NCBI RefSeq assembly: GCF_022808855.1
Contig: NZ_JAKZLF010000006.1
Location: forward strand, 62,001 to 126,000
Direction: 5' to 3'
Source: Anaeromyxobacter soli
Lineage (GTDB): Bacteria; Myxococcota; Myxococcia; Myxococcales; Anaeromyxobacteraceae
Length of the DNA stretch: 64,000 bases
Below, piece after piece: positions 1 to 64,000 of the stretch (the first letter of the stretch is position 1; each line of letters opens with the position of its first letter). The notes below the pieces were generated by a model. It saw nothing but the letters and a program-made list of their open reading frames with translations, had not been told where the DNA came from and made no database searches. The position numbers and the translations under genes are program-made.

Positions 1-214
1 CGACGAGGGCGACGGCCTCCAGCTCCGGCCGTCCGAAGAAGAGCTGCGCCACGTCCTGCACCCGCTCCTCGGGCGCGACCCACGCGTCCCCGGTGAGGAG
101 CCGACCGAGTGACGGCGGCGACCCGTCGCGCTCGGCGTCGGGGGTCCCGTCGGCGCGCTCCGGCGGGCGACCCGCGGCGCCCAGGCTCAGCGGCTGCGAG
201 GAGGCGAGGCTCAC
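1..214 (-). CDS. Partial protein, N-terminal 71 residues; possible CBS-domain start
   Basis: Reading leftwards from a GTG at 214-212 gives an open frame that runs off the window edge. The GTG overlaps the TGA of the upstream glycosyltransferase (211-213) in a GTGA arrangement, so it is probably the next gene of the same operon. The first 40 residues are low-complexity and Pro/Gly/Asp-rich. They are followed by DAWVAPEERVQDVAQLFF and a 'PELEAVALV' run, which resembles the start of a CBS domain (a strand plus helix in which a partner value is 'toned down' or checked). CBS segments like this are found in front of GGDEF/EAL signalling proteins and in transporters, but nothing beyond the window edge can be seen, so the function is unassigned. 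Confidence 0.45.
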   Translation of the reverse strand, partial: MSLASSQPLSLGAAGRPPERADGTPDAERDGSPPSLGRLLTGDAWVAPEERVQDVAQLFFGRPELEAVALV

Positions 215-1536
215 GCGCGCACCGCCGTCTCGCACTCGACCGCGGCGAGGGTCGCGGGCTCGATGCGGGTGCCGCGCCGCACGACGAGGCGCGTGCCCCG
301 CCAGGCCACGTCGCGGCGGAGGAGTCCCCACATCCAGGCCCCACCGATGACGAGGTCCTTCGCCGGGACGAGCGCGAGCTCGCGCACCCGGAAGCCGCAC
401 GGCCTGAGCGCCCGCGCCGACGCCCCGTCGAGCGCGGCCTTCGCCGCGCAGGTCGTCGCGAGGAGCCCGAGCGAGGCCGGCGTGCGCTCGAGCAGGGCGG
501 CCGCCGAGGCGAGCAGCACCGGGTTCAGGAGCGCCTGCGCGGAGTACACGAACGGTCCCACTGCCTGCCGCTGGAGCACGCTCCACCGTGCGTAGCGCGC
601 CGCGAAGTCCCGGACCGTCCGGCGCTCGCTCACGTTCTGGATCGGCCGCTGCCCGACGGCGACGCGCTTCCCGAGCGCGCGGCCCACGAGGAGCCCGAGC
701 ACGTAGTCCTCGGCGAGGACGTCCTTCACCGCCTCGAAGCCCCCGAGCGCCTCGAGGTCGCGCCGCCTGAACGCCATCGACTTCCCCACCACGATGTCGC
801 GACCGACGAGCCGCTTCGCGGCCACCACCCCCGGCGCGACCGAGCCGGCGAGGTGCAGGTGATCGAGGAGCGAGCCGACGCGCGCCTCGCCCACGCCGGC
901 GATGGGGTGCGTCACGAGCCCGACGGCCTCGTCCTCGAGCAGGGCCGCGATGCCGGCGAGGTAGCCGGGCTCGACGCGCACGTTGGAGTCGGACACCACG
1001 AGCACGCCGTGCCGCGCGGCCCGCGCGAGCGTGACGAGCTGGTTCACCTTGGGGTTCAGGCCCGGCTCACCGCGCTGGAAGACGATCCGGAAGCGGCCCG
1101 GGAAGCGCTGCGCCGCCTCGCGCGCGGGCCCGAGGGCGAGGTCCTCGACGCTCCGGAGGCCGAGGAGCACCTCGTAGTCCGGGTAGTCGAGCGCGGCGAA
1201 CGAGGCGAGGTTCGCGGCGAGGCCGTCGTCGAGCCCGCAGAGCGGCTTCAGGATGGAGATCGGCGGGGTGTGGCGCGGCGTCCGGGCCGGCTCCCGCAGG
1301 TGCCGCCGCAGGGCCACGCACTGCACCGAGAGGAAGACGAGGCCCACCGCCGCGGCCGCGAAGAGAGCGAGGGTCGGATGGCTCGGCAAGGAGGTCTCCC
1401 GTTCCGCGAACGCCGCGCGCGGGCGTCGCACCGGAAGATCCTGGACGGCCGGCGTGGCTCCGCCGCGACGGGCAGGTGACGGTTCAGCGTTGCTCGCCTG
1501 GGCGTGCCCGTCGCGCGCGGGCAGCGCCAGCGCCAT
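211..1536 (-). CDS. Glycosyltransferase family 21 (ceramide glucosyltransferase / hopanoid HpnI-like)
   Basis: Membrane glycosyltransferase that transfers a sugar to a lipid acceptor at the inner membrane. Visible signatures are an N-terminal hydrophobic segment ([15 protein letters not shown], around residues 55-70), [13 protein letters not shown], the D-S-N metal/nucleotide motif ([13 protein letters not shown], about residue 180), EDYVLG (about 280) and the GT21 (Q/R)xxRW box as RYARW (about 315), then C-terminal hydrophobic helices. This set is typical of ceramide glucosyltransferases and of HpnI, which adds GlcNAc to hopanoids; the acceptor cannot be decided here. The ATG at 1536 shares its A with the TGA of the upstream phosphoesterase, supporting translational coupling, but the first ~50 residues look non-conserved and a later start is possible. 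Confidence 0.85.
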
Positions 1537-2318
1537 CAGGCAGCGGCCGGCAGCGGCCGGGCGGCCGGCGCCGCGCTCGGGCGGTCGAGCTCGAGCCGGC
1601 GCTCGGCGACGATCCGGCCGTGCGCGTGGACGAGCACGCGGCAGGAGCAGAGCTCGGGCGTGCTCCCCGCGTTCATGACGTGGAGCGGCCGACCGGCGCG
1701 GGACGGCAGCACGACGGAGGACGCCGCGTGCCGGTGACCGTGGGCGACGAGATCGCAGCGGCCGGCGAGCGCCTCGAGCAGGTCCCGCCCGCGGGCGAGC
1801 TCCGCCGCGTTGGGCCAGCCGAGCCAGCTCGCGAGCCGCTCCGAGAGGTGATCCTCCGGGAGCGGGAGCAGGTGGTGGTGCAGCATGAGGGCGACGAGCG
1901 TGCCCGGCGGCGCCGCACGCACCGCGGAATCGACCGCGGCGATGTCGCCGTCCGAGAGCTCGCCATGAGCCGAGAGGAGCGCCCGGTTGTGGGGGGCCGT
2001 GGAGTCGAGCCGGACCACGTGCAGCCCGGGCCGCGCCTCGACGGCCACCCTGACGGGCGGCATGAGGCGGCGCGCGACGTCCTCGCCGAGCCGGTCGTGG
2101 TTGCCCGGCACGACGACGGTCCGGTCGCGGAGCGGCGCGAAGATCGCCTCGAAGGCGGCCAGCTCGGCGCGGCGTCCACGGTGGGTGACGTCGCCCGTCA
2201 CGAGCACCGCGTCCACCTCGGCCTCGCGGAGGGCCACCGCCAGCCGGGCCACGTTCGCGTCCGTCCGCCGGTCGCGGCCGAGGTGCAGATCCGAGATGTG
2301 CGCGAGCGTTCGCTCCAC
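1536..2318 (-). CDS. Calcineurin-like metallophosphoesterase
   Basis: 260-residue cytoplasmic metal-dependent phosphoesterase. The binuclear metal site is complete: DLHLG at 10-14, GDVTHRG at 42-48, GNHD at 72-75, HHH near 147-149 and HGHRH at 193-197. It belongs to the group that includes CpdA (cAMP phosphodiesterase) and lipid-linked pyrophosphatases such as LpxH; the sequence does not choose between them. It is first in a minus-strand operon with the GT21 glycosyltransferase (1-base TGATG overlap) and the partial gene at the window edge, so a role in lipid precursor metabolism is an inference from context. The region upstream is shared with the divergent GNAT gene. Confidence 0.85.
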
Positions 2319-2489
2319 CGGTCCTCCTGCCCCGGCAGCTCACTCCGCGCAGGTGACGCGCCGGTGGCGGGACGATCACGCCCTCGTGAATTCGCGCGCC
2401 GCGGACGGGTTCACGTCCCCGTCGCGTGCCCGTCCCGCTCTTTTCACGGAGCCCGCCTACCGTTCGCGCTCCCCCCCTGGAGGATCTCC

Positions 2490-3017
2490 ATGACCGAACG
2501 CCGTATCCGACCCCTGCGGTCCCACGACTTCGCCGAGCTGATGCGCCTCGAGGAGGAGGTCTTCGGCGGGCACGGCGAGTCGGTGCTCGGGCCGTACTAC
2601 GTGCGGCTCTGCTGCGAGTTCTTCGCGGACACCTGCTTCGTCGCCGAGGAGAAGGGGCGCGCGGTCGGCTACGTCCTCTGCTTCGTGCGCGGGCGCGAGG
2701 CGTACTGCACGACCCTGGCGATCGCCCCCGACCTGCAGGGGTCTCGCGTCGCCGTCCAGCTCCTCCGCGCGCTCGTCGCCGAGCTGGGGACGCGCGTCGA
2801 CGCGTGCTGGTTCACGGTGAAGGAGGACAACGTCGCCGCGCGCGCGCTCCACGCCGCGCTGGGCGCCCGCGACGTCGAGATCCGGGAGGACTTCTACGGA
2901 CCGGGCGACCGGCGGATCGTGTCGCGCATCGAGCGGGCCGCGTTCGAGCGCCTCGAGACGCGCATGCGCAGGCTCGGGATCGTGGAGCGCCAGGCGGTGA
3001 TCGCGGGGGCGGCATGA
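2490..3017 (+). CDS. GNAT family N-acetyltransferase
   Basis: 175-residue acyl-CoA dependent N-acyltransferase with a strong ribosome site (GGAGG at 2479-2483). The fold signature is seen in [17 protein letters not shown] (the acetyl-CoA pyrophosphate loop, around 75-90) followed by the [18 protein letters not shown] segment of the GNAT C-terminal half. The substrate is unknown. The stop overlaps the start of the acyltransferase gene by four bases (ATGA), and that gene in turn overlaps a ureohydrolase gene. A polyamine or amino acid substrate, such as a product of the ureohydrolase, is therefore a reasonable guess. At 175 residues it is shorter than the ornithine acyltransferase OlsB. Confidence 0.75.
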
Positions 3018-3790
3018 GCGAGCTCGTCCGGCTCGCTCCCGCCGCCCGGGACCCCGCCTCCCGGCGCGTCGCGCGCGCGGGGGCGCGCCTCGCCGGGCTC
3101 GGCCTCACCACCCTCGAGACGGCCGGCCGGGTCCGCGGGCTCCCGAGCGTCGCATCGCAGGACGGCGCCCGAGAGCGCGCGCTCGTCCTCCGGGACGCGG
3201 CGCGCCGCGTGCTCGACCTCCACGGCATCGAGGTGGAGGCGGACGGTCCGCTGCCGTTCGGGCCGGTGATCCTCGCCGCGAACCACGTGAGCTGGCTCGA
3301 TCCGCTGGTGGTCGCGAGCCTGCTGCCCTGCGCGCCCGTCTCCAAGCTCGACGTCGCGAGCTGGCCGGTGATCGGCACGATCGCGCGCGAGCTCGGGGTG
3401 GTCTTCGTCTGCCGGAGCGATCCGGCGAGCGGCGCGCGCGCCCTCGTCACCGCGGCGGAGACGCTCGCGCACGGGGTGAGCGTGCTCAACTTCCCCGAGG
3501 GCACGACGACGGACGGCACGGACGTGCTGCCGTTCCGGCCGGGGATGTTCGGGCTCGCCCTTCGCGCCCGCGTGCCCGTCGTCCCCGTGGCGCTCGCCTA
3601 CGATCCCCCCAGCCTGGCGTGGGTCGGAGACGCCACGTTCCTCCCGCACTACCTGACGGTCGCGTCGCGCCGCCGCGCGCGCGCCGTCGTCCGACTCGGC
3701 ACGTCGATCCTCCCCACCTCCGGCGATCGCGCCCGGGACCTCGCGCAGGCGGTCCATGCGGAGGTCGTACGTCTCCTGAAGGAGCCCTGA
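3014..3790 (+). CDS. PlsC-type 1-acyl-glycerol-phosphate acyltransferase family protein
   Basis: 258-residue membrane-associated acyltransferase that would add a fatty acyl chain to a lysolipid. The HX4D catalytic box is NHVSWLD (residues 90-96) and the substrate box FPEGTTTDG begins at about 160; [12 protein letters not shown] follows as in other LPLAT proteins. It is the middle gene of three: the start overlaps the GNAT stop (ATGA) and its own TGA overlaps the ureohydrolase ATG (TGATG). The length matches both PlsC and the OlsA acyltransferases of ornithine lipid synthesis. The operon context raises the second possibility, but no residue seen here decides it. Confidence 0.82.
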
Positions 3791-4776
3791 TGCCACAGGC
3801 ATCCGCGTTCGAGTACCTGAGCGGCGGGCAGATCCCGTTCTTCCGGCTGCCCACCGCTTCCGCCGCGAAGGTCCCGCCGGGGACGGCGGCGGTCCTCCTC
3901 GGCGTCTCGTTCGACGGCGGCACCACCTACCAGCCCGGCGCGCGGCTCGCCCCCTTCGCGGTGCGGCGCGTGAGCGCGCTCGTCCAGGGATACCACCCCG
4001 GCCACGAGCTGCAGGTGTTCGACGCGCTCCCCGCGGTGGACGGCGGCAACGTGGTGTTCCCGCCGTTCGACGCGGCGGCGATGCGCGAGGCGGTGCAGGC
4101 CTCCGTCGCGGGCGTGCTCGCGGCGGGCTGCGTGCCGTTCCTCGTGGGCGGAGATCACTCCATCGCCCTCCCCGCCCTGCGCGCCGTCGCCGCGCGCCAC
4201 GGTCCCGTGGCGGTGGTCCACGTCGACGCGCACCTCGACACCTCCGGGCCCGAGACCTGGGGCGAGCGCTTCCACCACGGGACGCCGTTCCGACACGCGC
4301 TCGACGAGGGGCTCGTGGCGGAGGGGCAGCTCCACCAGATCGGGATCCGGGGGAGCTGGGGCGGCGCGGAGGATGCACACCCCGGGCGCTCGCGCGGCGC
4401 GCGCCTCCACCCCGTGGAGGTGATCTCCGAGCGTGGCGTCCGCCGGCTCGCCGAGGAGCTCCGCCTCGCGATCGGGGAGCGGCCAGCCTATGTGTCCTTC
4501 GACGTCGACGCGGTCGATCCCGCGTTCGCCCCCGGCACCGGCACGCCGGTACCCGGTGGGCTGTCCTCGCGCGAGGCCCTGGGGCTGCTCCGCGCGCTCG
4601 CGGGGCTGCGCCTCGTCGGCATGGACGTGGTGGAGGTCTGTCCGCCGCTCGATCACGCGGACCTGACGAGCCACCTCGCCAGCCACCTCCTCTTCGAGGG
4701 GCTGGCGCTCGCGGCGATCGCCCGGGCGGCCCGCCGCACCGCGACCGCGGAGGCCGGCCGGTCGGCGGCCCGCTGA
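3790..4776 (+). CDS. Ureohydrolase (agmatinase / arginase / formiminoglutamase family)
   Basis: 328-residue manganese hydrolase that releases urea from a guanidino compound. All metal-ligand motifs are present: GGDHS (about 120-124), DAHLD (about 146-150) and SFDVDAVDPAFAPGTGTP (from about 236). The 'PGGLSSREA' continuation is more like agmatinases (agmatine to putrescine) than like arginases, but this is a soft distinction. It is the last gene of the GNAT - PlsC - ureohydrolase operon and is followed by a short hairpin at 4785-4802. The grouping suggests an amine made here may be acylated by the two upstream enzymes; that is inference. Confidence 0.85.
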   Translation: MPQASAFEYLSGGQIPFFRLPTASAAKVPPGTAAVLLGVSFDGGTTYQPGARLAPFAVRRVSALVQGYHPGHELQVFDALPAVDGGNVVFPPFDAAAMREAVQASVAGVLAAGCVPFLVGGDHSIALPALRAVAARHGPVAVVHVDAHLDTSGPETWGERFHHGTPFRHALDEGLVAEGQLHQIGIRGSWGGAEDAHPGRSRGARLHPVEVISERGVRRLAEELRLAIGERPAYVSFDVDAVDPAFAPGTGTPVPGGLSSREALGLLRALAGLRLVGMDVVEVCPPLDHADLTSHLASHLLFEGLALAAIARAARRTATAEAGRSAAR

Positions 4777-4784
4777 GGAGCCAC

Positions 4785-4802
4785 GTCGGGGAGCGCCCCG
4801 AC
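4785..4802 (+). terminator. Candidate terminator hairpin after the ureohydrolase gene
   Basis: A perfect 7-base inverted repeat (GTCGGGG, loop AGCG, CCCCGAC) begins nine bases after the ureohydrolase stop and lies before the universal stress protein gene. There is no clear run of T after it, so intrinsic termination is only probable. Confidence 0.4.
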
Positions 4803-4863
4803 CCGGCGGCGCGCGCGGAGCGCCGGCGTACTACACCCCGGGTGCACAGGAACGGAGGCGAAC

Positions 4864-5331
4864 ATGCCGGATCTGGGCTGGAAGAGGCTGCTCTGCCCGG
4901 TGGACTTCTCGCCGACCTCGGAGTCCGCGCTGCGCGTCGCCTCGGCGTTCGCGCGCGAGCTGGGCGCGGAGCTGACGCTGCTCCACGTGCGCAACGTTCC
5001 GGGCTCGTCGATCCCCGAGGGGATGCTCGAGCCCACCGGCGAGCTCGCGCACGACCTCTCTGCGCCCGCCGACCGGCCGCTCGAGGCGTGGAAGACCGCC
5101 GCCGAGGAGCTCGGCGTACGGCGGGTCGAGGCGGTCACCTCGGTGGGCGAGCCGGCCGTGGAGATCACGGAGCTCGCCCGCCGCGCCGCGTTCGACGCGA
5201 TCGTGATCGCGACGCACGCGCGGTCCGGCCTGAAGCACGCGATCCTCGGCTCCGTCGCCGAGAAGGTGGTCCGGCTCGCGCCCTGCGTGGTGATCAGCGT
5301 GACGCCCGAGGCGGCGAGCCGGCAGGGCTGA
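4864..5331 (+). CDS. Universal stress protein (UspA family)
   Basis: 155-residue cytoplasmic single-domain Usp. It opens with KRLLCPVDFSPTSESAL (the ATP-binding strand and Asp of the Usp fold) and ends with the nucleotide loop ATHARSGLKHAILGSVAEK followed by VVRLAPCVV, the standard G2xG9xG(S/T) pattern of ATP-binding members. A GGAGG-like site (ACGGAGGCG) precedes the ATG. Its last 38 bases overlap, tail to tail, the 3' end of the sigma-54 regulator gene on the other strand, so the two transcripts are convergent and partly antisense. Confidence 0.88.
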   Translation: MPDLGWKRLLCPVDFSPTSESALRVASAFARELGAELTLLHVRNVPGSSIPEGMLEPTGELAHDLSAPADRPLEAWKTAAEELGVRRVEAVTSVGEPAVEITELARRAAFDAIVIATHARSGLKHAILGSVAEKVVRLAPCVVISVTPEAASRQG

Positions 5332-6979
5332 CCTCCGCGCCCCGCGACGCCGAGCCCTCCGCCCCGTACTGCTTCAGCTTCCGCTTGAGCGTGGCGAGCC
5401 CGATCCCGAGCTCCGCGGCGGCGCGCGTCCGGTTCCCGCCCGCCCCCTCCACCGCCGCGAGGATGTACTCGCGCTCGACGTCCTCGAGCGGGCGCGTTCG
5501 TCCCGCCGGCCTCGGCCGCGGCATCGCCGCCCGCAGCTCCTCCGGGAGATCCTCGACGTCCACGCGGCTGCCCCCGCTGAGCGCGACCGCGTGCTCGATC
5601 GCGTTCTGGACCTCCCGGACGTTCCCGGGCCAGTCGTGGCGGAGGAGCTGATCGGCGGCGCGCGGCGTGAACCCGGTGAGCCTCCGCTTCATGCGACGCG
5701 CGGTCTCCGCGAGGAACACCCGCGCGAGCGGCAGGACGTCCTCCGGCCGCTCGCGCAGCGGCGGCACTCGCAGCTCGATCACGCGCAGCCGGTAGAAGAG
5801 GTCCTGGCGGAACCGGCCGGCCGCCACCTCGTCGGCGAGGTTGCGGTTCGTGGCCGCCACGACCCGCGCGTCCACCGCGCGCGAGCGGGTCTCTCCCACG
5901 CGCCGGATCTCCCTCTCCTGCAGGGCCCGCAGCAGCTTCACCTGCATGCCCGGCGAGACCTCCCCGATCTCGTCGAGGAAGAGCGTCCCGCCGTTCGCCG
6001 CCTCGAAGAGCCCCGCGCGATCGCGGTCCGCGCCCGTGAAGGCGCCCCGGGCGTGGCCGAACAGCTCGCTCTCGAGCAGGGTCTCGGTGACCGCGCCGCA
6101 GTTCACCGCCACGAAGGGGCGGCCGGCCCGGGGCGACTCCTCGTGGATGAGCCGGGCGATCCGCTCCTTGCCCACCCCGCTCTCGCCCGTGATGAGCGCG
6201 GTGGACTCGACCTTCGCCACGCGCAGCGCGAGGTCGAGGACGCGGTGCATGGCCTCGCTCCGCACGACGAGGCCGGAGCGCTCCTCCGCGCCCGGGGCGA
6301 GGCGCGAGAGCTCCTGCCGGCGGGCGCGCAGCCGCCGCTCGGCGCTGCGCAGCGCGGCGCTGACGCCCTCGAGCGCGCGGTCCACCGACGCCTTGTCGTA
6401 GAACTCGAGGTCGGGCTCGATCGCCGCTCCCCACTCCTCGCGCGAGCGGCCGACGAGGTGGCAGGCCGGCGCCCCCGCGCCGCGGCAGCGATCCTCGACG
6501 CAGTAGATCGCGCGGCCGTTCGCGAACGAGAGGTAGCCGCTCGCGAACCCGGCGAGCGTCCAGCAGACGGGCGCGTCGGCCTGGCCGAGGTGGAGGAGGT
6601 GCTGCTCCGCCTCGTACGACTCGTGCCAGATCGCCTCTGCGAAGGGCGCGGGGCCGTCGGAGGCGGATCGGACCGGCTGCTCGATCACCACGAGCCCCTG
6701 CAGCATGTGGAGCCGCCCGCCGGCGATCTGCCACTCGCGCTCGCTCTCCCACGGGAACTCCGAGCGCAGGCTCTCCGCCGTGCGCCAGCCGTGGGCGTAG
6801 CCGAAGCGCGTGAGGATGCCGCGCGCCGCGGTGAGGCCGAGGGTGTCGATGAGCTCCTTGCGCAGGATGCCGAGCGCCACCGCGTCGAGCAGGAGCGCGC
6901 GCTGCCCGGCGAACCGGATGATCCCTCCCGCGGGATCGAAGGTGAGCAGCTCCCTGAGATCGAGGTCCATCGCGCGCAT
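5294..6979 (-). CDS. Sigma-54 dependent activator with XylR-N/V4R sensor
   Basis: 561-residue enhancer-binding protein of the XylR/DmpR/MopR type. N-terminal sensor (about 10-190) with XylR_N-like start and a V4R segment whose cysteines (YCVEDRCRG...CHLVG) match the small-molecule/metal site of that family; linker about 195-245. AAA+ domain about 245-480 with Walker A GESGVGKE (about 263), the sigma-54 contacting GAFTGA loop (about 312) and Walker B GGTLFLDEIGE. C-terminal Fis-type helix-turn-helix (NRTRAAAELGIGLATLKRKL). Family members sense aromatic compounds directly. The ATG at 6979 has GGGAG upstream. The likely target is the divergent YceI operon, whose -24/-12 promoter lies 116 bases beyond its start. 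Confidence 0.93.
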   Translation of the reverse strand: MRAMDLDLRELLTFDPAGGIIRFAGQRALLLDAVALGILRKELIDTLGLTAARGILTRFGYAHGWRTAESLRSEFPWESEREWQIAGGRLHMLQGLVVIEQPVRSASDGPAPFAEAIWHESYEAEQHLLHLGQADAPVCWTLAGFASGYLSFANGRAIYCVEDRCRGAGAPACHLVGRSREEWGAAIEPDLEFYDKASVDRALEGVSAALRSAERRLRARRQELSRLAPGAEERSGLVVRSEAMHRVLDLALRVAKVESTALITGESGVGKERIARLIHEESPRAGRPFVAVNCGAVTETLLESELFGHARGAFTGADRDRAGLFEAANGGTLFLDEIGEVSPGMQVKLLRALQEREIRRVGETRSRAVDARVVAATNRNLADEVAAGRFRQDLFYRLRVIELRVPPLRERPEDVLPLARVFLAETARRMKRRLTGFTPRAADQLLRHDWPGNVREVQNAIEHAVALSGGSRVDVEDLPEELRAAMPRPRPAGRTRPLEDVEREYILAAVEGAGGNRTRAAAELGIGLATLKRKLKQYGAEGSASRGAEVSPAGSPPRASR

Positions 6980-7003
6980 CGGCCGTCTCCCGCCCTGATC
7001 GAA

Positions 7004-7037
7004 GTGAGCCGGATCGTATCATTCTGAGCCGGTTCAC
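7004..7037. promoter_or_regulatory. Candidate upstream activating site for the V4R regulator
   Basis: GTGAGCCGG at 7004-7012 and its near inverse CCGGTTCAC at 7029-7037 form an inverted repeat; TGAGCCGG also recurs directly at 7005 and 7025 (20-base spacing, about two helical turns). The site lies 58-91 bases upstream of the YceI -24/-12 element and 25 bases from the regulator's own start codon, a suitable place both to activate the operon and to limit the regulator's own expression. Sequence is seen; protein binding is inferred. Confidence 0.5.
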
Positions 7038-7094
7038 GATCCCGGCCCTTCCGTGATCGCCAGTGTTTCCGACAGTTTACTGCCCCGGGGCCGT

Positions 7095-7110
7095 GGGCCC
7101 GCCAGGTGCA
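7095..7110 (+). promoter_or_regulatory. Sigma-54 (-24/-12) promoter of the YceI operon
   Basis: GGGCCCG, four bases, GTGCA: 9 of 12 consensus positions, with the invariant GG (7096-7097) and GC (7108-7109) exactly 12 bases apart. The predicted transcript starts near 7121, leaving about 37 bases before the YceI ATG. The adjacent gene for a sigma-54 activator supports it. Confidence 0.6.
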
Positions 7111-7157
7111 ATCTCCTATCCCCGGACAACGAGCCCGGAAGGGCGACAGGAGAAAAG

Positions 7158-7706
7158 ATGGCTCAGGAGAACTGGCAGGTCGACGGCGCGCACTCGGGCA
7201 TCCACTTCACGGTCCGGCACATGGTGATCTCCAAGGTGCGCGGCAAGTTCACGCGCTGGAACGCGAGGCTCGCGCTCGACCCCGCGGACCTCTCCCGCTC
7301 GACGGTCGAGGCCGAGATCGAGGCGGCGAGCATCGACACCGGCGTCGCCGACCGCGACACCCACCTGCGCTCCGGGGACTTCCTCGACGCGCAGAAGCAC
7401 CCCGCGCTGAAGTACCGGAGCCGCCGCGTCGAGGTGCTCTCGCCGGAGCGGCTGCGCGTCACGGGCGACCTCACGATCCGCGACACCACGCGCGAGGTCG
7501 TCCTCGACGTGGAGTACGGCGGCCGCGGCAAGGATCCGTGGGGCAACGAGCGGAGCGGCTTCACCGCGACCACCTCCCTCAACCGCAAGGACTTCGGCCT
7601 CACGTGGAACCAGGCCCTCGAGACCGGCGGCGTCCTCGTCGCGGATCGCGTGGACGTCGAGATCGAGCTGCAGGCCGTCAAGCAGGCCGCTGCGAAGGTC
7701 GGCTAG
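7158..7706 (+). CDS. YceI family lipid-binding protein, cytoplasmic form
   Basis: 182-residue YceI-like beta-barrel protein; family members bind polyisoprenoids or amphiphiles in a lipocalin-like cavity. Typical features are WQVDGAHSGIHFTVRHM at the N-terminus, 'VRGKFTRWNARLALD', FLDAQKHPALKYRS and the C-terminal FGLTWNQALETGG loop. There is no signal peptide, so this is the cytoplasmic form. AGGAG at 7148-7152 supports the ATG at 7158. It is the first gene of a three-gene operon (four-base gap to the hemerythrin gene) behind a candidate sigma-54 promoter. Confidence 0.88.
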   Translation: MAQENWQVDGAHSGIHFTVRHMVISKVRGKFTRWNARLALDPADLSRSTVEAEIEAASIDTGVADRDTHLRSGDFLDAQKHPALKYRSRRVEVLSPERLRVTGDLTIRDTTREVVLDVEYGGRGKDPWGNERSGFTATTSLNRKDFGLTWNQALETGGVLVADRVDVEIELQAVKQAAAKVG

Positions 7707-7710
7707 CGTC

Positions 7711-8166
7711 GTGACGCTCTGCCCCGAGCTGCGCCGCCTCGCCGGCGAGCACGCCCGCTGGCTCGCCAAGATCGCGGACCTGGGCGCGGCCGACGCGACG
7801 AGGAGCGCCGAGCGGCTCCTCGACCTGTGGGACGCGGAGATCCTGCCGCACTGCCGCGGCGAGGAGGACGTGCTCCTGCCCGAGCTGGCGCGGCGCGTCT
7901 CCGAGGCGGACGCCGTCATCGTGTTCACGCTCGGCGACCACGTGGTGCTGCGCCGTCTCGCGCGCGAGCTGCGCGCGGCGGCCGGGCCGGCGCGAGGGGC
8001 GGTCGCCGCGAGCCTCGCGCGCAAGCTCGAGGAGCACGCCGCCTTCGAGGAGCGGACGCTCTTCCCCGCCCTGCAGGAGACGCTCGGGTGCGCGCGCCTG
8101 GCGGAGCTCGCCGCGGAGCTCGCGCGCCGGGCAGGGAGCGCGGGCCCCCGGCGCGCGGCTAGATGA
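7711..8166 (+). CDS. Hemerythrin (HHE) domain protein
   Basis: 151-residue all-helical protein. Histidines and carboxylates are placed as in HHE cation-binding domains: GEHARWLAKI near the start, ILPHCRGEEDVLLPEL (HxxxEE), TLGDHVVLRRL and KLEEHAAFEERTLFPAL. These would hold a non-haem di-iron centre for O2, NO or redox sensing, or for iron handling. GTG start four bases after the YceI stop; the Shine-Dalgarno signal is weak, so expression is probably coupled. Its TGA overlaps an in-frame upstream ATG of the dioxygenase gene. Confidence 0.75.
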   Translation: MTLCPELRRLAGEHARWLAKIADLGAADATRSAERLLDLWDAEILPHCRGEEDVLLPELARRVSEADAVIVFTLGDHVVLRRLARELRAAAGPARGAVAASLARKLEEHAAFEERTLFPALQETLGCARLAELAAELARRAGSAGPRRAAR

Positions 8167-8180
8167 AAGGCTCGAGAGCC

Positions 8181-8984
8181 ATGCACGACCCCACCCACCA
8201 TGCGACCGGGCGCATGCCCGTCCTCTTCGTGGGCCACGGCAATCCCATGAACGCGATCGAGGACAACGCGTGGAGCCGCGGCTTCCGGGCGCTCGCAGCG
8301 GAGCTCCCCCGGCCGAAGGCGATCCTCTCGATCTCCGCGCACTGGTACGTGGACGGCACCTACACCACCGCGAACGACCGCCCCGAGACCCTCCACGACT
8401 TCGGCGGCTTCCCCGAGGAGCTCTACCGCGTCCGCTACCCGGCGCCCGGCGACGTCGCGCTGGCGCGGCACGTGGTCGGGCTCGTGGGCGAGCGGCGGTC
8501 GTCGCCGAGCCTGGAGTGGGGGCTCGATCACGGGACCTGGAGCGTGCTCGTGCACCTCCGGCCCGAGGCGGACCTCCCCGTCGTCCAGCTCAGCGTCGAC
8601 GGCCGGCTCGCTCCGAACGAGCACCTCGCCATCGGACGCGCCCTCGCGCCGCTTCGCGACGAGGGGGTGCTCGTCATGGGCAGCGGCAACGTCGTCCACA
8701 ACCTGCGTCACGCGTTCTCGGCGTGGTCCCGCGGAGACACGACGACGCCGGACTGGGCGCGCGCGTTCGACGCCGAGGTCGCGGACGCCGTGTCGCGCCA
8801 CGATCGGACGGCCCTCGCCGGCCTGCTCGAGAGCGACCTCGGGCAGGCGGCGCATCCCACCCCCGACCACTACCTCCCGCTCCTGTACGCGGTCGGCGCG
8901 AGCGACCCCGGGGAGCCGGTGCGCTTCCCCATCGTGGGGTTCGACATGGCGTCGCTGTCGATGCGGTCGGTGGTGCTCGGCTGA
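8181..8984 (+). CDS. LigB-family extradiol ring-cleavage dioxygenase (YgiD/DODA-like)
   Basis: 267-residue Fe/Zn-dependent class III extradiol dioxygenase related to 4,5-DOPA dioxygenase. Conserved motifs: PVLFVGHGNPMN (metal His), ILSISAHWYVDG (second metal His), ETLHDFGGFPEELY, LEWGLDHGTWSVL and MGSGNVVHNL. I chose ATG 8181 because AAAGG lies 11 bases upstream; an in-frame ATG at 8163 overlapping the hemerythrin stop is the alternative and adds six residues. Third gene of the YceI operon. An aromatic substrate fits with an aromatic-sensing (V4R) regulator next door, but the substrate is not known. Confidence 0.85.
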   Translation: MHDPTHHATGRMPVLFVGHGNPMNAIEDNAWSRGFRALAAELPRPKAILSISAHWYVDGTYTTANDRPETLHDFGGFPEELYRVRYPAPGDVALARHVVGLVGERRSSPSLEWGLDHGTWSVLVHLRPEADLPVVQLSVDGRLAPNEHLAIGRALAPLRDEGVLVMGSGNVVHNLRHAFSAWSRGDTTTPDWARAFDAEVADAVSRHDRTALAGLLESDLGQAAHPTPDHYLPLLYAVGASDPGEPVRFPIVGFDMASLSMRSVVLG

Positions 8985-9016
8985 GGATCGCTTCCCTTCC
9001 CCATCCTGCCCTCCTG

Positions 9017-9044
9017 CGTGACCGCGCCGGTCACAGTGTGGCCG
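9017..9044 (+). promoter_or_regulatory. 28-base upstream element, copy A (cupredoxin)
   Basis: Starts CGTGACC, contains an inverted repeat GTGACCG / CGGTCAC separated by three bases, and ends GTGTGGCCG. 19 of its 28 positions are identical in copies B (10286) and C (32189), with no gaps. It begins 89 bases upstream of the sigma-54 promoter of the cupredoxin gene. Interpreted as the binding site of an enhancer-binding protein. Confidence 0.7.
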
Positions 9045-9105
9045 GCCGCTCCCCTCCGCTGCGGCCGCCGCCCGGGGAATACGGGCCCGTTCGCGCGAAT
9101 TTGGT

Positions 9106-9121
9106 CGGCACGCCTCCTGCT
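9106..9121 (+). promoter_or_regulatory. Sigma-54 promoter of the cupredoxin gene
   Basis: CGGCACG, four bases, CTGCT: 10 of 12 consensus positions, GG at 9107-9108 and GC at 9119-9120, spacing 12. The predicted start is near 9132, about 50 bases before the ATG at 9182. Confidence 0.75.
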
Positions 9122-9181
9122 ATCAGCCCCTCCGAACCGCGTCCGCCCAGGCGAACGCACATCCGACTGGAGAAGTCCCCG

Positions 9182-9610
9182 ATGACCACCAAGTCCTTCC
9201 TCCTGCCCGTCGCGGCCGCGTTCGCCTTCGCGGCGGCGCCGGCGCTCGCCCAGCACGATCACGGCTCCATGCACGGCTCCATGCACGAAGGCGCGGCGCC
9301 CGCGAGCGCGGCGCAGGGCATCGCCGAGGGCACGGTCGCGAACGGCGTCCGCACGGTGAACCTCACCGTCACGGACAACGGCTTCGAGCCGTCGAAGGTG
9401 AAGGCGAAGAAGGGCGAGAAGCTGCGCCTCGTCGTGACGCGCAAGACGAACAGCACGTGCGCGAAGGAGATCGTCATCAAGGACCACGGCATCAACCAGC
9501 CGCTGCCGCTCGACAAGGCGGTCACGGTCGAGCTCGTGCCGGCGAAGTCGGGCGAGATCCGCTTCGCGTGCGGCATGGACCACGTCAGCGGCGTGGTCTT
9601 CGTCCCGTAA
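9182..9610 (+). CDS. Periplasmic cupredoxin-like copper protein
   Basis: 142 residues: signal peptide (KSFLLPVAAAFAFAAAPALA, cleavage before QHDHG), a His/Met-rich N-terminus of the mature protein (DHGSMHGSMHEG), then one cupredoxin domain. Candidate copper ligands are the Cys in NSTCAKEIVIKDHG and the Cys/Met of RFACGMDHVSG, matching the Cupredoxin_1 family rather than classical plastocyanin. Likely to buffer or carry copper in the periplasm. It is a single-gene unit with its own sigma-54 promoter, upstream element and a strong terminator, just ahead of the Cus efflux operon that has the same control elements. Confidence 0.82.
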   Translation: MTTKSFLLPVAAAFAFAAAPALAQHDHGSMHGSMHEGAAPASAAQGIAEGTVANGVRTVNLTVTDNGFEPSKVKAKKGEKLRLVVTRKTNSTCAKEIVIKDHGINQPLPLDKAVTVELVPAKSGEIRFACGMDHVSGVVFVP

Positions 9611-9620
9611 CGCTCCGATC

Positions 9621-9649
9621 GGCCCGGCGCGGAGGTCTCGCGCCGGGCC
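9621..9649 (+). terminator. Strong terminator after the cupredoxin gene
   Basis: Perfect 11-base inverted repeat (9621-9631 and 9639-9649) with a seven-base loop, followed by the pyrimidine/T-rich stretch TCGTCTTCTC. It also separates the cupredoxin gene from the convergent gene ending at 9706. Confidence 0.75.
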
Positions 9650-9705
9650 GTCGTCTTCTCTCCGAGCTGCCGCGGCCCGACCTCCTCGCCGGCCGCGAGC
9701 GCCGC

Positions 9706-10056
9706 CTACTTCGCTTCCTTGCCGCGCAGCCGGTGGTAATCGGCCATCGTCTTCGCGTCCGCCGCCAGCTTGTCCGCGTCCTTGGCGAGCTGCGCGCAGT
9801 GCTTCTCCATCGTCGCGACGTCCTTGGGATCGCCCCGAGACTTCTTGTACTCCGCCGCCATCTTCCGGTGGATGTCGGCTTCCTTCCGCCACTCCGCCGC
9901 GTTCTCGTCGTAGATCTTCGCGAGCGCCGCGTGATCGGCCGGCGTCTCCGGCAACTTCATCATGCGGTCCTCGCGCGTGGGGTCGGCCGCAAGCCCCACG
10001 CTCGTCGAGATCAGGGCTGCCAGGAGCCCTGCCAGCATCACTGCCACGAGTCTCAT
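9706..10056 (-). CDS. Small helical periplasmic protein, unknown function
   Basis: 116 residues with a signal peptide (MRLVAVMLAGLLAALISTSVGLA) and a mature part predicted to be almost entirely helical, with a spaced His/Met/Cys pattern: HAALAKIYDENA, ADIHRKMAAEY, MEKHCAQLAKDA, MADYHRL. AGGAGG sits eight bases before the ATG at 10056. I do not recognise a named family. Proteins of this build (repeated A-x-x-H-x-x-M-A helices) occur beside metal efflux pumps, and this one lies between the cupredoxin gene and the divergent CusCBA operon, so a metal-binding periplasmic role is a guess. No sigma-54 promoter was found for it. Confidence 0.65.
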   Translation of the reverse strand: MRLVAVMLAGLLAALISTSVGLAADPTREDRMMKLPETPADHAALAKIYDENAAEWRKEADIHRKMAAEYKKSRGDPKDVATMEKHCAQLAKDADKLAADAKTMADYHRLRGKEAK

Positions 10057-10285
10057 GACTTCCTCCTGTTCCGGCGCGATCGCCTCCCCGCCGCTCCGCC
10101 TCACCCCGCGCCGCTCCTACCGGTACACCAGGGCGATCCCGATCTCTTTCCTGCATCAAGCGGGCGACACGGCGCCACTCCCGGTGGATTCCCCCGGGCG
10201 GCCGAGCCACGCGGAGCTTGCGGTCGCGACACCGAGACAGCCGGGGTGAGGGGCCTCACGCCGGCCGTCGGCCCGACCTCCGAGG

Positions 10286-10313
10286 CGTGATCCGCCGGGT
10301 TACGGTGTGGCCG
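10286..10313 (+). promoter_or_regulatory. 28-base upstream element, copy B (CusCBA operon)
   Basis: Starts CGTGATCC, has GGGTTAC in the middle and ends GTGTGGCCG; aligns without gaps to copies A and C. It begins 110 bases upstream of the operon's sigma-54 promoter, 21 bases (two helical turns) further than copy A. It lies in the 371-base divergent intergenic region 10057-10427, which otherwise holds only the promoter at 10396. Confidence 0.65.
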
Positions 10314-10395
10314 CGCTGGCCGGGGCGACCGGCCCCGGGGCGCCTCCGGCCGCGCGGAGGGCCGCCGTTTCGCGCGATCCGCGCTCGGCCGGCCA

Positions 10396-10411
10396 TGGCA
10401 TGCCAGGTGCT
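10396..10411 (+). promoter_or_regulatory. Sigma-54 promoter of the CusCBA operon
   Basis: TGGCATG, four bases, GTGCT: 10 of 12 consensus positions, GG at 10397-10398 and GC at 10409-10410, spacing 12. The predicted start near 10421-10423 leaves only about six bases before the ATG at 10428 and would leave most of the GGGGG ribosome site outside the mRNA, so either translation begins at a later codon or the initial message is nearly leaderless. Confidence 0.65.
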
Positions 10412-10427
10412 AAAGGGGGCAGCGACC

Positions 10428-11885
10428 ATGCAACCACACGATCCGACGGGCCACCCGCGACGACTTCTCGTGCGAGCGATGGCCGCCCTGCTCCTCCTCG
10501 CGCCTCAGGCGCGCGCGGACGCGCCGGCCGGGGCGGGCGCAGGCCTCGTGCTCCCGAGCGATCCGGTGCTCGCGGGCCTCCTCGAGCAGAGCCTCGCGGC
10601 TCGCCCCGAGCTCCGCCAGGCCGACGCCGCCGCGCGCGCCGAGCGAGAGCGCATCCCCCAGGCCGGCGCGCTGCCCGATCCCGTGCTGACCCTCGGGATC
10701 CAGAACGACGGCTTCGGCGAGATCATGGTCGGGAAGATGGAGACGAGCTTCTACCAGGTGATGGTGAGCCAGGGCCTCCCCTGGCCCGGCAAGCGCGGCC
10801 TGCGCACCGACGTCGCGCGCCTCGCCGCCGACGAGGCCGGCGCCTCGCTCTCCCGCGCCCGCCTGACGACGGAGGCCGACGTCCGCCGCGCCTACCTCGA
10901 CCTCCTGCTCGCGCGGGATCGGCTGGACCTGCTCGCGCGCCTCGAGGGGATCTGGACCACGTCGGCCGGCTTCGCGCGGTCGCGCTACGAGTCCGGCGAG
11001 GGCGCCCAGTCCGACGTGCTCCGCGCCCAGCTCGAGCTGAACCGGCTGCGCCAGCGGCGCTTCGGCCTCGAGGCGCAGGAGCGGACCGCGGTCCAGACGT
11101 TGAACCGGCTGCGCGGCAGCCCCGTCGACGAGCCCATCCCGACCTCGACGAGCGTGCGCGACCTCACGCTCCCGGAGCTCCCTGCCGTCGACGCCGCGCT
11201 CGCGGACGCGCTCGCGCGCAGCCCGGAGCTGGCCCAGGCGAGGCTCGGGTCGGCGCGGGCGGAGAAGTCCGTCGCGCTCGCGCGGCGCGAGCGGTTCCCC
11301 GATCTGAGCGTGAACGCCGGCGTCATGCCGCGCGGGCAGCTCGAGCCGATGTGGCTGGCGAGCGTCTCCATCGGGTTGCCGGTGTGGTCGCACCGGAAGC
11401 AGAACCGCGCGGTCGCCGAGAGCGCGGCGCGGGCCGAGGCCGGCGCGAGCGCCGCCCAGGCGATCGAGCAGGTCCTCCGGCTGCGCGTCGCCGAGCGCCG
11501 CACGGCCTACGCGGCGGTCGCGGACACCGCCCGCCTCTTCCGCGAGGGCCTGCTCGTCCAGTCGCGCGCGACCGCCGAGAGCACGCTCGCGCAGTACCGC
11601 GTCGGCAAGGTCACCTTCGCCTCCGTGCTCGAGGCGAACGCCGGCTACGTCGCGGACGAGGACGGGTTCCTCGGGGCGGTCGCCGAAGCGCAGCGGATCG
11701 CCATCGGCGAGGCGGAGGTGAGCCTGGATCCGGTGGGCGCCCCGGGCGCCGGCGGAGCGATGGCGACGGGCGGGGTGCCCGGGGCGGGCGCCGCGGGCGG
11801 CGGAGGCGCGGGGGTGGCGAGCGCGGCGGCCGCGCCCTCCGCGGCGGCGGCCTCCTCGTCCGGCTCGATGACCTCAGGGATGTGA
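10428..11885 (+). CDS. cusC: Outer membrane efflux protein (CusC/TolC family)
   Basis: 485-residue outer-membrane channel of a tripartite metal efflux pump. Signal peptide near residues 10-31 (RRLLVRAMAALLLLAPQARA), then the two-fold repeated TolC helical/beta architecture: LLEQSLAARPELRQADAAA and ALADALARSPELAQARLGSA are the paired domain starts, each ending in a barrel strand segment (GLPWPGKR; SIGLPVWSHRKQ). The last 60 residues are Gly/Ala/Ser-rich low complexity. The ATG at 10428 is the first of the frame with a purine-rich site. An in-frame GTG near 10470 would give a more conventional signal peptide and would fit the predicted transcription start better. First gene of cusC-cusB-cusA. 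Confidence 0.85.
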   Translation: MQPHDPTGHPRRLLVRAMAALLLLAPQARADAPAGAGAGLVLPSDPVLAGLLEQSLAARPELRQADAAARAERERIPQAGALPDPVLTLGIQNDGFGEIMVGKMETSFYQVMVSQGLPWPGKRGLRTDVARLAADEAGASLSRARLTTEADVRRAYLDLLLARDRLDLLARLEGIWTTSAGFARSRYESGEGAQSDVLRAQLELNRLRQRRFGLEAQERTAVQTLNRLRGSPVDEPIPTSTSVRDLTLPELPAVDAALADALARSPELAQARLGSARAEKSVALARRERFPDLSVNAGVMPRGQLEPMWLASVSIGLPVWSHRKQNRAVAESAARAEAGASAAQAIEQVLRLRVAERRTAYAAVADTARLFREGLLVQSRATAESTLAQYRVGKVTFASVLEANAGYVADEDGFLGAVAEAQRIAIGEAEVSLDPVGAPGAGGAMATGGVPGAGAAGGGGAGVASAAAAPSAAAASSSGSMTSGM

Positions 11886-11899
11886 GACACGGAGAAACG

Positions 11900-13495
11900 A
11901 TGAACACCGAGACGAACCACCCGAGCCCCGCTCACCGCCGCACCTTCGGCCTGCCTGCGCTCGTGCTCGCCGTCCTCGCCACCGCGGCGGTCGCCGGCGG
12001 CGCCGGCTTCTTCGTGGCGACGCGCGGGACCGGCGACGGCCACGCCCACGCCGGCGCGGCCACGGCGGCGAAGGAGCAGTGGCAGTGCCCCATGCACCCG
12101 AGCATCGTCCAGGACCACCCCGGCGACTGCCCGATCTGCGGCATGAAGCTCGTCAAGGTCGAGGCGGCCGGGGCCGGCGCCGCGCCGAAGAGCAGCGCGC
12201 CCACCGCCCCGCAGAAGGACCAGTGGCAGTGCCCCATGCACCCGAGCATCGTCCAGGACCACCCCGGCGACTGCCCGATCTGCGGCATGAAGCTCGTGAA
12301 GGTGGAGGGGACCGGCGCCGGCGCCGGTGAGCCGGACGAGCCCGCACCCGAGGGGCTCTCGGCGGTCACCATCGACGCCGCGCGCCAGCAGCTCATCGGG
12401 CTCAGGGTGGCGCACGCCGAGCGCGGAGCCGTGGGCGGGTCGTGGCGCACGAGCGGCCGGGTGGCGGTCGACGAGACCCGCGTGCACCACGTGAACGTGA
12501 AGTTCTCCGGCTTCATGGAGAAGGTCTACGCGGACTTCATCGGGCGCCCCGTGAAGGCGGGGGAGCCCCTCTACTCGATCTACAGCCCCGAGCTCCTCGC
12601 CGCGCAGCAGGAGTACCTCCTCGCGCTCGACACGCGGAAGCGGCTCGCGGCGTCGGGCGGCATGAGCACGGACGGCGACGCCCTCGTCGCCGCCGCGCGC
12701 CGCAAGCTCGAGCTGTGGGACGTGCCGCGCTCGGAGATCGCCCGCATCGAGCGCACCGGCGAAGCCACGCGCACCCTCACGTTCTACTCGCCGGCCGGGG
12801 GCGTCCTGACCAAGAAGGACGTGGTCCCGGGGATGCGGGTGAACGCGGGCGACATGCCCTTCGAGATCGTGGATCTCTCGCGCGTGTGGGTGCTCGCCGA
12901 CGCGTACGAGTCCGACCTCCGGCACGTGAAGGTCGGCACGCCCGCCACGCTCGCGTTGAAGGCGTTCCCGAACCGCACCTTCAACGGGCGCGTGGCGTTC
13001 ATCGACCCGCTCCTCGATCCGAAGAGCCGCACGGCGAAGGTGCGGGTGGAGGTCCCGAACCCCAAGGGCGAGCTCAAGCCGGAGATGTTCGGGGAGGTGG
13101 TGTTCCAGGGGACGAGCCGCGAGGGCGTGCGGATCCCCGCGGACGCCGTCATCCACTCGGGGACGAAGAGCGTCGTCTTCGTCGCGCGCGGGGACGGCAA
13201 GTTCCAGCCGCGCGAGGTGCAGCTCGGCGACGGCGACGCCGCGTTCGTCGAGGTGGTCTCCGGGGTCGAGGCGGGCGAGGGGGTCGTGACCCGCGCCAAC
13301 TTCCTCGTCGACTCGGAGTCCCGCCTGCGCGCGTCGCTCGCGGCCCTCGCGTCCCCGGACGCGGCCGCGCCCGCGAGCGCCGGGCACGCGGGCCACGGCG
13401 GCGCCACGGCCGCGCCGCCCCCCTCCAGCCCGGCGCCGGCCGCCGCCGAACCCGCGGCGCCCGCCGCGAACCCGCACGCGGGACACGGACGGTAG
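11900..13495 (+). CDS. cusB: CusB-type periplasmic adaptor with two heavy-metal-binding domains
   Basis: 531-residue membrane fusion protein of a Cu/Ag RND pump. N-terminal membrane anchor (about 14-38). Two tandem heavy-metal-binding domains, each WQCPMHPSIVQDHPGDCPIC plus GMKL, at about 60-87 and 108-135. Then the adaptor core: lipoyl/hairpin region (GFMEKVYADFIGRPVKAGEPL, SPELLAAQQEYL), beta-barrel (VWVLADAYESDLRHVKVG, PNRTFNGRVAFIDPLLDP) and a His-rich C-terminus (HAGHGG, NPHAGHGR). Most CusB proteins have at most one such metal domain; here the two are identical and encoded by a 77-base perfect repeat. ATG at 11900 follows CGGAGAAACG. Confidence 0.92.
   Translation: MNTETNHPSPAHRRTFGLPALVLAVLATAAVAGGAGFFVATRGTGDGHAHAGAATAAKEQWQCPMHPSIVQDHPGDCPICGMKLVKVEAAGAGAAPKSSAPTAPQKDQWQCPMHPSIVQDHPGDCPICGMKLVKVEGTGAGAGEPDEPAPEGLSAVTIDAARQQLIGLRVAHAERGAVGGSWRTSGRVAVDETRVHHVNVKFSGFMEKVYADFIGRPVKAGEPLYSIYSPELLAAQQEYLLALDTRKRLAASGGMSTDGDALVAAARRKLELWDVPRSEIARIERTGEATRTLTFYSPAGGVLTKKDVVPGMRVNAGDMPFEIVDLSRVWVLADAYESDLRHVKVGTPATLALKAFPNRTFNGRVAFIDPLLDPKSRTAKVRVEVPNPKGELKPEMFGEVVFQGTSREGVRIPADAVIHSGTKSVVFVARGDGKFQPREVQLGDGDAAFVEVVSGVEAGEGVVTRANFLVDSESRLRASLAALASPDAAAPASAGHAGHGGATAAPPPSSPAPAAAEPAAPAANPHAGHGR
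12077..12297 (+). repeat. 77-base perfect direct repeat inside cusB
   Basis: 12077-12153 and 12221-12297 are identical base for base, 144 bases apart, and code for the two heavy-metal-binding domains (CPMHP...CPICGMKL). The absence of silent differences points to a recent in-frame duplication or ongoing gene conversion. Confidence 0.95.
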
Positions 13496-13501
13496 CGCCC
13501 C

Positions 13502-16500
13502 ATGATCAAGCGAATCATCCGCTTCTCGGCGGAGAACCGGTACCTCGTCATCGCCGCCACGATCGTCGCCCTCATGGGCTCGGTCTGGGCGATGCGGAAC
13601 ATCCCGCTCGACGCGCTGCCGGATCTCTCCGACACCCAGGTGATCGTCTACTCGCGCTGGGACCGGAGCCCGGACATCATCGAGGACCAGGTCACCTATC
13701 CCATCACCACCGCGCTCCTCGGCGCGCCGAAGGTGAAGGCGATCCGCGGCTTCTCGGACTTCGGGTTCAGCTACGTCTACGTCATCTTCGAGGACGGGAC
13801 CGACATGTACTGGGCGCGAACGCGCGTCCTCGAGTACCTGTCGAAGATCACCTCCCAGCTCCCGCAGGACGTGAAGGTGGAGCTCGGCCCCGACGCGTCG
13901 AGCGTCGGCTGGGTGTACCAGTACGCGCTCGTCGACCGCAGCGGACAGCACTCGTCGGACGAGCTGCGCTCGTTCCAGGACTGGTTCCTGCGCTACTCCG
14001 TCCAGAGCGTCCCCGGCGTCTCCGAGGTCGCGACGGTGGGCGGACAGGTCCGCCAGTACCAGATCACCGTGAACCCGAACGCCCTCGCCTCGTACAAGCT
14101 GCCGCTCGAGGCGGTGATCAACGCGGTCCGCAAGGGCAACAACGACGTGGGGGGGCGCCTCGTCGAGTTCAGCGGCCGCGAGTACATGGTCCGCGGCCGC
14201 GGCTACGTGAAGAACATCTCGGACCTCGAGAGCCTCGTCTTGCGCTCGGAGGGCGGCACGCCCGTGCTCGTGAAGGACGTCGCCACGGTCGCGCTCGGGC
14301 CCGAGATGCGCCGCGGCGTGGCCGACCTCGACGGCGAGGGCGACGTCGTCGGCGGCATCGTGGTGATGCGCCAGGGCGAGAACGCGCTCAACGTCATCAA
14401 GCGCATCGAGAAGAAGCTCGAGGAGGTGAAGCCCTCGCTGCCGAAGGGCGTCGAGGTGGTGACGACCTACGACCGGTCGGAGCTCATCGACCACGCCATC
14501 GAGACGGTGAAGGGGAAGCTCGTCGAGGAGATCGTCATCGTCTCGATCATCATCCTCATCTTCCTCTGGCACGTCCCCTCCGCCATCATCCCCATCGTCA
14601 CCATCCCGGTGTCCGTCGCGCTCGCGTTCATCCCCATGTACGCGATGGGCCTCAACGCGAACCTGATGTCGCTCGCGGGCATCGCCATCTCCATCGGCGT
14701 GCTCGTGGACGGCGCCATCGTCGAGGTGGAGAACGCCTACAACAAGATCCACCACTGGGTGAAGGACGGGAAGAAGGGCGACTTCCACCACGTCCGGCTC
14801 GAGGCGCTCCTCGAGGTGGGGCCAGGCGTCTTCTTCTCGCTCCTCGTGATCGCGGTCGCGTTCATGCCCGTGTTCACGCTGGTGGACCAGGAGGGCCGGC
14901 TCTTCCGCCCGCTCGCCTACTCGAAGAACCTGGCGATGGCGATCGCGGCGTTCCTCGCCATCACGCTCGACCCCGCGATGCGGATGCTGTTCGCGCGCAT
15001 CGACGAGTTCAGGTTCCGGCCGCGCTGGCTCGCCTGGATCGCGAACCAGGCGCTGGTCGGGAAGTACTACTCGGAGGAGGCGCACCCGATCTCGAAGCTC
15101 CTCCACCGGCTCTACGAGCCGCCCTGCCGGTTCGTGCTCCGCCACCCGAAGGCGACCATCGCGGCGAGCATCGCCCTCGTCCTCACCACGATCCCGGTGT
15201 ACCTGTCGCTCGGCTCCGAGTTCATGCCGCCGCTGCGGGAGGGGACGATCCTCTACATGCCCTCCGCGGTCGAGCCCGGCATGTCCGTCGCGGAGGCCCA
15301 GAAGGCGCTGCAGGTCCAGGACAAGATCCTGAAGACGTTCCCCGAGGTGGAGCGCGTGTTCGGCAAGGCCGGCCGCGCCAACACCTCCACCGACCCGGCG
15401 CCCTTCACGATGATGGAGACCACCATCATCCTGAAGCCCGAGTCCGAGTGGCGGGAGGCGCCGCGCTGGTACTCCTCCTGGGCGCCCGAGTGGGCGAAGT
15501 CCCTGCTCCGGCCGTTCTGGCGCGATCGCATCACGCAGGAGGAGCTCGAGAACGAGATGAACGCGAGGCTCCAGCTCCCCGGCATCTCGAACGCCTGGAC
15601 GATGCCGATCAAGGGGCGCCTCGACATGCTCTCGACCGGCATCCGCACGCCCGTGGGGATCAAGATCAGCGGCGCGGATCTCGCGACCATCGAGCGCGTG
15701 GCGAAGGAGACCGAGGCCATCATCCAGAAGGTCCCCGGCACCCGCAGCGCCTATGCCGAGCGCGTCGCGGGCGGCTACTTCCTCGACTTCGTCCTGAAGC
15801 GCGAGCAGCTCGCCCGCTACGGGCTCACCGTCGACGACGCGAACATGATGGTGATGACGGCCGTGGGCGGGGACAACCAGTCCACCACGGTGGAGGGGCG
15901 CGAGCGCTACGGCATCAACGTGCGCTACGCCCGCGACTACCGCGAGGACCTGTCGGCGCTGCGACGGGTGCTCCTGCCGCTGCCCGGCGGCCAGGGCCAG
16001 ATCCCGATGGAGGAGATCGCCGACGTCGTGCTCGCGCAGGGCCCGTCGATGATCCGAGACGAGAACGGGCTCCTCGCCGGCTACGTGTACGTGGACTTCG
16101 ACACCTCGAAGATCGACGTGGGCTCGTACGTGACGGAGGCGAAGAAGGCGGTGGCGGCGGGGCTGAAGCTCCCGACCGGCTACAGCATGGTCTGGAGCGG
16201 CCAGTACGAGAACATGCTGCGCGTGAAGGAGCGCCTGAAGCTCATCATTCCGCTGACGCTCGTGCTCATCTTCGGGCTGCTGTACATGAACACGAAGTCG
16301 TCGTTCAAGGCCACGCTCGTCATGGCTGCGGTGCCGTTCTCGGCGGTCGGCGCGGTGTGGCTCCTGTGGGCGCTCGGCTACAACGTCTCGATCGCGGTGT
16401 GGGTCGGGCTCATCGCGCTCATGGGGCTCGACGCCGAGACGGGAGTGTTCATGCTCCTCTTCCTCGACCTCTCCCACGACGAGTACAAGGCGAAGGGCCT

Positions 16501-16780
16501 GCTCCGCACGAGGCGCGACCTCGTCGAGGCCATCGTCCACGGCGCCGTGAAGCGCGTGCGGCCCAAGGCCATGACGGTGTTCGCCGCGATGATCGGCCTC
16601 TTGCCGATCATGTGGTCGGTCGGCACCGGCGCGGATCTCATGAAGCGCATCGCCGCGCCCATGATCGGCGGCCTCGTGACCTCGTTCCTGATGGAGCTGC
16701 TCGTCTACCCCGCGGTGTACTACCTGTGGAAGAAGAAGGAAGTGAGCGACGAGGACACGATCACGGCGGTCGCCGCCTGA
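13502..16780 (+). CDS. cusA: CusA-type Cu(I)/Ag(I) RND efflux transporter
   Basis: 1092-residue inner-membrane proton-driven pump of the heavy-metal (HME) RND class. It begins MIKRIIRFSAENRYLVI and has the family-defining loop DALPDLSDTQVIVYSRW, the porter domain signature GFSDFGFSYVYVIFEDGTD, and two sets of six membrane helices, the first with SLAGIAISIGVLVDGAIVEVENAY. The second half contains METTIILKP and GIRTPVGIKISG as in CusA/SilA. Multiple Met residues in the periplasmic and membrane regions fit Cu(I)/Ag(I) relay. Six bases separate it from cusB. An imperfect hairpin follows at 16788. Confidence 0.94.
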   Translation: MIKRIIRFSAENRYLVIAATIVALMGSVWAMRNIPLDALPDLSDTQVIVYSRWDRSPDIIEDQVTYPITTALLGAPKVKAIRGFSDFGFSYVYVIFEDGTDMYWARTRVLEYLSKITSQLPQDVKVELGPDASSVGWVYQYALVDRSGQHSSDELRSFQDWFLRYSVQSVPGVSEVATVGGQVRQYQITVNPNALASYKLPLEAVINAVRKGNNDVGGRLVEFSGREYMVRGRGYVKNISDLESLVLRSEGGTPVLVKDVATVALGPEMRRGVADLDGEGDVVGGIVVMRQGENALNVIKRIEKKLEEVKPSLPKGVEVVTTYDRSELIDHAIETVKGKLVEEIVIVSIIILIFLWHVPSAIIPIVTIPVSVALAFIPMYAMGLNANLMSLAGIAISIGVLVDGAIVEVENAYNKIHHWVKDGKKGDFHHVRLEALLEVGPGVFFSLLVIAVAFMPVFTLVDQEGRLFRPLAYSKNLAMAIAAFLAITLDPAMRMLFARIDEFRFRPRWLAWIANQALVGKYYSEEAHPISKLLHRLYEPPCRFVLRHPKATIAASIALVLTTIPVYLSLGSEFMPPLREGTILYMPSAVEPGMSVAEAQKALQVQDKILKTFPEVERVFGKAGRANTSTDPAPFTMMETTIILKPESEWREAPRWYSSWAPEWAKSLLRPFWRDRITQEELENEMNARLQLPGISNAWTMPIKGRLDMLSTGIRTPVGIKISGADLATIERVAKETEAIIQKVPGTRSAYAERVAGGYFLDFVLKREQLARYGLTVDDANMMVMTAVGGDNQSTTVEGRERYGINVRYARDYREDLSALRRVLLPLPGGQGQIPMEEIADVVLAQGPSMIRDENGLLAGYVYVDFDTSKIDVGSYVTEAKKAVAAGLKLPTGYSMVWSGQYENMLRVKERLKLIIPLTLVLIFGLLYMNTKSSFKATLVMAAVPFSAVGAVWLLWALGYNVSIAVWVGLIALMGLDAETGVFMLLFLDLSHDEYKAKGLLRTRRDLVEAIVHGAVKRVRPKAMTVFAAMIGLLPIMWSVGTGADLMKRIAAPMIGGLVTSFLMELLVYPAVYYLWKKKEVSDEDTITAVAA

Positions 16781-16787
16781 GGAACGC

Positions 16788-16815
16788 GGCGCCGGGCACG
16801 CGTTCCCGGGGCGCC
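16788..16815 (+). terminator. Possible terminator after cusA
   Basis: GGCGCCGGG (16788) can pair with CCCGGGGCGCC (16805-16815) with a two-base bulge; it starts eight bases after the cusA stop. No T-run is visible, so this is tentative. Confidence 0.3.
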
Positions 16816-16877
16816 GGACCCGGTCCGTCGCGGGGCGGGCCGGGGGCGGCGGGGTTGCCGGCCAGGGGGACACGGAC

Positions 16878-17357
16878 TTGAGTGCGCTGACATCGCCTGC
16901 CGGGAGCCTCGCGATCGCGATCTCGGCCCTGCTCCTCGTCATCGGCTTCCGTCTGGCCGCGCCGGGGCGGTTGCGCGAGTGGCTGGCCGTCGCGGCGTAC
17001 GCCGGCGCGCTGGCGGCGCAGGCGCTCGGGGCCCTCGGCCTTTTCGGGCCGGCGAGCGTGCCCGCCATGAGCCAGCGCATCGCCGGGGCGGCCTTCCTCG
17101 TCGCCGGGGTCCTGCTCGCCGGGGGCCCCTCGCGCGCGCGCAGGCGCACCGCGCTGGGCGTGCCCGCGTCGCAGGCTCCGGCTCCGCCGCGGGTGGATCC
17201 GGTGTACGCGGGGCTCGCGCTCGTCCTCGTCGGGCAGCTCCTGCGCGGCCCCTCTCGCGTCGGGGCCACCGCGGTCGCGGTGGCGTTGCTCGTGGCCGGC
17301 TGGGTCGCGCTGTCGCCGCGGGCGGGCGGCCGTGCCCGCGAGGCCAGCGCCCGTTGA
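16878..17357 (+). CDS. Small integral membrane protein, unknown
   Basis: 159 residues with about four hydrophobic helices (LAIAISALLLVIGFRLAA; WLAVAAYAGALAAQALGALG; IAGAAFLVAGVLLAGG; AVAVALLVAGWVALS) and a basic loop in the middle. I do not recognise the family. The start is TTG at 16878, chosen because AGGGGGA lies eight bases upstream; there is no ATG near. It follows cusA by 97 bases and is convergent with the cytochrome genes, so it may or may not belong to the Cus operon. Confidence 0.5.
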   Translation: MSALTSPAGSLAIAISALLLVIGFRLAAPGRLREWLAVAAYAGALAAQALGALGLFGPASVPAMSQRIAGAAFLVAGVLLAGGPSRARRRTALGVPASQAPAPPRVDPVYAGLALVLVGQLLRGPSRVGATAVAVALLVAGWVALSPRAGGRAREASAR

Positions 17358-17540
17358 ACGCGTGAGGGAAGGGACGAGCGGGTTCGTGCGGCGCGCGACG
17401 GCGTACGAGCGTGCGGATTCGATCTTCTCGGACACACCGCGGATGCGGTCGGTCCGACGGCTCGCGACTCGTCGCGGGATTCACCGACATCCCGCAGGCG
17501 GGATCCCTGGCACGCGAGAGCATGCTCCACCTCCCCGAGG

Positions 17541-17852
17541 CTACCTCGGAGCCTTCTCGGCCCCGAGCTTCACGGTGTCGGCGCGAAGGCGCTCGCCGAC
17601 GTGCGTCCCGCGGATCACCGCGCGCTGCCCCACCTGGACGTCCTCGCGCCTGGCCGGCTTCTCGCCCCGGAAGAATCGCGTCTCCGGCGTGACCGTGAAC
17701 GCGACGGAGTGTCCGTCGGCCGTCTTCACGACGAGCTGCTGGGCGGTGACGCTCTCGACGACCCCCATCGCGCGGCCGCCCTGCTCGTGCGCGGCCGCTG
17801 CCGGTGCGGTGAGCAGCGTCGCCAGCAGCGTGAGCGTTCTCGTGCGCTTCAT
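17541..17852 (-). CDS. Small secreted OB-fold-like protein (DUF5666-type)
   Basis: 103 residues: signal peptide (RTLTLLATLLTAPAAAAHEQ), then a short beta-rich domain with MGVVESVTAQQLVVKTADG, VAFTVTPETRFFRGE and VGQRAVIRGTHVG, the pattern of DUF5666 / OB-fold periplasmic proteins seen in metal clusters. It overlaps the upstream cytochrome gene by four bases (ATGA), so the two are co-translated. A periplasmic copper-related role is suggested by position only. Confidence 0.65.
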   Translation of the reverse strand: MKRTRTLTLLATLLTAPAAAAHEQGGRAMGVVESVTAQQLVVKTADGHSVAFTVTPETRFFRGEKPARREDVQVGQRAVIRGTHVGERLRADTVKLGAEKAPR

Positions 17853-18478
17853 CTGTGCTCCTTCCCGTGCGGGTGGGCCCCGTCCCCGGGCGGACGCGCC
17901 GCCGGCTCCTCGCCGCGCAGGAACGCGTCCTCCTCCTGGAGGGCGCGCCACTCTTCGGGTGACCTCGGGTTGAGCGCCTCCATGGACGCCCTTTCCTCGG
18001 CGGTGAGCGTCGGGAGGTGGCGGATGAAGTGGACGAGGTGCCAGCTCTCCTCCGCGGTCCCCGGACCGCCCCACGCCGGCATCCCCGTGAGCCGCACGCC
18101 GTTCTCGATGATGTAGAAGAGCTCCCCGTCCGTGAGCCTCTGCGTCTCCGCGGCGCGCAGGTCGGGCGCGCGCGGATAGAGGCTCCTTCCGAGCTCGGTC
18201 TGGCCGCTGCCGTCGTTCGCGTGACAGGTGGCGCAGTGGTCTGCGAAGTGCGCGAGCCCCGACTCGAGCACGCGCGGGCTCGGCGCGATCGGGTTCGTCG
18301 CCTCGCGCGCCTCCCCCGGGATCGCCCAGCCCCGCAACGCGCGGGCGACGCGCGCCTCGAGCGCCGAGGGCCGTGCGCGCGCTGCGATCCCTCCGCGCAG
18401 CACGTGCGCGCTGCCGAGCGCCGCCAGGGCGATGATCACGAGCCCGATCCCACCCACGAGCCAGCACGCGCTTCGCAT
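17849..18478 (-). CDS. Monohaem c-type cytochrome, membrane-anchored
   Basis: 209 residues: N-terminal membrane helix (CWLVGGIGLVIIALAALG), one haem site CATCH preceded by GLAHFADH, a distal methionine in the GMPAWGG segment, and a hydrophilic tail rich in His/Pro (PPGDGAHPHGKEHR). A class I cytochrome c domain covers about 85-175. ATG at 18476-18478 was chosen as the codon just before the anchor. Co-transcribed with the DUF5666-like gene downstream. The electron partner is unknown; proximity to the copper genes suggests a periplasmic redox role there. Confidence 0.8.
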   Translation of the reverse strand: MRSACWLVGGIGLVIIALAALGSAHVLRGGIAARARPSALEARVARALRGWAIPGEAREATNPIAPSPRVLESGLAHFADHCATCHANDGSGQTELGRSLYPRAPDLRAAETQRLTDGELFYIIENGVRLTGMPAWGGPGTAEESWHLVHFIRHLPTLTAEERASMEALNPRSPEEWRALQEEDAFLRGEEPAARPPGDGAHPHGKEHR

Positions 18479-18907
18479 CCGCGGTCCTCCAGCGCCCCCT
18501 CGCCTGCTAACGCCCGCCGCGGGCCTCGAGGTCCTCGGCGCCCAGACGCTCCGCGCCACAGTCCTCGGGGCTCATGTCCGGCGGAGGCGCGCGGCGCGCG
18601 TCAACGTAGTGGCGCGGCCCCGCCGGCTCGGCGAGTGCACCCTCTTCGAGCGCTCGGGCGCTCGCCGCGCCGCCGGCGACGAGGGCGAGGACGCGGCGAT
18701 GCGTGATCCCCTTCTCTCATTGCACGGCGCGCCTCTCATCGTGCGATCCTTTGGCGTTCCAAGCGATTTGGAGCGCGCCGCCGCGGAAGCTCCAGGCCGG
18801 CGACACTGGTGCCCGCGGGGTGCGATCGTCTGGAGGCGCGCGCTGCGGCGGCTCGAGCGAGCTGAACCGTTTCGCCACACGGCGTGTTCTCCCTGTCAGG
18901 AGATCTC
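18479..18907. other. Intergenic region, divergent promoters expected
   Basis: 429 bases between the cytochrome gene (leftward) and the Met-rich lipoprotein gene (rightward). Open frames here have no recognisable content. I looked for sigma-54 elements with correct 12-base GG/GC spacing on both strands and for the 28-base upstream element and found neither; only near misses with wrong spacing occur. Confidence 0.5.
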
Positions 18908-20692
18908 ATGCGAAATGACCTCAAAAGTCCGCCCCCCGAATTCCTCCCCGCCGCTCTCGGCGCGGTGCGCCGCGCCTCCCGACCGCTCGCCCTGCTCGCG
19001 ATCGGGGCGGGACTCCTGCTCGCCGCGTGCGGCGGCGGCGGCGGCGACGGCGGCGGCGGCACCGGCGGGCCGGGCACCTCGGGCGCCACGCTCAGTGGAA
19101 CCGTCGTGAAGGGGCCGGTGGGTGGGGCCGCGGTGACCGCGTTCGCCGTCGCGAACGGCACCAAGGCGGCGCGGCTCGGCACGGCGACGACGGATGCGCA
19201 GGGACGGTTCACGATGACCCTCGGGTCGCACACGGGCCCCGTCATGATCGAGGCGATCGGCGGGACGTACACGGACGAGGCGACCGGCGCGACGATGACG
19301 ATGCAGGCGGGGAGCGTCATGACCGCCGTGATGCCCGCCGTGGACGCGGGAGCGGCGGCGGACGTCCAGGTGACGCCGCTCACCTCGATGGCCCAGGCTC
19401 GTGCGCAGAGCATGCCGGGCGGGATGACGGCGGCCAACGTCGGGACCGCGAACTCCGAGCTCGGTGGCTACTTCTCGGTCGGCGACCTCCTGCACACGAT
19501 GCCCATGAATCCGCTCGCGCAGGGCTCCGGCGCGGCCGCGACGCAGGAGATGAAGAATTACGGGATGACGATCGCGGCCATGTCCCAGTACGCGGCCATG
19601 ATCGGCATGACCACCTCGTCCTCGGGCGTCGTCACGGCGATGATGCGCGACGCCTCCGACGGCGTCATGAACGGCATGTCGGGATCGACGGCGGTCTCGA
19701 TGAGCGGGATGGGCGGCATGATGGGCGGCAGCCTCGCGCCCTCGGCCGGCACGGCCGATCTCGCGGACGCGATGTCACGCTTCGTGAGCTCCGGGATGAA
19801 CAGGTCGGGCGTCACGCTGGCGGACATGCAGGCGCTCATGGACAGGCTGCGCCTCTCCGACGGCCAGCTCTCGGGGACCGGCACCGGGACGACGAGCGGC
19901 ATGCTGAGCGGCAGGGCCTTCATGGGCACGATGTCGGGCGGGACGATCGGCGCGTTCGCGGTCCAGAACGGCCAGGTCGGCGCGATGATCGCCAGCGTCG
20001 CGCTGGACTCGACGGGGAGCTTCAGCCTGCCGCTCGGCTCGTACACGGGGCCGATGATGTTGCGGGTGAGCGGCGCGTCGTACGCGGACGAGGCGACGGG
20101 CTCCAGGATGACGATGCTGCCGCGCGACGTGCTGACGGCGGGGATCCCCGCGGCCGCTGCGGGCATGAGTGACATCCAGGTCACCCCGCTCACCTCCATG
20201 GCCGAGCTCCGGGCGCAGGCGATGACGGGGGGAATGAGCGCCGAGAACATCGCGGCGGCGAACTCGGCCGTCGCCACCTACTTCTCGTGCGGCGACCTCC
20301 TGACGACCGCGCCGATGGATCCCTCCGCCGTGGGCTCCGGCTCCTCGGCGGACGCGAACAGCAGGAACTACGGGATGTCCATCGCGGCCATGTCGCAGTA
20401 CGCCCAGATGATCGGGATGACCACGTCCTCTGGCATCGTCACGGTCATGATGGACGACGCCTCGGATGGCGTGATGAACGGCATGATGGGGACGACGCCC
20501 ATCTCCATGACCGGGATGGGCGGGATGATGGGCGGCGGCGGCATGATGCAGCCCACGGTCGGTACGTCCGGCCTGGCGACGGCGATGACCACGTTCGTCG
20601 GCGACACGTCCGTCAACAGGTCGGGCGTGACGATGGCCGACATGCAGCCGCTCGTCGACCAGCTGGCGCGCTCCAACGGCGTGATCCAGTGA
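18908..20692 (+). CDS. Methionine-rich two-module lipoprotein, unknown
   Basis: 594 residues. Lipoprotein signal with lipobox LAAC (about residues 40-43) and a Gly/Asp spacer, then two homologous modules of about 265 residues (about 57-325 and 336-594). Each module opens with a carboxypeptidase-regulatory-like beta segment (LSGTVVKGPVGGAAVTAFAV; LSGRAFMGTMSGGTIGAFAV) and continues with VQVTPLTSMA, NYGM(T/S)IAAMSQYA, MIGMTTSS, DASDGVMNGM and a Met/Gly run (MGGMMGG; MGGMMGGGGMM). I count about 30 methionines in the second module alone. Surface-exposed Met clusters can bind Cu(I)/Ag(I), and the gene lies beside copper export genes, but no known family supports that. AGGAG at 18898-18902 fixes the ATG. 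Confidence 0.7.
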   Translation: MRNDLKSPPPEFLPAALGAVRRASRPLALLAIGAGLLLAACGGGGGDGGGGTGGPGTSGATLSGTVVKGPVGGAAVTAFAVANGTKAARLGTATTDAQGRFTMTLGSHTGPVMIEAIGGTYTDEATGATMTMQAGSVMTAVMPAVDAGAAADVQVTPLTSMAQARAQSMPGGMTAANVGTANSELGGYFSVGDLLHTMPMNPLAQGSGAAATQEMKNYGMTIAAMSQYAAMIGMTTSSSGVVTAMMRDASDGVMNGMSGSTAVSMSGMGGMMGGSLAPSAGTADLADAMSRFVSSGMNRSGVTLADMQALMDRLRLSDGQLSGTGTGTTSGMLSGRAFMGTMSGGTIGAFAVQNGQVGAMIASVALDSTGSFSLPLGSYTGPMMLRVSGASYADEATGSRMTMLPRDVLTAGIPAAAAGMSDIQVTPLTSMAELRAQAMTGGMSAENIAAANSAVATYFSCGDLLTTAPMDPSAVGSGSSADANSRNYGMSIAAMSQYAQMIGMTTSSGIVTVMMDDASDGVMNGMMGTTPISMTGMGGMMGGGGMMQPTVGTSGLATAMTTFVGDTSVNRSGVTMADMQPLVDQLARSNGVIQ

Positions 20693-20778
20693 CGCCGGCG
20701 GCCGACCCGGATCTCTGCGGGATTCCCCAGCTGTACGCCGGCGTCCTCGCGGTGACCGGGTCCCGAGCCGGCGTCCGC

Positions 20779-20820
20779 TTGACCTGACACCTCTCCGTTA
20801 TCTAGGATGCCTCCGTTATC
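20779..20820 (+). promoter_or_regulatory. Sulfate operon promoter with paired direct repeats
   Basis: TTGACC (20779-20784), 18 bases, TAGGAT (20803-20808) resembles a housekeeping promoter (5/6 and 4/6). A ten-base sequence CTCCGTTATC occurs twice, at 20793-20802 and 20811-20820, 18 bases apart, flanking the -10 box. This is a good operator position for a sulfur or cysteine-status regulator; which protein is unknown. Confidence 0.5.
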
Positions 20821-20826
20821 ACGGAC

Positions 20827-20853
20827 GGCGCGCCGCCATCCCGACGGCGCGCC
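20827..20853 (+). promoter_or_regulatory. Leader hairpin ahead of cysD
   Basis: Perfect nine-base inverted repeat GGCGCGCCG / CGGCGCGCC with a nine-base loop, lying between the predicted transcription start (about 20815) and the cysD start at 20875. It would form a stable stem in the 5' leader and could affect ribosome access or early termination. Confidence 0.4.
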
Positions 20854-20874
20854 CCCGTGTGGAAACGGGCAGGC

Positions 20875-21798
20875 ATGGCGGTCGTCCCGACGTACCCCGC
20901 GAGCACGCTCTCGCACCTGGACTGGCTGGAGGCGGAGGCGATCCACGTCCTGCGGGAGGTCGCCGGTCAGTGCGCGAGCCCCGCGCTGCTCTTCTCCGGC
21001 GGCAAGGACTCGATCTGCCTCCTCCGGCTGGCCGAGAAGGCCTTCCGTCCGGGGCGCTTCCCCTTCCCGCTCCTGCACATCGACACCGGACACAACTACC
21101 CGGAGGTCCTCGCGTTCCGCGACCGCCGCGCGGCGGAGCTGCGCGAGCGGCTCGTGGTCCGCTCGGTCGAGGACTCCATCCGCGCGGGCCGCGTCGTGCT
21201 GAAGCACCCGCAGGAGTCGCGCAACAAGCACCAGTCGGTGACGCTGCTCGACGCGATCGCCGAGCTCGAGCTCGACGCGTGCATCGGCGGCGCCCGCCGC
21301 GACGAGGAGAAGGCGCGCGCGAAGGAGCGCGTGTTCTCGTTCCGCGACGAGTTCGGCGGCTGGGATCCCAAGAACCAGCGCCCCGAGCTCTGGAGCCTCT
21401 ACAACGCGCGCGTCCACAAGGGCGAGAACGTGCGCGTCTTCCCGATCTCCAACTGGACCGAGCTCGACGTGTGGCAGTACATCGCGCGCGAGCGGCTCGA
21501 GATCCCGTCCATCTACTTCGCCCACCGGCGCCCGGTCGTCCGGCGCGCCGGCGCGCTCGTGCCCGTGACGCCGCTCACCCCGGCGCGGCCCGGCGAGGCG
21601 GTGGAGGAGGTCTCGGTCCGGTTCCGCACGGTCGGAGACATCACCTGCACCGCGCCGGTCGAGTCCACCGCCGACACGCTCGCGGAGATCGTCGCGGAGA
21701 CCGCCACCACCACGATCACCGAGCGAGGCGCGACCCGCCTCGACGACCAGACCTCCGACGCCTCGATGGAGCAGCGCAAGAAGGAGGGGTACTTCTGA
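20875..21798 (+). CDS. cysD: Sulfate adenylyltransferase subunit 2 (CysD)
   Basis: 307-residue small catalytic subunit of ATP sulfurylase, making APS from sulfate and ATP together with the CysN GTPase. PP-loop [10 protein letters not shown] (about 42-51), [44 protein letters not shown], the long [20 protein letters not shown] segment and the C-terminal EQRKKEGYF are all as in E. coli CysD (302 residues). ATG 20875 is preferred; an in-frame GTG at 20857 adds six residues. First gene of a seven-gene cysteine-sulfur cluster; its TGA shares a base with the cysN ATG. Confidence 0.95.
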
Positions 21799-23075
21799 TG
21801 CTCGCCGCCGAACGGCTCTCCGCCCCCGCCGCGGACGGCCTCCTCCGCTTCCTCACCTGCGGCAGCGTCGACGACGGCAAGAGCACGCTCATCGGGCGGC
21901 TCCTCCTCGACACGCGCTCCATCCTCGCCGACGCGCTGCACGCCATCGAGCGCACCTCGCGCAGGCGCGGCCTCGAGGCGGTGGACCTCTCGCTCCTCAC
22001 CGACGGCCTCCAGGCCGAGCGCGAGCAGGGCATCACGATCGACGTCGCCCACCGCTACTTCTCCACCGGGACGCGCAAGTACATCATCGCCGACGCCCCC
22101 GGGCACGAGCAGTACACGCGGAACATGGTCACCGCCGCCTCCACGGCGGACCTCGCCGTCATCCTCGTCGACGCGCGCAAGGGCGTGCTCACGCAGACGC
22201 GCCGCCACTCCTACCTCGCGCACCTCGTGGGGATCCCGCACCTCGTGGTCGCCGTGAACAAGATGGACCTCGTCGGCTACTCGCCCGACGTCTTCGAGCG
22301 CATCCGCGCCGACTACCTCGCCTTCGCGGCGAAGCTCGGGATCAGGGACGGCGTGCACTTCGTCCCGTTGTCGGCGCTCGCGGGCGACATGGTCGTGGAG
22401 CGCGGCGCGAACCTCCCCTGGTATCAGGGCCCGACGCTGCTCGAGCTGCTCGAGGAGGCGCCGCCCGCGCGCGACGCGTCGCAGGGGCGGTTCCGGTTCC
22501 CCGTCCAGTGGGTGTGCCGGCCGCAGACGCTCGAGCACCACGACTTCCGCGGGTACACGGGCCGCGTCGAGTCCGGCGAGGTCCGCCCCGGCGACGCCGT
22601 GCAGGTCCTCCCCTCCGGCCAGACGACGCGCGTGAAGCAGCTCCTCCTGCACGACGCGCCGCTCGCGCGCGCCTGCGCGGGCCAGTCGGTCACGATCCTC
22701 CTGGAGGACGCCGTCGACGTCTCGCGCGGCGATCTCCTCGTCCGCGCGGGCGAGGCGCCGGAGCCGACCCGCAAGCTCGACGCGACGCTCTGCTGGCTCT
22801 CGGAGCGGCCCGCCCAGGCGGGCCGGAGGGTGCTCCTCCGCCACGGGACGCGCGAGGTGCGCGCCACGCTCGCCGAGCTCGCCTACCGCGTGGACCTCGC
22901 GGAGCTCGCCGAGGCGCCCGCCGCCGCGCTCGGCATGAACGACATCGCGCGCGTGTCGCTGCGGCTCGCGCAGCCCGTCGCCGCCGATCGCTACGCGGAC
23001 AGCCGCGCCACGGGCGCGTTCATCCTGATCGACGAGGCGACGAACGACACCGTGGCGGCAGGGATGATCCTGTGA
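21798..23075 (+). CDS. cysN: Sulfate adenylyltransferase subunit 1, GTPase (CysN)
   Basis: 425-residue elongation-factor-like GTPase that drives APS formation. G1 is GSVDDGKST, then [12 protein letters not shown]3 DAPGHEQY, G4 NKMD, and beta-barrel domains II/III with [16 protein letters not shown] and the ending [19 protein letters not shown]. No APS kinase domain is attached at the C-terminus, unlike NodQ-type CysN-CysC fusions; in this operon the kinase is fused to the next gene instead. Start ATG overlaps the cysD stop (TGATG); its own TGA overlaps the GTG of the fusion gene. Confidence 0.95.
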
Positions 23076-24406
23076 GCGGCCGCACGCGCGAGGAGCTCGC
23101 CCGCTGGGCGCGAGACCTGGAGGGGAAGCACCCGGCGGAGATCCTCGCGGAGGTCACCGCCGCCTTCCCGCGCGGCCGCGTCGGCTTCGCGACCGGCTTC
23201 GGTCCAGAGGGGTGCGTGCTCATCGACGTCGCCGCGCGCGCGGGGCTCCCCATCGACGTGTTCACCCTCGACACGGGCGCCCTCTTCCCCGAGACCTACG
23301 CGCTCTGGAACCGGCTCGAGGCGCGGTACGGGATCGCCATCCGGCGGGTGGCGAGCGCCGCGGCGGACGAGCTCGTGCCCGACGGCGCGCCCCCGCCGTG
23401 GGAGGCCGATCCGGATCGCTGCTGCGAGCTCCGCAAGGTGCTGCCGCTCCGCGCCGAGCTCGCCCGCTTCGACGCCTGGGTGACGGCGATCCGCCGCGAC
23501 CAGACCGCCGACCGCGCGACCGCCGCGATCCTCGAGTGGGACGAGAAGTTCGGGCTCGTGAAGGTGAACCCGCTCGCGGCGTGGTCGAGCGCCGACGTGT
23601 GGCGGCACGTGCGCGCGCACGAGGTGCCGACGAGCCCGCTGCACGACCAGGGCTACGCGAGCATCGGCTGCGCGCCCTGCACGACGCCCGTCGGCGCGGG
23701 GGAGGATCCGCGAGCCGGCCGCTGGCGCGGCCGGTCGAAGAAGGAGTGCGGGCTGCACGCGAGGCCGGCGGCACGAACGACCGCGACCCCGACCCCGGCC
23801 CCGACCGCGACCTCGACCCTTCCCCTCGCACCCGAGCGCCGAGGCTTCATCCTGTGGCTCACCGGCCTCTCCGGCGCGGGCAAGAGCACGCTGTCGCGCG
23901 CGCTCCGGGGATCGCTCGCCTCGGAGCGGCCGGTCGAGATCCTCGACGGCGACGAGGTCCGCGCCTACCTCTCGGCCGGGCTCGGGTTCACGAAGGAGGA
24001 CCGCGACACGAACGTCCGTCGCATCGGGTTCGTCGCGCGCCTGCTCGCGCGGAACGGGACCGCCGCCGTCACGGCGGCGATCTCGCCCTACGCCGCGACC
24101 CGGGACGAGGTGCGGTCGCTCGCCGAGCGCGACGGCGTCCCGTTCGTGGAGGTGTTCGTGTCCGCGCCGGTGGCGGCGCTCGCGGCGCGCGACGTGAAGG
24201 GGCTCTACCGCAAGGCCCTCGCCGGCGAGCTCGCGCGCTTCACGGGCGTGTCCGATCCCTACGAGGCCCCCGAGCGGCCCGACGTCGTCGTCCGGACGGA
24301 CGTCGAGTCGATCGAGGAGTCCGCGGGCCGCATCCTCGAGCACCTCCGCGCGCGCGGGCTCGTCCGCGCGGCGGCCCCGCCCGCCGCCGCGGAGCGCGCC
24401 TCGTGA
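23072..24406 (+). CDS. Fusion of assimilatory APS reductase (CysH) and APS kinase (CysC)
   Basis: 444 residues in one frame. Residues 1-229 are a CysH-type reductase with all [4Fe-4S] cysteines of the APS-using class: CC at 117-118, CAPC at 200-203, plus the catalytic ECGLH Cys at 226. Residues about 230-257 are a Thr/Pro/Ala linker encoded by simple CGACCC-like repeats. Residues 258-444 are a complete APS kinase: Walker [10 protein letters not shown] (265-273), [17 protein letters not shown] (phospho-Ser site) and [18 protein letters not shown]. The GTG start overlaps the cysN stop (GTGA). The two halves compete for the same substrate: one reduces APS to sulfite, the other makes PAPS. Fusing CysC to CysH rather than CysN is unusual. 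Confidence 0.93.
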
Positions 24407-25236
24407 GCGCCGCCGCCCGCCGCGGTGTGCTGCCCGGGTTCGGGCTCTCGACGGGGTTCACCGTGCTGTACCTGTGCCTCGTGGTGCTCGTGCCGCTGTC
24501 GGCCGTCGCGCTCCGCTCGAGCAGCCTCGGGTGGCAGGAGGCCTGGAAGGTCGTCGCGTCGCCGCGCGCGCTCGCCTCCTACCGGCTCAGCTTCGGCGCG
24601 TCGCTCCTCGCGGCCGCCGCGAACGTCGTCTTCGGGGGGCTCGTGGCGTGGGTGCTCGCGCGCTACCGCTTCCCCGGTCGCGCCTTCGTGGACGCGCTGG
24701 TGGACCTGCCGTTCGCGCTCCCGACCGCGGTGAGCGGCATCGCGCTCACCGCCGTGTACGGTCCCACCGGCTTCATCGGGCGGCACCTCGAGGCGGCCGG
24801 CGTCCGGGTCGCCTTCTCGCCCCTCGGCGTGACCCTCGCGCTCACCTTCATCGGCCTGCCGTTCGTGATCCGGACCTTGCAGCCGGTCCTCGAGGACCTC
24901 GATCCCGAGGTGGAGGAGGCCGCGGCGGTGCTCGGCGCGTCGCGCTGGGAGACGTTCCGCCACGTCCTCTTGCCCGCGCTCGTCCCCGCCGCCACCACCG
25001 GGTTCGCGCTCGCGTTCGCCCGGGGGCTCGGCGAGTACGGCTCGATCGTCTTCATCTCCGGGAACATGCCGATGCGGACCGAGATCGCGCCGCTCCTCGT
25101 CATGACGCGCCTCGAGCAGTTCGACTACGCCGGCGCGGCCGCGCTCGCGACGGTGCTGCTCCTCGCGTCGTTCGTCCTGCTCCTCACGATCAACCGGCTC
25201 CAGGCATGGACGCGGACGCGCGCGGGGGCGGCGTGA
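24403..25236 (+). CDS. cysT: Sulfate ABC transporter permease CysT (CysU)
   Basis: 277-residue inner-membrane permease with six predicted helices. The EAA loop that docks with the ATPase reads [22 protein letters not shown], and [19 protein letters not shown] and [19 protein letters not shown] are hallmark CysT segments. GTG start overlaps the upstream stop (GTGA). It pairs with CysW and CysA just downstream; no periplasmic sulfate-binding protein gene (sbp/cysP) is in the cluster. Confidence 0.92.
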
Positions 25237-26177
25237 CGTCCCCCGCCCTCGCCGTCCCGGCGCCCGATCGCGAGGCCCCGCCGCGCCCGGCGCCCCCCGG
25301 GCCCGCCGCGGTCCCGGCGCCGCCGCGCCGGCGACCCCGGCGCGCCACGGAGGACCCGGCGCTCGTCCGCTGGGCCCTCGTCGCCATCGCGCTCCTCTTC
25401 GTCGGCGCGTTCGTGCTCGTGCCCGCGGCGACGGTGGTCGCCGAGGCGCTCCGCGGCGGCGTCGCGCTCTGGTGGAAGGCGCTCGTCGATCCCGACGCGC
25501 TCGCGGCGGTGAAGCTCACGCTGCTCGTCGCGGCCATCGCGGTGCCGCTCAACGCGCTCTTCGGGCTCGCCGCCGCCTGGTCCGTCACCCGCTTCCGCTA
25601 CGCCGGGAAGAGCGTCCTCGTCTCGCTCGTCGATCTCCCGTTCGGCGTCTCGCCGGTCGTCTCGGGGATGGCCACCGTGCTCCTGTTCGGCGCGCACGGC
25701 TGGCTCGGCCCGTGGCTCCTCGCGCACGGCGTCAAGGTCGTGTTCGCCGTCCCCGGCATCGTCCTCGCGACCGTGTTCGTGACCTTTCCGTTCGTGGCGC
25801 GCGAGCTCATCCCGTTCATGGAGGCGCAGGGCGTGGAGGAGGAGGAGGCCGCGCTCGTGCTGGGCGCGAGCGGCTGGCAGATCCTCACCCGCGTCACCCT
25901 GCCGAACGTGAAGTGGAGCCTGCTCTACGGCGTCATCCTCTGCAACGCGCGGGCGATGGGCGAGTTCGGCGCCGTCTCCGTCGTCTCGGGGCACATCCGC
26001 GGCCTCACGAACACGGTCCCGCTCCAGGTCGAGATCCTGTACGGTGAGTACGCGTTCCAGGCGGCGTTCGCGGTGGCCTCACTCCTCTTCCTGCTCGCCC
26101 TCGTCACGCTCGTCGCGAAGAAGGGGCTCGAGTGGCACCACCGCCCCCGCCCGTCCGCCCTCCGGAGCGCCCCATGA
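25233..26177 (+). CDS. cysW: Sulfate ABC transporter permease CysW
   Basis: 314 residues. After a Pro/Arg-rich cytoplasmic extension of about 45 residues, six helices and the CysW signatures [19 protein letters not shown], the EAA loop [20 protein letters not shown] and [15 protein letters not shown]. The GTG at 25233 overlaps the cysT stop (GTGA), matching the pattern of this operon; an in-frame ATG at 25206 is an alternative giving nine more residues. Its stop overlaps the cysA ATG. Confidence 0.92.
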
Positions 26178-27259
26178 GCATCGTCGTCCGCGAAGTCGAG
26201 AAGGCCTTCGACGCCACCCCCGTCCTGCGCGGCGTCTCCCTCGAGATCCCGGACGGCGAGCTCGTCGCGCTGCTCGGCCCCTCCGGCTGCGGGAAGACGA
26301 CCCTGCTCCGGATCATCGCGGGGCTCGAGTCCGCCGACGCGGGCGAGGTGCGGCACGACGGCGAGGACGTCTCCGCGCGGAGCGCGCGGGAGCGGAACGT
26401 GGGCGTGGTGTTCCAGCACTACGCGCTCTTCCGGCACATGACCGTGGAGGAGAACGTCGCGTTCGCGCTGCGCGTGCGGAGGCGCCCGCGGGCGCAGGTG
26501 GCCGCGCGCGTCGCCGAGCTGCTCCGCCTCGTCCAGCTCGAGGGCCTCAAGGGACGTTATCCGCAGCAGCTCTCGGGCGGGCAGCGCCAGCGCGTCGCGC
26601 TCGCGCGCGCCCTCGCGACCGAGCCGCGGATCCTGCTCCTCGACGAGCCCTTCGGCGCGCTCGACGCCCGCGTGCGCCAGGAGCTGCGCCGCTGGCTGCG
26701 GCGCCTCCACGACGAGCTCCACGTCACGAGCGTCTTCGTCACGCACGACCAGGAGGAGGCGTTCGAGGTGGCCGACCGCGTGGTGCTCATGAACGCGGGG
26801 CGCGTGGAGCAGGTCGGGACGCCGGCGCAGGTGTTCGAGGAGCCCGCGAGCGCCTTCGTGATGCGCTTCCTCGGCGCGGTGAACGCCTTCAAGGGCTGGG
26901 TCGAGGGCGACCGCGCGTTCGTGAGCGGCCTCGACCTCGAGCTCGTGGCGCCCGCGTCCGCGGCGCACCGCGCGCGCGCACACGTCTTCGTCCGTCCGCA
27001 CGAGCTCGACGTCCACCGCGCCCCCGTCCCCGGCTCGTTCGCGGCGAACGTGGACCGCGTGCTGCCGCTCGGCGCCGCCGTCCGGATCGAGCTGTCGGCG
27101 CCAGGGTTCGGCGGGATGGTGGAGGCGGAGCTCGACGTCCGCCGGAGCGAGGCGCTCGCGCTCGCTCCCGGAGACGCGGTGCACCTCTCCCCGCGCCGGG
27201 TGCGCGTGTTCCCCTCGCGCGAGGACGAGCTCGACAGCCTCACGGCGAGCGGCCTGTGA
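26174..27259 (+). CDS. cysA: Sulfate ABC transporter ATPase CysA
   Basis: 361-residue ATP-binding subunit. Walker [11 protein letters not shown]-loop [12 protein letters not shown], signature [15 protein letters not shown], Walker [14 protein letters not shown], then H-loop [15 protein letters not shown]. The C-terminal 120 residues form the TOBE-like regulatory domain ([15 protein letters not shown]). ATG at 26174 overlaps the cysW stop (ATGA). Closes the transport module; a 111-base gap separates it from the cystathionine beta-synthase gene. Confidence 0.94.
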
Positions 27260-27370
27260 CGCGCTCCCTCCGCCAGGGCGCTCGACGCGCCGGCCCGTGA
27301 GACGGGCGCGGTCGTGGGGTATACCGGACGCGAGGACCGGCAGACCCCACCGCCCCCGAAGGAGCCCGAG

Positions 27371-28759
27371 ATGCCCGCGCCCACCGCCCCCTCCTCCGCA
27401 GACGGCGCGCTCGCCCTCGTCGGCGGCACGCCGATGGTCCGGGTGCGCCAGCTCGACACCGGGCCGTGCGAGCTCTACCTCAAGCTCGAGAGCGCCAACC
27501 CGGGCGGATCGATCAAGGACCGCATCGGCGTCTCGATGATCGCCGCCGCCGAGCGAGACGGGGAGCTTCACGCCGGGCAGCGGCACCTCGTGGAGGCGAC
27601 GGCGGGCAACACGGGCCTCGGGCTCGCGCTCGTCGCCTCGCAGCGCGGGTACCGCCTCACCCTCGTCATCCCCGACAAGATGAGCCGGGAGAAGATCCTG
27701 CACCTCAAGGCGCTCGGCGCCGAGATCGTGATGACCCGCTCCGACGTCGAGAAGGGTCACCCGGAGTACTACCAGGACCTGGCCGAGCGGATCGCGCGGG
27801 AGGAGGGCGCGTTCTACGTGAACCAGTTCGGGAACCCGGCCAACCCGCTCGCGCACGAGACCACCACGGGCCCCGAGATCGCGGAGCAGCTCGGCGGCAA
27901 GCTCGACGCGATGGTCTGCGGCGTCGGCTCGGGTGGCACCCTCACCGGGCTCTCGCGCCACTTCGCGCGGGCGATGCCCGCCTGCGAGATGGTGCTCGCC
28001 GACCCGGAGGGCTCCGTCCTCGCGGGGTTCGTGGAGACCGGCACGGTGGGCAAGGCGGGGTCGTGGCTCGTCGAGGGCATCGGCGAGGACTTCGTGCCGC
28101 CCATCGCGGATCTCTCACGCGTGCGCCGGGCGTACCGGATCCCGGATCGGGAGAGCCTCGAGACCGCCCGCGACCTGCTGCGGAAGGAGGGCCTCCTCGG
28201 CGGCTCCTCCACGGGCACCCTCGTCGCAGCCGCGCTCCGCTACTGCCGCGAGCAGGACCGCCCGCGGCGGGTCTGCACGCTCGTCTGCGACTCGGGGAAC
28301 AAGTACCTGTCGAAGATGTTCGACGACCTCTGGATGCTCGACCAGGGGCTCTCCGCCCGGCCGCTCGTTGGGGACCTGACGGATCTCGTGACGCGCCGCT
28401 TCGCGGACCGCGCGGTGGTGACGGTCGGCCCCGGAGACCCGCTCCTCGTCGCGCTGAACCGCATGAAGGCGAACGACGTGTCGCAGCTCCCGGTCGTCGA
28501 CGGCCGCCGCATCGTCGGGATCGTGGACGAGTCGGACCTGCTGTCCGCCGCCCTCGAGGACGAGCGGCGCCTCGCGCAGCCGGTGCGAGACGTCATGGCC
28601 ACGCGGCTCGAGACGGTGTCGCCCTCGACGCCGCTCCGCGAGCTGCTCCCGATGTTCGCCGCGGGGCTCGTCCCCATCGTGATGGACGGCGACGCGTTCG
28701 TGGGGCTCGTGACCCGGATGGACGTGCTCGGGCACCTCCGTCGCGCCGTGAAGGGGTGA
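27371..28759 (+). CDS. Cystathionine beta-synthase with C-terminal CBS pair
   Basis: 462-residue PLP enzyme. PLP lysine in NPGGSIKDRIG (about residue 50), asparagine loop EATAGNTGLGLAL, glycine loop GVGSGGTLTGL, and GGSSTGTLVAA. Residues about 345-460 are two CBS domains (MKANDVSQLPVVDGRRIVGI; VPIVMDGDAFVGLVTRMDVL), as in the regulated cystathionine beta-synthases rather than plain cysteine synthase. GAAGGAG six bases before the ATG supports this start. It would use serine or acetylserine with homocysteine or sulfide and so links the sulfate operon to cysteine and transsulfuration. Confidence 0.9.
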   Translation: MPAPTAPSSADGALALVGGTPMVRVRQLDTGPCELYLKLESANPGGSIKDRIGVSMIAAAERDGELHAGQRHLVEATAGNTGLGLALVASQRGYRLTLVIPDKMSREKILHLKALGAEIVMTRSDVEKGHPEYYQDLAERIAREEGAFYVNQFGNPANPLAHETTTGPEIAEQLGGKLDAMVCGVGSGGTLTGLSRHFARAMPACEMVLADPEGSVLAGFVETGTVGKAGSWLVEGIGEDFVPPIADLSRVRRAYRIPDRESLETARDLLRKEGLLGGSSTGTLVAAALRYCREQDRPRRVCTLVCDSGNKYLSKMFDDLWMLDQGLSARPLVGDLTDLVTRRFADRAVVTVGPGDPLLVALNRMKANDVSQLPVVDGRRIVGIVDESDLLSAALEDERRLAQPVRDVMATRLETVSPSTPLRELLPMFAAGLVPIVMDGDAFVGLVTRMDVLGHLRRAVKG

Positions 28760-29207
28760 GGCGAGCCCTGTCACGCGCGACGGCGGCGCTCTCCGGGCGC
28801 GAGCGGCGGGCGCCCCGCGGCCTCATGGCGCCACCACCCGCCCGCATGGACCTGCTGCGACGCACGCTGCCTGCCTGCGCCGGGCGGCCTCGTCGTTGCG
28901 CTCCTCGACGTGCCTTACAGGCCTGAGGATTCGTCACATCTTCGGCTGCTGACCGGGGGAGCGGCTTCGGTCGGCCGAGCGGCGCACCACGCGCTCCGGC
29001 TGGGCATCGACGGGTCGGCACGCGCACGCCGGGAACTCTCCGGGCGGAGCACTGCGGGCGGCAGAGCGGTGAGCGTCACCGGCGGGGGCGCAGGGGTTCG
29101 GAAGCCGGAAGTAAGCGAGCGGCGAGCCGTCGCTCCAGCCTGGCGACCATGCGAGACCGGCCCTCCGTTCTGCCTGGAAGTCCCGCCAGCTCCGTGGCGG
29201 CCGCAAA
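28760..29207. other. Intergenic region 5' to the left end of the HNH unit
   Basis: 448 bases with no convincing gene. It contains the left copy of the inverted repeat at 28909-28931; the remaining sequence is the 3' flank of the HNH endonuclease gene. Open frames on both strands have no recognisable domains. Confidence 0.5.
28909..28931 (+). repeat. Left imperfect inverted repeat flanking the HNH region
   Basis: 23 bases beginning CGTGCCT and containing GCCTTACAGGC at 28912-28922. The reverse complement of 30996-31018 matches it at 17 of 23 positions, including the outer seven. The two copies bracket about 2.1 kb containing only the HNH gene. No target duplication was recognised. Confidence 0.45.
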
Positions 29208-30410
29208 TCACGGCGCCCACCTCCCCAGCTGCATGACCGGACGCAGAGGTGCCACGTCAGCGTGCGCGGGCGGCGTCGGCCCGTCGCCCGCGTCGCGGCG
29301 GAAGCGATCCATGTGCTCGCGCCCGAAGCTCCTCTCTGCGTGAAGCAGATTGTGGGCTCGGCAGGCGAGCCGCAGGTTGTCGACCGTCGATGGTCCCCCG
29401 AGGGAGGCGGGTTGAACGTGGTCGAGCTCGAGCTTCCAGCGGCTCTTGCAGCGGGAGCCGTCCGGGCCGACCCAGGCGCAGCGCCCGCCGTCGCGCTTCC
29501 ACACGGCGCGGCGCACTATCGCCGGGATCGTGGTCCTCCCCTCCGAAGGCTTCGCCGCGGCCGCCGTCCCGGCCTGCTCATCCGTGGCCTGCTTCGCGCC
29601 CTTCGTCTCCCGCTCCGGCGCGACCGCGCCCTTGCGCTTGCCGTGCTTCTCGATGGCGCAGCGGATCGCCTCGCGGAGCACCGCCGCGAGGTCACCGTCC
29701 GGGACCTTGTGCGACAGGAGCGAGCGGAGCGTCTCGAGGTCCTCCTTGCAGGCACGGTCGAGGGTGACGCGGAGCGACCATTGGCTCTCCGAGACGGCGA
29801 GCGTCTCGGCCCTTCGCTTCGGCTGCGCGAGAGTGGGCGGGTGCGCCGGCAGCGCGCCGGCCGTGGGACCGGGGCCGAGGGTAGGCTCCGCAGGGCCGGG
29901 TGCGGTCGCCGCCTCGGCCCGCTCGGCCTGCGGGAGCTCTAGCGCTGCGCCCACCACGGCGGGCGCGCGTTCGGTGAGCTTGCGTAGGCCTGCGCGCGGA
30001 GCGGTGCGCGCCTGGATGGAGACGACGAGGTGCTCGACCTCGGCCCGGGTCCGGAAGGCGGCGCGAGCGAGGAGATCGCCCACGTTCTGCTCCGTGAGCA
30101 CCTGGCCGAGGAGCGCCACGGTGGACAGGCAAAGACGCCCATCGCGCAGCGGAGCCTCGAGGATCGGGAAGCGGCGCAGCACCCGCATCGCCTGGATGCG
30201 CCGGCCGGCGGCGCCCTCCCGGAGGTGGAGCGCCTCCAAACAGTACGCCCAGAGGGACGCATGGCCGATCTCGACGAAGGCGCGGCGCCGATCGAATTCG
30301 TCGAGGTGCAGGAGGAAGTCGACCTGGACGTTCCGTTCCTCCCCGGCGAGCTCGCGCAGGCGCAGGGCGAGGACGTTCGACTCGAGAGAAGCGGGAGTGA
30401 GCGCAGACAT
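29208..30410 (-). CDS. HNH endonuclease domain protein
   Basis: 400 residues. N-terminal helical region (about 1-130) of the kind found in DUF222/HNH proteins (SHASLWAYCLEALHLREG-like segment, LSTVALLGQVLTEQNV), a variable Ala/Pro-rich middle, and a C-terminal HNH nuclease (about 295-365): RRAVWKRDGGRC, a second zinc Cys in DGSRCKSRW, the catalytic LELDHVQP, GGPSTVDNLRLACRAHN. This would be a metal-dependent DNA nuclease. ATG at 30410 with GGAGG about nine bases upstream. Such genes occur in several divergent copies in high-GC genomes, often as selfish or defence-linked units. Confidence 0.82.
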   Translation of the reverse strand: MSALTPASLESNVLALRLRELAGEERNVQVDFLLHLDEFDRRRAFVEIGHASLWAYCLEALHLREGAAGRRIQAMRVLRRFPILEAPLRDGRLCLSTVALLGQVLTEQNVGDLLARAAFRTRAEVEHLVVSIQARTAPRAGLRKLTERAPAVVGAALELPQAERAEAATAPGPAEPTLGPGPTAGALPAHPPTLAQPKRRAETLAVSESQWSLRVTLDRACKEDLETLRSLLSHKVPDGDLAAVLREAIRCAIEKHGKRKGAVAPERETKGAKQATDEQAGTAAAAKPSEGRTTIPAIVRRAVWKRDGGRCAWVGPDGSRCKSRWKLELDHVQPASLGGPSTVDNLRLACRAHNLLHAERSFGREHMDRFRRDAGDGPTPPAHADVAPLRPVMQLGRWAP

Positions 30411-30876
30411 GGGGATGCACCTCCAGTACACCCTTCGTAGCACGCGATTTTCGAAGCTCCGGAGACGCTCCAGGCTCGCGTCTGTGCGGCGTTCTCCGGC
30501 GCACCCTCGTCGTTGCCCCAAGGAGATCGGCGCGCGCTTCACGCGCGAGAAGCGTGCGCGAGAGCGGCCTTCCCGCGCCGCCCGTGTGCCTGAGCGCAAT
30601 CGGGGCGAGAGGGCGTCAATGGGGAATGTTTCACCCACCGCAACTGGGACGCCTCACCTCGCCGCGAGAAGAGCCGCGACACCGGCCGGCACTGTCGCTG
30701 GCGATAGCTGTCACCGTGGGTGAATACGGTCGACCTTCCACGACGCTCCAGCCCGTGCTCCGGGGCGAGCTGCGGAGGCGTCTTCGAGAAGTCCGCGCGC
30801 ACCCCGCGCGAAGTCACTCCGTCGCCCCCCCCGACACACGGCGAGACGCTCGCCTGCTCCACCGCCCTCCCGCGTT

Positions 30877-30916
30877 CGACGGGGTCCGAGCACGAGCGCG
30901 TGCGCGGACCCCGTCG
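30877..30916. repeat. 40-base hairpin with perfect 12-base stem
   Basis: CGACGGGGTCCG (30877-30888) and its exact reverse complement (30905-30916) are separated by 16 bases, and the loop itself contains a GCAC/GTGC pair. No T-run follows on either strand, and it is far from any gene end, so it is not an obvious terminator. Confidence 0.8.
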
Positions 30917-30995
30917 ATGCCCGAATCCGACATGCGCACTGAAGCCGTGGTCGAACCACCCGCCGCTCGTCCGGCGAGTACCTGCACTTGTGATG

Positions 30996-31018
30996 AATGA
31001 TGAGGCCTTACAGGCACG
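30996..31018 (-). repeat. Right imperfect inverted repeat flanking the HNH region
   Basis: Contains a second exact copy of GCCTTACAGGC (31005-31015); on the minus strand the 23-base sequence aligns with 28909-28931 at 17 positions. Lies 85 bases from the end of the pirin gene. Confidence 0.45.
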
Positions 31019-31102
31019 CCTGCGGTGCTCACTCCTCGGGGCGCCCAGCTCGGCGACGGCATCGCGCGTCTCGCGACGGCTCCATGCAAGCGAGGGGCGC
31101 CA

Positions 31103-32017
31103 TCAGCGCCTGCCGGCCTTGATGAACGTGCCCGCCTCGAGCTCCTCGAACGCGGTTCGCAGCTCCTCCTGCGTATTCATCACGATCGGCCCGTACCAGG
31201 CGACGGGCTCGCCGATCGGCTTCCCCGAGACGAGCAGGAACCGCACCGGCTGCGCCTCGGTCGTGACGGCCACCGCATCTCCGTCGCCGAAGAGCACGAG
31301 GTGCCCGTCGTCGATGAGGGCGTCGCGCTTCAAGTCGAAGTAGCCCGCCCCCTCGGCCTCGTAGGAGTAGGGATCCCGCTGCGGGCCGAACATGGCCTCG
31401 CCGCCGAAGACGTACGCGAAGACCGTGTGTCCACGCGGCGTCTCGCGGGAGAAGGTGACGCCCGGCGGCACGGTGACGTCGAGGTACTCGGGCTGCGTCA
31501 CCACGTCGGTCACCGGCCCGGTGGTCCGGTTCACGGCGCCGGCGATCACCTTGATCGTGGCGCCGCTCCCGTCCTTCACCTCGGGGATCTGCGCCGCCGA
31601 GATGCCCCGGTAGCGTGGAGCCATCATCTTGTCCGCGGCCGGCAGGTTCGCCCACAGCTGGAAGCCGTACATCGCGCCCGACGGATCCCCCTTCGGCATC
31701 TCCTGGTGGATGATCCCGCTTCCGGCGGTCATCCACTGCACGTCCCCCGGGGAGATCACGCCGCGGTTGCCGAGGCTGTCGCCGTGCTCCACCTCGCCGC
31801 GCAGGACGTAGGTGATGGTCTCCATGCCCCGGTGCGGGTGCCAGGGAAAGCCTTTCCGGTAGTGCTCCGGCTCGTCCGAGCGGAAGTCGTCGAGCAGCAG
31901 GAAGGGGTCGTAGAGCTCCGGGGGACCGAAGCCGATGGCGCGGCGGAGGTGGACGCCGGCCCCCTCGACCGTGGCCCGGCTCTTCACGACCTTGCGGATG
32001 CGTCGCTCCTCGGCCAC
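31103..32017 (-). CDS. Pirin family protein (bicupin)
   Basis: 304-residue double cupin. The N-terminal metal-binding cupin is intact: FPWHPHRGMETITYVLRGEV with the two His and Glu ligands, then MTAGSGIIHQEMP with the third His. The C-terminal cupin (VFAYVFGGEAMFG, HLVLFGDGDAV) lacks obvious ligands, as in other pirins. Bacterial pirins act as quercetinases or redox-linked regulators. GTG start at 32017 has GGGAGG 7-12 bases upstream. Divergent from the small sigma-54 driven gene at 32356. Confidence 0.9.
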   Translation of the reverse strand: MAEERRIRKVVKSRATVEGAGVHLRRAIGFGPPELYDPFLLLDDFRSDEPEHYRKGFPWHPHRGMETITYVLRGEVEHGDSLGNRGVISPGDVQWMTAGSGIIHQEMPKGDPSGAMYGFQLWANLPAADKMMAPRYRGISAAQIPEVKDGSGATIKVIAGAVNRTTGPVTDVVTQPEYLDVTVPPGVTFSRETPRGHTVFAYVFGGEAMFGPQRDPYSYEAEGAGYFDLKRDALIDDGHLVLFGDGDAVAVTTEAQPVRFLLVSGKPIGEPVAWYGPIVMNTQEELRTAFEELEAGTFIKAGRR

Positions 32018-32188
32018 GGGCGGCCTCCCTCTCCGGCGCGCGTTCGACGCCCGCGCCCCAGCGCGTGAGATGTCTCCGCGGGCCGGGGCTGTCAACCGAG
32101 CCGCGAGGCTGGCCACGAGGAGGGAGCCCGCGCCCATCCCTTCGCTCGCACGGCCGTCACCGCAGAGTGGAGGTGACGCGCCCTTCGC

Positions 32189-32216
32189 CGTGACCGAGCC
32201 GGTGACAGCGTGACCG
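32189..32216 (+). promoter_or_regulatory. 28-base upstream element, copy C (small CxCC protein)
   Basis: CGTGACCGAGCC, then GGTGACAG, ending CGTGACCG; no gaps against copies A and B and about 23 of 28 identities to copy A. It begins 112 bases upstream of a near-perfect sigma-54 promoter. Just upstream, CGTCACC (32155-32161) and GGTGACG (32172-32178) form a further inverted pair, so four GTGAC units lie in tandem here. This region (32018-32355) is shared with the divergent pirin gene. Confidence 0.7.
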
Positions 32217-32300
32217 CTCCGGCCCCGCCGCGCCCGTCATCCATCGCCACGATCCGCGCGATTGGCGGGCGAGCGGCGCGCGGCGAGTGCGCGCTCGAGC

Positions 32301-32316
32301 TGGCACGGGGGTCGCA
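32301..32316 (+). promoter_or_regulatory. Sigma-54 promoter of the small CxCC protein gene
   Basis: TGGCACG, four bases, TCGCA: 11 of 12 consensus positions with GG (32302) and GC (32314) 12 bases apart. Predicted start near 32327, about 29 bases before the ATG, leaving the CAGGAGAAG ribosome site inside the message. Confidence 0.8.
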
Positions 32317-32355
32317 GTCTCGATCGCTCGAACCCGTTCTCAGGAGAAGCCGCAC

Positions 32356-32640
32356 ATGCTCGCCCGCCTCATCCCTTTCGGCCTCGCAGCACTCATGACG
32401 GCGTCGGTCGCCGCCGCGTCGGACCTGCCGCCTCACGCGGGCTCGCACGACGACGTCACCTACGGCGACATCTCTCGCTCCTCCTTCGACGTCGCCCTGG
32501 CCCGGCCCGACGGCGCGACCGGGGTCGGCTCCCCGTACGACGACACGCGCTACGCGGCCCCGGAGGAGAGGACGTCCGCGGTCGCGGCACGCGAGCGGCG
32601 CCCCCACGACCGCGCCGCGTGCACGTGCTGCAAGGCGTGA
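32356..32640 (+). CDS. Small secreted protein with C-terminal Cys cluster, unknown
   Basis: 94 residues: signal peptide (MLARLIPFGLAALMTASVAA, cleavage near ASD), then a hydrophilic Asp/Arg/His-containing mature chain of about 70 residues that ends in HDRAACTCCKA. Three Cys in a CxCC arrangement and nearby His could bind a soft metal. CAGGAG at 32341 supports the ATG at 32356. It is a one-gene unit with its own sigma-54 promoter, 28-base element and terminator, convergent with the CopB ATPase gene. No family recognised. Confidence 0.65.
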   Translation: MLARLIPFGLAALMTASVAAASDLPPHAGSHDDVTYGDISRSSFDVALARPDGATGVGSPYDDTRYAAPEERTSAVAARERRPHDRAACTCCKA

Positions 32641-32652
32641 TCGCCTGACGCG

Positions 32653-32699
32653 GGCTTCGCTCGGGTGGAGCCCGCCATGGGATCCATCCGAGCGAAGCC
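32653..32699. terminator. Bidirectional terminator between convergent genes
   Basis: A 17-base stem (32653-32669 with 32683-32699; one G-T pair) and a 13-base loop, lying between the stop of the small secreted protein (32640) and the stop of the P-type ATPase (32718), which converge. Confidence 0.75.
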
Positions 32700-32717
32700 G
32701 TGAGGCTGCGTCGGGGG

Positions 32718-34811
32718 TCACAGCCGAGCGCGCCGCAGGAGCTGGGCGTTCACGGCGACGACCACGGTGCTGACGGACATGAGCACCGCGCCGATGGCCG
32801 GCGGGAGGAGGATGCCCCACGGCGCGAGGACGCCCGCGGCGAGCGGGATCGCGACGACGTTGTAGCCGGCGGCCCACCAGAGGTTCTGGATCATCTTGCG
32901 GTACGTCGCCCGGCTGAGCGCGACGATCCGCGGCACGTCGCGCGGGTCGCTCCGGACGAGCACGACGTCGCCGGCCTCGACCGCCACGTCCGTCCCGGCC
33001 CCGACGGCGATGCCGACGTCCGCGGTCACCAGGGCCGGCGCGTCGTTGACCCCATCCCCGACCATCGCGACGCGCTTGCCGCTCCGCTGCAGCGCCTCGA
33101 TGACCTCGGACTTGCGATCAGGGAGCACCTCCGCGTGGACGGCATCGATCCCGAGCTCTCCGGCCACCGCGGTCGCCACCGCGCGCGAGTCGCCGGTGAG
33201 CATCGCGACCTCGAGCCCCATCTCGTGGAGGCGGCGGACCGCGGCCGGGGACTCGGGCCGCACCGCGTCCGCGACCGCGAACGCCGCGACCGCCCTCCCC
33301 TCCTCGACCAGGAACACCACGGACTGGCCGCGCTCCGCGGCCTCGCGCGAGAACGCGTCGAGCTCGGCGGGGGGCGCGACGCCGAGCCGCCGGAGCAGGT
33401 TCGGCCCGCCGACGTGCCGCTCGCGCCCGTCCACCCGCGCGCGCACGCCGTGGCCCGGGATGGCCGCGAACGCCTGCGCCTCGGGGACGGCGAGGCCGCG
33501 CTCGCGCGCCGTGCGCACCACGGCCTGCGCGACCGGGTGCTCCGAGTCGCGCTCCACGGCGGCGGCCACGCGCAGCGCCTCGTCCTCGCCCATCCCGGCG
33601 GTGGACCGCACGGCGACCACGCGGTGCTCGCCGAGGGTGAGCGTCCCCGTCTTGTCGAAGACGATCGTGGTGAGGCGCCTCGCCTCCTCCAGGCCCCGCC
33701 GATGGCGCACGAGCAGGCCCGAGCGCGCGCCGAGGGTGGTCGAGATGGCGATGACGAGCGGGATGGCGAGCCCGAGGGCGTGCGGGCAGGCGATGACGAG
33801 GACCGTCACCACCCGCTCGACCACGAACGCGCCGGGCGCGCCGGCGAGCCGCCACGCCAGCGTGGTGAGGAGCGCCGCCGCGATGGCGGCGATCGTGAGC
33901 AGGAAGGCGGCGCGGTCCGCCAGCGCCTGCGCGCGCGAGCGCGAGGTCTGCGCGTGCTCCACCAGCCGCATGATCCCGGCGAGCGCGGTCCGCTCCCCCG
34001 TGCCGGTCACCTGCGCGCGCAGGGATCCGGCGCCGTTCACCGTACCGGCGATGACGCCGTCGCCAGGCCGCTTCTTCACCGGGCGGGACTCGCCGGTGAT
34101 CATCGACTCGTCGACGGCGCTCTCGCCGGACTGGACGCGCCCGTCGGCGGGCACGCGCGCGCCGGGCCGGACGAGCACGAGGTCGCCGTCACGCAGCGCG
34201 GCGAGAGGGACCTCCTCCTCGCGCCCGTCCACGACGCGCACCGCCGCCGAGGGGAGGAGCTTCGCGAGCTCCTTCAGCGCGCCCTGGGCCTGGGTGATGG
34301 ACCGCATCTCGATCCAGTGGCCGAGCAGCATCACCGTGACGAGGGTGGCGAGCTCCTCCCACAACGGCATCCCGGGGTAGCCGAGCGTCACCGCGGCGCT
34401 GAAGACGAACGCGACGCCGATCGCGAGCGCGATGAGCGTCATCATGCCCGGGAGGCGGTCCTTCACCTCGCGGACGGCGCCCTGGAGGAACGGCAGGCCT
34501 CCGTAGACGAACACGACCGCCCCGAGGAGCGGCGGGATCCACGTCGACCCCGGGAACGCGGGGGCGTGCCAGCCGGTCACCGAGGTGAGCATGTGGCCCC
34601 ACAGGACGGTGGGGATCGTGAGGGCGAGCGCGATCCAGAAGCGGCTGCGGAACATCGCCACGCTGTGGCCGGCGTGGCGGTCGTGCCCGCCGTGCGCGTG
34701 CTCCGCCGCGGCACGCTCGGGCGCGGCGGGCCCGGGCATCCCGTGCGCGTGCCCGTGCGCGCCGTGCCCGTGGCCCGCGTGTGCGCCCTGCGCCCGCTCC
34801 TCGCGCGCCAC
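32718..34811 (-). CDS. copB: CopB-type P1B-3 copper-translocating ATPase
   Basis: 697-residue ATP-driven metal exporter. His-rich cytoplasmic N-terminus ([27 protein letters not shown]) instead of a CxxC domain, eight membrane helices, A-domain TGES (about 240), transport motif CPH in ACPHALGLA (about 342), phosphorylation site DKTGTLT (about 385), nucleotide-site HP in SEHPVAQ and hinge GDGVNDAP (about 583). The CPH motif marks the P1B-3 group (CopB: Cu2+/Ag+), as opposed to CPC-type CopA. GTG start two bases after the stop of the DksA-like gene, so the two genes are an operon. Confidence 0.92.
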
Positions 34812-34813
34812 CT

Positions 34814-35158
34814 TCAGTCCTCGTCCACGTCGGCGCGCGCCCAGGGCACCGAGCGAAGCCGCTCGAACGGGATGGGCGCGCCGCTCCGCTCGCTCACGCC
34901 GTACGTCCCCGCGTCGAGCTTCGCGAGGGCTCGCTCGACCTCGGCGAGGAGCGCGCGCTCGCGCTCGACGACCCTCTGCTGGTGCTCTCCCTCCGTCGAG
35001 CGCTGCGCCACCTCCTCGAGCTCGGTGCGCTCGTCGTCCGACGGCGCGGCGCCCGCGGGCGCCGCCAGCACGCGGGCGATCCTCTCGCGCTCGACCTCGA
35101 GCGCGCGGCGTAGGGTCTCGAGCTGCGCCTTCGTGAGCACGGACGTGGAGCTCGCCAC
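34814..35158 (-). CDS. DksA/TraR-like protein lacking the zinc finger cysteines
   Basis: 114 residues, mostly coiled-coil ([56 protein letters not shown]), then the DksA-type tail [24 protein letters not shown]. In typical DksA/TraR proteins four Cys of a zinc finger occur in this tail; here all are replaced, as in zinc-independent DksA paralogues, which helps function when zinc or redox conditions are poor. GTG start at 35158, chosen because AGGAGGGG precedes it; an ATG at 35200 gives 14 more unlikely residues. Upstream gene of the CopB ATPase. Confidence 0.75.
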
Positions 35159-35201
35159 GGTCCCCTCCTCTCGCCTCCGCAGATCGCGCGGGCCGCTCAC
35201 T

Positions 35202-35230
35202 CAGATGTTTGCGCGCCGCCGCGCTGTCAA
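35202..35230 (-). promoter_or_regulatory. Possible promoter of the DksA-like/copB operon
   Basis: On the minus strand, TTGACA (35230-35225) is a perfect -35 box; 17 bases later the -10 position reads CATCTG, a weak match. Transcription would start about 40 bases before the GTG at 35158. No sigma-54 element was found here. Confidence 0.3.
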
Positions 35231-35323
35231 CGCGCCGCGCGGTCCGCCTCGGCCGGGACGCACGGCACGAGCGCTCGCCCGTCGGGCGGCCCCGGCCGTC
35301 CACACGACGCGCACCCAAAGGAA

Positions 35324-35347
35324 AGGCCCCCGGCGAACCGGGGGCCT
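35324..35347 (-). terminator. Intrinsic terminator after the LivK-like gene
   Basis: Perfect ten-base stem AGGCCCCCGG / CCGGGGGCCT with loop CGAA. In the minus direction it is followed by TTTCCTTT and lies 32 bases past the stop codon at 35379, a classical rho-independent terminator. Confidence 0.85.
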
Positions 35348-35378
35348 CTCGGTGCTGCCACGCTGGACGTCCGCCGCG

Positions 35379-36563
35379 TTACGGCTCGACGGTCGCCACG
35401 TACTTCGGCGCGTTCTTCTGGATGCCGATGATGACCGCCGACTTCACCGGGTTGTGGTCGGCGTCGAGGCGGATGGTGCCGGTGACGCCCTGCAGCGACG
35501 TGGTCTTCTCGATGGCGTCGCGGATCGCCGTCGGCGTGAGGTCCGAGGCGCGCTTCATCGCGTCGATGGCGAGGAGCGCCGCGTCGTAGCCGAGCGCGCC
35601 GAACGCGTCGGGCTTCGCGTGGTACGCGGCCTCGTACTTCTTCGCGAACTCCTGGACCACCGGCGAAGGGTTCTCGACCGAGTAGTGGTTCGTGAAGAAG
35701 CTGCCGTCGAGCGCGCCCTGCGCGATCTCGTAGAGCTTCGCCGAGTCCCAGCCGTCGCCGCCCGCGAGCGCGACCTTCACGCCGAGCTCGCGGCTCTGGC
35801 GACCGATGAGCGCCACGTCGGTGTAGTAGCCGGGCACGTACACGATCTCGGGCTTCGCGAACTTCACCTTGGTGAGCTGCGCCTTGAAGTCCTGGTCGCC
35901 GGCCTTGTAGCTCACGTCGAGCACGATCTCGCCGCCGAGCTCCTTGAAGGTCTTCGCGAAGTAGTCGGCGAGGCCCATCGAGTAGTCGTTGCCCACGTCG
36001 CGCATGATCGCGGCGCGCTTCACCTTCAGGGTCTCGCGCGCGTACTTCGCCATCACGGTGCCCTGGAACGGGTCGATGAAGCAGACGCGGAACATGTACG
36101 CGCGCGTCTTGTCGCCGTCCTTCGTGACCTTGGGGTTCGTGGAGGCCGGCGAGATGGCCGGGATCTTGTTCGCCTCGGCGATGGGCGCGAGGGCGAGGGT
36201 GCTCGTCGAGCCGAGCTCACCGATGAGCAGCGTCGCCTTCTTCTCGTTGATGGCGCGGGTGGAGGCGATGGCGGCCTCCTCGGGCTTGCCCTGCGTGTCG
36301 TAGACCTGGAGCGAGAGCTTGCGGCCCTTCACGCCGCCCGCGGCGTTCGCCTCCTCGACCGCGAGCTTGACGCCGTTGTTGGCGCCCTCGCCGAACGTGG
36401 CGATGTCGCCGGAGAGCGGCATGACGTTCCCGATGACGATCGGGGCCGCCTCCGCCTGCGCGGCCGGGGCCGCCGCCTGCTGCTGCTGCTTCCCCTCGTC
36501 CTTCTTCGAGCACGCCACGCCGGCGACGAGCGTCGCGAGCGCCACAGCGCCCAGCTTCCGCAT
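35379..36563 (-). CDS. Branched-chain amino acid ABC-type substrate-binding lipoprotein (LivK-like)
   Basis: 394 residues: signal peptide with probable lipobox (LVAGVAC) and a Gln/Ala-rich linker, then a type I periplasmic binding fold (about 40-394): IVIGNVMPLSGDIATFGEGA, LLIGELGSTSTLALAPIAEA, AISPASTNPKVT, FRVCFIDPFQGTVMAKYA. The ligand is an amino acid or similar small molecule; related proteins also act in aromatic or amide sensing. AAGGAGGAA precedes the ATG at 36563. There are no permease or ATPase genes next to it; it is a single-gene transcription unit. Confidence 0.88.
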   Translation of the reverse strand: MRKLGAVALATLVAGVACSKKDEGKQQQQAAAPAAQAEAAPIVIGNVMPLSGDIATFGEGANNGVKLAVEEANAAGGVKGRKLSLQVYDTQGKPEEAAIASTRAINEKKATLLIGELGSTSTLALAPIAEANKIPAISPASTNPKVTKDGDKTRAYMFRVCFIDPFQGTVMAKYARETLKVKRAAIMRDVGNDYSMGLADYFAKTFKELGGEIVLDVSYKAGDQDFKAQLTKVKFAKPEIVYVPGYYTDVALIGRQSRELGVKVALAGGDGWDSAKLYEIAQGALDGSFFTNHYSVENPSPVVQEFAKKYEAAYHAKPDAFGALGYDAALLAIDAMKRASDLTPTAIRDAIEKTTSLQGVTGTIRLDADHNPVKSAVIIGIQKNAPKYVATVEP

Positions 36564-36712
36564 TGGTGATTCCTCCTTGTGCCGCGTCGCGCATGCGCCA
36601 GCGGGCGCTGGGCGCGGCCCGTCACGTGCATATCACGCCGGCCGGGAAAAGGGACTCGAGCGGGCCCCGCGAGGCGTGACTCGTCGCGGCATCCTGCGCC
36701 GAGCCCGGGCGC

Positions 36713-37588
36713 TCACGACTTCTGCCAGACGCGGACCCAGTCGACGTCCATCCTGGTGGTGCTGGTCACGCGCGAGCCGTAGCCGCCCGCCGGCACGTAC
36801 CCTGCCCAGCTCGCGTCCGCGACCTCGCAGGTGAGCTGCAGGTACTCGCTCCGGTGCGAGAGCGCCGCGGCGGTCGTCCAGGCCGGCAGCCCGTCGACGT
36901 AGAACGTGTAGCCCGTCTCCGTCCACATCACCCCGAAGACGTGCCACTCCCCCTGGATCGGCGCGTTGCCGGGGAGCGACACGACCTTCTGGACGTTCTG
37001 CCGCGAGGACGCGGTGCGATCCCAGTTGAGGTTCATCGCCGACATGTCCTTCAGCGCCGTCCAGCCGTGGTCGTCCGTCGCGCGGTGCTCGACGACGTCG
37101 ATCTCCACGCCCGCCTTGCCCGGGTCGCCCATCGGATCGCCGTTCGTCGGCGAGTCGATCCAGAACGCGCACCACTCTCCCGGCGAGTCGTTGAAGCGGA
37201 TGCGAGCCTCGAAGTACCCGTACGTCATCTCGACCGTGCCCTGCGTGGAGAGGAAGCCGGTGTGGTGCTTGCCGGACGCGTCGGTGTAGGTCGTGAGCGT
37301 GAGGAGGCCGTCGTGCACCTGGGCGGCGTCGGGCGTGGCGATGGCGTCGAGGCGCGGGGCGGAGAGCGCGCTCCAGGCCGACCCGAGCGCGCTGCCCTCG
37401 AACTCGTCCTGCCAGACGAGCTTGTAGCCGGGCGGCGGCAGCGCGTCGGGGTTCGTGTTCGCCGGGACCTCCGTCGGAGGCGCCGTCGGCTGCTGGCGCG
37501 GCGGCTCGGGCGGCGGCGTGAGCCCGCACGCCGCCCCGAGCATCGCCAGAGCCACCGGGATCGCACTCTCCAGCCTCGATCGCTTCAC
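36713..37588 (-). CDS. Glycoside hydrolase family 16 lipoprotein (beta-glucanase type)
   Basis: 291 residues: signal/lipobox (LAMLGAAC, residues 14-21), Pro-rich spacer (22-50), GH16 jelly-roll. YKLVWQDEFEGSALGSAW opens the domain, GYFEARIRF and WIDSP lead to the catalytic EIDVVEH (nucleophile E and acid/base E, about 160-165), then WHVFGVMWTETGYTFYVDG. GH16 enzymes cut beta-1,3/1,4-glucans or related galactans. It is the last gene of the STAS-GT2-DUF3131 operon (19-base gap), suggesting it trims or releases the polymer made there. Confidence 0.88.
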   Translation of the reverse strand: MKRSRLESAIPVALAMLGAACGLTPPPEPPRQQPTAPPTEVPANTNPDALPPPGYKLVWQDEFEGSALGSAWSALSAPRLDAIATPDAAQVHDGLLTLTTYTDASGKHHTGFLSTQGTVEMTYGYFEARIRFNDSPGEWCAFWIDSPTNGDPMGDPGKAGVEIDVVEHRATDDHGWTALKDMSAMNLNWDRTASSRQNVQKVVSLPGNAPIQGEWHVFGVMWTETGYTFYVDGLPAWTTAAALSHRSEYLQLTCEVADASWAGYVPAGGYGSRVTSTTRMDVDWVRVWQKS

Positions 37589-37607
37589 GATCTCCTCCCA
37601 GCGCGCG

Positions 37608-39758
37608 CTAGAACGCGAGGTTCACGCCCACCGCGAGCACGCCGTTGTGGGACCAGCTCGTCGGTCCCCAGTCGTAGTAGGTGACGTAGAAGGTGCCCGG
37701 CCTCCAGTCCCACCGGCCGAACCCGTACACGACGCGCCAGCGCGGGGTGCCCGTGGGCCCCTCGAACACGCGCGGCACCGTCCACCCGATGCCGCCCATG
37801 GCGAACCACTTCCCCGCCACCGTGAGCGTCGCGCGCGCGCTCACGTAGGGACCGCCGCCGAAGGGGACCGTTCCGCCCAGGAGCGGCGAGAGGCAGAACG
37901 CGCCGCCGCAGAGGTTCGGGCCGCGGTAGCCGAGGTTGAGCTCGGCCCCGTGCATGGCGAGCCCGTCCCCGGGCCGGACCGGCCCCCAGTTGTCGAGGTG
38001 CAGGAAGAACGTCCGGCCCCGCCAGTCGTCCCAGCCGATCCCCCACAGCATCCGCGCGTTGCCGCCGGGCGAGAACGGCGTGCCCTCGGCGCCGAAGCGC
38101 AGGAACGAGGCGCGCCAGGGCCAGAGCGTCGCGACCGCCCCGGCGCCGGCGCGATCGACGCCGCGATAGTCGGTGAACAGGGAGAGCGTGAGCGGGTGCG
38201 CGTACAGCCGGGCCCGGTGCGGCGCAGTCGAGCCCTGCGTCACGGGCGAGATGGGCAGCGCCTCGGCGCGAGCGGCCTCGGGCGTCCCCGGGTAGCAGGC
38301 CCCCGCGACGCCCGGGAACGCGGCCGGGACCATGACCCCGCCGCGCCGGGCCGCGCGGGCCTGCGGCCCCCTCGGCCCGGCAGGCCACGGACCGTGCAGC
38401 GGGCCGGCGCGCGCGAACAGGATCGCCTCGAGGACGACGCCGTTCGTGTTCGCGTTGAGCGACCTGTTCATCCCGCCGCGCTCGTAGATCCCCGCGTACC
38501 AGCCGCGGGCGGGGTCGCGCGCCTGCGCGACGGCCTGGCGGAGCACGCGGGAGTACGGGTCCTCCGGGAAGAGCGCCGCCAGCGCGAACGCCGCCTTGGT
38601 GGAGAGCGCGCGGAACCGCCCGGCGTCCCCGCCGTCGGGCGTGAGCGCCTGCCAGGGGCCGCCGTCCGCCCAGATCGCGCCGTACACGAACCACGGCGCC
38701 TCGTCGACGTGGTCCTCGCTCGCGGCCGTCGGCACGCCGGTCTGCTCCCAGCGCCGTCGCTGCACCTCGAAGATCCGCCGCAGGAGCTCGCCCCGCTCGC
38801 CCCCGCGCCCGAGCTCGAACGCGCCGAGCACCCACGGATCGGTCACGAGGGCGTTCACGGCCCCGAACCGCCGCCTGTCGCGCGTGTCGTGGCGGACGGG
38901 GACGCCCAGGATCGGGGTGTCCGCTGCGAAGCGGTCGTAGTCGCGCGCGCGGGACACCGCGAAGCCGAGCCGGGCGAAGCTCTCCGCGGCGTACTGCTCG
39001 TACCCGAGCCGCCCTTCCTGGACGACCTGCACCTTGCCGCCCGCGTCGACGATCGCGCCGTGCAGCTCGCCGTCGCCGAGGAGCCGGCAGTAGCGCCAGC
39101 GCGCGAGGACGCGCGCCACCCCTGCGCGGTGCTCCGGGGCGCGCTCGGCGAGAATCGTCAGGGCCGAGGCCAGGCGGGCGAGGTCGATCGCGGAGAAGCC
39201 GATGCCGGTCGCGGTCGGCTTGTTCGCGTAGTCCGCCATCCGGCCCGTCGCGGCGTCGTACGTCTTGTTCGGCAGCTCACCCTGGAAGAGCGGCTGCATG
39301 GCCAGGGTCCAGAGGAGCGTGTCGATGCGCGCGTCGAAGGTGGAACGGTCGACGAGGCCGAGGTCGCGCGCGGCGAGCGTCGCGAGCACCGTCGAGCCGA
39401 GATCCCACATCGTCGTGTTCGGGTAGCCCTCGACCGAGTTCACGAGCCCGGTCGCCGGGTGGTAGTTCCGCTCGAAGTACCGCCAGGCGATCTGCGCCGC
39501 CTCGAGCTCGGGATCGACGGGGCGTGCCGGCTCCGCGGGAGGTGGCGCCGCCGGCTCGGACGGCGGAGGGATCTCCGACGCCGGCTCCGCGGCGAGGGCC
39601 TCCGGCGCGACGGCGTTGGGCCGCTGCGTCCCCGCGCCCGGCTCGGCCGCCGCCGCGGTTTCCGCCGCGGGCGGCGCGGGCGCTTCCGCGCGGACGGCGC
39701 CGCGTGGCGCGATCGCGAGCGCGGCGGCGAGGACGGCGGCGAGGACGCGGTCGCTCAC
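37608..39758 (-). CDS. DUF3131 domain fused to an outer-membrane beta-barrel
   Basis: 716 residues. Signal peptide (DRVLAAVLAAALAIAPRGAVRA), Pro/Ala spacer, DUF3131 domain about 85-460 (AWRYFERNYHPATGLVNSVE, YPNTTMWDLGS, GRLGYEQYAAESFARLG, LNANTNGVVLEAILF), then about 240 residues of alternating aromatic/polar beta strands ending ...LAVGVNLAF with a terminal Phe, the hallmark of outer-membrane barrels. GTG at 39758 overlaps the TGA of the upstream DUF3131 gene. DUF3131 is glucoamylase-like in fold prediction; the fusion suggests a polymer-handling periplasmic domain tethered to an export pore. Confidence 0.82.
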   Translation of the reverse strand: MSDRVLAAVLAAALAIAPRGAVRAEAPAPPAAETAAAAEPGAGTQRPNAVAPEALAAEPASEIPPPSEPAAPPPAEPARPVDPELEAAQIAWRYFERNYHPATGLVNSVEGYPNTTMWDLGSTVLATLAARDLGLVDRSTFDARIDTLLWTLAMQPLFQGELPNKTYDAATGRMADYANKPTATGIGFSAIDLARLASALTILAERAPEHRAGVARVLARWRYCRLLGDGELHGAIVDAGGKVQVVQEGRLGYEQYAAESFARLGFAVSRARDYDRFAADTPILGVPVRHDTRDRRRFGAVNALVTDPWVLGAFELGRGGERGELLRRIFEVQRRRWEQTGVPTAASEDHVDEAPWFVYGAIWADGGPWQALTPDGGDAGRFRALSTKAAFALAALFPEDPYSRVLRQAVAQARDPARGWYAGIYERGGMNRSLNANTNGVVLEAILFARAGPLHGPWPAGPRGPQARAARRGGVMVPAAFPGVAGACYPGTPEAARAEALPISPVTQGSTAPHRARLYAHPLTLSLFTDYRGVDRAGAGAVATLWPWRASFLRFGAEGTPFSPGGNARMLWGIGWDDWRGRTFFLHLDNWGPVRPGDGLAMHGAELNLGYRGPNLCGGAFCLSPLLGGTVPFGGGPYVSARATLTVAGKWFAMGGIGWTVPRVFEGPTGTPRWRVVYGFGRWDWRPGTFYVTYYDWGPTSWSHNGVLAVGVNLAF

Positions 39759-41101
39759 CGGCGGGCCTCCGGGGCCTCGGGCTCCTCGGGCCGGAGCCAC
39801 GGACCGCGCGCGCGGTACGCGAGCGCCTCCAGCACGAGCGCGTTGGTGTTGAGCGACAGCGCCCGGTTCACCGCGCCGTCCTGGTCGTAGCGCCCGGCGT
39901 AGAGCCCGCGCGCGTCCACGAGCGCCCGCGCCGCCGCGGCGAGGCGATCCGGGTACTCGCCGTCGAACAGCACGCCCCAGCCCACGGCCGCCTTGGTGGA
40001 GAACCCGAGGTCCTGCGGGACGGGGGTGCCGTCGGGCGCGAAGGCGGTCCAGCGCTCGTCCCCGTTCAGCACCGCCGAGTAGGCGAACCACGGCGCGCGG
40101 TCGAGCGCGTCCTCGGAGATCGCGGTGAGCTTCCCCGTCGTCGCGAAGCGCCGCTCCTGGACGCGCACGAGCGCCCGCGCGATGGGGAGCGTCGTCGCGT
40201 CGAACCCGTGCTCGAGGGCGTCGAGGATCCAGGGCTCGGAGAGGACGGCGGCGTGCGTGCCGCCGTACCGGCGCGGGTGGCGATCGTCGTGCGGGATCCG
40301 TTGCCCGAGGACCTCCGAGAACGCGAGGTGGGCGCGGTAGTCGATCGCGCGTGCGACCGGCACGCCCCAGGGCAGGAGCGCCTTGGCGGCGTACTGCTCG
40401 TAGCCGAAGCGGCCTTCCTGGTACCTCTCGACGGCGCCGTCCGCCCGCCGCTGCGCGCCGACCAGGGCACCCCCGTCGCTGAGCGCCCCGAGCCGCCAGC
40501 GCGAGACCGCGCGGCGCACGAGCGGCGTCAGCTCGGGGTGGCGCCAGGTCACGATCCACAGCGGGACGAGGACGCGGGCCACGTCGAGAGCAGACCAGCC
40601 GATCCCGTTCGGCGCCGGCCGGTTGTCGTACCCGACCATCTCGAGCGTGCGCGTGTCGTACGCCTTGTTGGGCAGCTTGCGATCGAACAGCGGGATCGCG
40701 CGGAGCGACTTCAGCGCCCGGCGCAGACGGAGCGCCGCCGCGTCCGTCGAGATGACGCCGAGGTCCTCCGCGGCGAGGATCGCCATGAGCTGCGAGCCGG
40801 TGTCCCACATGGTGGTGGACGGGTAGCCCTCGACCGAGCCGGCGAGGCCGGTCGCCGCGTCGGTGTTGCGCTCGAAGTAGCTCCAGGCCGCGCGCGCCAT
40901 CCGCCGCTCGTCCGCGTCGAGCGGCGCGGGCCGGCGGAGCGCGAGCGCCTCGTCCGAGGCCAGCGCGGCGAGCCCCGGGGCCGGCCCGGACTCGGCGCGC
41001 GCGAGCTTCCCGGCGTAGTGCACCGTGAAGATCGCTGCGGCGAGCCCGACGAGGAACGCGAGGTGTGAGCGCGCGGTGAGGAGTCCACCCCAGAAGCTCA
41101 A
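39755..41101 (-). CDS. Inner-membrane-anchored DUF3131 protein
   Basis: 448 residues: one N-terminal membrane helix (SHLAFLVGLAAAIFTVHYAG) then a periplasmic DUF3131 domain (about 60-440) paralogous to the next gene: AWSYFERNTDAATGLAGSVE, YPSTTMWDTGSQL, GRFGYEQYAAKALLPWG, SLNTNALVLEAL. The start is TTG at 41101, overlapping the upstream TGA (TTGA) with GGAGG eight bases before it; there is no closer ATG. Third gene of the operon, between the GT2 synthase and the barrel fusion. Confidence 0.85.
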   Translation of the reverse strand: MSFWGGLLTARSHLAFLVGLAAAIFTVHYAGKLARAESGPAPGLAALASDEALALRRPAPLDADERRMARAAWSYFERNTDAATGLAGSVEGYPSTTMWDTGSQLMAILAAEDLGVISTDAAALRLRRALKSLRAIPLFDRKLPNKAYDTRTLEMVGYDNRPAPNGIGWSALDVARVLVPLWIVTWRHPELTPLVRRAVSRWRLGALSDGGALVGAQRRADGAVERYQEGRFGYEQYAAKALLPWGVPVARAIDYRAHLAFSEVLGQRIPHDDRHPRRYGGTHAAVLSEPWILDALEHGFDATTLPIARALVRVQERRFATTGKLTAISEDALDRAPWFAYSAVLNGDERWTAFAPDGTPVPQDLGFSTKAAVGWGVLFDGEYPDRLAAAARALVDARGLYAGRYDQDGAVNRALSLNTNALVLEALAYRARGPWLRPEEPEAPEARR

Positions 41102-42930
41102 GCGACGACCTCCTTCTGCCGCCTCGGCACGAGCGCCGCCATGACGAACGGCGCGAGGCAGGCGGCGTTGTGCAGGCTCCAGAACAGGTTGGCGGCGTAC
41201 GCGGTCGCCTCGCCGGGCGCGGCCAGCGGTCGCGTGAGGAGCACGCCCCGGTAGACGAGCCCGGCCGCGATCGCGCCGAGGAGCACGAGGTGCGGCACGA
41301 CGAGCCCGAGCGGGCGCCGCGCCGACGCGATCTTGGGCGTGACGGGGAACCGCAGCGGGCGCCGGGCGACGACGTGGACGAGCGCGCGGAGGTTCAGCCA
41401 GAACGAGGCGAGGTGGTACTGCTCGCCGCGCCAGGTCGGCACGCCCCAGGTCCCGACCATCACGGCGAGCCGGCTCGTGAGGAGGAACGGCACGATGCGG
41501 ACGGCGAACTCGCCGTCGTACGCCCGCACGGGCGTCACCCCCGCGAAGAAGAACGCGAGCGGCGCGAGCATGAGCGGGAGGACCCACAGCGGCGCGAGGT
41601 ACGCGTACATCGTCGCGCCGTACATCACCTTCTGCCAGGCGGTGAGACGGCGCAGGCGCAGCGGGTTGTCGTGGAGCGCGATGTCGAGCGTCCCGCTCGC
41701 GTACTTGAAGCGCTGGATGCTCCAGGCGAGCAGGTCCTGCGGCGAGAGCATGCGGGTGAGGACCCGCGGGTGGTAAACGGAGCGCCAGGGTCGCGGCGCC
41801 GCGTGGAGCCGGATGCTCGTGTAGATGTCCTCGGAGACGTGGAACTCGTACGGCGTGAGCTCGATGCGGCGCGCCGCCTGCGACGCGAGCGCGGTGGCGA
41901 GCGTCGCGCGGCGGGCGCGGTCCGGCACCCGCTCCGTGATCGGGCGAACGGCCGCCTCGACCGCGGCGCCGAACTCCGTCAGGGCGCCCTCCATCACCGC
42001 CTCGCGGCGGTGCACGCTGCCCGCGCCGCAGCAGAAGGCCGCGTTGCACCAGTTCCGGCAGCGCTGGACCACGTGGTAGAAGGCGCGCGGATCCGACCCG
42101 AGCCGGTCCGCGCCGACGGCGATCGGCCCGAACGCCGCCTCGATCGCGCGACCGACGGCGCGGCCGGCGCGCCCGAGCCGCGCGCGGCGCGCGAGCCAGT
42201 CCGGGAGGCGCACGCCGGGGTCGAGGTCGTAGAAGGACTGCGGCGTCTGCACCCAGGCGACGCTCGGATCCCGGAAGTACCCGAGCGTCTCCTCGAGCAG
42301 GGCGGGCAGGGGCCGCGTGTCTGCGTCGCAGATGACGACGAGGTCGCCGTCGCTGTGCTCCAGCCCGTTGCGGAGGTTGCCCGCCTTGTACCCCTCGTTC
42401 GTCGCGCGGCTGAGGTAGCCGACCCCCTCCTCCCCGGCCATCCGGCGCATCTCGGGCCGGCGCCCGTCGTCGAGCACGTATACGCGCACCGTGAGCGGGA
42501 ACGGGTAGGTGAGCTGCTTCGCGTCGCGCACGGACAGGCGCACGAGCCCGACCGGCTCGTCGTAGGTCGTGATCATCACGTCGACCTTGATGGGCCGGTC
42601 GTGAGGGAGCGGCTCGTCGCGGAGCTCGTTCACCGTGCGCGGCGCCGGCTGCGCGGGGGGATCCTCGGCGCGCCAGATCGACAGGAAGAAGAGGACCGCC
42701 CCGAGGTACGCGAGGGTCTCCGCCGCCGCGATGACGACGGCGAACCCGAGCGCGTCCGGGTTGAGCGACGCGATCCAGCGCCAGGCGAGATACCAGCCCC
42801 CCAGCACCGTGGCGAGGACCGCCAGCACCTGGAAGGCGAAATTCCGCACCGCGTCGCCGCGCGCCCGCACGCCGGGCGCGGCGGTCTCGGGCTCGATCCG
42901 CGGAACGTACGAGGCGTCCAAGGCGATCAC
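41098..42930 (-). CDS. Cellulose-synthase-like processive glycosyltransferase (GT2)
   Basis: 610-residue inner-membrane polysaccharide synthase. Two N-terminal helices (about 28-85), cytoplasmic GT-A domain with DVMITTYDEP, VYVLDDGRRPE, DLVVICDADTRPLP (DxD, about 200), HVSEDIYTS (catalytic Asp, about 367) and QRFKYASG in place of the usual Q-x-x-R-W, then at least four C-terminal helices. No PilZ (c-di-GMP) domain follows the last helix, unlike BcsA, so control may differ. GTG at 42930 overlaps the STAS gene's stop (GTGA). The polymer is not known; the GH16 downstream suggests a beta-glucan. Confidence 0.9.
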   Translation of the reverse strand: MIALDASYVPRIEPETAAPGVRARGDAVRNFAFQVLAVLATVLGGWYLAWRWIASLNPDALGFAVVIAAAETLAYLGAVLFFLSIWRAEDPPAQPAPRTVNELRDEPLPHDRPIKVDVMITTYDEPVGLVRLSVRDAKQLTYPFPLTVRVYVLDDGRRPEMRRMAGEEGVGYLSRATNEGYKAGNLRNGLEHSDGDLVVICDADTRPLPALLEETLGYFRDPSVAWVQTPQSFYDLDPGVRLPDWLARRARLGRAGRAVGRAIEAAFGPIAVGADRLGSDPRAFYHVVQRCRNWCNAAFCCGAGSVHRREAVMEGALTEFGAAVEAAVRPITERVPDRARRATLATALASQAARRIELTPYEFHVSEDIYTSIRLHAAPRPWRSVYHPRVLTRMLSPQDLLAWSIQRFKYASGTLDIALHDNPLRLRRLTAWQKVMYGATMYAYLAPLWVLPLMLAPLAFFFAGVTPVRAYDGEFAVRIVPFLLTSRLAVMVGTWGVPTWRGEQYHLASFWLNLRALVHVVARRPLRFPVTPKIASARRPLGLVVPHLVLLGAIAAGLVYRGVLLTRPLAAPGEATAYAANLFWSLHNAACLAPFVMAALVPRRQKEVVA

Positions 42931-43256
42931 TCCCCGACGGCGGCGGCCAGATCGTCGAACTGCGGGAAGAGCTCGTCGAGCCGCGTCCGCTCGAGCAGCG
43001 CGCGGACGGACGGCGAGGCGTGGACGAGGCGCAGCTCGGCGCCGGCGTCCATCGCCTTGAGGAGCGAGATGAGCGCCGCGATCGCCGAGCCGTCCATGGC
43101 CGCCACGTGCTCGAGCGACACCACGACGCGCCGCCGCCCTCGCACCTGGTCGGCGACCCGCGCGCGCAGCTCCAGCGCGCACTCGGCGTCGAGCCGCGGC
43201 GCGAGCGGCGTGACGACGAGCGATCCGTTCCTGTGAGCGAAGCGGAGATGGAGCAT
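42927..43256 (-). CDS. STAS-domain protein (anti-sigma factor antagonist type)
   Basis: 109 residues with the SpoIIAA/STAS fold: GSLVVTPLAPRLDAECALEL, RRVVVSLEHVAAMDGSAIAALISL (the usual phosphorylatable Ser in the DxSG(I/L)xxL motif is here Asp-Gly-Ser), ELRLVHASPSVRALLERTRL. It is first in the exopolysaccharide operon, so a regulator of the synthase in cis is likely; no anti-sigma kinase gene is adjacent. ATG at 43256 chosen as the Met just before the fold starts. Confidence 0.8.
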   Translation of the reverse strand: MLHLRFAHRNGSLVVTPLAPRLDAECALELRARVADQVRGRRRVVVSLEHVAAMDGSAIAALISLLKAMDAGAELRLVHASPSVRALLERTRLDELFPQFDDLAAAVGE

Positions 43257-43700
43257 GCGTGAGGATCCGGCCGGCCCCCCGCCGCACCGCATCCGCTCTG
43301 CAAACTGGAACGTCGCCCGGACGACGCAAGGGTTGACCGTTTCATCCGACCCTCGCCGGGAAGGCGCGCCGGGAGGCCCGGGCGCTGCGCACGTGGGAGC
43401 GTGGGCTCGCCGGCTCGCGCCTTCAGCGCAGCGTGCGAAACGGCCCTGTCGTCAGGGTCTTCGCCAGGGGTGGGCGTCAGCGAACGCTGACGAGGCTCGC
43501 GACGCGAAAAGGTCCTGCAGCGGACGCTCGCCCGCGGCGCGCGCGCCCCGTCGGGCGCGACCTCGCACGGGGTTCGGCCACCCGACTTCCCGGAGAGCGC
43601 TCGGTCCGCGTCGCGCGTGCTCGAGGCCTCGCTCGCTCGCGCCTGCAGCCAGCCGCCGCGCAGGCGGAGCCCCGCCAGCCGTGGCCGAAAGAGACGCCGA
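43257..43700. other. Upstream region of the exopolysaccharide operon
   Basis: 444 bases with no gene. It contains CGTCAGCG-AA-CGCTGACG at 43475-43492, an eight-base perfect inverted repeat with a two-base spacer, about 220 bases before the STAS start and a possible operator. A sigma-54-like match at 43326-43338 has GG/GC spacing of 11 and was not accepted. Confidence 0.4.
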
Positions 43701-43988
43701 TCACCGGGAGTCGCCGCCGGAGTCCCGGTCCGAATCCCGCCAGACGCGCCGCAGCCGGAGGAGGGAGAGCGCGACCGCCCCGAACGCGGCCACGATCGCC
43801 GCCGCGGCGGTGATCCACGGCGCGCCGAGCGACGGGAACGACGACGCGAGGACCCGCGGGACGAGCCCGACCGCGATCACCGCGAGGAGCCCCAGCCCGC
43901 CCACCTGGAGGAGCCCCAGGACGGTGAAGGCCCTTCGCCGCTCGGCCTCCTCCGCTCGCTGATCTCGCTTTTCGTCGGGTTCGCGCAT
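43701..43988 (-). CDS. Small two-helix membrane protein, unknown
   Basis: 95 residues: charged N-terminus (MREPDEKRDQRAEEAERRR), two hydrophobic helices (VLGLLQVGGLGLLAVIAVGL; WITAAAAIVAAFGAVALSL) and a charged tail (RDSDRDSGGDSR). GAAGGA eight bases before the ATG. No family recognised. It follows the large spermidine-synthase-like gene by 64 bases on the same strand. Confidence 0.55.
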   Translation of the reverse strand: MREPDEKRDQRAEEAERRRAFTVLGLLQVGGLGLLAVIAVGLVPRVLASSFPSLGAPWITAAAAIVAAFGAVALSLLRLRRVWRDSDRDSGGDSR

Positions 43989-44052
43989 GGTGGGTCCTTC
44001 CGGGCCTGCGGGACGCAGCTCGGCGTCATCGCCGCGCGGCGACGGCGGCGCG

Positions 44053-47000
44053 CTAGGGAGCGGCCCCGCGCGTCATGCCGGCCAGCGGGACCCGCCGGCG
44101 GTACCCCTCGAGCGCGGCGCGCGCGGCGTTCGCGTTCGCCGGATTGCCCGAGGCCTCCAGGATCGCGACCGCCCTCTGCTCCTGCTCGATCGCGCCGTCG
44201 AAGTCGCCGGTCGCCGCGTAGGCGACCGCGAGCGTCTCGAGCGAGCCCGGATCGCGGTCACCCGCCTCCTCCACCGCCGCGCGCGCGAGGCGCACCGCCT
44301 CGGGCGGATCGCGCAGGCTCGCGTCGGTCGCCAGCAGGAGGGCGAGGTGCTGCTTCGGCGCGGCGAGGTCCGGGGCGAGCTCCACGGCGCGGCGGAGCTG
44401 CGCCACGGCGTCCCCGGTGCGGCCCAGCATCGCCAGCGAGACCGCGAAGCGATCGCGCAGCGTCGCGTCCAGGGGCGACACCTGGAGCGCGTCCTCGTAG
44501 TGCTCCGCCGCCTCGCCCGTCAGCCCCTCCGCCTGCAGGATGTCGGCGAGCATCCTGTGGGCGGGTGCGAGGGCGGGGTCCTCGGCGAGCGCCTCGCGCA
44601 GCGCCGCGGTCGCGTCCGCCGTGCGCCCGCGCAGCGCGAGGACGCGGCCGAGATCGACGCTCGCCTCGACGAGCAGCGGGGACGCCTGGAGCGCGGCCCG
44701 GTAGAGGGCGATGGCGTTCTCGTAGTCCCCCCGCAGGTCGAGCCCCAGCGCGTGCGCGAAGATCGCCTCTCCGACGATCTGGTGGACCACGCCGAAGTCC
44801 GGCGCGTCGGTGAGCGCCCGCCAGAGCAACCCCTGCGCGCCGGTCGTCCCGCGCGCGTCGCCGACGAGCCCGTCGAGGAGATCGCCGACCGCCCGCGAGC
44901 TCGCCTCGAGCGCCGCGGCGTCCCCGCCGACCAGCGCGACGTCCCGGAGGCCTCTCCGGCGAAGCTGCGAGATCTCGGCGAGGTTCCCGGTGACCCGCTC
45001 GGCGTCCGCACCTGCGAGCGCTCCGGGCGGGTAGAACTCGAGGATGGGGCGCTCGCGGGAGTTCGTGGTGCTCCCGCCGGACACCCAGGCGCGCAGCGCC
45101 GCCGTGTCCGCGACGAGCAGGCTCGCCACGTCGGTGGCGCGGCGCCAGCCGTAGCGGCGGAGGTCGTCGGTCTCCGGCGCGTCGAGGACGCGCTGGACGT
45201 GGGCCATGTCGAGGGTCAGCGCCTGCTTCGAGCCGACGAGGAAGCTCGAGTGATGGCCCAGCCACATGTACGCGTGGGGGAACACGCCCGTGAAGGTGCG
45301 GACGATGATCTGCAGGTCCTCCGGCTCGACGTCGAGCGGCACCCACTGGATCATCGTCCCGTCCGCGGCGAGGTGGTCGAGCGCGCTCCGGTAGTAGTCG
45401 CTCGAGTAGAAGAGCCCGTTCCCAGCGTGCCCCGAGCGCGACTTGCCGTCCGAGATGATGGCGTCGTAGCGGGCGCGGCTGCGCTCGAGGTAGTTGACCC
45501 CGTCGTCGTTCACGACGCGGATGGCGGGGTGCTCCAGGGCGCCGCCGTTCCAGGGCGCGAACTCGCGCGCCGCCTCGATGACCGAGGGGGAGAGCTCGAC
45601 GCACTCGACGCTCGCGACGCCCGGATGGCGCGCGACCTCGCCGACCAGGATCCCCGTCCCGAGCCCGATCGACAGCACGTGCTCCGGGGTCCTCCGCGAG
45701 AGCATGAAGGGCAAATGGGCGAGGACCTGCTGCTTCATGTCCACGCCCGCGCTGCTCTGGCCGATCGTGACCCCGTCCACGGCCATGACGAGCTGACGCC
45801 CGTCCCGCGCGCGCCGGAACACCTTCACCGTCGAGACCGGCCCCTCCTGATAGAAGAGCACCGGATCCAGGGCCTCGCCGCCGCTGGCGGGCAGCGGCTG
45901 GGGCCGCCACGCCCACAGGAGGACGACGCTGCTGCACAGGCACACCGCGACGGGCGCCGCCCGGAGCAGCCTCGCTCGCCAGGGGCTCCGCTTCAGCTCT
46001 TCGGAGAGCCCCCAGCCCGCGCCGAAGAGGTTGAACGTGGCGACGAGCGCGATGCCCTTCTGCATCCCGAGCAGCGGCAGCACCACGAACCCGCCGAGCG
46101 CGGCTCCGGCGACGTTCCCCAGGGTGTTCGCGCCGTAGAGCTGGCCGAGGCGCCGGCCCAGCGTGTCCACCGAGCGCGCCCAGATCACCGCCGCGATGGG
46201 CAGCGTCGAGCCGATGAGCGTCGTCGGCACGATCATGATGAGGAAGCTGAGGGCGAACCTGCCCCACAGGGCGGTGGTCCAGCCCGGCTCGGCGGCCTCG
46301 AACCAGCGCTTCCCGTACTCGAGCACCCAGCGGGTCAGGGGGATCGTGGCGAGCGTCGACGCCGCGATGGCGACCTGGATCCAGCCGAGCGTGCGGCGCG
46401 GCTGGCGCAGGCGATCGACGAACGCCCGCGCGACGAGGCTGCCGAGCGAGATGCCGACGAGGAACGTCGAGAGCATCGTCACGAAGGCGTACGTCGAGGT
46501 GCCGACGAGGACGGCGAGCATCCGCGTCCAGAGCACCTCGAGGCACAGCGAGGCGACGCCCGAGAGCATCATGACGACGAGCAGCCGCCGGTCGGTGCTG
46601 CCGGGCGCCGCGTCGGAGACCCCCGGCGCGGACCGCGGCTCGGACGTGCGGGAGGGCTCGGCGCCCGGCGCCCTGCGACGAAGCGCGGCGACGCCGAGCG
46701 CCGCGACGCCCACGGCGCAGTTCACCGCCACCGCGATCCACAGCGTCCCGTGGACGCCCAGCGCGCGGATGAGCACGAACCCCGCGGCGACGCTGCCCAG
46801 CACCGCGCCGGCGGTGTTGAGCCCGTACAGGAGGCTCAGCCCGCGCCCGAGGTTCCCGATGCGCTGCACGAGCGCGCGGGTGATCGCGGGCAGGGTCGCC
46901 CCCATGAGCAGCGTGGGCGGGAGCACCACCACGGACGCGAGCACGATCCGGAACAGGAGCAGGGCCGGCGAGCCCGGCGGGAGCTGGGCGGCGGCCCACG

Positions 47001-47301
47001 TGTGCACGGGGTGGAGCAGGCGGATCGCCACGGTGCCGGCGATCGCAGTGGCGGCGATCCCGAGCTCGAGCCACCCGTAGACGCGGAGCGGGTCGCGACT
47101 CCGATCCGCGACCGGGCCGAGCGCCCATCCCCCGAGCGCGAGGCCGCCCAGGTACGTGGCGAGGACGGCGGTGATCGCATGGATGCTGACGCCGAAGACG
47201 TCGTTCAGCATGCGCGACCAGACGACCTGGTAGACGAGCCCGGCCGCACCGGAGACGAGGAAGATCGCGGAGACGACTGCGAGATCGCGTCGGCGTTGCA
47301 T
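44053..47301 (-). CDS. Membrane protein with spermidine-synthase-like and TPR domains
   Basis: 1082 residues in three parts. About 1-480: 12 or more membrane helices of the transporter-like type fused to spermidine synthases (FLVSGAAGLVYQVVWSRML; PTLLMGATLPAI; PTTLIGSTLPIA). About 500-720: a SpeE/methyltransferase-like fold with LSIGLGTGILVGEVAR, VECVELSPSVIEAA, VVNDDGVNYL and the YDAIISDGKS loop. About 820-1060: TPR repeats (ENAIALYRAALQASPLLVEA; TADATAALREALAEDPALAP). The enzyme core has the dinucleotide loop of aminopropyl transferases, but activity of such membrane fusions is not established. Confidence 0.82.
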   Translation of the reverse strand: MQRRRDLAVVSAIFLVSGAAGLVYQVVWSRMLNDVFGVSIHAITAVLATYLGGLALGGWALGPVADRSRDPLRVYGWLELGIAATAIAGTVAIRLLHPVHTWAAAQLPPGSPALLLFRIVLASVVVLPPTLLMGATLPAITRALVQRIGNLGRGLSLLYGLNTAGAVLGSVAAGFVLIRALGVHGTLWIAVAVNCAVGVAALGVAALRRRAPGAEPSRTSEPRSAPGVSDAAPGSTDRRLLVVMMLSGVASLCLEVLWTRMLAVLVGTSTYAFVTMLSTFLVGISLGSLVARAFVDRLRQPRRTLGWIQVAIAASTLATIPLTRWVLEYGKRWFEAAEPGWTTALWGRFALSFLIMIVPTTLIGSTLPIAAVIWARSVDTLGRRLGQLYGANTLGNVAGAALGGFVVLPLLGMQKGIALVATFNLFGAGWGLSEELKRSPWRARLLRAAPVAVCLCSSVVLLWAWRPQPLPASGGEALDPVLFYQEGPVSTVKVFRRARDGRQLVMAVDGVTIGQSSAGVDMKQQVLAHLPFMLSRRTPEHVLSIGLGTGILVGEVARHPGVASVECVELSPSVIEAAREFAPWNGGALEHPAIRVVNDDGVNYLERSRARYDAIISDGKSRSGHAGNGLFYSSDYYRSALDHLAADGTMIQWVPLDVEPEDLQIIVRTFTGVFPHAYMWLGHHSSFLVGSKQALTLDMAHVQRVLDAPETDDLRRYGWRRATDVASLLVADTAALRAWVSGGSTTNSRERPILEFYPPGALAGADAERVTGNLAEISQLRRRGLRDVALVGGDAAALEASSRAVGDLLDGLVGDARGTTGAQGLLWRALTDAPDFGVVHQIVGEAIFAHALGLDLRGDYENAIALYRAALQASPLLVEASVDLGRVLALRGRTADATAALREALAEDPALAPAHRMLADILQAEGLTGEAAEHYEDALQVSPLDATLRDRFAVSLAMLGRTGDAVAQLRRAVELAPDLAAPKQHLALLLATDASLRDPPEAVRLARAAVEEAGDRDPGSLETLAVAYAATGDFDGAIEQEQRAVAILEASGNPANANAARAALEGYRRRVPLAGMTRGAAP

Positions 47302-47457
47302 GGAGCGCGGACTGTACCCGTTCGGCGCGGCCGACCCAAGCCGCGCCGTGCCGCCGCCCGGCGGCTGCGGCGAGGCGGGCGAGCGCCCGCGCCCTACCCC
47401 ACCCGCACGGCCAGCCGCTCCCGCGCGGCCCTCCCCGCGCGAGCGGAGCGCGCCGCC

Positions 47458-48219
47458 TCAGCGACCGCGGCGGACGACGAGGGCGACGAGGAACATCCCG
47501 GCCGCGATCGAGATGATCACCGGGCCGGTCGCCCGGTGGAGGCGCGAGGCCAAGAGCTCGCCGGCGAGCGTGGAGGTGACCGCGACGCCGACCGAGATCG
47601 CGAACATCTGGTCGAGGGTGCGCGCGAGGTGCTTCGCCGTCGCGGCGGGGATGATGACGAGCGAGCCCATGAGCAGGACGCCGAGGTAGCGAAGCCCGAG
47701 GGCCACGGTGAGCGCGAACGCGAGGAGGAAGAGGAGCTCGAGGCGCGCGACGCGGATCCCGGAGGTCCGCGCGATGTCGGCCGAGACCAGCGTGATGACG
47801 AGCCGGTTCCGCTGCGTCAGGACGAACGCGACCACCGCGGCGGCGCCTGCGAGCCCGAGCGCCAGCTCCCACCCGCCGAGGGTCCCCGGCGCGCCGAGGA
47901 GCGCGTCCACCAGCTCGTCTCCGGTGGCGAGCATGCTCCCGAGCGCGAGCGCCAGCGAGAAGACCACGCCGATGACCGTCTCGGTGGAGCTGCGGGTCTG
48001 TCGCTCCAGCCCCCAGACCAGGAGCGTGCCGGCGAACAAGGCCGCGAGCCCGCCCAGCACCGGATGGAAGTGGAACACCAGGGCGAGCCCGATGCCGGGC
48101 AGCGCGACGTGGGACATCGCGTCCGACGCGAGCGCCATCCGGCGCATCAGCGCGAAGCAGCCGACGAGGCCGGCGGCCACCGCCATCCCGATCGAGAGCG
48201 TGAGCCCGGTCCACTGCAT
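47458..48219 (-). CDS. ABC transporter permease, ZnuB/TroC/MntB type
   Basis: 253 residues with about eight helices and the metal ABC permease signatures RRMALASDAMSHVALPGIGL, GLRYLGVLLMGSLVIIPAATA and the C-terminal GMFLVALVV. It imports Zn, Mn or Fe with the ATPase upstream. ATG at 48219 shares its A with the TGA of the ATPase gene (TGATG). No periplasmic binding protein gene is in the cluster. Confidence 0.88.
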   Translation of the reverse strand: MQWTGLTLSIGMAVAAGLVGCFALMRRMALASDAMSHVALPGIGLALVFHFHPVLGGLAALFAGTLLVWGLERQTRSSTETVIGVVFSLALALGSMLATGDELVDALLGAPGTLGGWELALGLAGAAAVVAFVLTQRNRLVITLVSADIARTSGIRVARLELLFLLAFALTVALGLRYLGVLLMGSLVIIPAATAKHLARTLDQMFAISVGVAVTSTLAGELLASRLHRATGPVIISIAAGMFLVALVVRRGR

Positions 48220-48908
48220 CAGTGGTGATGGTACTTGAGCGGCGTGCCGTACACCTGCTCGATCCGCTCGGGCGTCAGGATCTCCTCCGGGGCCCCGAAG
48301 CACGGCGCCTCGCGCGAGAGGCACAGCACGTTCGTGGCGTACCGGTAGACCACGCTCAGCTCGTGCGAGATGAGGAGCAGCGTGAGCCGCTCGGTCTCCT
48401 GGACCCGGTGGATCATCTCGTACAGCCGCTCCTCGCCGGGCTCGTCCACGCCCGCCGTCGGCTCGTCGAAGAGGAGGACCGTGGGCTCGCCCAGGAGCGC
48501 GGACGCGAGGAGCAGGCGCTGGAACTGGCCGCCGGAGAACGCCCCGATGGCCAGGTCCGCCGCGCTCGGCGGCAGGTTCACGAGCTCGAGGGCGCGCGCG
48601 AGGTCGGCGCCGGGGGCACCCGACACGTGGGCCTTGGCGCGGAGGAAGTCGCGCCCGGTGACGGGGAGGTCGCGCTCGATGTCGAGCTTCTGCGGCACGT
48701 ACCCGATGCGCGTCCCGGGCGCCCAGCGGACCACGCCGCCGTGCGGCAGCGCCCCGATGAGCGCGCGGAAGAGGACCGTCTTCCCCGCGCCGTTCGGCCC
48801 GATCACGGCGAGCGCGCTGCCGCTGCGGACGCTGAAGCTGAGCTCGCGCAGCACCTCGGTCCCGCCGAGCCGCACCGAGAGCCCCTCGACCTCGAGCGCG
48901 TTCTCCAT
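48219..48908 (-). CDS. Metal ABC transporter ATPase, ZnuC/TroB type
   Basis: 229 residues. Walker A GPNGAGKTVLFRAL, Q-loop RIGYVPQKLDIERDLPVTG, signature AFSGGQFQRLLLASAL, Walker B VLLFDEPTAGVD and H-loop LLISHELSVVYRYA. The C-terminus ends GTPLKYHHH, a His cluster often seen in Zn/Mn transporters. Three bases separate it from the PAP2 gene; the permease overlaps it. Cytoplasmic face of the inner membrane. Confidence 0.9.
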   Translation of the reverse strand: MENALEVEGLSVRLGGTEVLRELSFSVRSGSALAVIGPNGAGKTVLFRALIGALPHGGVVRWAPGTRIGYVPQKLDIERDLPVTGRDFLRAKAHVSGAPGADLARALELVNLPPSAADLAIGAFSGGQFQRLLLASALLGEPTVLLFDEPTAGVDEPGEERLYEMIHRVQETERLTLLLISHELSVVYRYATNVLCLSREAPCFGAPEEILTPERIEQVYGTPLKYHHH

Positions 48909-48911
48909 GCC

Positions 48912-49493
48912 TCAGCCCCTCTCCTCGCGCCGCCCATCACGAGCGCCCGACGTCCGCCCGACGGCGGCCCTCGCGACGGCGAGCCCCGCGAACGCGCACA
49001 GTGTGCCCCACGCTGCGCCGGCGAGCACGTCCGTCGGCCAGTGCACCCCCACGTACACGCGGCTCAGCGCGACCGCCGCGGCGATCGCCAGCGCCGCGAC
49101 CCCGGCGCGCCGGTCCGCCGCCCACGCGACGACGCCCATGGCGAAGAAGTTCGCGGCGTGGAGGCTCGGCAGCGACCCGACGTCGCTCGCCGGCGCGAGC
49201 CACCGCACCGCTTCACCCAGCGCGAAGCACGGACGCATCCTGGCGAACAGCGGCCGGAGGATCCGCGCCCCCAGGAAGTCGCTCGTCGCGAGGGCCGTCG
49301 CGAAGGCGAGCAGCAGCGCGCGCCGCCTCGTGCCGCTGGCGACGAGGATCGCGACGACGATCGCCGCCCCCACGACGGCTCCGAACCACCGGCTGGAGAG
49401 CGCCACCGCGAGCGCGTCGAGCGCGCGCCCGCCGTCGAGGTTCAGGGCCCGGAAGATCTCCTCCTCGAGTCGCGTGTGGTGATCGGACGTCAT
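48912..49493 (-). CDS. PAP2-family membrane phosphatase
   Basis: 193 residues with about five helices and the lipid-phosphate phosphatase signature in three parts: RILRPLFARMRPC (K/R-x6-RP), PSLHAAN (PS-x-H) and SRVYVGVHWPTDVLAG (SR-x5-H-x3-D). It may hydrolyse undecaprenyl pyrophosphate or phosphatidic acid. ATG 49493 is preferred (AAGGAA just upstream); an in-frame ATG at 49505 is possible and has GGAGG further away. First gene of the metal ABC operon, an unusual partner. Confidence 0.85.
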   Translation of the reverse strand: MTSDHHTRLEEEIFRALNLDGGRALDALAVALSSRWFGAVVGAAIVVAILVASGTRRRALLLAFATALATSDFLGARILRPLFARMRPCFALGEAVRWLAPASDVGSLPSLHAANFFAMGVVAWAADRRAGVAALAIAAAVALSRVYVGVHWPTDVLAGAAWGTLCAFAGLAVARAAVGRTSGARDGRREERG

Positions 49494-49644
49494 GCGTTCC
49501 TTCATTTCACGAGACGCGCCTCCTGCCTACGCCTTGGGAGGCAGGGGGCGGCGGGAGCGCGACCCGGAGGCGGACGGAGACGTCGACCGTTCCCTCGCGG
49601 TGCCCCCAGTGCCGAACCGCGGCCCGGGTGCGCACGCTCATGCC

Positions 49645-50376
49645 ATGAAGACGCTGCTCAAGCTGGGCGCGGGCGTCGGTCTCTGCGCGGGTGCGTACGC
49701 GCTGCTCGTTCGCCCGCGCATGCTCCGGTGGGGCGCGACGCGAGAGGAGGTCCAGAGGCGATCCCCGGGCGACGACCTCCTTCCGGACGGCAAGCGCGGC
49801 TCGACCATGGCCGTCACCCTGGACGCCGCGCCCTCCGCCGTGTGGCCATGGCTCGTGCAGATGGGGTTCGGCCGAGCGGGGTGGTACAGCTGGGACCGTC
49901 TCGATCACTTCGGCCGGCCGAGCGCGAGCCAGATCCATCCGGAGTGGCAGTCGCTCTCCGTCGGAGACCGTCTGCCCGCCACTCCGGACGGCAGGTACTG
50001 GTTCGACGTGGCGGCGGTGGATCCCGGGCGCTTCCTCGCGCTGCGCGTCCTCACCTCCGGCGGTCGCCAGCACGACTCGGCGGATCCGCGGCCACGCTCC
50101 GCGAAGGACTTCGTCGATTCGCTCTGGGCGTTCCAGCTCGACGAGCTGCCCGGCGGGCGGACGCGGCTCGTCGTGACCGTCCATTCCGCCGGCCGGCCGC
50201 GGCTCCGCGACACCGCGCTCGGCTTCGTCTTCTGGGAGCCCGCCCACTTCATCATGCAGACCCGCCAGTTCACGAACCTCGCGCGCCGAGCCGGGGGCGC
50301 GCTCCGCGAAGCGCGGCGAGAGCGCTCCGCGGGGCCGCCGGATGAGGTGCCGCTCGCGCCGCACCCGCAGACCTGA
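49645..50376 (+). CDS. SRPBCC (START/polyketide-cyclase-like) family protein
   Basis: 243 residues. Short hydrophobic N-terminus (TLLKLGAGVGLCAGAYALL), then an SRPBCC-like ligand-binding domain: MAVTLDAAPSAVWPWLVQMGFGRAGWYSWD, SLSVGDRLPATPDG, FLALRVL, RLVVTVHSAGRP and a last segment HFIMQTRQFTNLARRA, a pattern common in many uncharacterised membrane-linked proteins of soil bacteria. ATG at 49645 lies just before the hydrophobic segment. Single gene between divergent and convergent neighbours. Confidence 0.75.
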   Translation: MKTLLKLGAGVGLCAGAYALLVRPRMLRWGATREEVQRRSPGDDLLPDGKRGSTMAVTLDAAPSAVWPWLVQMGFGRAGWYSWDRLDHFGRPSASQIHPEWQSLSVGDRLPATPDGRYWFDVAAVDPGRFLALRVLTSGGRQHDSADPRPRSAKDFVDSLWAFQLDELPGGRTRLVVTVHSAGRPRLRDTALGFVFWEPAHFIMQTRQFTNLARRAGGALREARRERSAGPPDEVPLAPHPQT

Positions 50377-50648
50377 CGAGGCGGGAACCACCGGCCACAG
50401 CGCGTCGAGCTGAACCGGTCTCGGAAGCCACGGGACCCGGCTCGCTCCGCCGCAGCCTCATCCGGCTGCGGGCTGCGCTTGTGCCCGGTCACGAGTCTCG
50501 ACGCCGCGCCGCGCTGCGCGAGCTTCGCCTGATCGCCGACAAGCTTTTTCTCCGCGCAATGCGGCACCGTGTCTCATGCCCTTCGGGCACGCTTCACGCG
50601 TAGTCTCGTAGCCTGATCGGCACCGCCGTCCCCACACAGAGGTCCTCC

Positions 50649-53600
50649 ATGCGCCAACTGCTCGCCGCGACGATCGCGGTGTGTTGCGTCGTCGTCTGCC
50701 TGAGCTGCGGCTCGGGCGTCCCGGGCAAGGACGAATCGTCGACCGTGACCGCCGGCCGCTTCTCGATCACGGTGCAGGGCGCAGAGCGCGCTCCGGAGGC
50801 GGCTGCCGCCGGGCGGAGCGACCGTGGCGCCGAGGAGCCCCCGACGTCGGCTCCGGGACGCCTCATCGTCAAGTTCCGGGACACGCTCGGCGAGCCCGCC
50901 GACGTCATCCACCGGTTCGGCCTGAGGTTCGCGGCGAACGCGCGCTCCGGCGGCGCCGACCTGGACCGGCTCGACGCCGAGTACCGCGTGAGCGCGGTGA
51001 GGCCGGTGTTCTCGTCCCTCTTCGCGCGCGCGATCTCCGCCCCTGGCAAGGGCGCGATCGCGGATCGGCGGAGGAAGCTCCTCGAGACGGTGAACGCGTC
51101 CAGGGCCCGGTTCGCCGCGAGGGCTTCGCGCGCAGGACGCGCCGAGCTCCCGGACCTGGTCCGCACCTACGTGTTCGAGGTCCCCGCGGACACCGACGTC
51201 GCGAAGATGGCGCTCGATTACGCGGCCAACCCGAACGTCGAGTACGCCGTCCCGGATCGCCTCGCGAAGACGCAGGCCCTCCCGGACGATCCGTATCTCC
51301 AGTCCTCCGGCTCGTGGGGACAGGCCTACGGCGATCTCTGGGCCCTCGCCAAGATCGGCGCACCGGCCGCCTGGGACGTCGCGACGGGCGCCGGCTCCGT
51401 GGTCGCGGTCGTGGACACGGGGCTCGACTACAACCACCCCGACATCGCCGCGAACGTGTGGGCCAACCCGGCCGAGCTCGGCGGCGTTCCGGGCGTGGAC
51501 GACGACGGGAACGGCTACGTGGATGACGTCCGCGGATGGGACTTCGCCTACGGCGACGCCGACCCGATGGACCGGATGGGCCACGGAACCCACGTCTCGG
51601 GGACGATCGCCGCAGCCGGGAACAACGGCGCCGGGGTGATCGGGGTCGCGTACCAGGCCCGGATCATGCCGGTGAAGGGGCTCGACGACTCCGGCTACGG
51701 GCCGTTCTCGACCCTCGCGGCCGCCGTCACGTACGCCGCGATGAACGGCGCGGACGTGATCAGCAACAGCTGGGGCTGCTACGGCACCGGCTGCACCGAC
51801 GCCGCCATCGCCGACGCCGTCGCGCTGGCGCGGAGCCTCGGCTGCGTGATCACGTTCGCCGCCGGCAACGACGACGCCGACGTCAAGGATGCCTTCCCCG
51901 CGAAGCTACAGGACGTGATCACGGTCGCGGCGTCCGGCGCCGACGACTCGAAGGCGTCCTTCTCGAACTGGGGCTACCTCGTCGACGTCGCCGCTCCCGG
52001 CGGCGGCCCCGACGCCGCCTCCCCCTACGCCGCGGCCCGCAACATCCTCTCGCTGCGCGCCGCGGGCACCGGCGATGCGAACCTCGTCGTCGGCGGCAGC
52101 TACCTCCGGCAGGCCGGCACGTCGATGGCGACGCCTCACGTCTCCGCCGTCGCCGCGCTGGTGCTGTCCGCCAACCCGCAGCTGACGGTGGCGCAGGTCG
52201 AGTCGATCATCCGTCACACGGCGCGAGACGCGGTCGGGGACCCGGCGCTCGACACCGCGGGGTACGACCCCTACTACGGGTGGGGCAGGCTCGACGCCGC
52301 CGCCGCGGTCGCCAGGGCGTTCGATCCGCCGGCGGACCCGCCCCTCCTGAAGGTGCTCGCGGAGCCGCTGGAGTTCGACGTCCCGGCGACGGCGTGCGCG
52401 GGCCAGCAGTGGACGCTGCCGGTGGACGTCTACAACCTCGGCGGCGGTACGCTGAGCTGGTCGGCGGACGCTCCCGCCTGGCTCACCGTGCAGGCCTCCA
52501 CGGCGACGACGCCTTCGTTCACGTCCGTCTCGTTGAGTCGCCTCGAGGACGCCACCGGCGTCCTGACGATCCACTCTCCCGAGGACCCGGGTGGCTCCAC
52601 GGCGCTGCCGGTGATCGCGCGCCTGGCCTCCGGCATCACGATCAGCAACTGCAGCACCGCCCTTTCGAAGGCGTACTCCACCCAGCAGTGGGATCCCTTC
52701 CACCACCTCAGCACGCAGCCCCCTGGCGTCCCTGACGGCGCCGGAGGGGCGTTCTACGTCTGGACCGACACGCGGTACGGGAACCCCGATCTGTTCATGC
52801 AGCGGGTGGACGCCTCCGGGAATCCGCTCTGGAGCACGGACGGGATGGCGTTGACCTCCGCCTCGCCGGGAGCGGAGATCCGCCCCGCGATCGTCTCCGA
52901 CGGAGCAGGAGGCGCGATCGTCGCCTGGGTCGAGGGCGCCAACACGGGCAACGTCTACGACAAGCACATCCGGGCCCAGCGGGTGAGCGCCACCGGGCAG
53001 AAGCTCTGGGGGACCTACGGGGTCTGGGTGTGTCAAGCCTCCGGAGGACAGGAGCGGCCGACCCTGCTCTCCAAGGGCAGCGGGACGGCGATCGTCGCCT
53101 GGACGGACTATCGCAACGGCAATGCGGACATCTACGCGCAGAAGATCGACGCGAGCGGAACGATGGCGTGGCAGACCGACGGCGTTCCGGTGGTGCAGGC
53201 GGCCAGCTCCCAGTCCGAGGTCGCGATCGCGACGGACAACTACGGCGGCGCGATCCTGACCTGGGTCGATGCGCGCACGGGCTACCAGACCGTCTACGCC
53301 CAGCGCCTGACCTCGCTCGGCCAGGCCCTCTGGGCTCAGAACGGCCTGCTCCTCACGCCGGAGACGTCGATGACCCCGGGCGTGCCGGAGATCGCCCTCG
53401 GGCCCAGCATCCTCCCGGATGGCCAGGGCGGCGCGATCATCGCCTGGCACGACTTCCGGAACTTCCCCTTCAAGCCCGGCCCCAACTTCCTCTCGCGGAG
53501 CGACCTCTACGCGGTGCGGGTGGACCACCTCGGCCAGAGCCTCTGGACGCCCGGCGGCGTTCCGCTCACGTCGGGCCTGACCGCCACTCCGAGCACCTTC

Positions 53601-56600
53601 GTGCCCGGCTATTCTCCCTCCCGGCTCACGATGGCGCCGGACGGCCGGGGCGGCGCGTTCGTGGTGTGGCACGACAGCCGTAACGCCAGCTGGGACGTGT
53701 ACACGCAGCGGTTCGACCGAGACGGGAACCGGCTGTGGGGCACGAACGGCGTGCCGGTCACGACGGCGGCGGGCAATCAGCTCGCGCCGTCCGTCGCGTC
53801 GGACGGCGCGGACGGCGCGGTGTACGCGTGGAGCGACGATCGGCCGGGCCACCAGGACGTGTTCGTGCAGCGCCTCGGGCCGACGGGCGCGCCGCTCGCG
53901 CCGCCGAACGGCCTGTGGATCGAGGGCAAGCCGGGGGACCAGTCCTATCCGTACGTCGTGCCGCTCGCGCGCGGCAAGTTCCTCGTCACGTGGGACGATT
54001 CGAGCAACTGCGCTCCCACGGGGTGGTGCGCCGGGACCGGCATCGACTTCGTCGGCAAGGTGATCGACATCGGGACGGGGTTCCTGCTCGACGTCTCCCT
54101 CACCGGCGACGGCGTGGGGACGGTCACCTCGACTCCGGCCGGGATCTCCTGCGGCGTCACGTGCTCGGCCGACTTCGCGGCCGGCACGTCCGTCACGCTC
54201 ACCGCCCAGCCGGCGTCCGGCTCGATCTTCTCCGGCTGGAGCGGCGCCTGCGCCGGCACGGCTCCGACCTGCACCGTCAGCATGGACGCCGCGCGGACGG
54301 TGGCCGCGAGCTTCTCGCTCGCGAGCTACCCGCTCACCGTCGAGCTCTCGGGCTCGGGACAGGGCACCGTGACGGGCGACGGGATCTCCTGCCTGACCCC
54401 TGGGGCGGCGGGGTGCACGGCCACGGTCCCCAACACGTCGCCGCCGGCGACCGTGACGCTCACCGCGACGCCGACCGCGCCGTCGGTCTTCGCGGGCTTC
54501 ACCGGGTGCACGTCGGTCTCCGGAAACGTCTGCACGGTCTCGATGACGGGGGCGAAGACGGTGACCGCGACGTTCCACTCGGTCGCGCTCCTCACGGTGA
54601 GGACGTCCGGGCTGGGCCGCGGGACGGTGACGGGCGAGGGCATCGCCTGCACCACCGGCTCGACGGACGGGTGCACGGCCTCGGAGCCCCTCACCTCGCC
54701 GGCGACGACCGTGACGCTCACGGCCTCGCCCGACGCGACCTCGCTCTTCTCGAGCTGGACCGGCTGCACCTCCGTGTCCGGGAACGTCTGCACGGTCTCG
54801 ATGACCGGCGCGAGGACCGCGACGGCGACGTTCCAGCCGGCGACCTGGCTCCTCACGGCGAAGACGGCCGGAACCGGGCGCGGGACGGTGACGGGCGAGG
54901 GCATCGCCTGCACCACCGGCGCGACGGACGGATGCACGACATCGGTGCCCAACACGACGCCTGCGACGACCGTGACCCTCACGGCGACGCCGGACGCGAC
55001 CTCGGTCTTCTCGACCTGGAGCGGCTGCACCTCGGTGTCCGGGAACGTCTGCACGGTCTCGATGACCGGCGCGCGCACCGCGACGGCGACGTTCCAGCCG
55101 AGCACGTATGCGCTCACCGTGAAGACCGCCGGGACGGCCTCCGGCGGGGCCGTCCAGGGTGACGGCATCGACTGCAGCTCCACGACGGGGTGCACCTACG
55201 TCGAGCCGAACGGGGCCACGATCACGCTGACGGCGGTCCCTGACGCGACGTCGCTGTTCAAGAGCTGGACCGGGTGCACGACGACGAACGGCGCGACCTG
55301 CACGGTCACCATGGCGTCGGTGAAGACGGTCACGGCGACGTTCCAGCCGAGCACGTACGCGCTCACCGTCAAGACCGCGGGCGTGAACGCCAGCGGCACG
55401 GTCCAGGGCGACGGCATCGACTGCAGCTCCACGACCGGCTGCACCTACGTCGAGGCGAACGGGGCCACGATCACGCTGACCGCGACGCCGGGAGCGGCGT
55501 CGGTCTTCGCGAGCTGGACCGGCTGCACCTCGTCGTCCGGCAACGTCTGCACGGTCTCGATGACCGGGGCGAAGACGGTCACGGCGAACTTCCAGCCGAG
55601 CACGTACACGCTCACGGTGAACGCGACGGCCCAGGGTGGGGCCGGGACGGTGACCGGACCGGGCATCGCCTGCACCACGGGGGTCACCGGAGGTTGCACC
55701 ACCGGCGTCGCGAACGGCACGACCGTGACCCTGACCGCCGCCCCCGACGCGAGCTCGATCCTGAAGAGCTGGAGCGGCTGCACCTCCGTGAGCGGCGCGA
55801 CGTGCACGGTGTCGATGACCGGAGCCAAGACGGTCACGGCGACGTTCCAGCCGAGCACGTACGCCCTCACCGTGAAGACCGCCGGGACGGGCGCCGGCGG
55901 CGCCGTCCAGGGCGACGGCATCGACTGCAGCTCCACGACCGGCTGCACCTACGTCGAGGCGAACGGGGCCACGCTCACGCTGACGGCGGTGCCGGACGCG
56001 ACCTCGCTGTTCAAGAGCTGGACCGGGTGCACGACGACGAGCGGCGCGACCTGCACCGTCTCGATGTCCTCGGCGAAGACGGTCACGGCGACGTTCCAGC
56101 CGAGCACGTACGCCCTCACCGTGAAGACCGCCGGCGTGAACGCCAGCGGCAGCGTCCAGGGCGACGGGATCGACTGCGGCTCCACGACCGGCTGCACCTA
56201 CGTCGAGGCGAACGGGGCCACCCTCACGCTGACCGCGACGCCGGGGGCGGCGTCGGTCTTCGCGAGCTGGACCGGCTGCACCTCCGCGACCGGCGCCACG
56301 TGCACGGTCACCATGACGTCGGCGAAGACGGTCACGGCGAACTTCCAGCCGAGCACGTATGCGCTCACCGTGAACGCGACGGCCCAGGGTGGGGCCGGGA
56401 CGGTGACCGGACCGGGCATCGACTGCACCACCGGGGTCACCGGAGGTTGCACCGCCGTCGTCGCGAACGGCGCCACCGTGACCCTGACCGCCACCCCGGA
56501 CGCCAGCTCGATCGTGAAGAGCTGGACCGGCTGCACCTCCGCGTCCGGGAACGTCTGCACGGTCACGATGACCGCCGCGAAGACGGTCACGGCGACGTTC

Positions 56601-57143
56601 CAGCCGAGCACGTACGCGCTCACGGTCAAGCCGGCCTCGAGCTACGGCGCGACCGGCACGATCAGCGGGGCGGGGCTCGTGTGCAGCGATCCGGCCGGTT
56701 GCGTGACGACCGTCGCGAACGGCAGCGCGGTGACGCTCACGGCCTCGCCCGCGGCAGGCGCCCTGCTGAAGAGCTGGACCGGCTGCACGAGCTCGAGCGG
56801 CGACACCTGCACCGTCACGATGTCGTCGGCGAAGACGGTGACGGCCACGTTCCAGCCGAGCACGTTCCGCCTCACCGTCACGCCGGCGGGGACCGGCTCG
56901 GGCACCGTCACGGGCCCTGGCATCGCGTGCACGTCGGGCAGCGCCGACGGCTGCGCGGCGGACGAGAGCACCGGCTCGTCCGTCACCTTGACGGCGACGC
57001 CGGGCGCCTGCGCCACGTTCACCTCGTGGAGCGGCGCGTGCTACGGCACCGCGAGCCAGTGCACCGTCACGATGTCGGTGGCCAGGTCGGTCACGGCCAC
57101 GTTCGCCGCCGGCACCTGCCCGCTGTCCGCGGCGGCGCGCTGA
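50649..57143 (+). CDS. Large S8 subtilase lipoprotein with propeller-like and Cys-rich tandem repeats
   Basis: 2164 residues. Signal with a Cys after LS (about residue 20). Inhibitor-like prosegment (GRLIVKFRDT, about 70-210). Subtilisin domain about 235-560 with catalytic Asp in AVVDTGLDYNHPD (about 255), His in GHGTHVSGTIAAAG (about 312) and Ser in GTSMATPHVSAVAAL (about 492). About 650-1140: seven or eight propeller-like repeats with (D/V)(I/L)YAQR(V/I) and GxxxW. About 1145-2150: twelve 80-87-residue repeats, each with four Cys, the 'bacterial repeat' / InlB-B-like type. Secreted, cell-surface protease or adhesin. Small ribosome site (AGAGGTCC) precedes the ATG at 50649. Confidence 0.92.
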   Translation: MRQLLAATIAVCCVVVCLSCGSGVPGKDESSTVTAGRFSITVQGAERAPEAAAAGRSDRGAEEPPTSAPGRLIVKFRDTLGEPADVIHRFGLRFAANARSGGADLDRLDAEYRVSAVRPVFSSLFARAISAPGKGAIADRRRKLLETVNASRARFAARASRAGRAELPDLVRTYVFEVPADTDVAKMALDYAANPNVEYAVPDRLAKTQALPDDPYLQSSGSWGQAYGDLWALAKIGAPAAWDVATGAGSVVAVVDTGLDYNHPDIAANVWANPAELGGVPGVDDDGNGYVDDVRGWDFAYGDADPMDRMGHGTHVSGTIAAAGNNGAGVIGVAYQARIMPVKGLDDSGYGPFSTLAAAVTYAAMNGADVISNSWGCYGTGCTDAAIADAVALARSLGCVITFAAGNDDADVKDAFPAKLQDVITVAASGADDSKASFSNWGYLVDVAAPGGGPDAASPYAAARNILSLRAAGTGDANLVVGGSYLRQAGTSMATPHVSAVAALVLSANPQLTVAQVESIIRHTARDAVGDPALDTAGYDPYYGWGRLDAAAAVARAFDPPADPPLLKVLAEPLEFDVPATACAGQQWTLPVDVYNLGGGTLSWSADAPAWLTVQASTATTPSFTSVSLSRLEDATGVLTIHSPEDPGGSTALPVIARLASGITISNCSTALSKAYSTQQWDPFHHLSTQPPGVPDGAGGAFYVWTDTRYGNPDLFMQRVDASGNPLWSTDGMALTSASPGAEIRPAIVSDGAGGAIVAWVEGANTGNVYDKHIRAQRVSATGQKLWGTYGVWVCQASGGQERPTLLSKGSGTAIVAWTDYRNGNADIYAQKIDASGTMAWQTDGVPVVQAASSQSEVAIATDNYGGAILTWVDARTGYQTVYAQRLTSLGQALWAQNGLLLTPETSMTPGVPEIALGPSILPDGQGGAIIAWHDFRNFPFKPGPNFLSRSDLYAVRVDHLGQSLWTPGGVPLTSGLTATPSTFVPGYSPSRLTMAPDGRGGAFVVWHDSRNASWDVYTQRFDRDGNRLWGTNGVPVTTAAGNQLAPSVASDGADGAVYAWSDDRPGHQDVFVQRLGPTGAPLAPPNGLWIEGKPGDQSYPYVVPLARGKFLVTWDDSSNCAPTGWCAGTGIDFVGKVIDIGTGFLLDVSLTGDGVGTVTSTPAGISCGVTCSADFAAGTSVTLTAQPASGSIFSGWSGACAGTAPTCTVSMDAARTVAASFSLASYPLTVELSGSGQGTVTGDGISCLTPGAAGCTATVPNTSPPATVTLTATPTAPSVFAGFTGCTSVSGNVCTVSMTGAKTVTATFHSVALLTVRTSGLGRGTVTGEGIACTTGSTDGCTASEPLTSPATTVTLTASPDATSLFSSWTGCTSVSGNVCTVSMTGARTATATFQPATWLLTAKTAGTGRGTVTGEGIACTTGATDGCTTSVPNTTPATTVTLTATPDATSVFSTWSGCTSVSGNVCTVSMTGARTATATFQPSTYALTVKTAGTASGGAVQGDGIDCSSTTGCTYVEPNGATITLTAVPDATSLFKSWTGCTTTNGATCTVTMASVKTVTATFQPSTYALTVKTAGVNASGTVQGDGIDCSSTTGCTYVEANGATITLTATPGAASVFASWTGCTSSSGNVCTVSMTGAKTVTANFQPSTYTLTVNATAQGGAGTVTGPGIACTTGVTGGCTTGVANGTTVTLTAAPDASSILKSWSGCTSVSGATCTVSMTGAKTVTATFQPSTYALTVKTAGTGAGGAVQGDGIDCSSTTGCTYVEANGATLTLTAVPDATSLFKSWTGCTTTSGATCTVSMSSAKTVTATFQPSTYALTVKTAGVNASGSVQGDGIDCGSTTGCTYVEANGATLTLTATPGAASVFASWTGCTSATGATCTVTMTSAKTVTANFQPSTYALTVNATAQGGAGTVTGPGIDCTTGVTGGCTAVVANGATVTLTATPDASSIVKSWTGCTSASGNVCTVTMTAAKTVTATFQPSTYALTVKPASSYGATGTISGAGLVCSDPAGCVTTVANGSAVTLTASPAAGALLKSWTGCTSSSGDTCTVTMSSAKTVTATFQPSTFRLTVTPAGTGSGTVTGPGIACTSGSADGCAADESTGSSVTLTATPGACATFTSWSGACYGTASQCTVTMSVARSVTATFAAGTCPLSAAAR
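54081..57110 (+). repeat. Twelve tandem Cys-rich repeats in the subtilase gene
   Basis: Twelve units of about 246-261 bases, each coding a variant of [ALTVKTAG.. GTVTG.GI.C .. GCT .. VTLTA.P .. SWTGCTS .. G..CTVSMT.AKTVTATF]. Each carries four conserved cysteines, likely two disulfides per unit. Units 3 and 4 and units 5-10 are the most alike; unit 1 and unit 12 are the most divergent. Confidence 0.9.
55110..56615 (+). repeat. Higher-order 753-base duplication (three repeat units)
   Basis: 55110-55862 and 55863-56615 are tandem copies of a three-unit block: units KTAGT/KTAGV/NATAQGG are followed by the same trio again (units 5-7 and 8-10), with offset exactly 753 bases. Copies share runs of identical bases and differ by scattered substitutions. 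This marks a segmental duplication within the array. Confidence 0.85.
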
Positions 57144-57148
57144 GGACG

Positions 57149-57177
57149 GCCGGGGACGGCGGCTCGCCGTCCCCGGC
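57149..57177 (+). terminator. Terminator hairpin after the subtilase gene
   Basis: Perfect 13-base stem (57149-57161 with 57165-57177) and three-base loop, beginning six bases after the stop codon. No T-run; very stable stem. It also lies before the convergent histidine kinase gene. Confidence 0.6.
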
Positions 57178-57215
57178 TCCCATCGCAGCGGAGGGGCGCT
57201 CGCCTCGTCGCGTGA

Positions 57216-58343
57216 TCAAGCGGTGGGCGTGCAGTCGGAGCGAGGCCACGTGAGCGTGAACGTCGTGCCAGCCTCGCGGGATGAGCTCACTGCGACCGTT
57301 CCGCCGTGCGCGCGCATGATCTCGCTGACGATGTAGAGCCCGAGGCCGAGCCCCTCTCGGTTGCCTGCACCTGCTTCGCCGCGCTGGAACGGATCGAAGA
57401 GCCTCAGCAGGCGATCCTCGGTGATGGGCTCACCGTGATTCGTGACCTGCACGACCGCGCCTTCACTTGCACATGCCGCAGTGACGACCACCGGCCCCTC
57501 ACCGTAATTCAGGGCGTTCGCGAGGAGATTGCCGACCGCCTGGAACGCACGGTCGCGATCCCATTGACCCCAGAGATCACCGCTGGCGTTCAGGATGATC
57601 TCTCGATCAGGATTCGTGAGGATCGCGTCCTCGACGGCGGCGTGGCAGACCTCGCCCAGGTCCACGCGCGTCGTCGTGTCGACCGGGATGCCGTCGCCGA
57701 GGCGCCCGCGGGAGAGGTCCAGCAGGTCGCGCACCATCCTGCTCATCCGCTCCGCGTTGCGGGCGATACGCCCGGCGGCGCGGTCGAGACCCGGCGCGAG
57801 GCGGCCCGATCGCAGCATGTGGTCTGCGCTCATCAGGATGGCGCTGAGGGGCGAGCGGAGGTCGTGGCCCAGCACCCCGATGAAGCGCTCGCGGATTCGC
57901 TCCCGCTCCTCCACGAAGTATTCGACGGAGTCGCTGATCGCCTGATCGAGGCCCGCGTTCAGCCGCGCGAGCTCGACGACGCGGCGCTCCATTCCTTCCA
58001 TGAGATCGACGGAGCCTGCCTGTTCCTCGGCCTCGGCGTGCAGCAAGAGCCGCAGGATCGTCGCTCTCAGTACGCGGAACTCGGTGATGAGCTGGGCGAG
58101 CTGGTACGCGTGCTTCAGGCGCTGCTTCGCATGCGTGATGGGAAGGCCCTGGAGCATGCCACCGGCAGGTGCATCCGGCGCCTTCATCCAGGTGGCCAGC
58201 GCGTCGAGGAACTCCGGAAGATCGTTCCGGAGGGCCGAGTCCTCCAGCGGGATGGGTCTCGGCTCCGCGTGGATCGCGCGCTCCCACTCCGCCATGATGC
58301 GGTCGCGTTCGCGCGTCAGAAACTCGTGTGTGATCAAGGTCAT
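57216..58343 (-). CDS. Sensor histidine kinase with RsbRD-like N-terminal domain
   Basis: 375 residues, no membrane helix, so cytoplasmic. N-terminal helical domain (about 5-140) resembles the RsbRD_N type found in stress kinases. H-box GVLGHDLRSPLSAI with the phospho-acceptor His at about 158, N-box NLLANALNYGEG, then DPFQRG and GLGLGLYIV of the G-box. No response regulator gene is adjacent; it is divergent from a second kinase of the same kind (58480). Confidence 0.88.
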   Translation of the reverse strand: MTLITHEFLTRERDRIMAEWERAIHAEPRPIPLEDSALRNDLPEFLDALATWMKAPDAPAGGMLQGLPITHAKQRLKHAYQLAQLITEFRVLRATILRLLLHAEAEEQAGSVDLMEGMERRVVELARLNAGLDQAISDSVEYFVEERERIRERFIGVLGHDLRSPLSAILMSADHMLRSGRLAPGLDRAAGRIARNAERMSRMVRDLLDLSRGRLGDGIPVDTTTRVDLGEVCHAAVEDAILTNPDREIILNASGDLWGQWDRDRAFQAVGNLLANALNYGEGPVVVTAACASEGAVVQVTNHGEPITEDRLLRLFDPFQRGEAGAGNREGLGLGLYIVSEIMRAHGGTVAVSSSREAGTTFTLTWPRSDCTPTA

Positions 58344-58479
58344 GCTCCGCTCCGCGAGCCAGCAATCCTGGGTGGGCGGAGTAGTACACCATGAGGGCGC
58401 AGGCGGCTGCGAGCTCGCCGGCTTTCATGCGACTGGGGACTGGTTACTGCCCGGCGAAAGCCTAATATTTACAGCCAAG

Positions 58480-59598
58480 ATGCCTGGCACCCGGCGCGTT
58501 CCTGCCGGGCACGAGCAGGTCGTGAGCCTCTACGACTTCATCACCAGCGACAAGAACGACATCCTCTCTCTCGCCCGAGCGAAGATCATGGCGAGGAGGT
58601 GGCCCACCGTCTCCGCCCTGGAGCTGGAGCACGGGCTACCGCTCTTCTTGTCCCAGCTCTCGGAGACCCTGCGACTGCGGTCGAGCTCCGAGCCGTTCTC
58701 AAGCACCGCCATCGGGAACAGCGCAGGCAAGCACGGCGGCGAGGCGCTGGCGAAGAACTTCAGCGTGGCTCAGCTCGTTCACGACTATGGGGACCTCTGC
58801 CAGGCCATCACGGAGACGGCGGTCGTCAAGCACGTGGCGATCAGCGCGAAGGACTTCCAGACCCTGAACGGCTGCCTCGACGACGCCATCGCCGGAGCGG
58901 TGACCGAGTTCAGCCGCCAGCGAGAGGAGGCGCTCGGCGATGGCGAGGCGGAGCGGCTCGGCTACCTGACGCACGAGCTGCGCAACCGTCTGTCGACGGC
59001 GATGCTCTCGTTCGCGGCGGTGAAGAGCGGGCGGGTGGCGGTCGCCGGGAGCACCGGGTCCATCGTCGAGCGCAGCCTCGCGGCGATGCGCGACCTCCTC
59101 GACACGACGATCTCCGAGGTGCGACTCGCCGCCGGGAGCCAGGAGCCGAAGCGGATGTCCATCGCCCGGTTCCTGCACGAGGCGGAGGGCGCGGCGTCGT
59201 TGCAGGCGGCGCAGCGCGAGATGAACGTGACCTTCGCCGACGTGCCGGACGACGTGATGGTCAAGGCCGACCCGCAGCTCCTCTCGTCGGCGCTCTTCAA
59301 CCTCATCCAGAACGCCTTCAAGTACTCGGTCCCCCACGGCTACGTGACGGTGCGCACCGTCTGCGCGGACGCGCTCGTCTCCATCGAGGTGGAAGACGAA
59401 TGCGGCGGGCTCCCCGAGGGGAACTCCGAGGCGTTCTTCACGCCGTTCGGCAAGCGGCGTGGCCAGGACCGCACGGGGCTGGGGCTCGGGTTGAACATCA
59501 GCCGCAAGGCGGTGAAGGCCTTCGGCGGAGACATCACCGTCCGCAACCTGCCCGGCAAGGGCTGCATCTTCACCATCACAGTGCCGGTCTCGGCGTAG
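58480..59598 (+). CDS. Sensor histidine kinase with RsbRD-like N-terminal domain, second copy
   Basis: 372 residues, soluble. N-terminal domain about 15-150 (LYDFITSDKNDILSLARAKI; LELEHGLPLFLSQLSETL) typical of RsbRD_N; H-box YLTHELRNRLSTAM with His at about 165, N-box NLIQNAFKYS, EDECGG and GLGLGLNIS ATP-lid motifs. ATG 58480 was used; an in-frame GTG at 58522 (VSLYDFI) is a plausible real start since relatives begin near that point. Divergent from, and distantly similar to, the kinase at 57216. Confidence 0.85.
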   Translation: MPGTRRVPAGHEQVVSLYDFITSDKNDILSLARAKIMARRWPTVSALELEHGLPLFLSQLSETLRLRSSSEPFSSTAIGNSAGKHGGEALAKNFSVAQLVHDYGDLCQAITETAVVKHVAISAKDFQTLNGCLDDAIAGAVTEFSRQREEALGDGEAERLGYLTHELRNRLSTAMLSFAAVKSGRVAVAGSTGSIVERSLAAMRDLLDTTISEVRLAAGSQEPKRMSIARFLHEAEGAASLQAAQREMNVTFADVPDDVMVKADPQLLSSALFNLIQNAFKYSVPHGYVTVRTVCADALVSIEVEDECGGLPEGNSEAFFTPFGKRRGQDRTGLGLGLNISRKAVKAFGGDITVRNLPGKGCIFTITVPVSA

Positions 59599-59630
59599 CC
59601 CGACGGCTCCCTTCGTCGCTGTCCCGCCGG

Positions 59631-60560
59631 TCATGCCGCTGCCAATCCCTGCCGCCAGCTCGGGTGTGCCGGACGCCACGCCAGCTCGCGCTTGGCCTTG
59701 GCATTGGAGGCGCCGCGAAGCTCGGTCATCATCACCACGCCGGCCTCACCTGCGAACAGCCGTCCGACGAACCGCGGCACCCGCATCGGCTTCCTGGCGC
59801 CCAGCGCCTGCGCCAGCGCCGGCAACCACTCGGCGACCGGGGCGGGGTCATCGTCCACCACGTTGTAGACACCGCGGCTGCCGTGCTCGACCGCCGCCAC
59901 GGTCGCCTCCGCGGCGTCGGCGACGTGGATGAAGGACCACACGGCGCCACCGTCGCCGACCAGCGGGAACTTGCGCTTGCGGACCAGCTCGAACTGCTCC
60001 TCGCCCGGAGCCATCGATGTGCCCGGCCCGTAGAACCAGCCATAGCGGAGCACGATCCCCTCCGTCCAGGCGGCGCCGAGCACCGCCGTCTCGAGGTGAC
60101 GCATCGCCTCCAGGTTCGCGCGCATCTGCCGGGCGGGTGATGGGTCGAGCGGGTCCTCCTCGCTCTTGACGGCTGCGCCGGTGCGCGCGTACGCGGCGAT
60201 GTGGCTCTGCGCCACGAACCGCCGCACTCCGACGGCCCGGCCGGCCGAGAGCAGGTGATCCGTGCCCTCGGTCCGCAGACGGTTGGTCGCCGCGAAAGAG
60301 CGCTCCATGTGACGCGTGTCCACCGCTCCGATCGCCGTCAGCTGATGGACGATCACGTCAGGCCTCGCCCTGCCCACGGCCTCCGCGACCTGATCGCGAT
60401 CGAGCGCGTCCGCGACCACCGGCACAGCGCCCAGCTCGCGGAGCATCGCCTGCTTGGATTCGCTGCGGGTCATGCCATGAACCTCATGACCCGCCGCCAC
60501 GAGACGCGGCACGAGCTGCTTTCCAATCGCGCCCGTCGCTCCAGCCACGAACACTCTCAT
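59631..60560 (-). CDS. NAD(P)-dependent epimerase/dehydratase-like protein
   Basis: 309 residues of an extended short-chain dehydrogenase. The cofactor loop GATGAIGKQLV is at 7-17, followed by D-rich loops (VVADALDRD; DVIVHQLTAIG) and active-site region AQSHIAAYARTG where the usual YxxxK is not clear, then RYGWFYGPG and FIHVADAAEATVAAVE. GAGGAGG before the ATG at 60560. Likely substrate-specific oxidoreductase or regulator of the NmrA/epimerase type; no substrate can be given. Confidence 0.85.
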   Translation of the reverse strand: MRVFVAGATGAIGKQLVPRLVAAGHEVHGMTRSESKQAMLRELGAVPVVADALDRDQVAEAVGRARPDVIVHQLTAIGAVDTRHMERSFAATNRLRTEGTDHLLSAGRAVGVRRFVAQSHIAAYARTGAAVKSEEDPLDPSPARQMRANLEAMRHLETAVLGAAWTEGIVLRYGWFYGPGTSMAPGEEQFELVRKRKFPLVGDGGAVWSFIHVADAAEATVAAVEHGSRGVYNVVDDDPAPVAEWLPALAQALGARKPMRVPRFVGRLFAGEAGVVMMTELRGASNAKAKRELAWRPAHPSWRQGLAAA

Positions 60561-60765
60561 CGTCGGCCTCCTCGCTCGAGGGGAGTCCACCGGACCGCTG
60601 GGGCTCGCGCGGCGGAATAGCCGGCTCGTCCATTGCGTGTGCGGTGCCCTGCCCGCTTCTGTCCTCACGTCGTGTCGTCATGACCACGAACGACAGGGGC
60701 TGAAGGTTACAGAACCCTTTCCTGGGAAGCGGTGGCCGCGAGGCGCTGACCGTCGCGCGGCTCGG

Positions 60766-62013
60766 TCATCCCACGTATCGCGAGCTGCTGCCGTCCCGCT
60801 CGCTCGTTCCAGCTCTCGCCGCGTCGATGATCCGCGCGACGTTCTCCTCGGACATGAACTCGGGGAGGGGCGTCGCACCGGTCATCGCCGACAGGTAGGC
60901 ATCCGTCGCGGGCTGGTTGTGTTGCAGCGCGGCGAAGAGCGCCTGGAGCGGGGGCGGCGGCGGCTCGAGCGTGGCGATCTCGTTGGTGAGCTCGTACATC
61001 GGTCGAACGCGCTCGTTCCGGGCCGCCTCGTGAGCGGCCAGGAGGTCCTCGAGCGGGCCGCGGCCGGACAGGCCTGCATCGAGCGCCTCGACGAGCCGCT
61101 CGGCGTCGATGAAGGAGTCGCTGATGCCCTGCGCCGTCATCGGGTCCTTGCAGTAGCCGGCGTCGCCGACGAGCGCCCACCCGGCGCCGTACGGCCGCCG
61201 GAAGTAGCCGGGCACGCCGGCGACACCGTACCAGCGCTCCTCGCGCGTTCCCTGCGATACCCGGGCGCCGAAGTCCGACGCCAGCGCGAGCGCCTGCGCG
61301 ACGTGGGCCTCGACGTCGGCCCGCACCTCGGCGAAGCGCCGGGCGGGCCAGTTCACCATCACGAGGTGGAGCCCGTCGTGGGTGGGGGCTCCGCCGAACG
61401 CGCAGCGCTCGCGCAGATACAGCTCGAGGTCTTCCTGCCGAACGCCGCTGAAGTAGGAATAGTAGGCGCAGACGGCGATCGGGCGCGTGTCGTACTCGGG
61501 GGCCCGCACGGCCGCGGCGACGAAGGAGTGAACGCCGTCAGCGCCGATGACGATCCGGGCCCGCTCCTCGACCTGCTTCCCCCCGGCGCCTCGCCCCCGG
61601 AGCCCGACGACCGCGCCGTCTGCGAAGAGCAGGTCGTCGACCGTGAAGGACTCGCGCACCTCGGCGCCGCTCCGCGCCGCGGCGTTCACGAGGAGGCCGT
61701 CGAGGATCGTGCGCCTCGGACAGAATCCCCCCCGGCCGCCATTGGCGCCGCGGATGGTGCCCCGGAGCACGAAGGGGCCGACGTCGAGGGACATGCGCCG
61801 GCAGATCGGCGGAAGCCCCGTGGCCGCGAGCGCGTCGAGGAGACCCCACCGCGCCAGGGCCTCGGCACCGTGGGGCCAGAGAATGTGCGTGGAGATGGTG
61901 TCGCTGGGAAACCTCGCCCGATCCACCAGCAGCACCCTGTAGCCCTTCCGTGCAAGCAGCATGGCGGTGGGCGATCCGGCGCAGCGGGCGCCGACGACGA
62001 TGGCATCGTACAT
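60766..62013 (-). CDS. FAD-dependent oxidoreductase / aromatic monooxygenase (geranylgeranyl-reductase-like)
   Basis: 415 residues. N-terminal FAD motif DAIVVGARCAGSPTAMLLAR (GxGxxG variant), DTISTHILWPHGAEALARWG, then VIGADGVHSFVAAAVR and the GD motif VGDAGYCKDPMTAQGISDSF, as in p-hydroxybenzoate-hydroxylase-like enzymes and prenyl reductases. GGGAGGACG before the ATG at 62013. Followed by the epimerase gene on the same strand with a 205-base gap; the LuxR-type regulator lies upstream. Confidence 0.88.
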   Translation of the reverse strand: MYDAIVVGARCAGSPTAMLLARKGYRVLLVDRARFPSDTISTHILWPHGAEALARWGLLDALAATGLPPICRRMSLDVGPFVLRGTIRGANGGRGGFCPRRTILDGLLVNAAARSGAEVRESFTVDDLLFADGAVVGLRGRGAGGKQVEERARIVIGADGVHSFVAAAVRAPEYDTRPIAVCAYYSYFSGVRQEDLELYLRERCAFGGAPTHDGLHLVMVNWPARRFAEVRADVEAHVAQALALASDFGARVSQGTREERWYGVAGVPGYFRRPYGAGWALVGDAGYCKDPMTAQGISDSFIDAERLVEALDAGLSGRGPLEDLLAAHEAARNERVRPMYELTNEIATLEPPPPPLQALFAALQHNQPATDAYLSAMTGATPLPEFMSEENVARIIDAARAGTSERDGSSSRYVG

Positions 62014-62163
62014 TCCGTCCTCCCGGTGAAGCCCAATGCGACAGGGCGAAGCGCTCTTCGACCTGACCATGCGTAGGAAGGAGCCGCGCCGCCGGCATCG
62101 GGAGAACCACCCACCACCGCTGCCAGGGCGATGGGTGGTTCTCCGCACTCCCGGCGGAGCGGA

Positions 62164-63798
62164 TCAGACGAGCTCGTGCTCGTACGCGAAGGCGGTCGCG
62201 GCCGCCCGCGAGGGGACGTGCAGCTTCCCCAGGATGCTGCTCACGTGTCGGTCCACCGTCTTCTCGCTCAGGCGGAGCGCGGCGGCGATGGCCTTGTTGG
62301 TCTTGCCCGCAGCGACGAGGCGGAGGACCTCGAGCTCCCGTGGCGTCAGGCCGTGAGGGCGGCGGGAGCTGTCGAGCCTCGCGAGCGAGTCGACGTGGGC
62401 GGCGTCGGGCGCGGCTCCGAGCTTCGCGAACATCCGCCGCGCCGCCTCCAGCTCCAGCCGGCCCCCCTCGTCGTCGCCGAGCGCGCGGCACGCCAGCCCG
62501 GTCACCAGGCGCGCCTGCGCAGCTTGATAGGGCGCCTCCATCTCGGCCCAGATGCTCCAGGCCCTGCGCACCAGGTCGAGCGCCGCCGTCGCGTTCCCCT
62601 CCGCAAGCTCGACCGTGCCGCGCGCCTGCAGCGCCAGCGCGCACAGCACGCCCGTCTCGAAGCGCTGCGCGATGGCCTGCAGCTCGTCGCTGGCGGCGCG
62701 GGCCTCCTCCACCTTGCCGCCGGCGAGCAAGATCTCCACGTAGGCCGGGAGCAGGCGAGTCCGGACCAGGGGATCTGCCGTCCCTCCCACCACTCGACGG
62801 AGGGCGGCGACTGCGGCGCCGACGCGCCCCTGCGCCAGGCGCAGCAGGGCCAGCCCGGGTTGAGGCTCTCGCCCCTCCTCGTTCGCGCTGAGGAACCACG
62901 CCTCGGCAGCCGCCTGCTCGCCACGCAAGCGGCTGATCTCGCCCAGCTGATAGGCTGCCTCAGCAGCCGACGGCCGATCGGTCGCGGCCCGCTCGCGGGC
63001 GCGCCGCGCCTCGTCGATGGCCGCTGACCAGTCGCCGCCCAGCTGCAGCACCTCTGCCCGGTGGACGCGGCAGGCTCCGGTGAACGACACCATCTCCGGC
63101 TGGCCGTCACACCAGCGTGCCAGCGCGGCCGTCCATTCCCTGGCGCGCTCCAGCGCGTGAACGCTGCGGCAGCATTCGACGATGCTGCAGTACAGAAGCC
63201 CGGTAGGAATGGGCGACAGCTCCCCGGAGGTCACCGCCAGCATGGTCTCGTCGAGGAGCGCCAGCCCTTCCTTCACCCGCCCTTCGTGCAGCCGTGCCCG
63301 TCCCTGCAGGTGACGGGCGATGGCCACGAGGTCCTCCTCGCCAGAGCGCTCGCCCGTGTTCGCGGCCGCGCCGGCGATGGAGAACGCACCCTGCGTGTCG
63401 CCCGACCGGAGCCGCTGCTCCGCGACCGGCAAGAGCATGTAGCCGCGCTCCACGCATTCGCTGCTCTCATGCTCGAGCAACCGTCCCGCGCGCGCGTGCC
63501 ATGCGGTCGCCCGTCCGGCCTCTCCCCGGAGCAGGAATCGCAGGCCGATCCAGAACGCGCACCGGGCGGCGCGAGCCGACCTCGATGCGGCGAGGTGGGC
63601 GCGGTAGGCGTGGTCGAGGGCATCCAGGTATTCGCCGTCCCGGCCGACGAGGTACGCCGACACCGCCAGGAGCTCGAGATCCTCGGCGCCGAGCGGGGAG
63701 CGCCCATCGGCGCGGGTCAGCGAGGTGTACGCCTCGCCCCAGGCCTTGAGCCGGTAGTGCTCGCGCCCGCGAGCGAGGTCGCCGGTCGAGTCCTCCAT
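62164..63798 (-). CDS. LuxR-type regulator with TPR-like N-terminal region
   Basis: 544 residues. About 1-470 are TPR-like helical repeats without a visible ATPase motif (no Walker A), such as AAYQLGEISRLRGEQAAAEAWF and GNATAALDLVRRAWSIWA. About 485-544 is a LuxR/FixJ helix-turn-helix: LTPRELEVLRLVAAGKTNK, AIAAALRLSEKTVDRHVSSI. Without a nucleotide-binding domain it is a shorter relative of MalT-like regulators. ATG at 63798 follows AAGGACC. It lies upstream of the FAD oxidoreductase gene and may control it. Confidence 0.85.
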   Translation of the reverse strand: MEDSTGDLARGREHYRLKAWGEAYTSLTRADGRSPLGAEDLELLAVSAYLVGRDGEYLDALDHAYRAHLAASRSARAARCAFWIGLRFLLRGEAGRATAWHARAGRLLEHESSECVERGYMLLPVAEQRLRSGDTQGAFSIAGAAANTGERSGEEDLVAIARHLQGRARLHEGRVKEGLALLDETMLAVTSGELSPIPTGLLYCSIVECCRSVHALERAREWTAALARWCDGQPEMVSFTGACRVHRAEVLQLGGDWSAAIDEARRARERAATDRPSAAEAAYQLGEISRLRGEQAAAEAWFLSANEEGREPQPGLALLRLAQGRVGAAVAALRRVVGGTADPLVRTRLLPAYVEILLAGGKVEEARAASDELQAIAQRFETGVLCALALQARGTVELAEGNATAALDLVRRAWSIWAEMEAPYQAAQARLVTGLACRALGDDEGGRLELEAARRMFAKLGAAPDAAHVDSLARLDSSRRPHGLTPRELEVLRLVAAGKTNKAIAAALRLSEKTVDRHVSSILGKLHVPSRAAATAFAYEHELV

Positions 63799-63917
63799 GA
63801 GACGGTCCTTAGGGTGACCGGCAGCGACGCGCACGCGGACGCGCCTCCCATCGCCCACCGCGTGGCGGCCACGTCGAGGCGAGACCTCGCTGCACCGTCA
63901 TCGACCGGAGGTCCGTC

Positions 63918-64000
63918 TCACGGCAGTCCCACGACCTCCGTCGGCACGTCTCGTGGGCTGGTCGAGTCGTCGCCCAGCTGGCCGGCGCCGTTGGCGCCCC
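63918..64000 (-). CDS. RCC1-repeat protein, C-terminal fragment
   Basis: Minus-strand frame running from the window edge to a TGA at 63918-63920. It reads ...GANGAGQLGDDSTSPRDVP then TEVVGLP-stop, which matches one complete RCC1 propeller repeat (G-x-N-x-x-GQLGDGTT-x-x-R-x-x-P-x-x-V). The rest lies outside the window. RCC1-like proteins in bacteria are mostly secreted or surface proteins with unknown partners. Confidence 0.75.
   Translation of the reverse strand, partial: GANGAGQLGDDSTSPRDVPTEVVGLP

Follow-up and report, generated by a model that had tools for sequence, protein, structure and literature searches.

The window analysed here is a stretch of 64,000 nucleotides from Anaeromyxobacter soli, with a GC content of 73%; it lies on C56, one of the 80 contigs of a genome of 5.3 Mb. 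Its minus strand carries an operon of five genes. The first one (42927..43256) encodes a STAS-only protein of 109 aa, of the anti-sigma-factor-antagonist type (PF01740, 1.3e-14), and it is followed by a gene with a GTG start (41098..42930) coding for a glycosyltransferase family 2 (GT2) synthase of 610 aa (Pfam GT2, 3e-13). The third gene (39755..41101) starts with TTG, has AAGGAGG ahead of it and encodes a DUF3131 protein of 448 aa (D1; PF11329, 9.9e-132). The fourth (37608..39758, GTG start) encodes a fusion protein of 716 aa in which a second DUF3131 domain (D2; residues 84-451, 38406..39509; PF11329, 5.9e-138) precedes a predicted C-terminal barrel (residues ~523-716, 37611..38192) delimited by an AF2 model, structural matches and alignment. 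The last gene (36713..37588), with a GTG start and GGAGGAG upstream, encodes a GH16 hydrolase of 291 aa (PF00722, 8.4e-16). Overlaps of 4 nt couple the first four genes (GTGA between STAS and GT2, TTGA between GT2 and D1, GTGA between D1 and D2), and 19 nt separate the fusion gene from GH16. The five genes and the three overlaps had been described in a first-pass annotation of this DNA, and both are borne out by the open reading frames and the Pfam matches.

The general kind to which the operon belongs is synthase-dependent exopolysaccharide secretion, with a membrane GT2 and periplasmic and outer-membrane parts encoded together in one operon. The earlier proposal of such a system spanning the cell envelope is supported by the gene order, the protein families and the predicted barrel.

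The GT2 synthase contains the motifs DDG, DAD, SED, QRFKY and FCCGA, and five of its hydrophobic segments passed a strict scan. It aligns to BcsA at 1e-31, reaches 199 bits on the CelA model, for which the cut-off is 699, and 34.5 of 422 bits on the PgaC model; its family match is cellulose-synthase-like, and the OpgH model is absent among its family-model matches. No PilZ domain was found by Pfam in this protein or in any of the synthases of the family (0 of 29), as the first reading of the sequence had stated for the window protein. Searches of the operon with Pfam and NCBIfam gave no accessory family of the Alg, Psl, Pga or Crd systems, and the window operon contains neither BcsB, nor a TPR protein, nor a gene for a HlyD/RND-type adaptor.

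In a phylogenetic tree whose reference rows were BcsA, BgsA-like synthases and others, with no curdlan synthase among them, all 18 DUF3131-linked synthases form one clade with a support of 100/100, apart from the rest; the BgsA reference row is taken as BgsA because its GT gene is paired with an adaptor gene on pSymB. The members of the clade share two motif variants: QRFKY (or QRFRY, QRYKY) where other synthases have QxxRW, and FCCGA where the others have FFCGS, FFVGS, FCCGS, FCCGT or FCVGT. In BcsA, motifs of the QxxRW and FFCGS type touch the growing chain, and therefore the handling of the acceptor by the DUF3131-linked synthases may differ from that of BcsA, to judge by this analogy.

The synthase thus did not match a known cellulose system: its identification as a Bcs cellulose synthase was rejected by the missing PilZ domain, the CelA score below the cut-off, the QRFKY and FCCGA motifs and the separate clade. 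A BgsA-type glucan synthase was rejected by the separate clade and by the missing adjoining adaptor gene. The rhizobial β-glucan systems of the BgsA-BgsB type (GT plus HlyD/RND adaptor) share with the operon a cellulose-synthase-like GT2 and the lack of BcsB and BcsZ, but they have an adaptor protein where the operon has DUF3131 proteins and a barrel. The operon is not one of the known Bcs or Bgs systems. The same genome also encodes a separate protein of 1130 aa, read as a GH8-BcsA-PilZ fusion, followed by a TPR-barrel gene (L118); a Bcs-like system is therefore already present in the organism.

The conservation of the order STAS-GT2-DUF3131-barrel-GH16 was analysed in related genomes, and it was found in four relatives belonging to three genera. 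Two of them are of the same genus (L026 and L027, with 80-94% identity in one and 78-86% in the other) and two represent other genera of the family (L028 and L029, 49-70% identity). Because it recurs in this way, the five-gene order is not due to chance. In another family of the order (L030; L031 and L032 are two contigs of a single genome) the first four genes are present without GH16, and the barrel is a separate gene. The genes of the high-GC relatives L026, L029 and L030 were read by tblastn, as the open reading frame calls there were in wrong frames. The presence of the operon is patchy: it occurs in three of the nine genomes of the genus, and full-length DUF3131 in about 10 of the 156 genomes that were sampled across the phylum.

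Beyond the phylum, when 84,980 species genomes were scanned, at least 547 relatives were confirmed, and 77 loci were kept from Gamma-, Beta-, Alpha- and Zetaproteobacteria, Desulfobacterota, Campylobacterota, Kapabacteria and Myxococcota. The GT2-DUF3131 pair, mostly accompanied by a second DUF3131 gene and a barrel, is found in at least five phyla (Pseudomonadota, Desulfobacterota, Campylobacterota, Bacteroidota and Myxococcota). A DUF3131 gene lies immediately 3' of 46 of 48 synthase genes, all taken from loci that had been fetched by DUF3131, and the same 4-nt overlap is seen in 20. The commonest core consists of GT2, D1, D2 and barrel; the fourth gene of the window is a fusion of the D2 and barrel genes, which are separate in most relatives, and a second fusion of this kind, independent-looking, occurs in a Campylobacterota locus (L104). 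The make-up of the operon, initially described as unusual, is thus not a one-off but a conserved and widespread set.

The genes that surround this core vary. GH16 is an accessory at the level of the family, and GH2 and/or GH9 take its place in other lineages; GH9 cellulase genes adjoin the core in seven relatives. Other neighbours are HATPase_c_2, response regulator-SpoIIE, STAS, OpgC-type acyltransferase and nucleotidyltransferase genes, together with an Acyl_transf_3 gene in the Cocleimonas cluster. Clusters on plasmids of Pantoea and Salmonella comprise kinase-STAS-phosphatase, OpgC, synthase, three DUF3131, hybrid kinase and GH2-type genes. They match an accessory block of Klebsiella pneumoniae, 'block 3b', listed with a cellulose synthase, three DUF3131 proteins, OpgC, a hybrid kinase and an anti-sigma factor with its antagonist, for which no function was reported (PMC12974863). 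By its gene list, block 3b has the same core as the window operon, from which it differs in its three DUF3131 genes and in that no GH16 is listed. Literature searches that combined the parts of the operon found no description of it and no experiment on any member, and a search on the Thiothrix sheath gave no link to these genes. The process itself, synthase-dependent export, is an ordinary one, carried out by a distinct and widespread set of parts that is undescribed as far as the searched literature shows.

D1 begins with a membrane anchor at about residues 7-25. Its AF2 model (pLDDT 91) has as its best solved match 8wy1, the GH189 cyclisation domain of cyclic β-1,2-glucan synthase (Z 35.4 over 344 residues, rmsd 2.7 Å), followed by GH144, GH162 and newly named β-1,2-glucanase families with Z 23-32. 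Other (α/α)6 families reach Z ~22 or less, and cellulases stay well below the β-1,2-glucan enzymes. The predicted model therefore fits the (α/α)6 fold of the β-1,2-glucanase (SGL) group GH144/162/189/192-194 (Z 23-35 to solved members). Profile comparisons point in the same direction: the DUF3131 profile matches 8wy1 in the PDB at 3.2e-5, the cyclic-glucan synthase of the same genome (contig C25) at 1.1e-8, and a mixed profile of the wider group at 2e-10; the lead sequence of this mixed profile is an intermediate protein, encoded in a related genome, whose two ends match DUF3131 and Glycoamylase, respectively. The matches between DUF3131 and GH189 are significant over the N-terminal third only, and for the C-terminal half by itself no significant match to the GH189 profile was obtained. 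For this reason a full-length mapping of residues onto GH189 by profiles was dropped.

The references for the catalytic residues were, for the SGL group, the general-acid glutamate (E1356 of TiCGS), the acid CpSGL E142 and the XcSGL aromatics F286 and Y367, and for GH189 the nucleophile of the retaining mechanism, E1442, together with an insertion of helices between alpha4 and alpha5. Within the significant match, the near-invariant SALD aspartate D173 of D1 aligns with CpSGL E142, the proposed general base in GH144 and its relatives (PMC12102758). In a low-confidence alignment, E235 (in GYEQY/GYEEY) probably corresponds to the general acid, and E330 (in SED) is a candidate for the position of the nucleophile; in the profile alignment to GH144 the general acid falls one residue off E235. 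The glutamate of FEYLMP was ruled out as the GH189 acid, as the numbering gives E1400. Alignment lengths indicate that the large insert of GH189 is absent from DUF3131.

These data argue that DUF3131 is probably a (α/α)6 barrel of the β-1,2-glucanase/GH189 type, with an activity class of that group. The statement that DUF3131 has no assigned activity holds for the literature naming this domain, where no function was found as far as it was searched, and a survey of the β-1,2-glucanase group mentions in its main text neither DUF3131 nor any DUF; from the model and the profiles, the domain can now be assigned a fold and, with some probability, a class of activity. The likeness to cyclic β-1,2-glucan synthase, whose GH189 domain is the nearest to DUF3131 in fold and profile, goes together with a different arrangement: there the domain is part of a single protein of 2800 aa with GT84, whereas in the operon two separate periplasmic proteins are encoded beside a GT2.

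It is also conceivable, although rather unlikely, that the DUF3131 domains are chain-binding guides on the export path and not enzymes. Such a role would agree with the replacement of the GH189 histidines H1536/H1537 by Asn-Thr in the same low-confidence alignment, with the uncertain mapping of the catalytic residues and with the third and fourth DUF3131 copies of other operons, which often lack the SED glutamate or the next aspartate; owing to this loss, those paralogues may be inactive. However, both copies of the window keep all the candidate acids (D173, E235 and E330 in D1; D192, E254 and E348 in D2), and the glutamates of alignment columns 172 (E235) and 267 (E330) are kept in 126/129 and 119/129 DUF3131 copies, a conservation that plain binding does not require.

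The fold has to be considered as well in relation to a second reading, namely that the operon is a cellulose or mixed-linkage β-glucan system with exchanged accessories, in which a Bcs or Bgs polymer is made with other hardware. The Bcs system (BcsA-BcsB-BcsZ-BcsC) has in common with the operon the GT2 core motifs, a periplasmic (α/α)6 glycosidase and an outer-membrane barrel, and the alignment of the synthase to BcsA, the GH9 cellulases near the core of the seven relatives and the laminarinase-like GH16 of the window's family all speak for this reading. On the other hand, the operon differs from Bcs in its putative glycosidase, which would be of the GH189/GH144 type and is duplicated, with a predicted 12-stranded barrel fused to one of the copies, as well as in the missing PilZ, BcsB and TPR. 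This reading is judged somewhat unlikely, given the separate clade with its invariant QRFKY and FCCGA, the Bcs-like system that the genome already has and the DUF3131 fold, which is nearest to β-1,2-glucan enzymes with cellulases far lower.

The fusion protein has a signal-peptide-like N-terminus, and AF2 predicts, at high confidence, 12 strands for its last ~195 residues, which end in F. The nearest structural matches of the barrel are 12-stranded autotransporter translocators and the oligosaccharide porins KdgM/NanC (Z 11-15), and no TPR domain was found beside it. The predicted barrel may be a pore; of the outer-membrane pore proposed at first, the barrel stands as a predicted structure and its role as a pore is a prediction. 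A barrel of 12 strands is narrower than the polysaccharide exits that are known, which counts against the export route. The GH16 protein has a lipoprotein-like start (LGAAC) and an intact active site (EIDVVE), and its ExDxxE motif is kept in the five copies compared (the window and four relatives). Its closest solved relatives are laminarinases (best 8xph, 7e-11), and it is probably a lipoprotein of the laminarinase/carrageenase type.

If the barrel were only an anchor, the product could stay in the periplasm as a succinylated polymer similar to the osmoregulated glucans and sized by DUF3131. The likeness of DUF3131 to β-1,2-glucan enzymes, the OpgC-type genes of the Pantoea and Salmonella plasmid clusters and the Acyl_transf_3 gene of Cocleimonas would fit such a product, as would a 12-stranded barrel that is not necessarily a pore. 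Nevertheless, a periplasmic product is improbable: the family models place the synthase with cellulose-synthase-like enzymes, none of the matched models being that of OpgH, the window operon has no OpgC-like genes, and there would be little use for a dedicated barrel in the outer membrane or for a lipoprotein of the GH16 family.

The STAS protein shows the features of the RsbV/SpoIIAA type, a STAS domain with a phosphorylatable serine, which is S57 in MDGSA and is kept in 30/30 STAS proteins of these operons. Many relatives carry a complete partner-switch module (response-regulator/PP2C, STAS and HATPase_c_2 kinase) adjoining the synthase. The window operon has no cognate kinase or phosphatase, so partner switching would need to act in trans. 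The genome contains no second STAS close to that of the window, and a PP2C-HATPase pair on contig C80 (149.1-150.1 kb) and a STAS/HATPase/PP2C cluster on contig C2 are candidate partners. S57 corresponds to S56 of SypA from Vibrio fischeri, a STAS protein that is phosphorylated at this residue and controls symbiosis polysaccharide and biofilm by an unexplained mechanism (PMC4517449, PMC8256260). The Syp system (SypA STAS and SypE kinase-phosphatase) resembles the operon in this phospho-serine and in being tied to biofilm and a polysaccharide locus (PMC4517449, PMC8256260), but it is a locus of 18 genes, whereas the STAS gene of the window overlaps the gene of a single synthase.

Control by the STAS protein instead of c-di-GMP, as suggested in the first-pass annotation, is plausible, given that in relatives the whole module stands beside the synthase gene; the conserved serine and the lack of PilZ throughout the family also favour STAS signalling over PilZ/c-di-GMP control. 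That the STAS protein acts on the synthase itself is a narrower claim, which we infer from gene overlap and retention only. A serious competitor, with a chance a little below even, is that it acts on an anti-sigma factor or kinase and thereby controls transcription, with nothing direct to do with the synthase. Archetypal STAS-only proteins work in this way (PMC8256260, PMC10120452) and PP2C/HATPase pairs such as that of contig C80 exist elsewhere in the genome; against this, in the window's lineage the STAS and synthase genes are translationally coupled, and the STAS gene has been retained in an operon that has neither kinase nor phosphatase.

Taken as a whole, the operon is best read, with a probability of about two in three, as a machine for the synthesis and export of a β-linked polysaccharide. 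The GT2, from its cellulose-synthase core motifs, would polymerise the chain from a nucleotide sugar and thread it across the inner membrane. The membrane-anchored D1 would take the chain in the periplasm and trim or transglycosylate it, D2, tethered to the 12-stranded barrel, would act on it at the outer membrane with the barrel as the exit, and the GH16 lipoprotein would cut the polymer at or near the surface. The STAS protein would gate the activity via phosphorylation of its serine by partner switching, and not through PilZ/c-di-GMP. Gene order, conservation, the clade, conserved residues and predicted folds are the observed part of this model, from which we infer the substrate, the catalysis, the export route and the target of STAS.

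The polymer is most likely β-linked and glucose-based, and the clues to its linkage conflict. The fold of DUF3131 leads to β-1,2-glucan and the GH9/GH16 neighbours to β-1,4 or β-1,3: the laminarinase-like GH16 points to a β-1,3-containing or mixed-linkage polymer, and GH9, in other lineages, to β-1,4 links. The polymer may differ between lineages. A more far-reaching proposal, speculative and quite unlikely to hold in full, is that the DUF3131 proteins are new GH189-related retaining transglycosylases which, at the outer membrane as well as in the periplasm, join, cyclise or branch the GT2-made β-glucan, and that STAS belongs to the synthase directly, as a subunit controlled by phosphorylation, with partner switching replacing PilZ/c-di-GMP across the lineage.

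The operon represents a distinct lineage of polysaccharide synthases with its own set of partners across at least five phyla, whose carriers include many filamentous sulfur bacteria as well as enterobacteria associated with plants and animals. DUF3131 gains a predicted fold and candidate active-site residues that are open to test, the β-1,2-glucan enzyme group would be linked to GT2 synthases, and a STAS switch instead of c-di-GMP control becomes a specific and testable proposal.

The 509-aa protein encoded at 4896-6422 of locus L033 (G016:C119:36000-47000 of a related genome), in which an N-terminal match to DUF3131 is followed by a C-terminal match to Glycoamylase (PF10091), is a bridge between these two families. 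The start of the GH189 domain, the cyclisation domain of cyclic β-1,2-glucan synthase, scores above the cut-off of the DUF3131 Pfam model, and annotation pipelines may therefore label such synthases as "DUF3131".

Versions of the cluster are also carried by plasmids of Pantoea agglomerans (L112) and Salmonella enterica (L113). In both plasmid clusters, OpgC, a hybrid sensor kinase, GH2 and three DUF3131 accompany STAS, kinase and phosphatase; a globin gene lies inside the cluster of S. enterica.

Just upstream of the operon in the window, on the minus strand, a 1082-aa protein (window 44053-47301) reads as a membrane transporter-like part with a spermidine-synthase-like domain and TPR repeats; a small membrane protein (window 43701-43988) lies between it and the operon. 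Elsewhere in the same genome, consecutive matches at G000:C2:15694-18254 (two STAS, three HATPase_c_2 and one PP2C) resemble a stressosome module in their arrangement. The genome also holds a compact Bcs-like system at L118 (G000:C1:162000-175000), composed of a single 1130-aa protein (4345-7737), apparently a fusion of a GH8 domain with a BcsA-type GT2 and PilZ-like regions, and, next after it, a 692-aa TPR-plus-barrel protein (7771-9849).

Many of the carriers at the 77 relative loci (L035-L111), which come from the top of a similarity ranking and are not a sample, belong to genera that grow as filaments or form sheaths: Thiothrix, Leucothrix, Crenothrix, Sphaerotilus, Cocleimonas and the cable bacteria. 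One might speculate that in filamentous carriers this type of operon is tied to the sheath polysaccharide.
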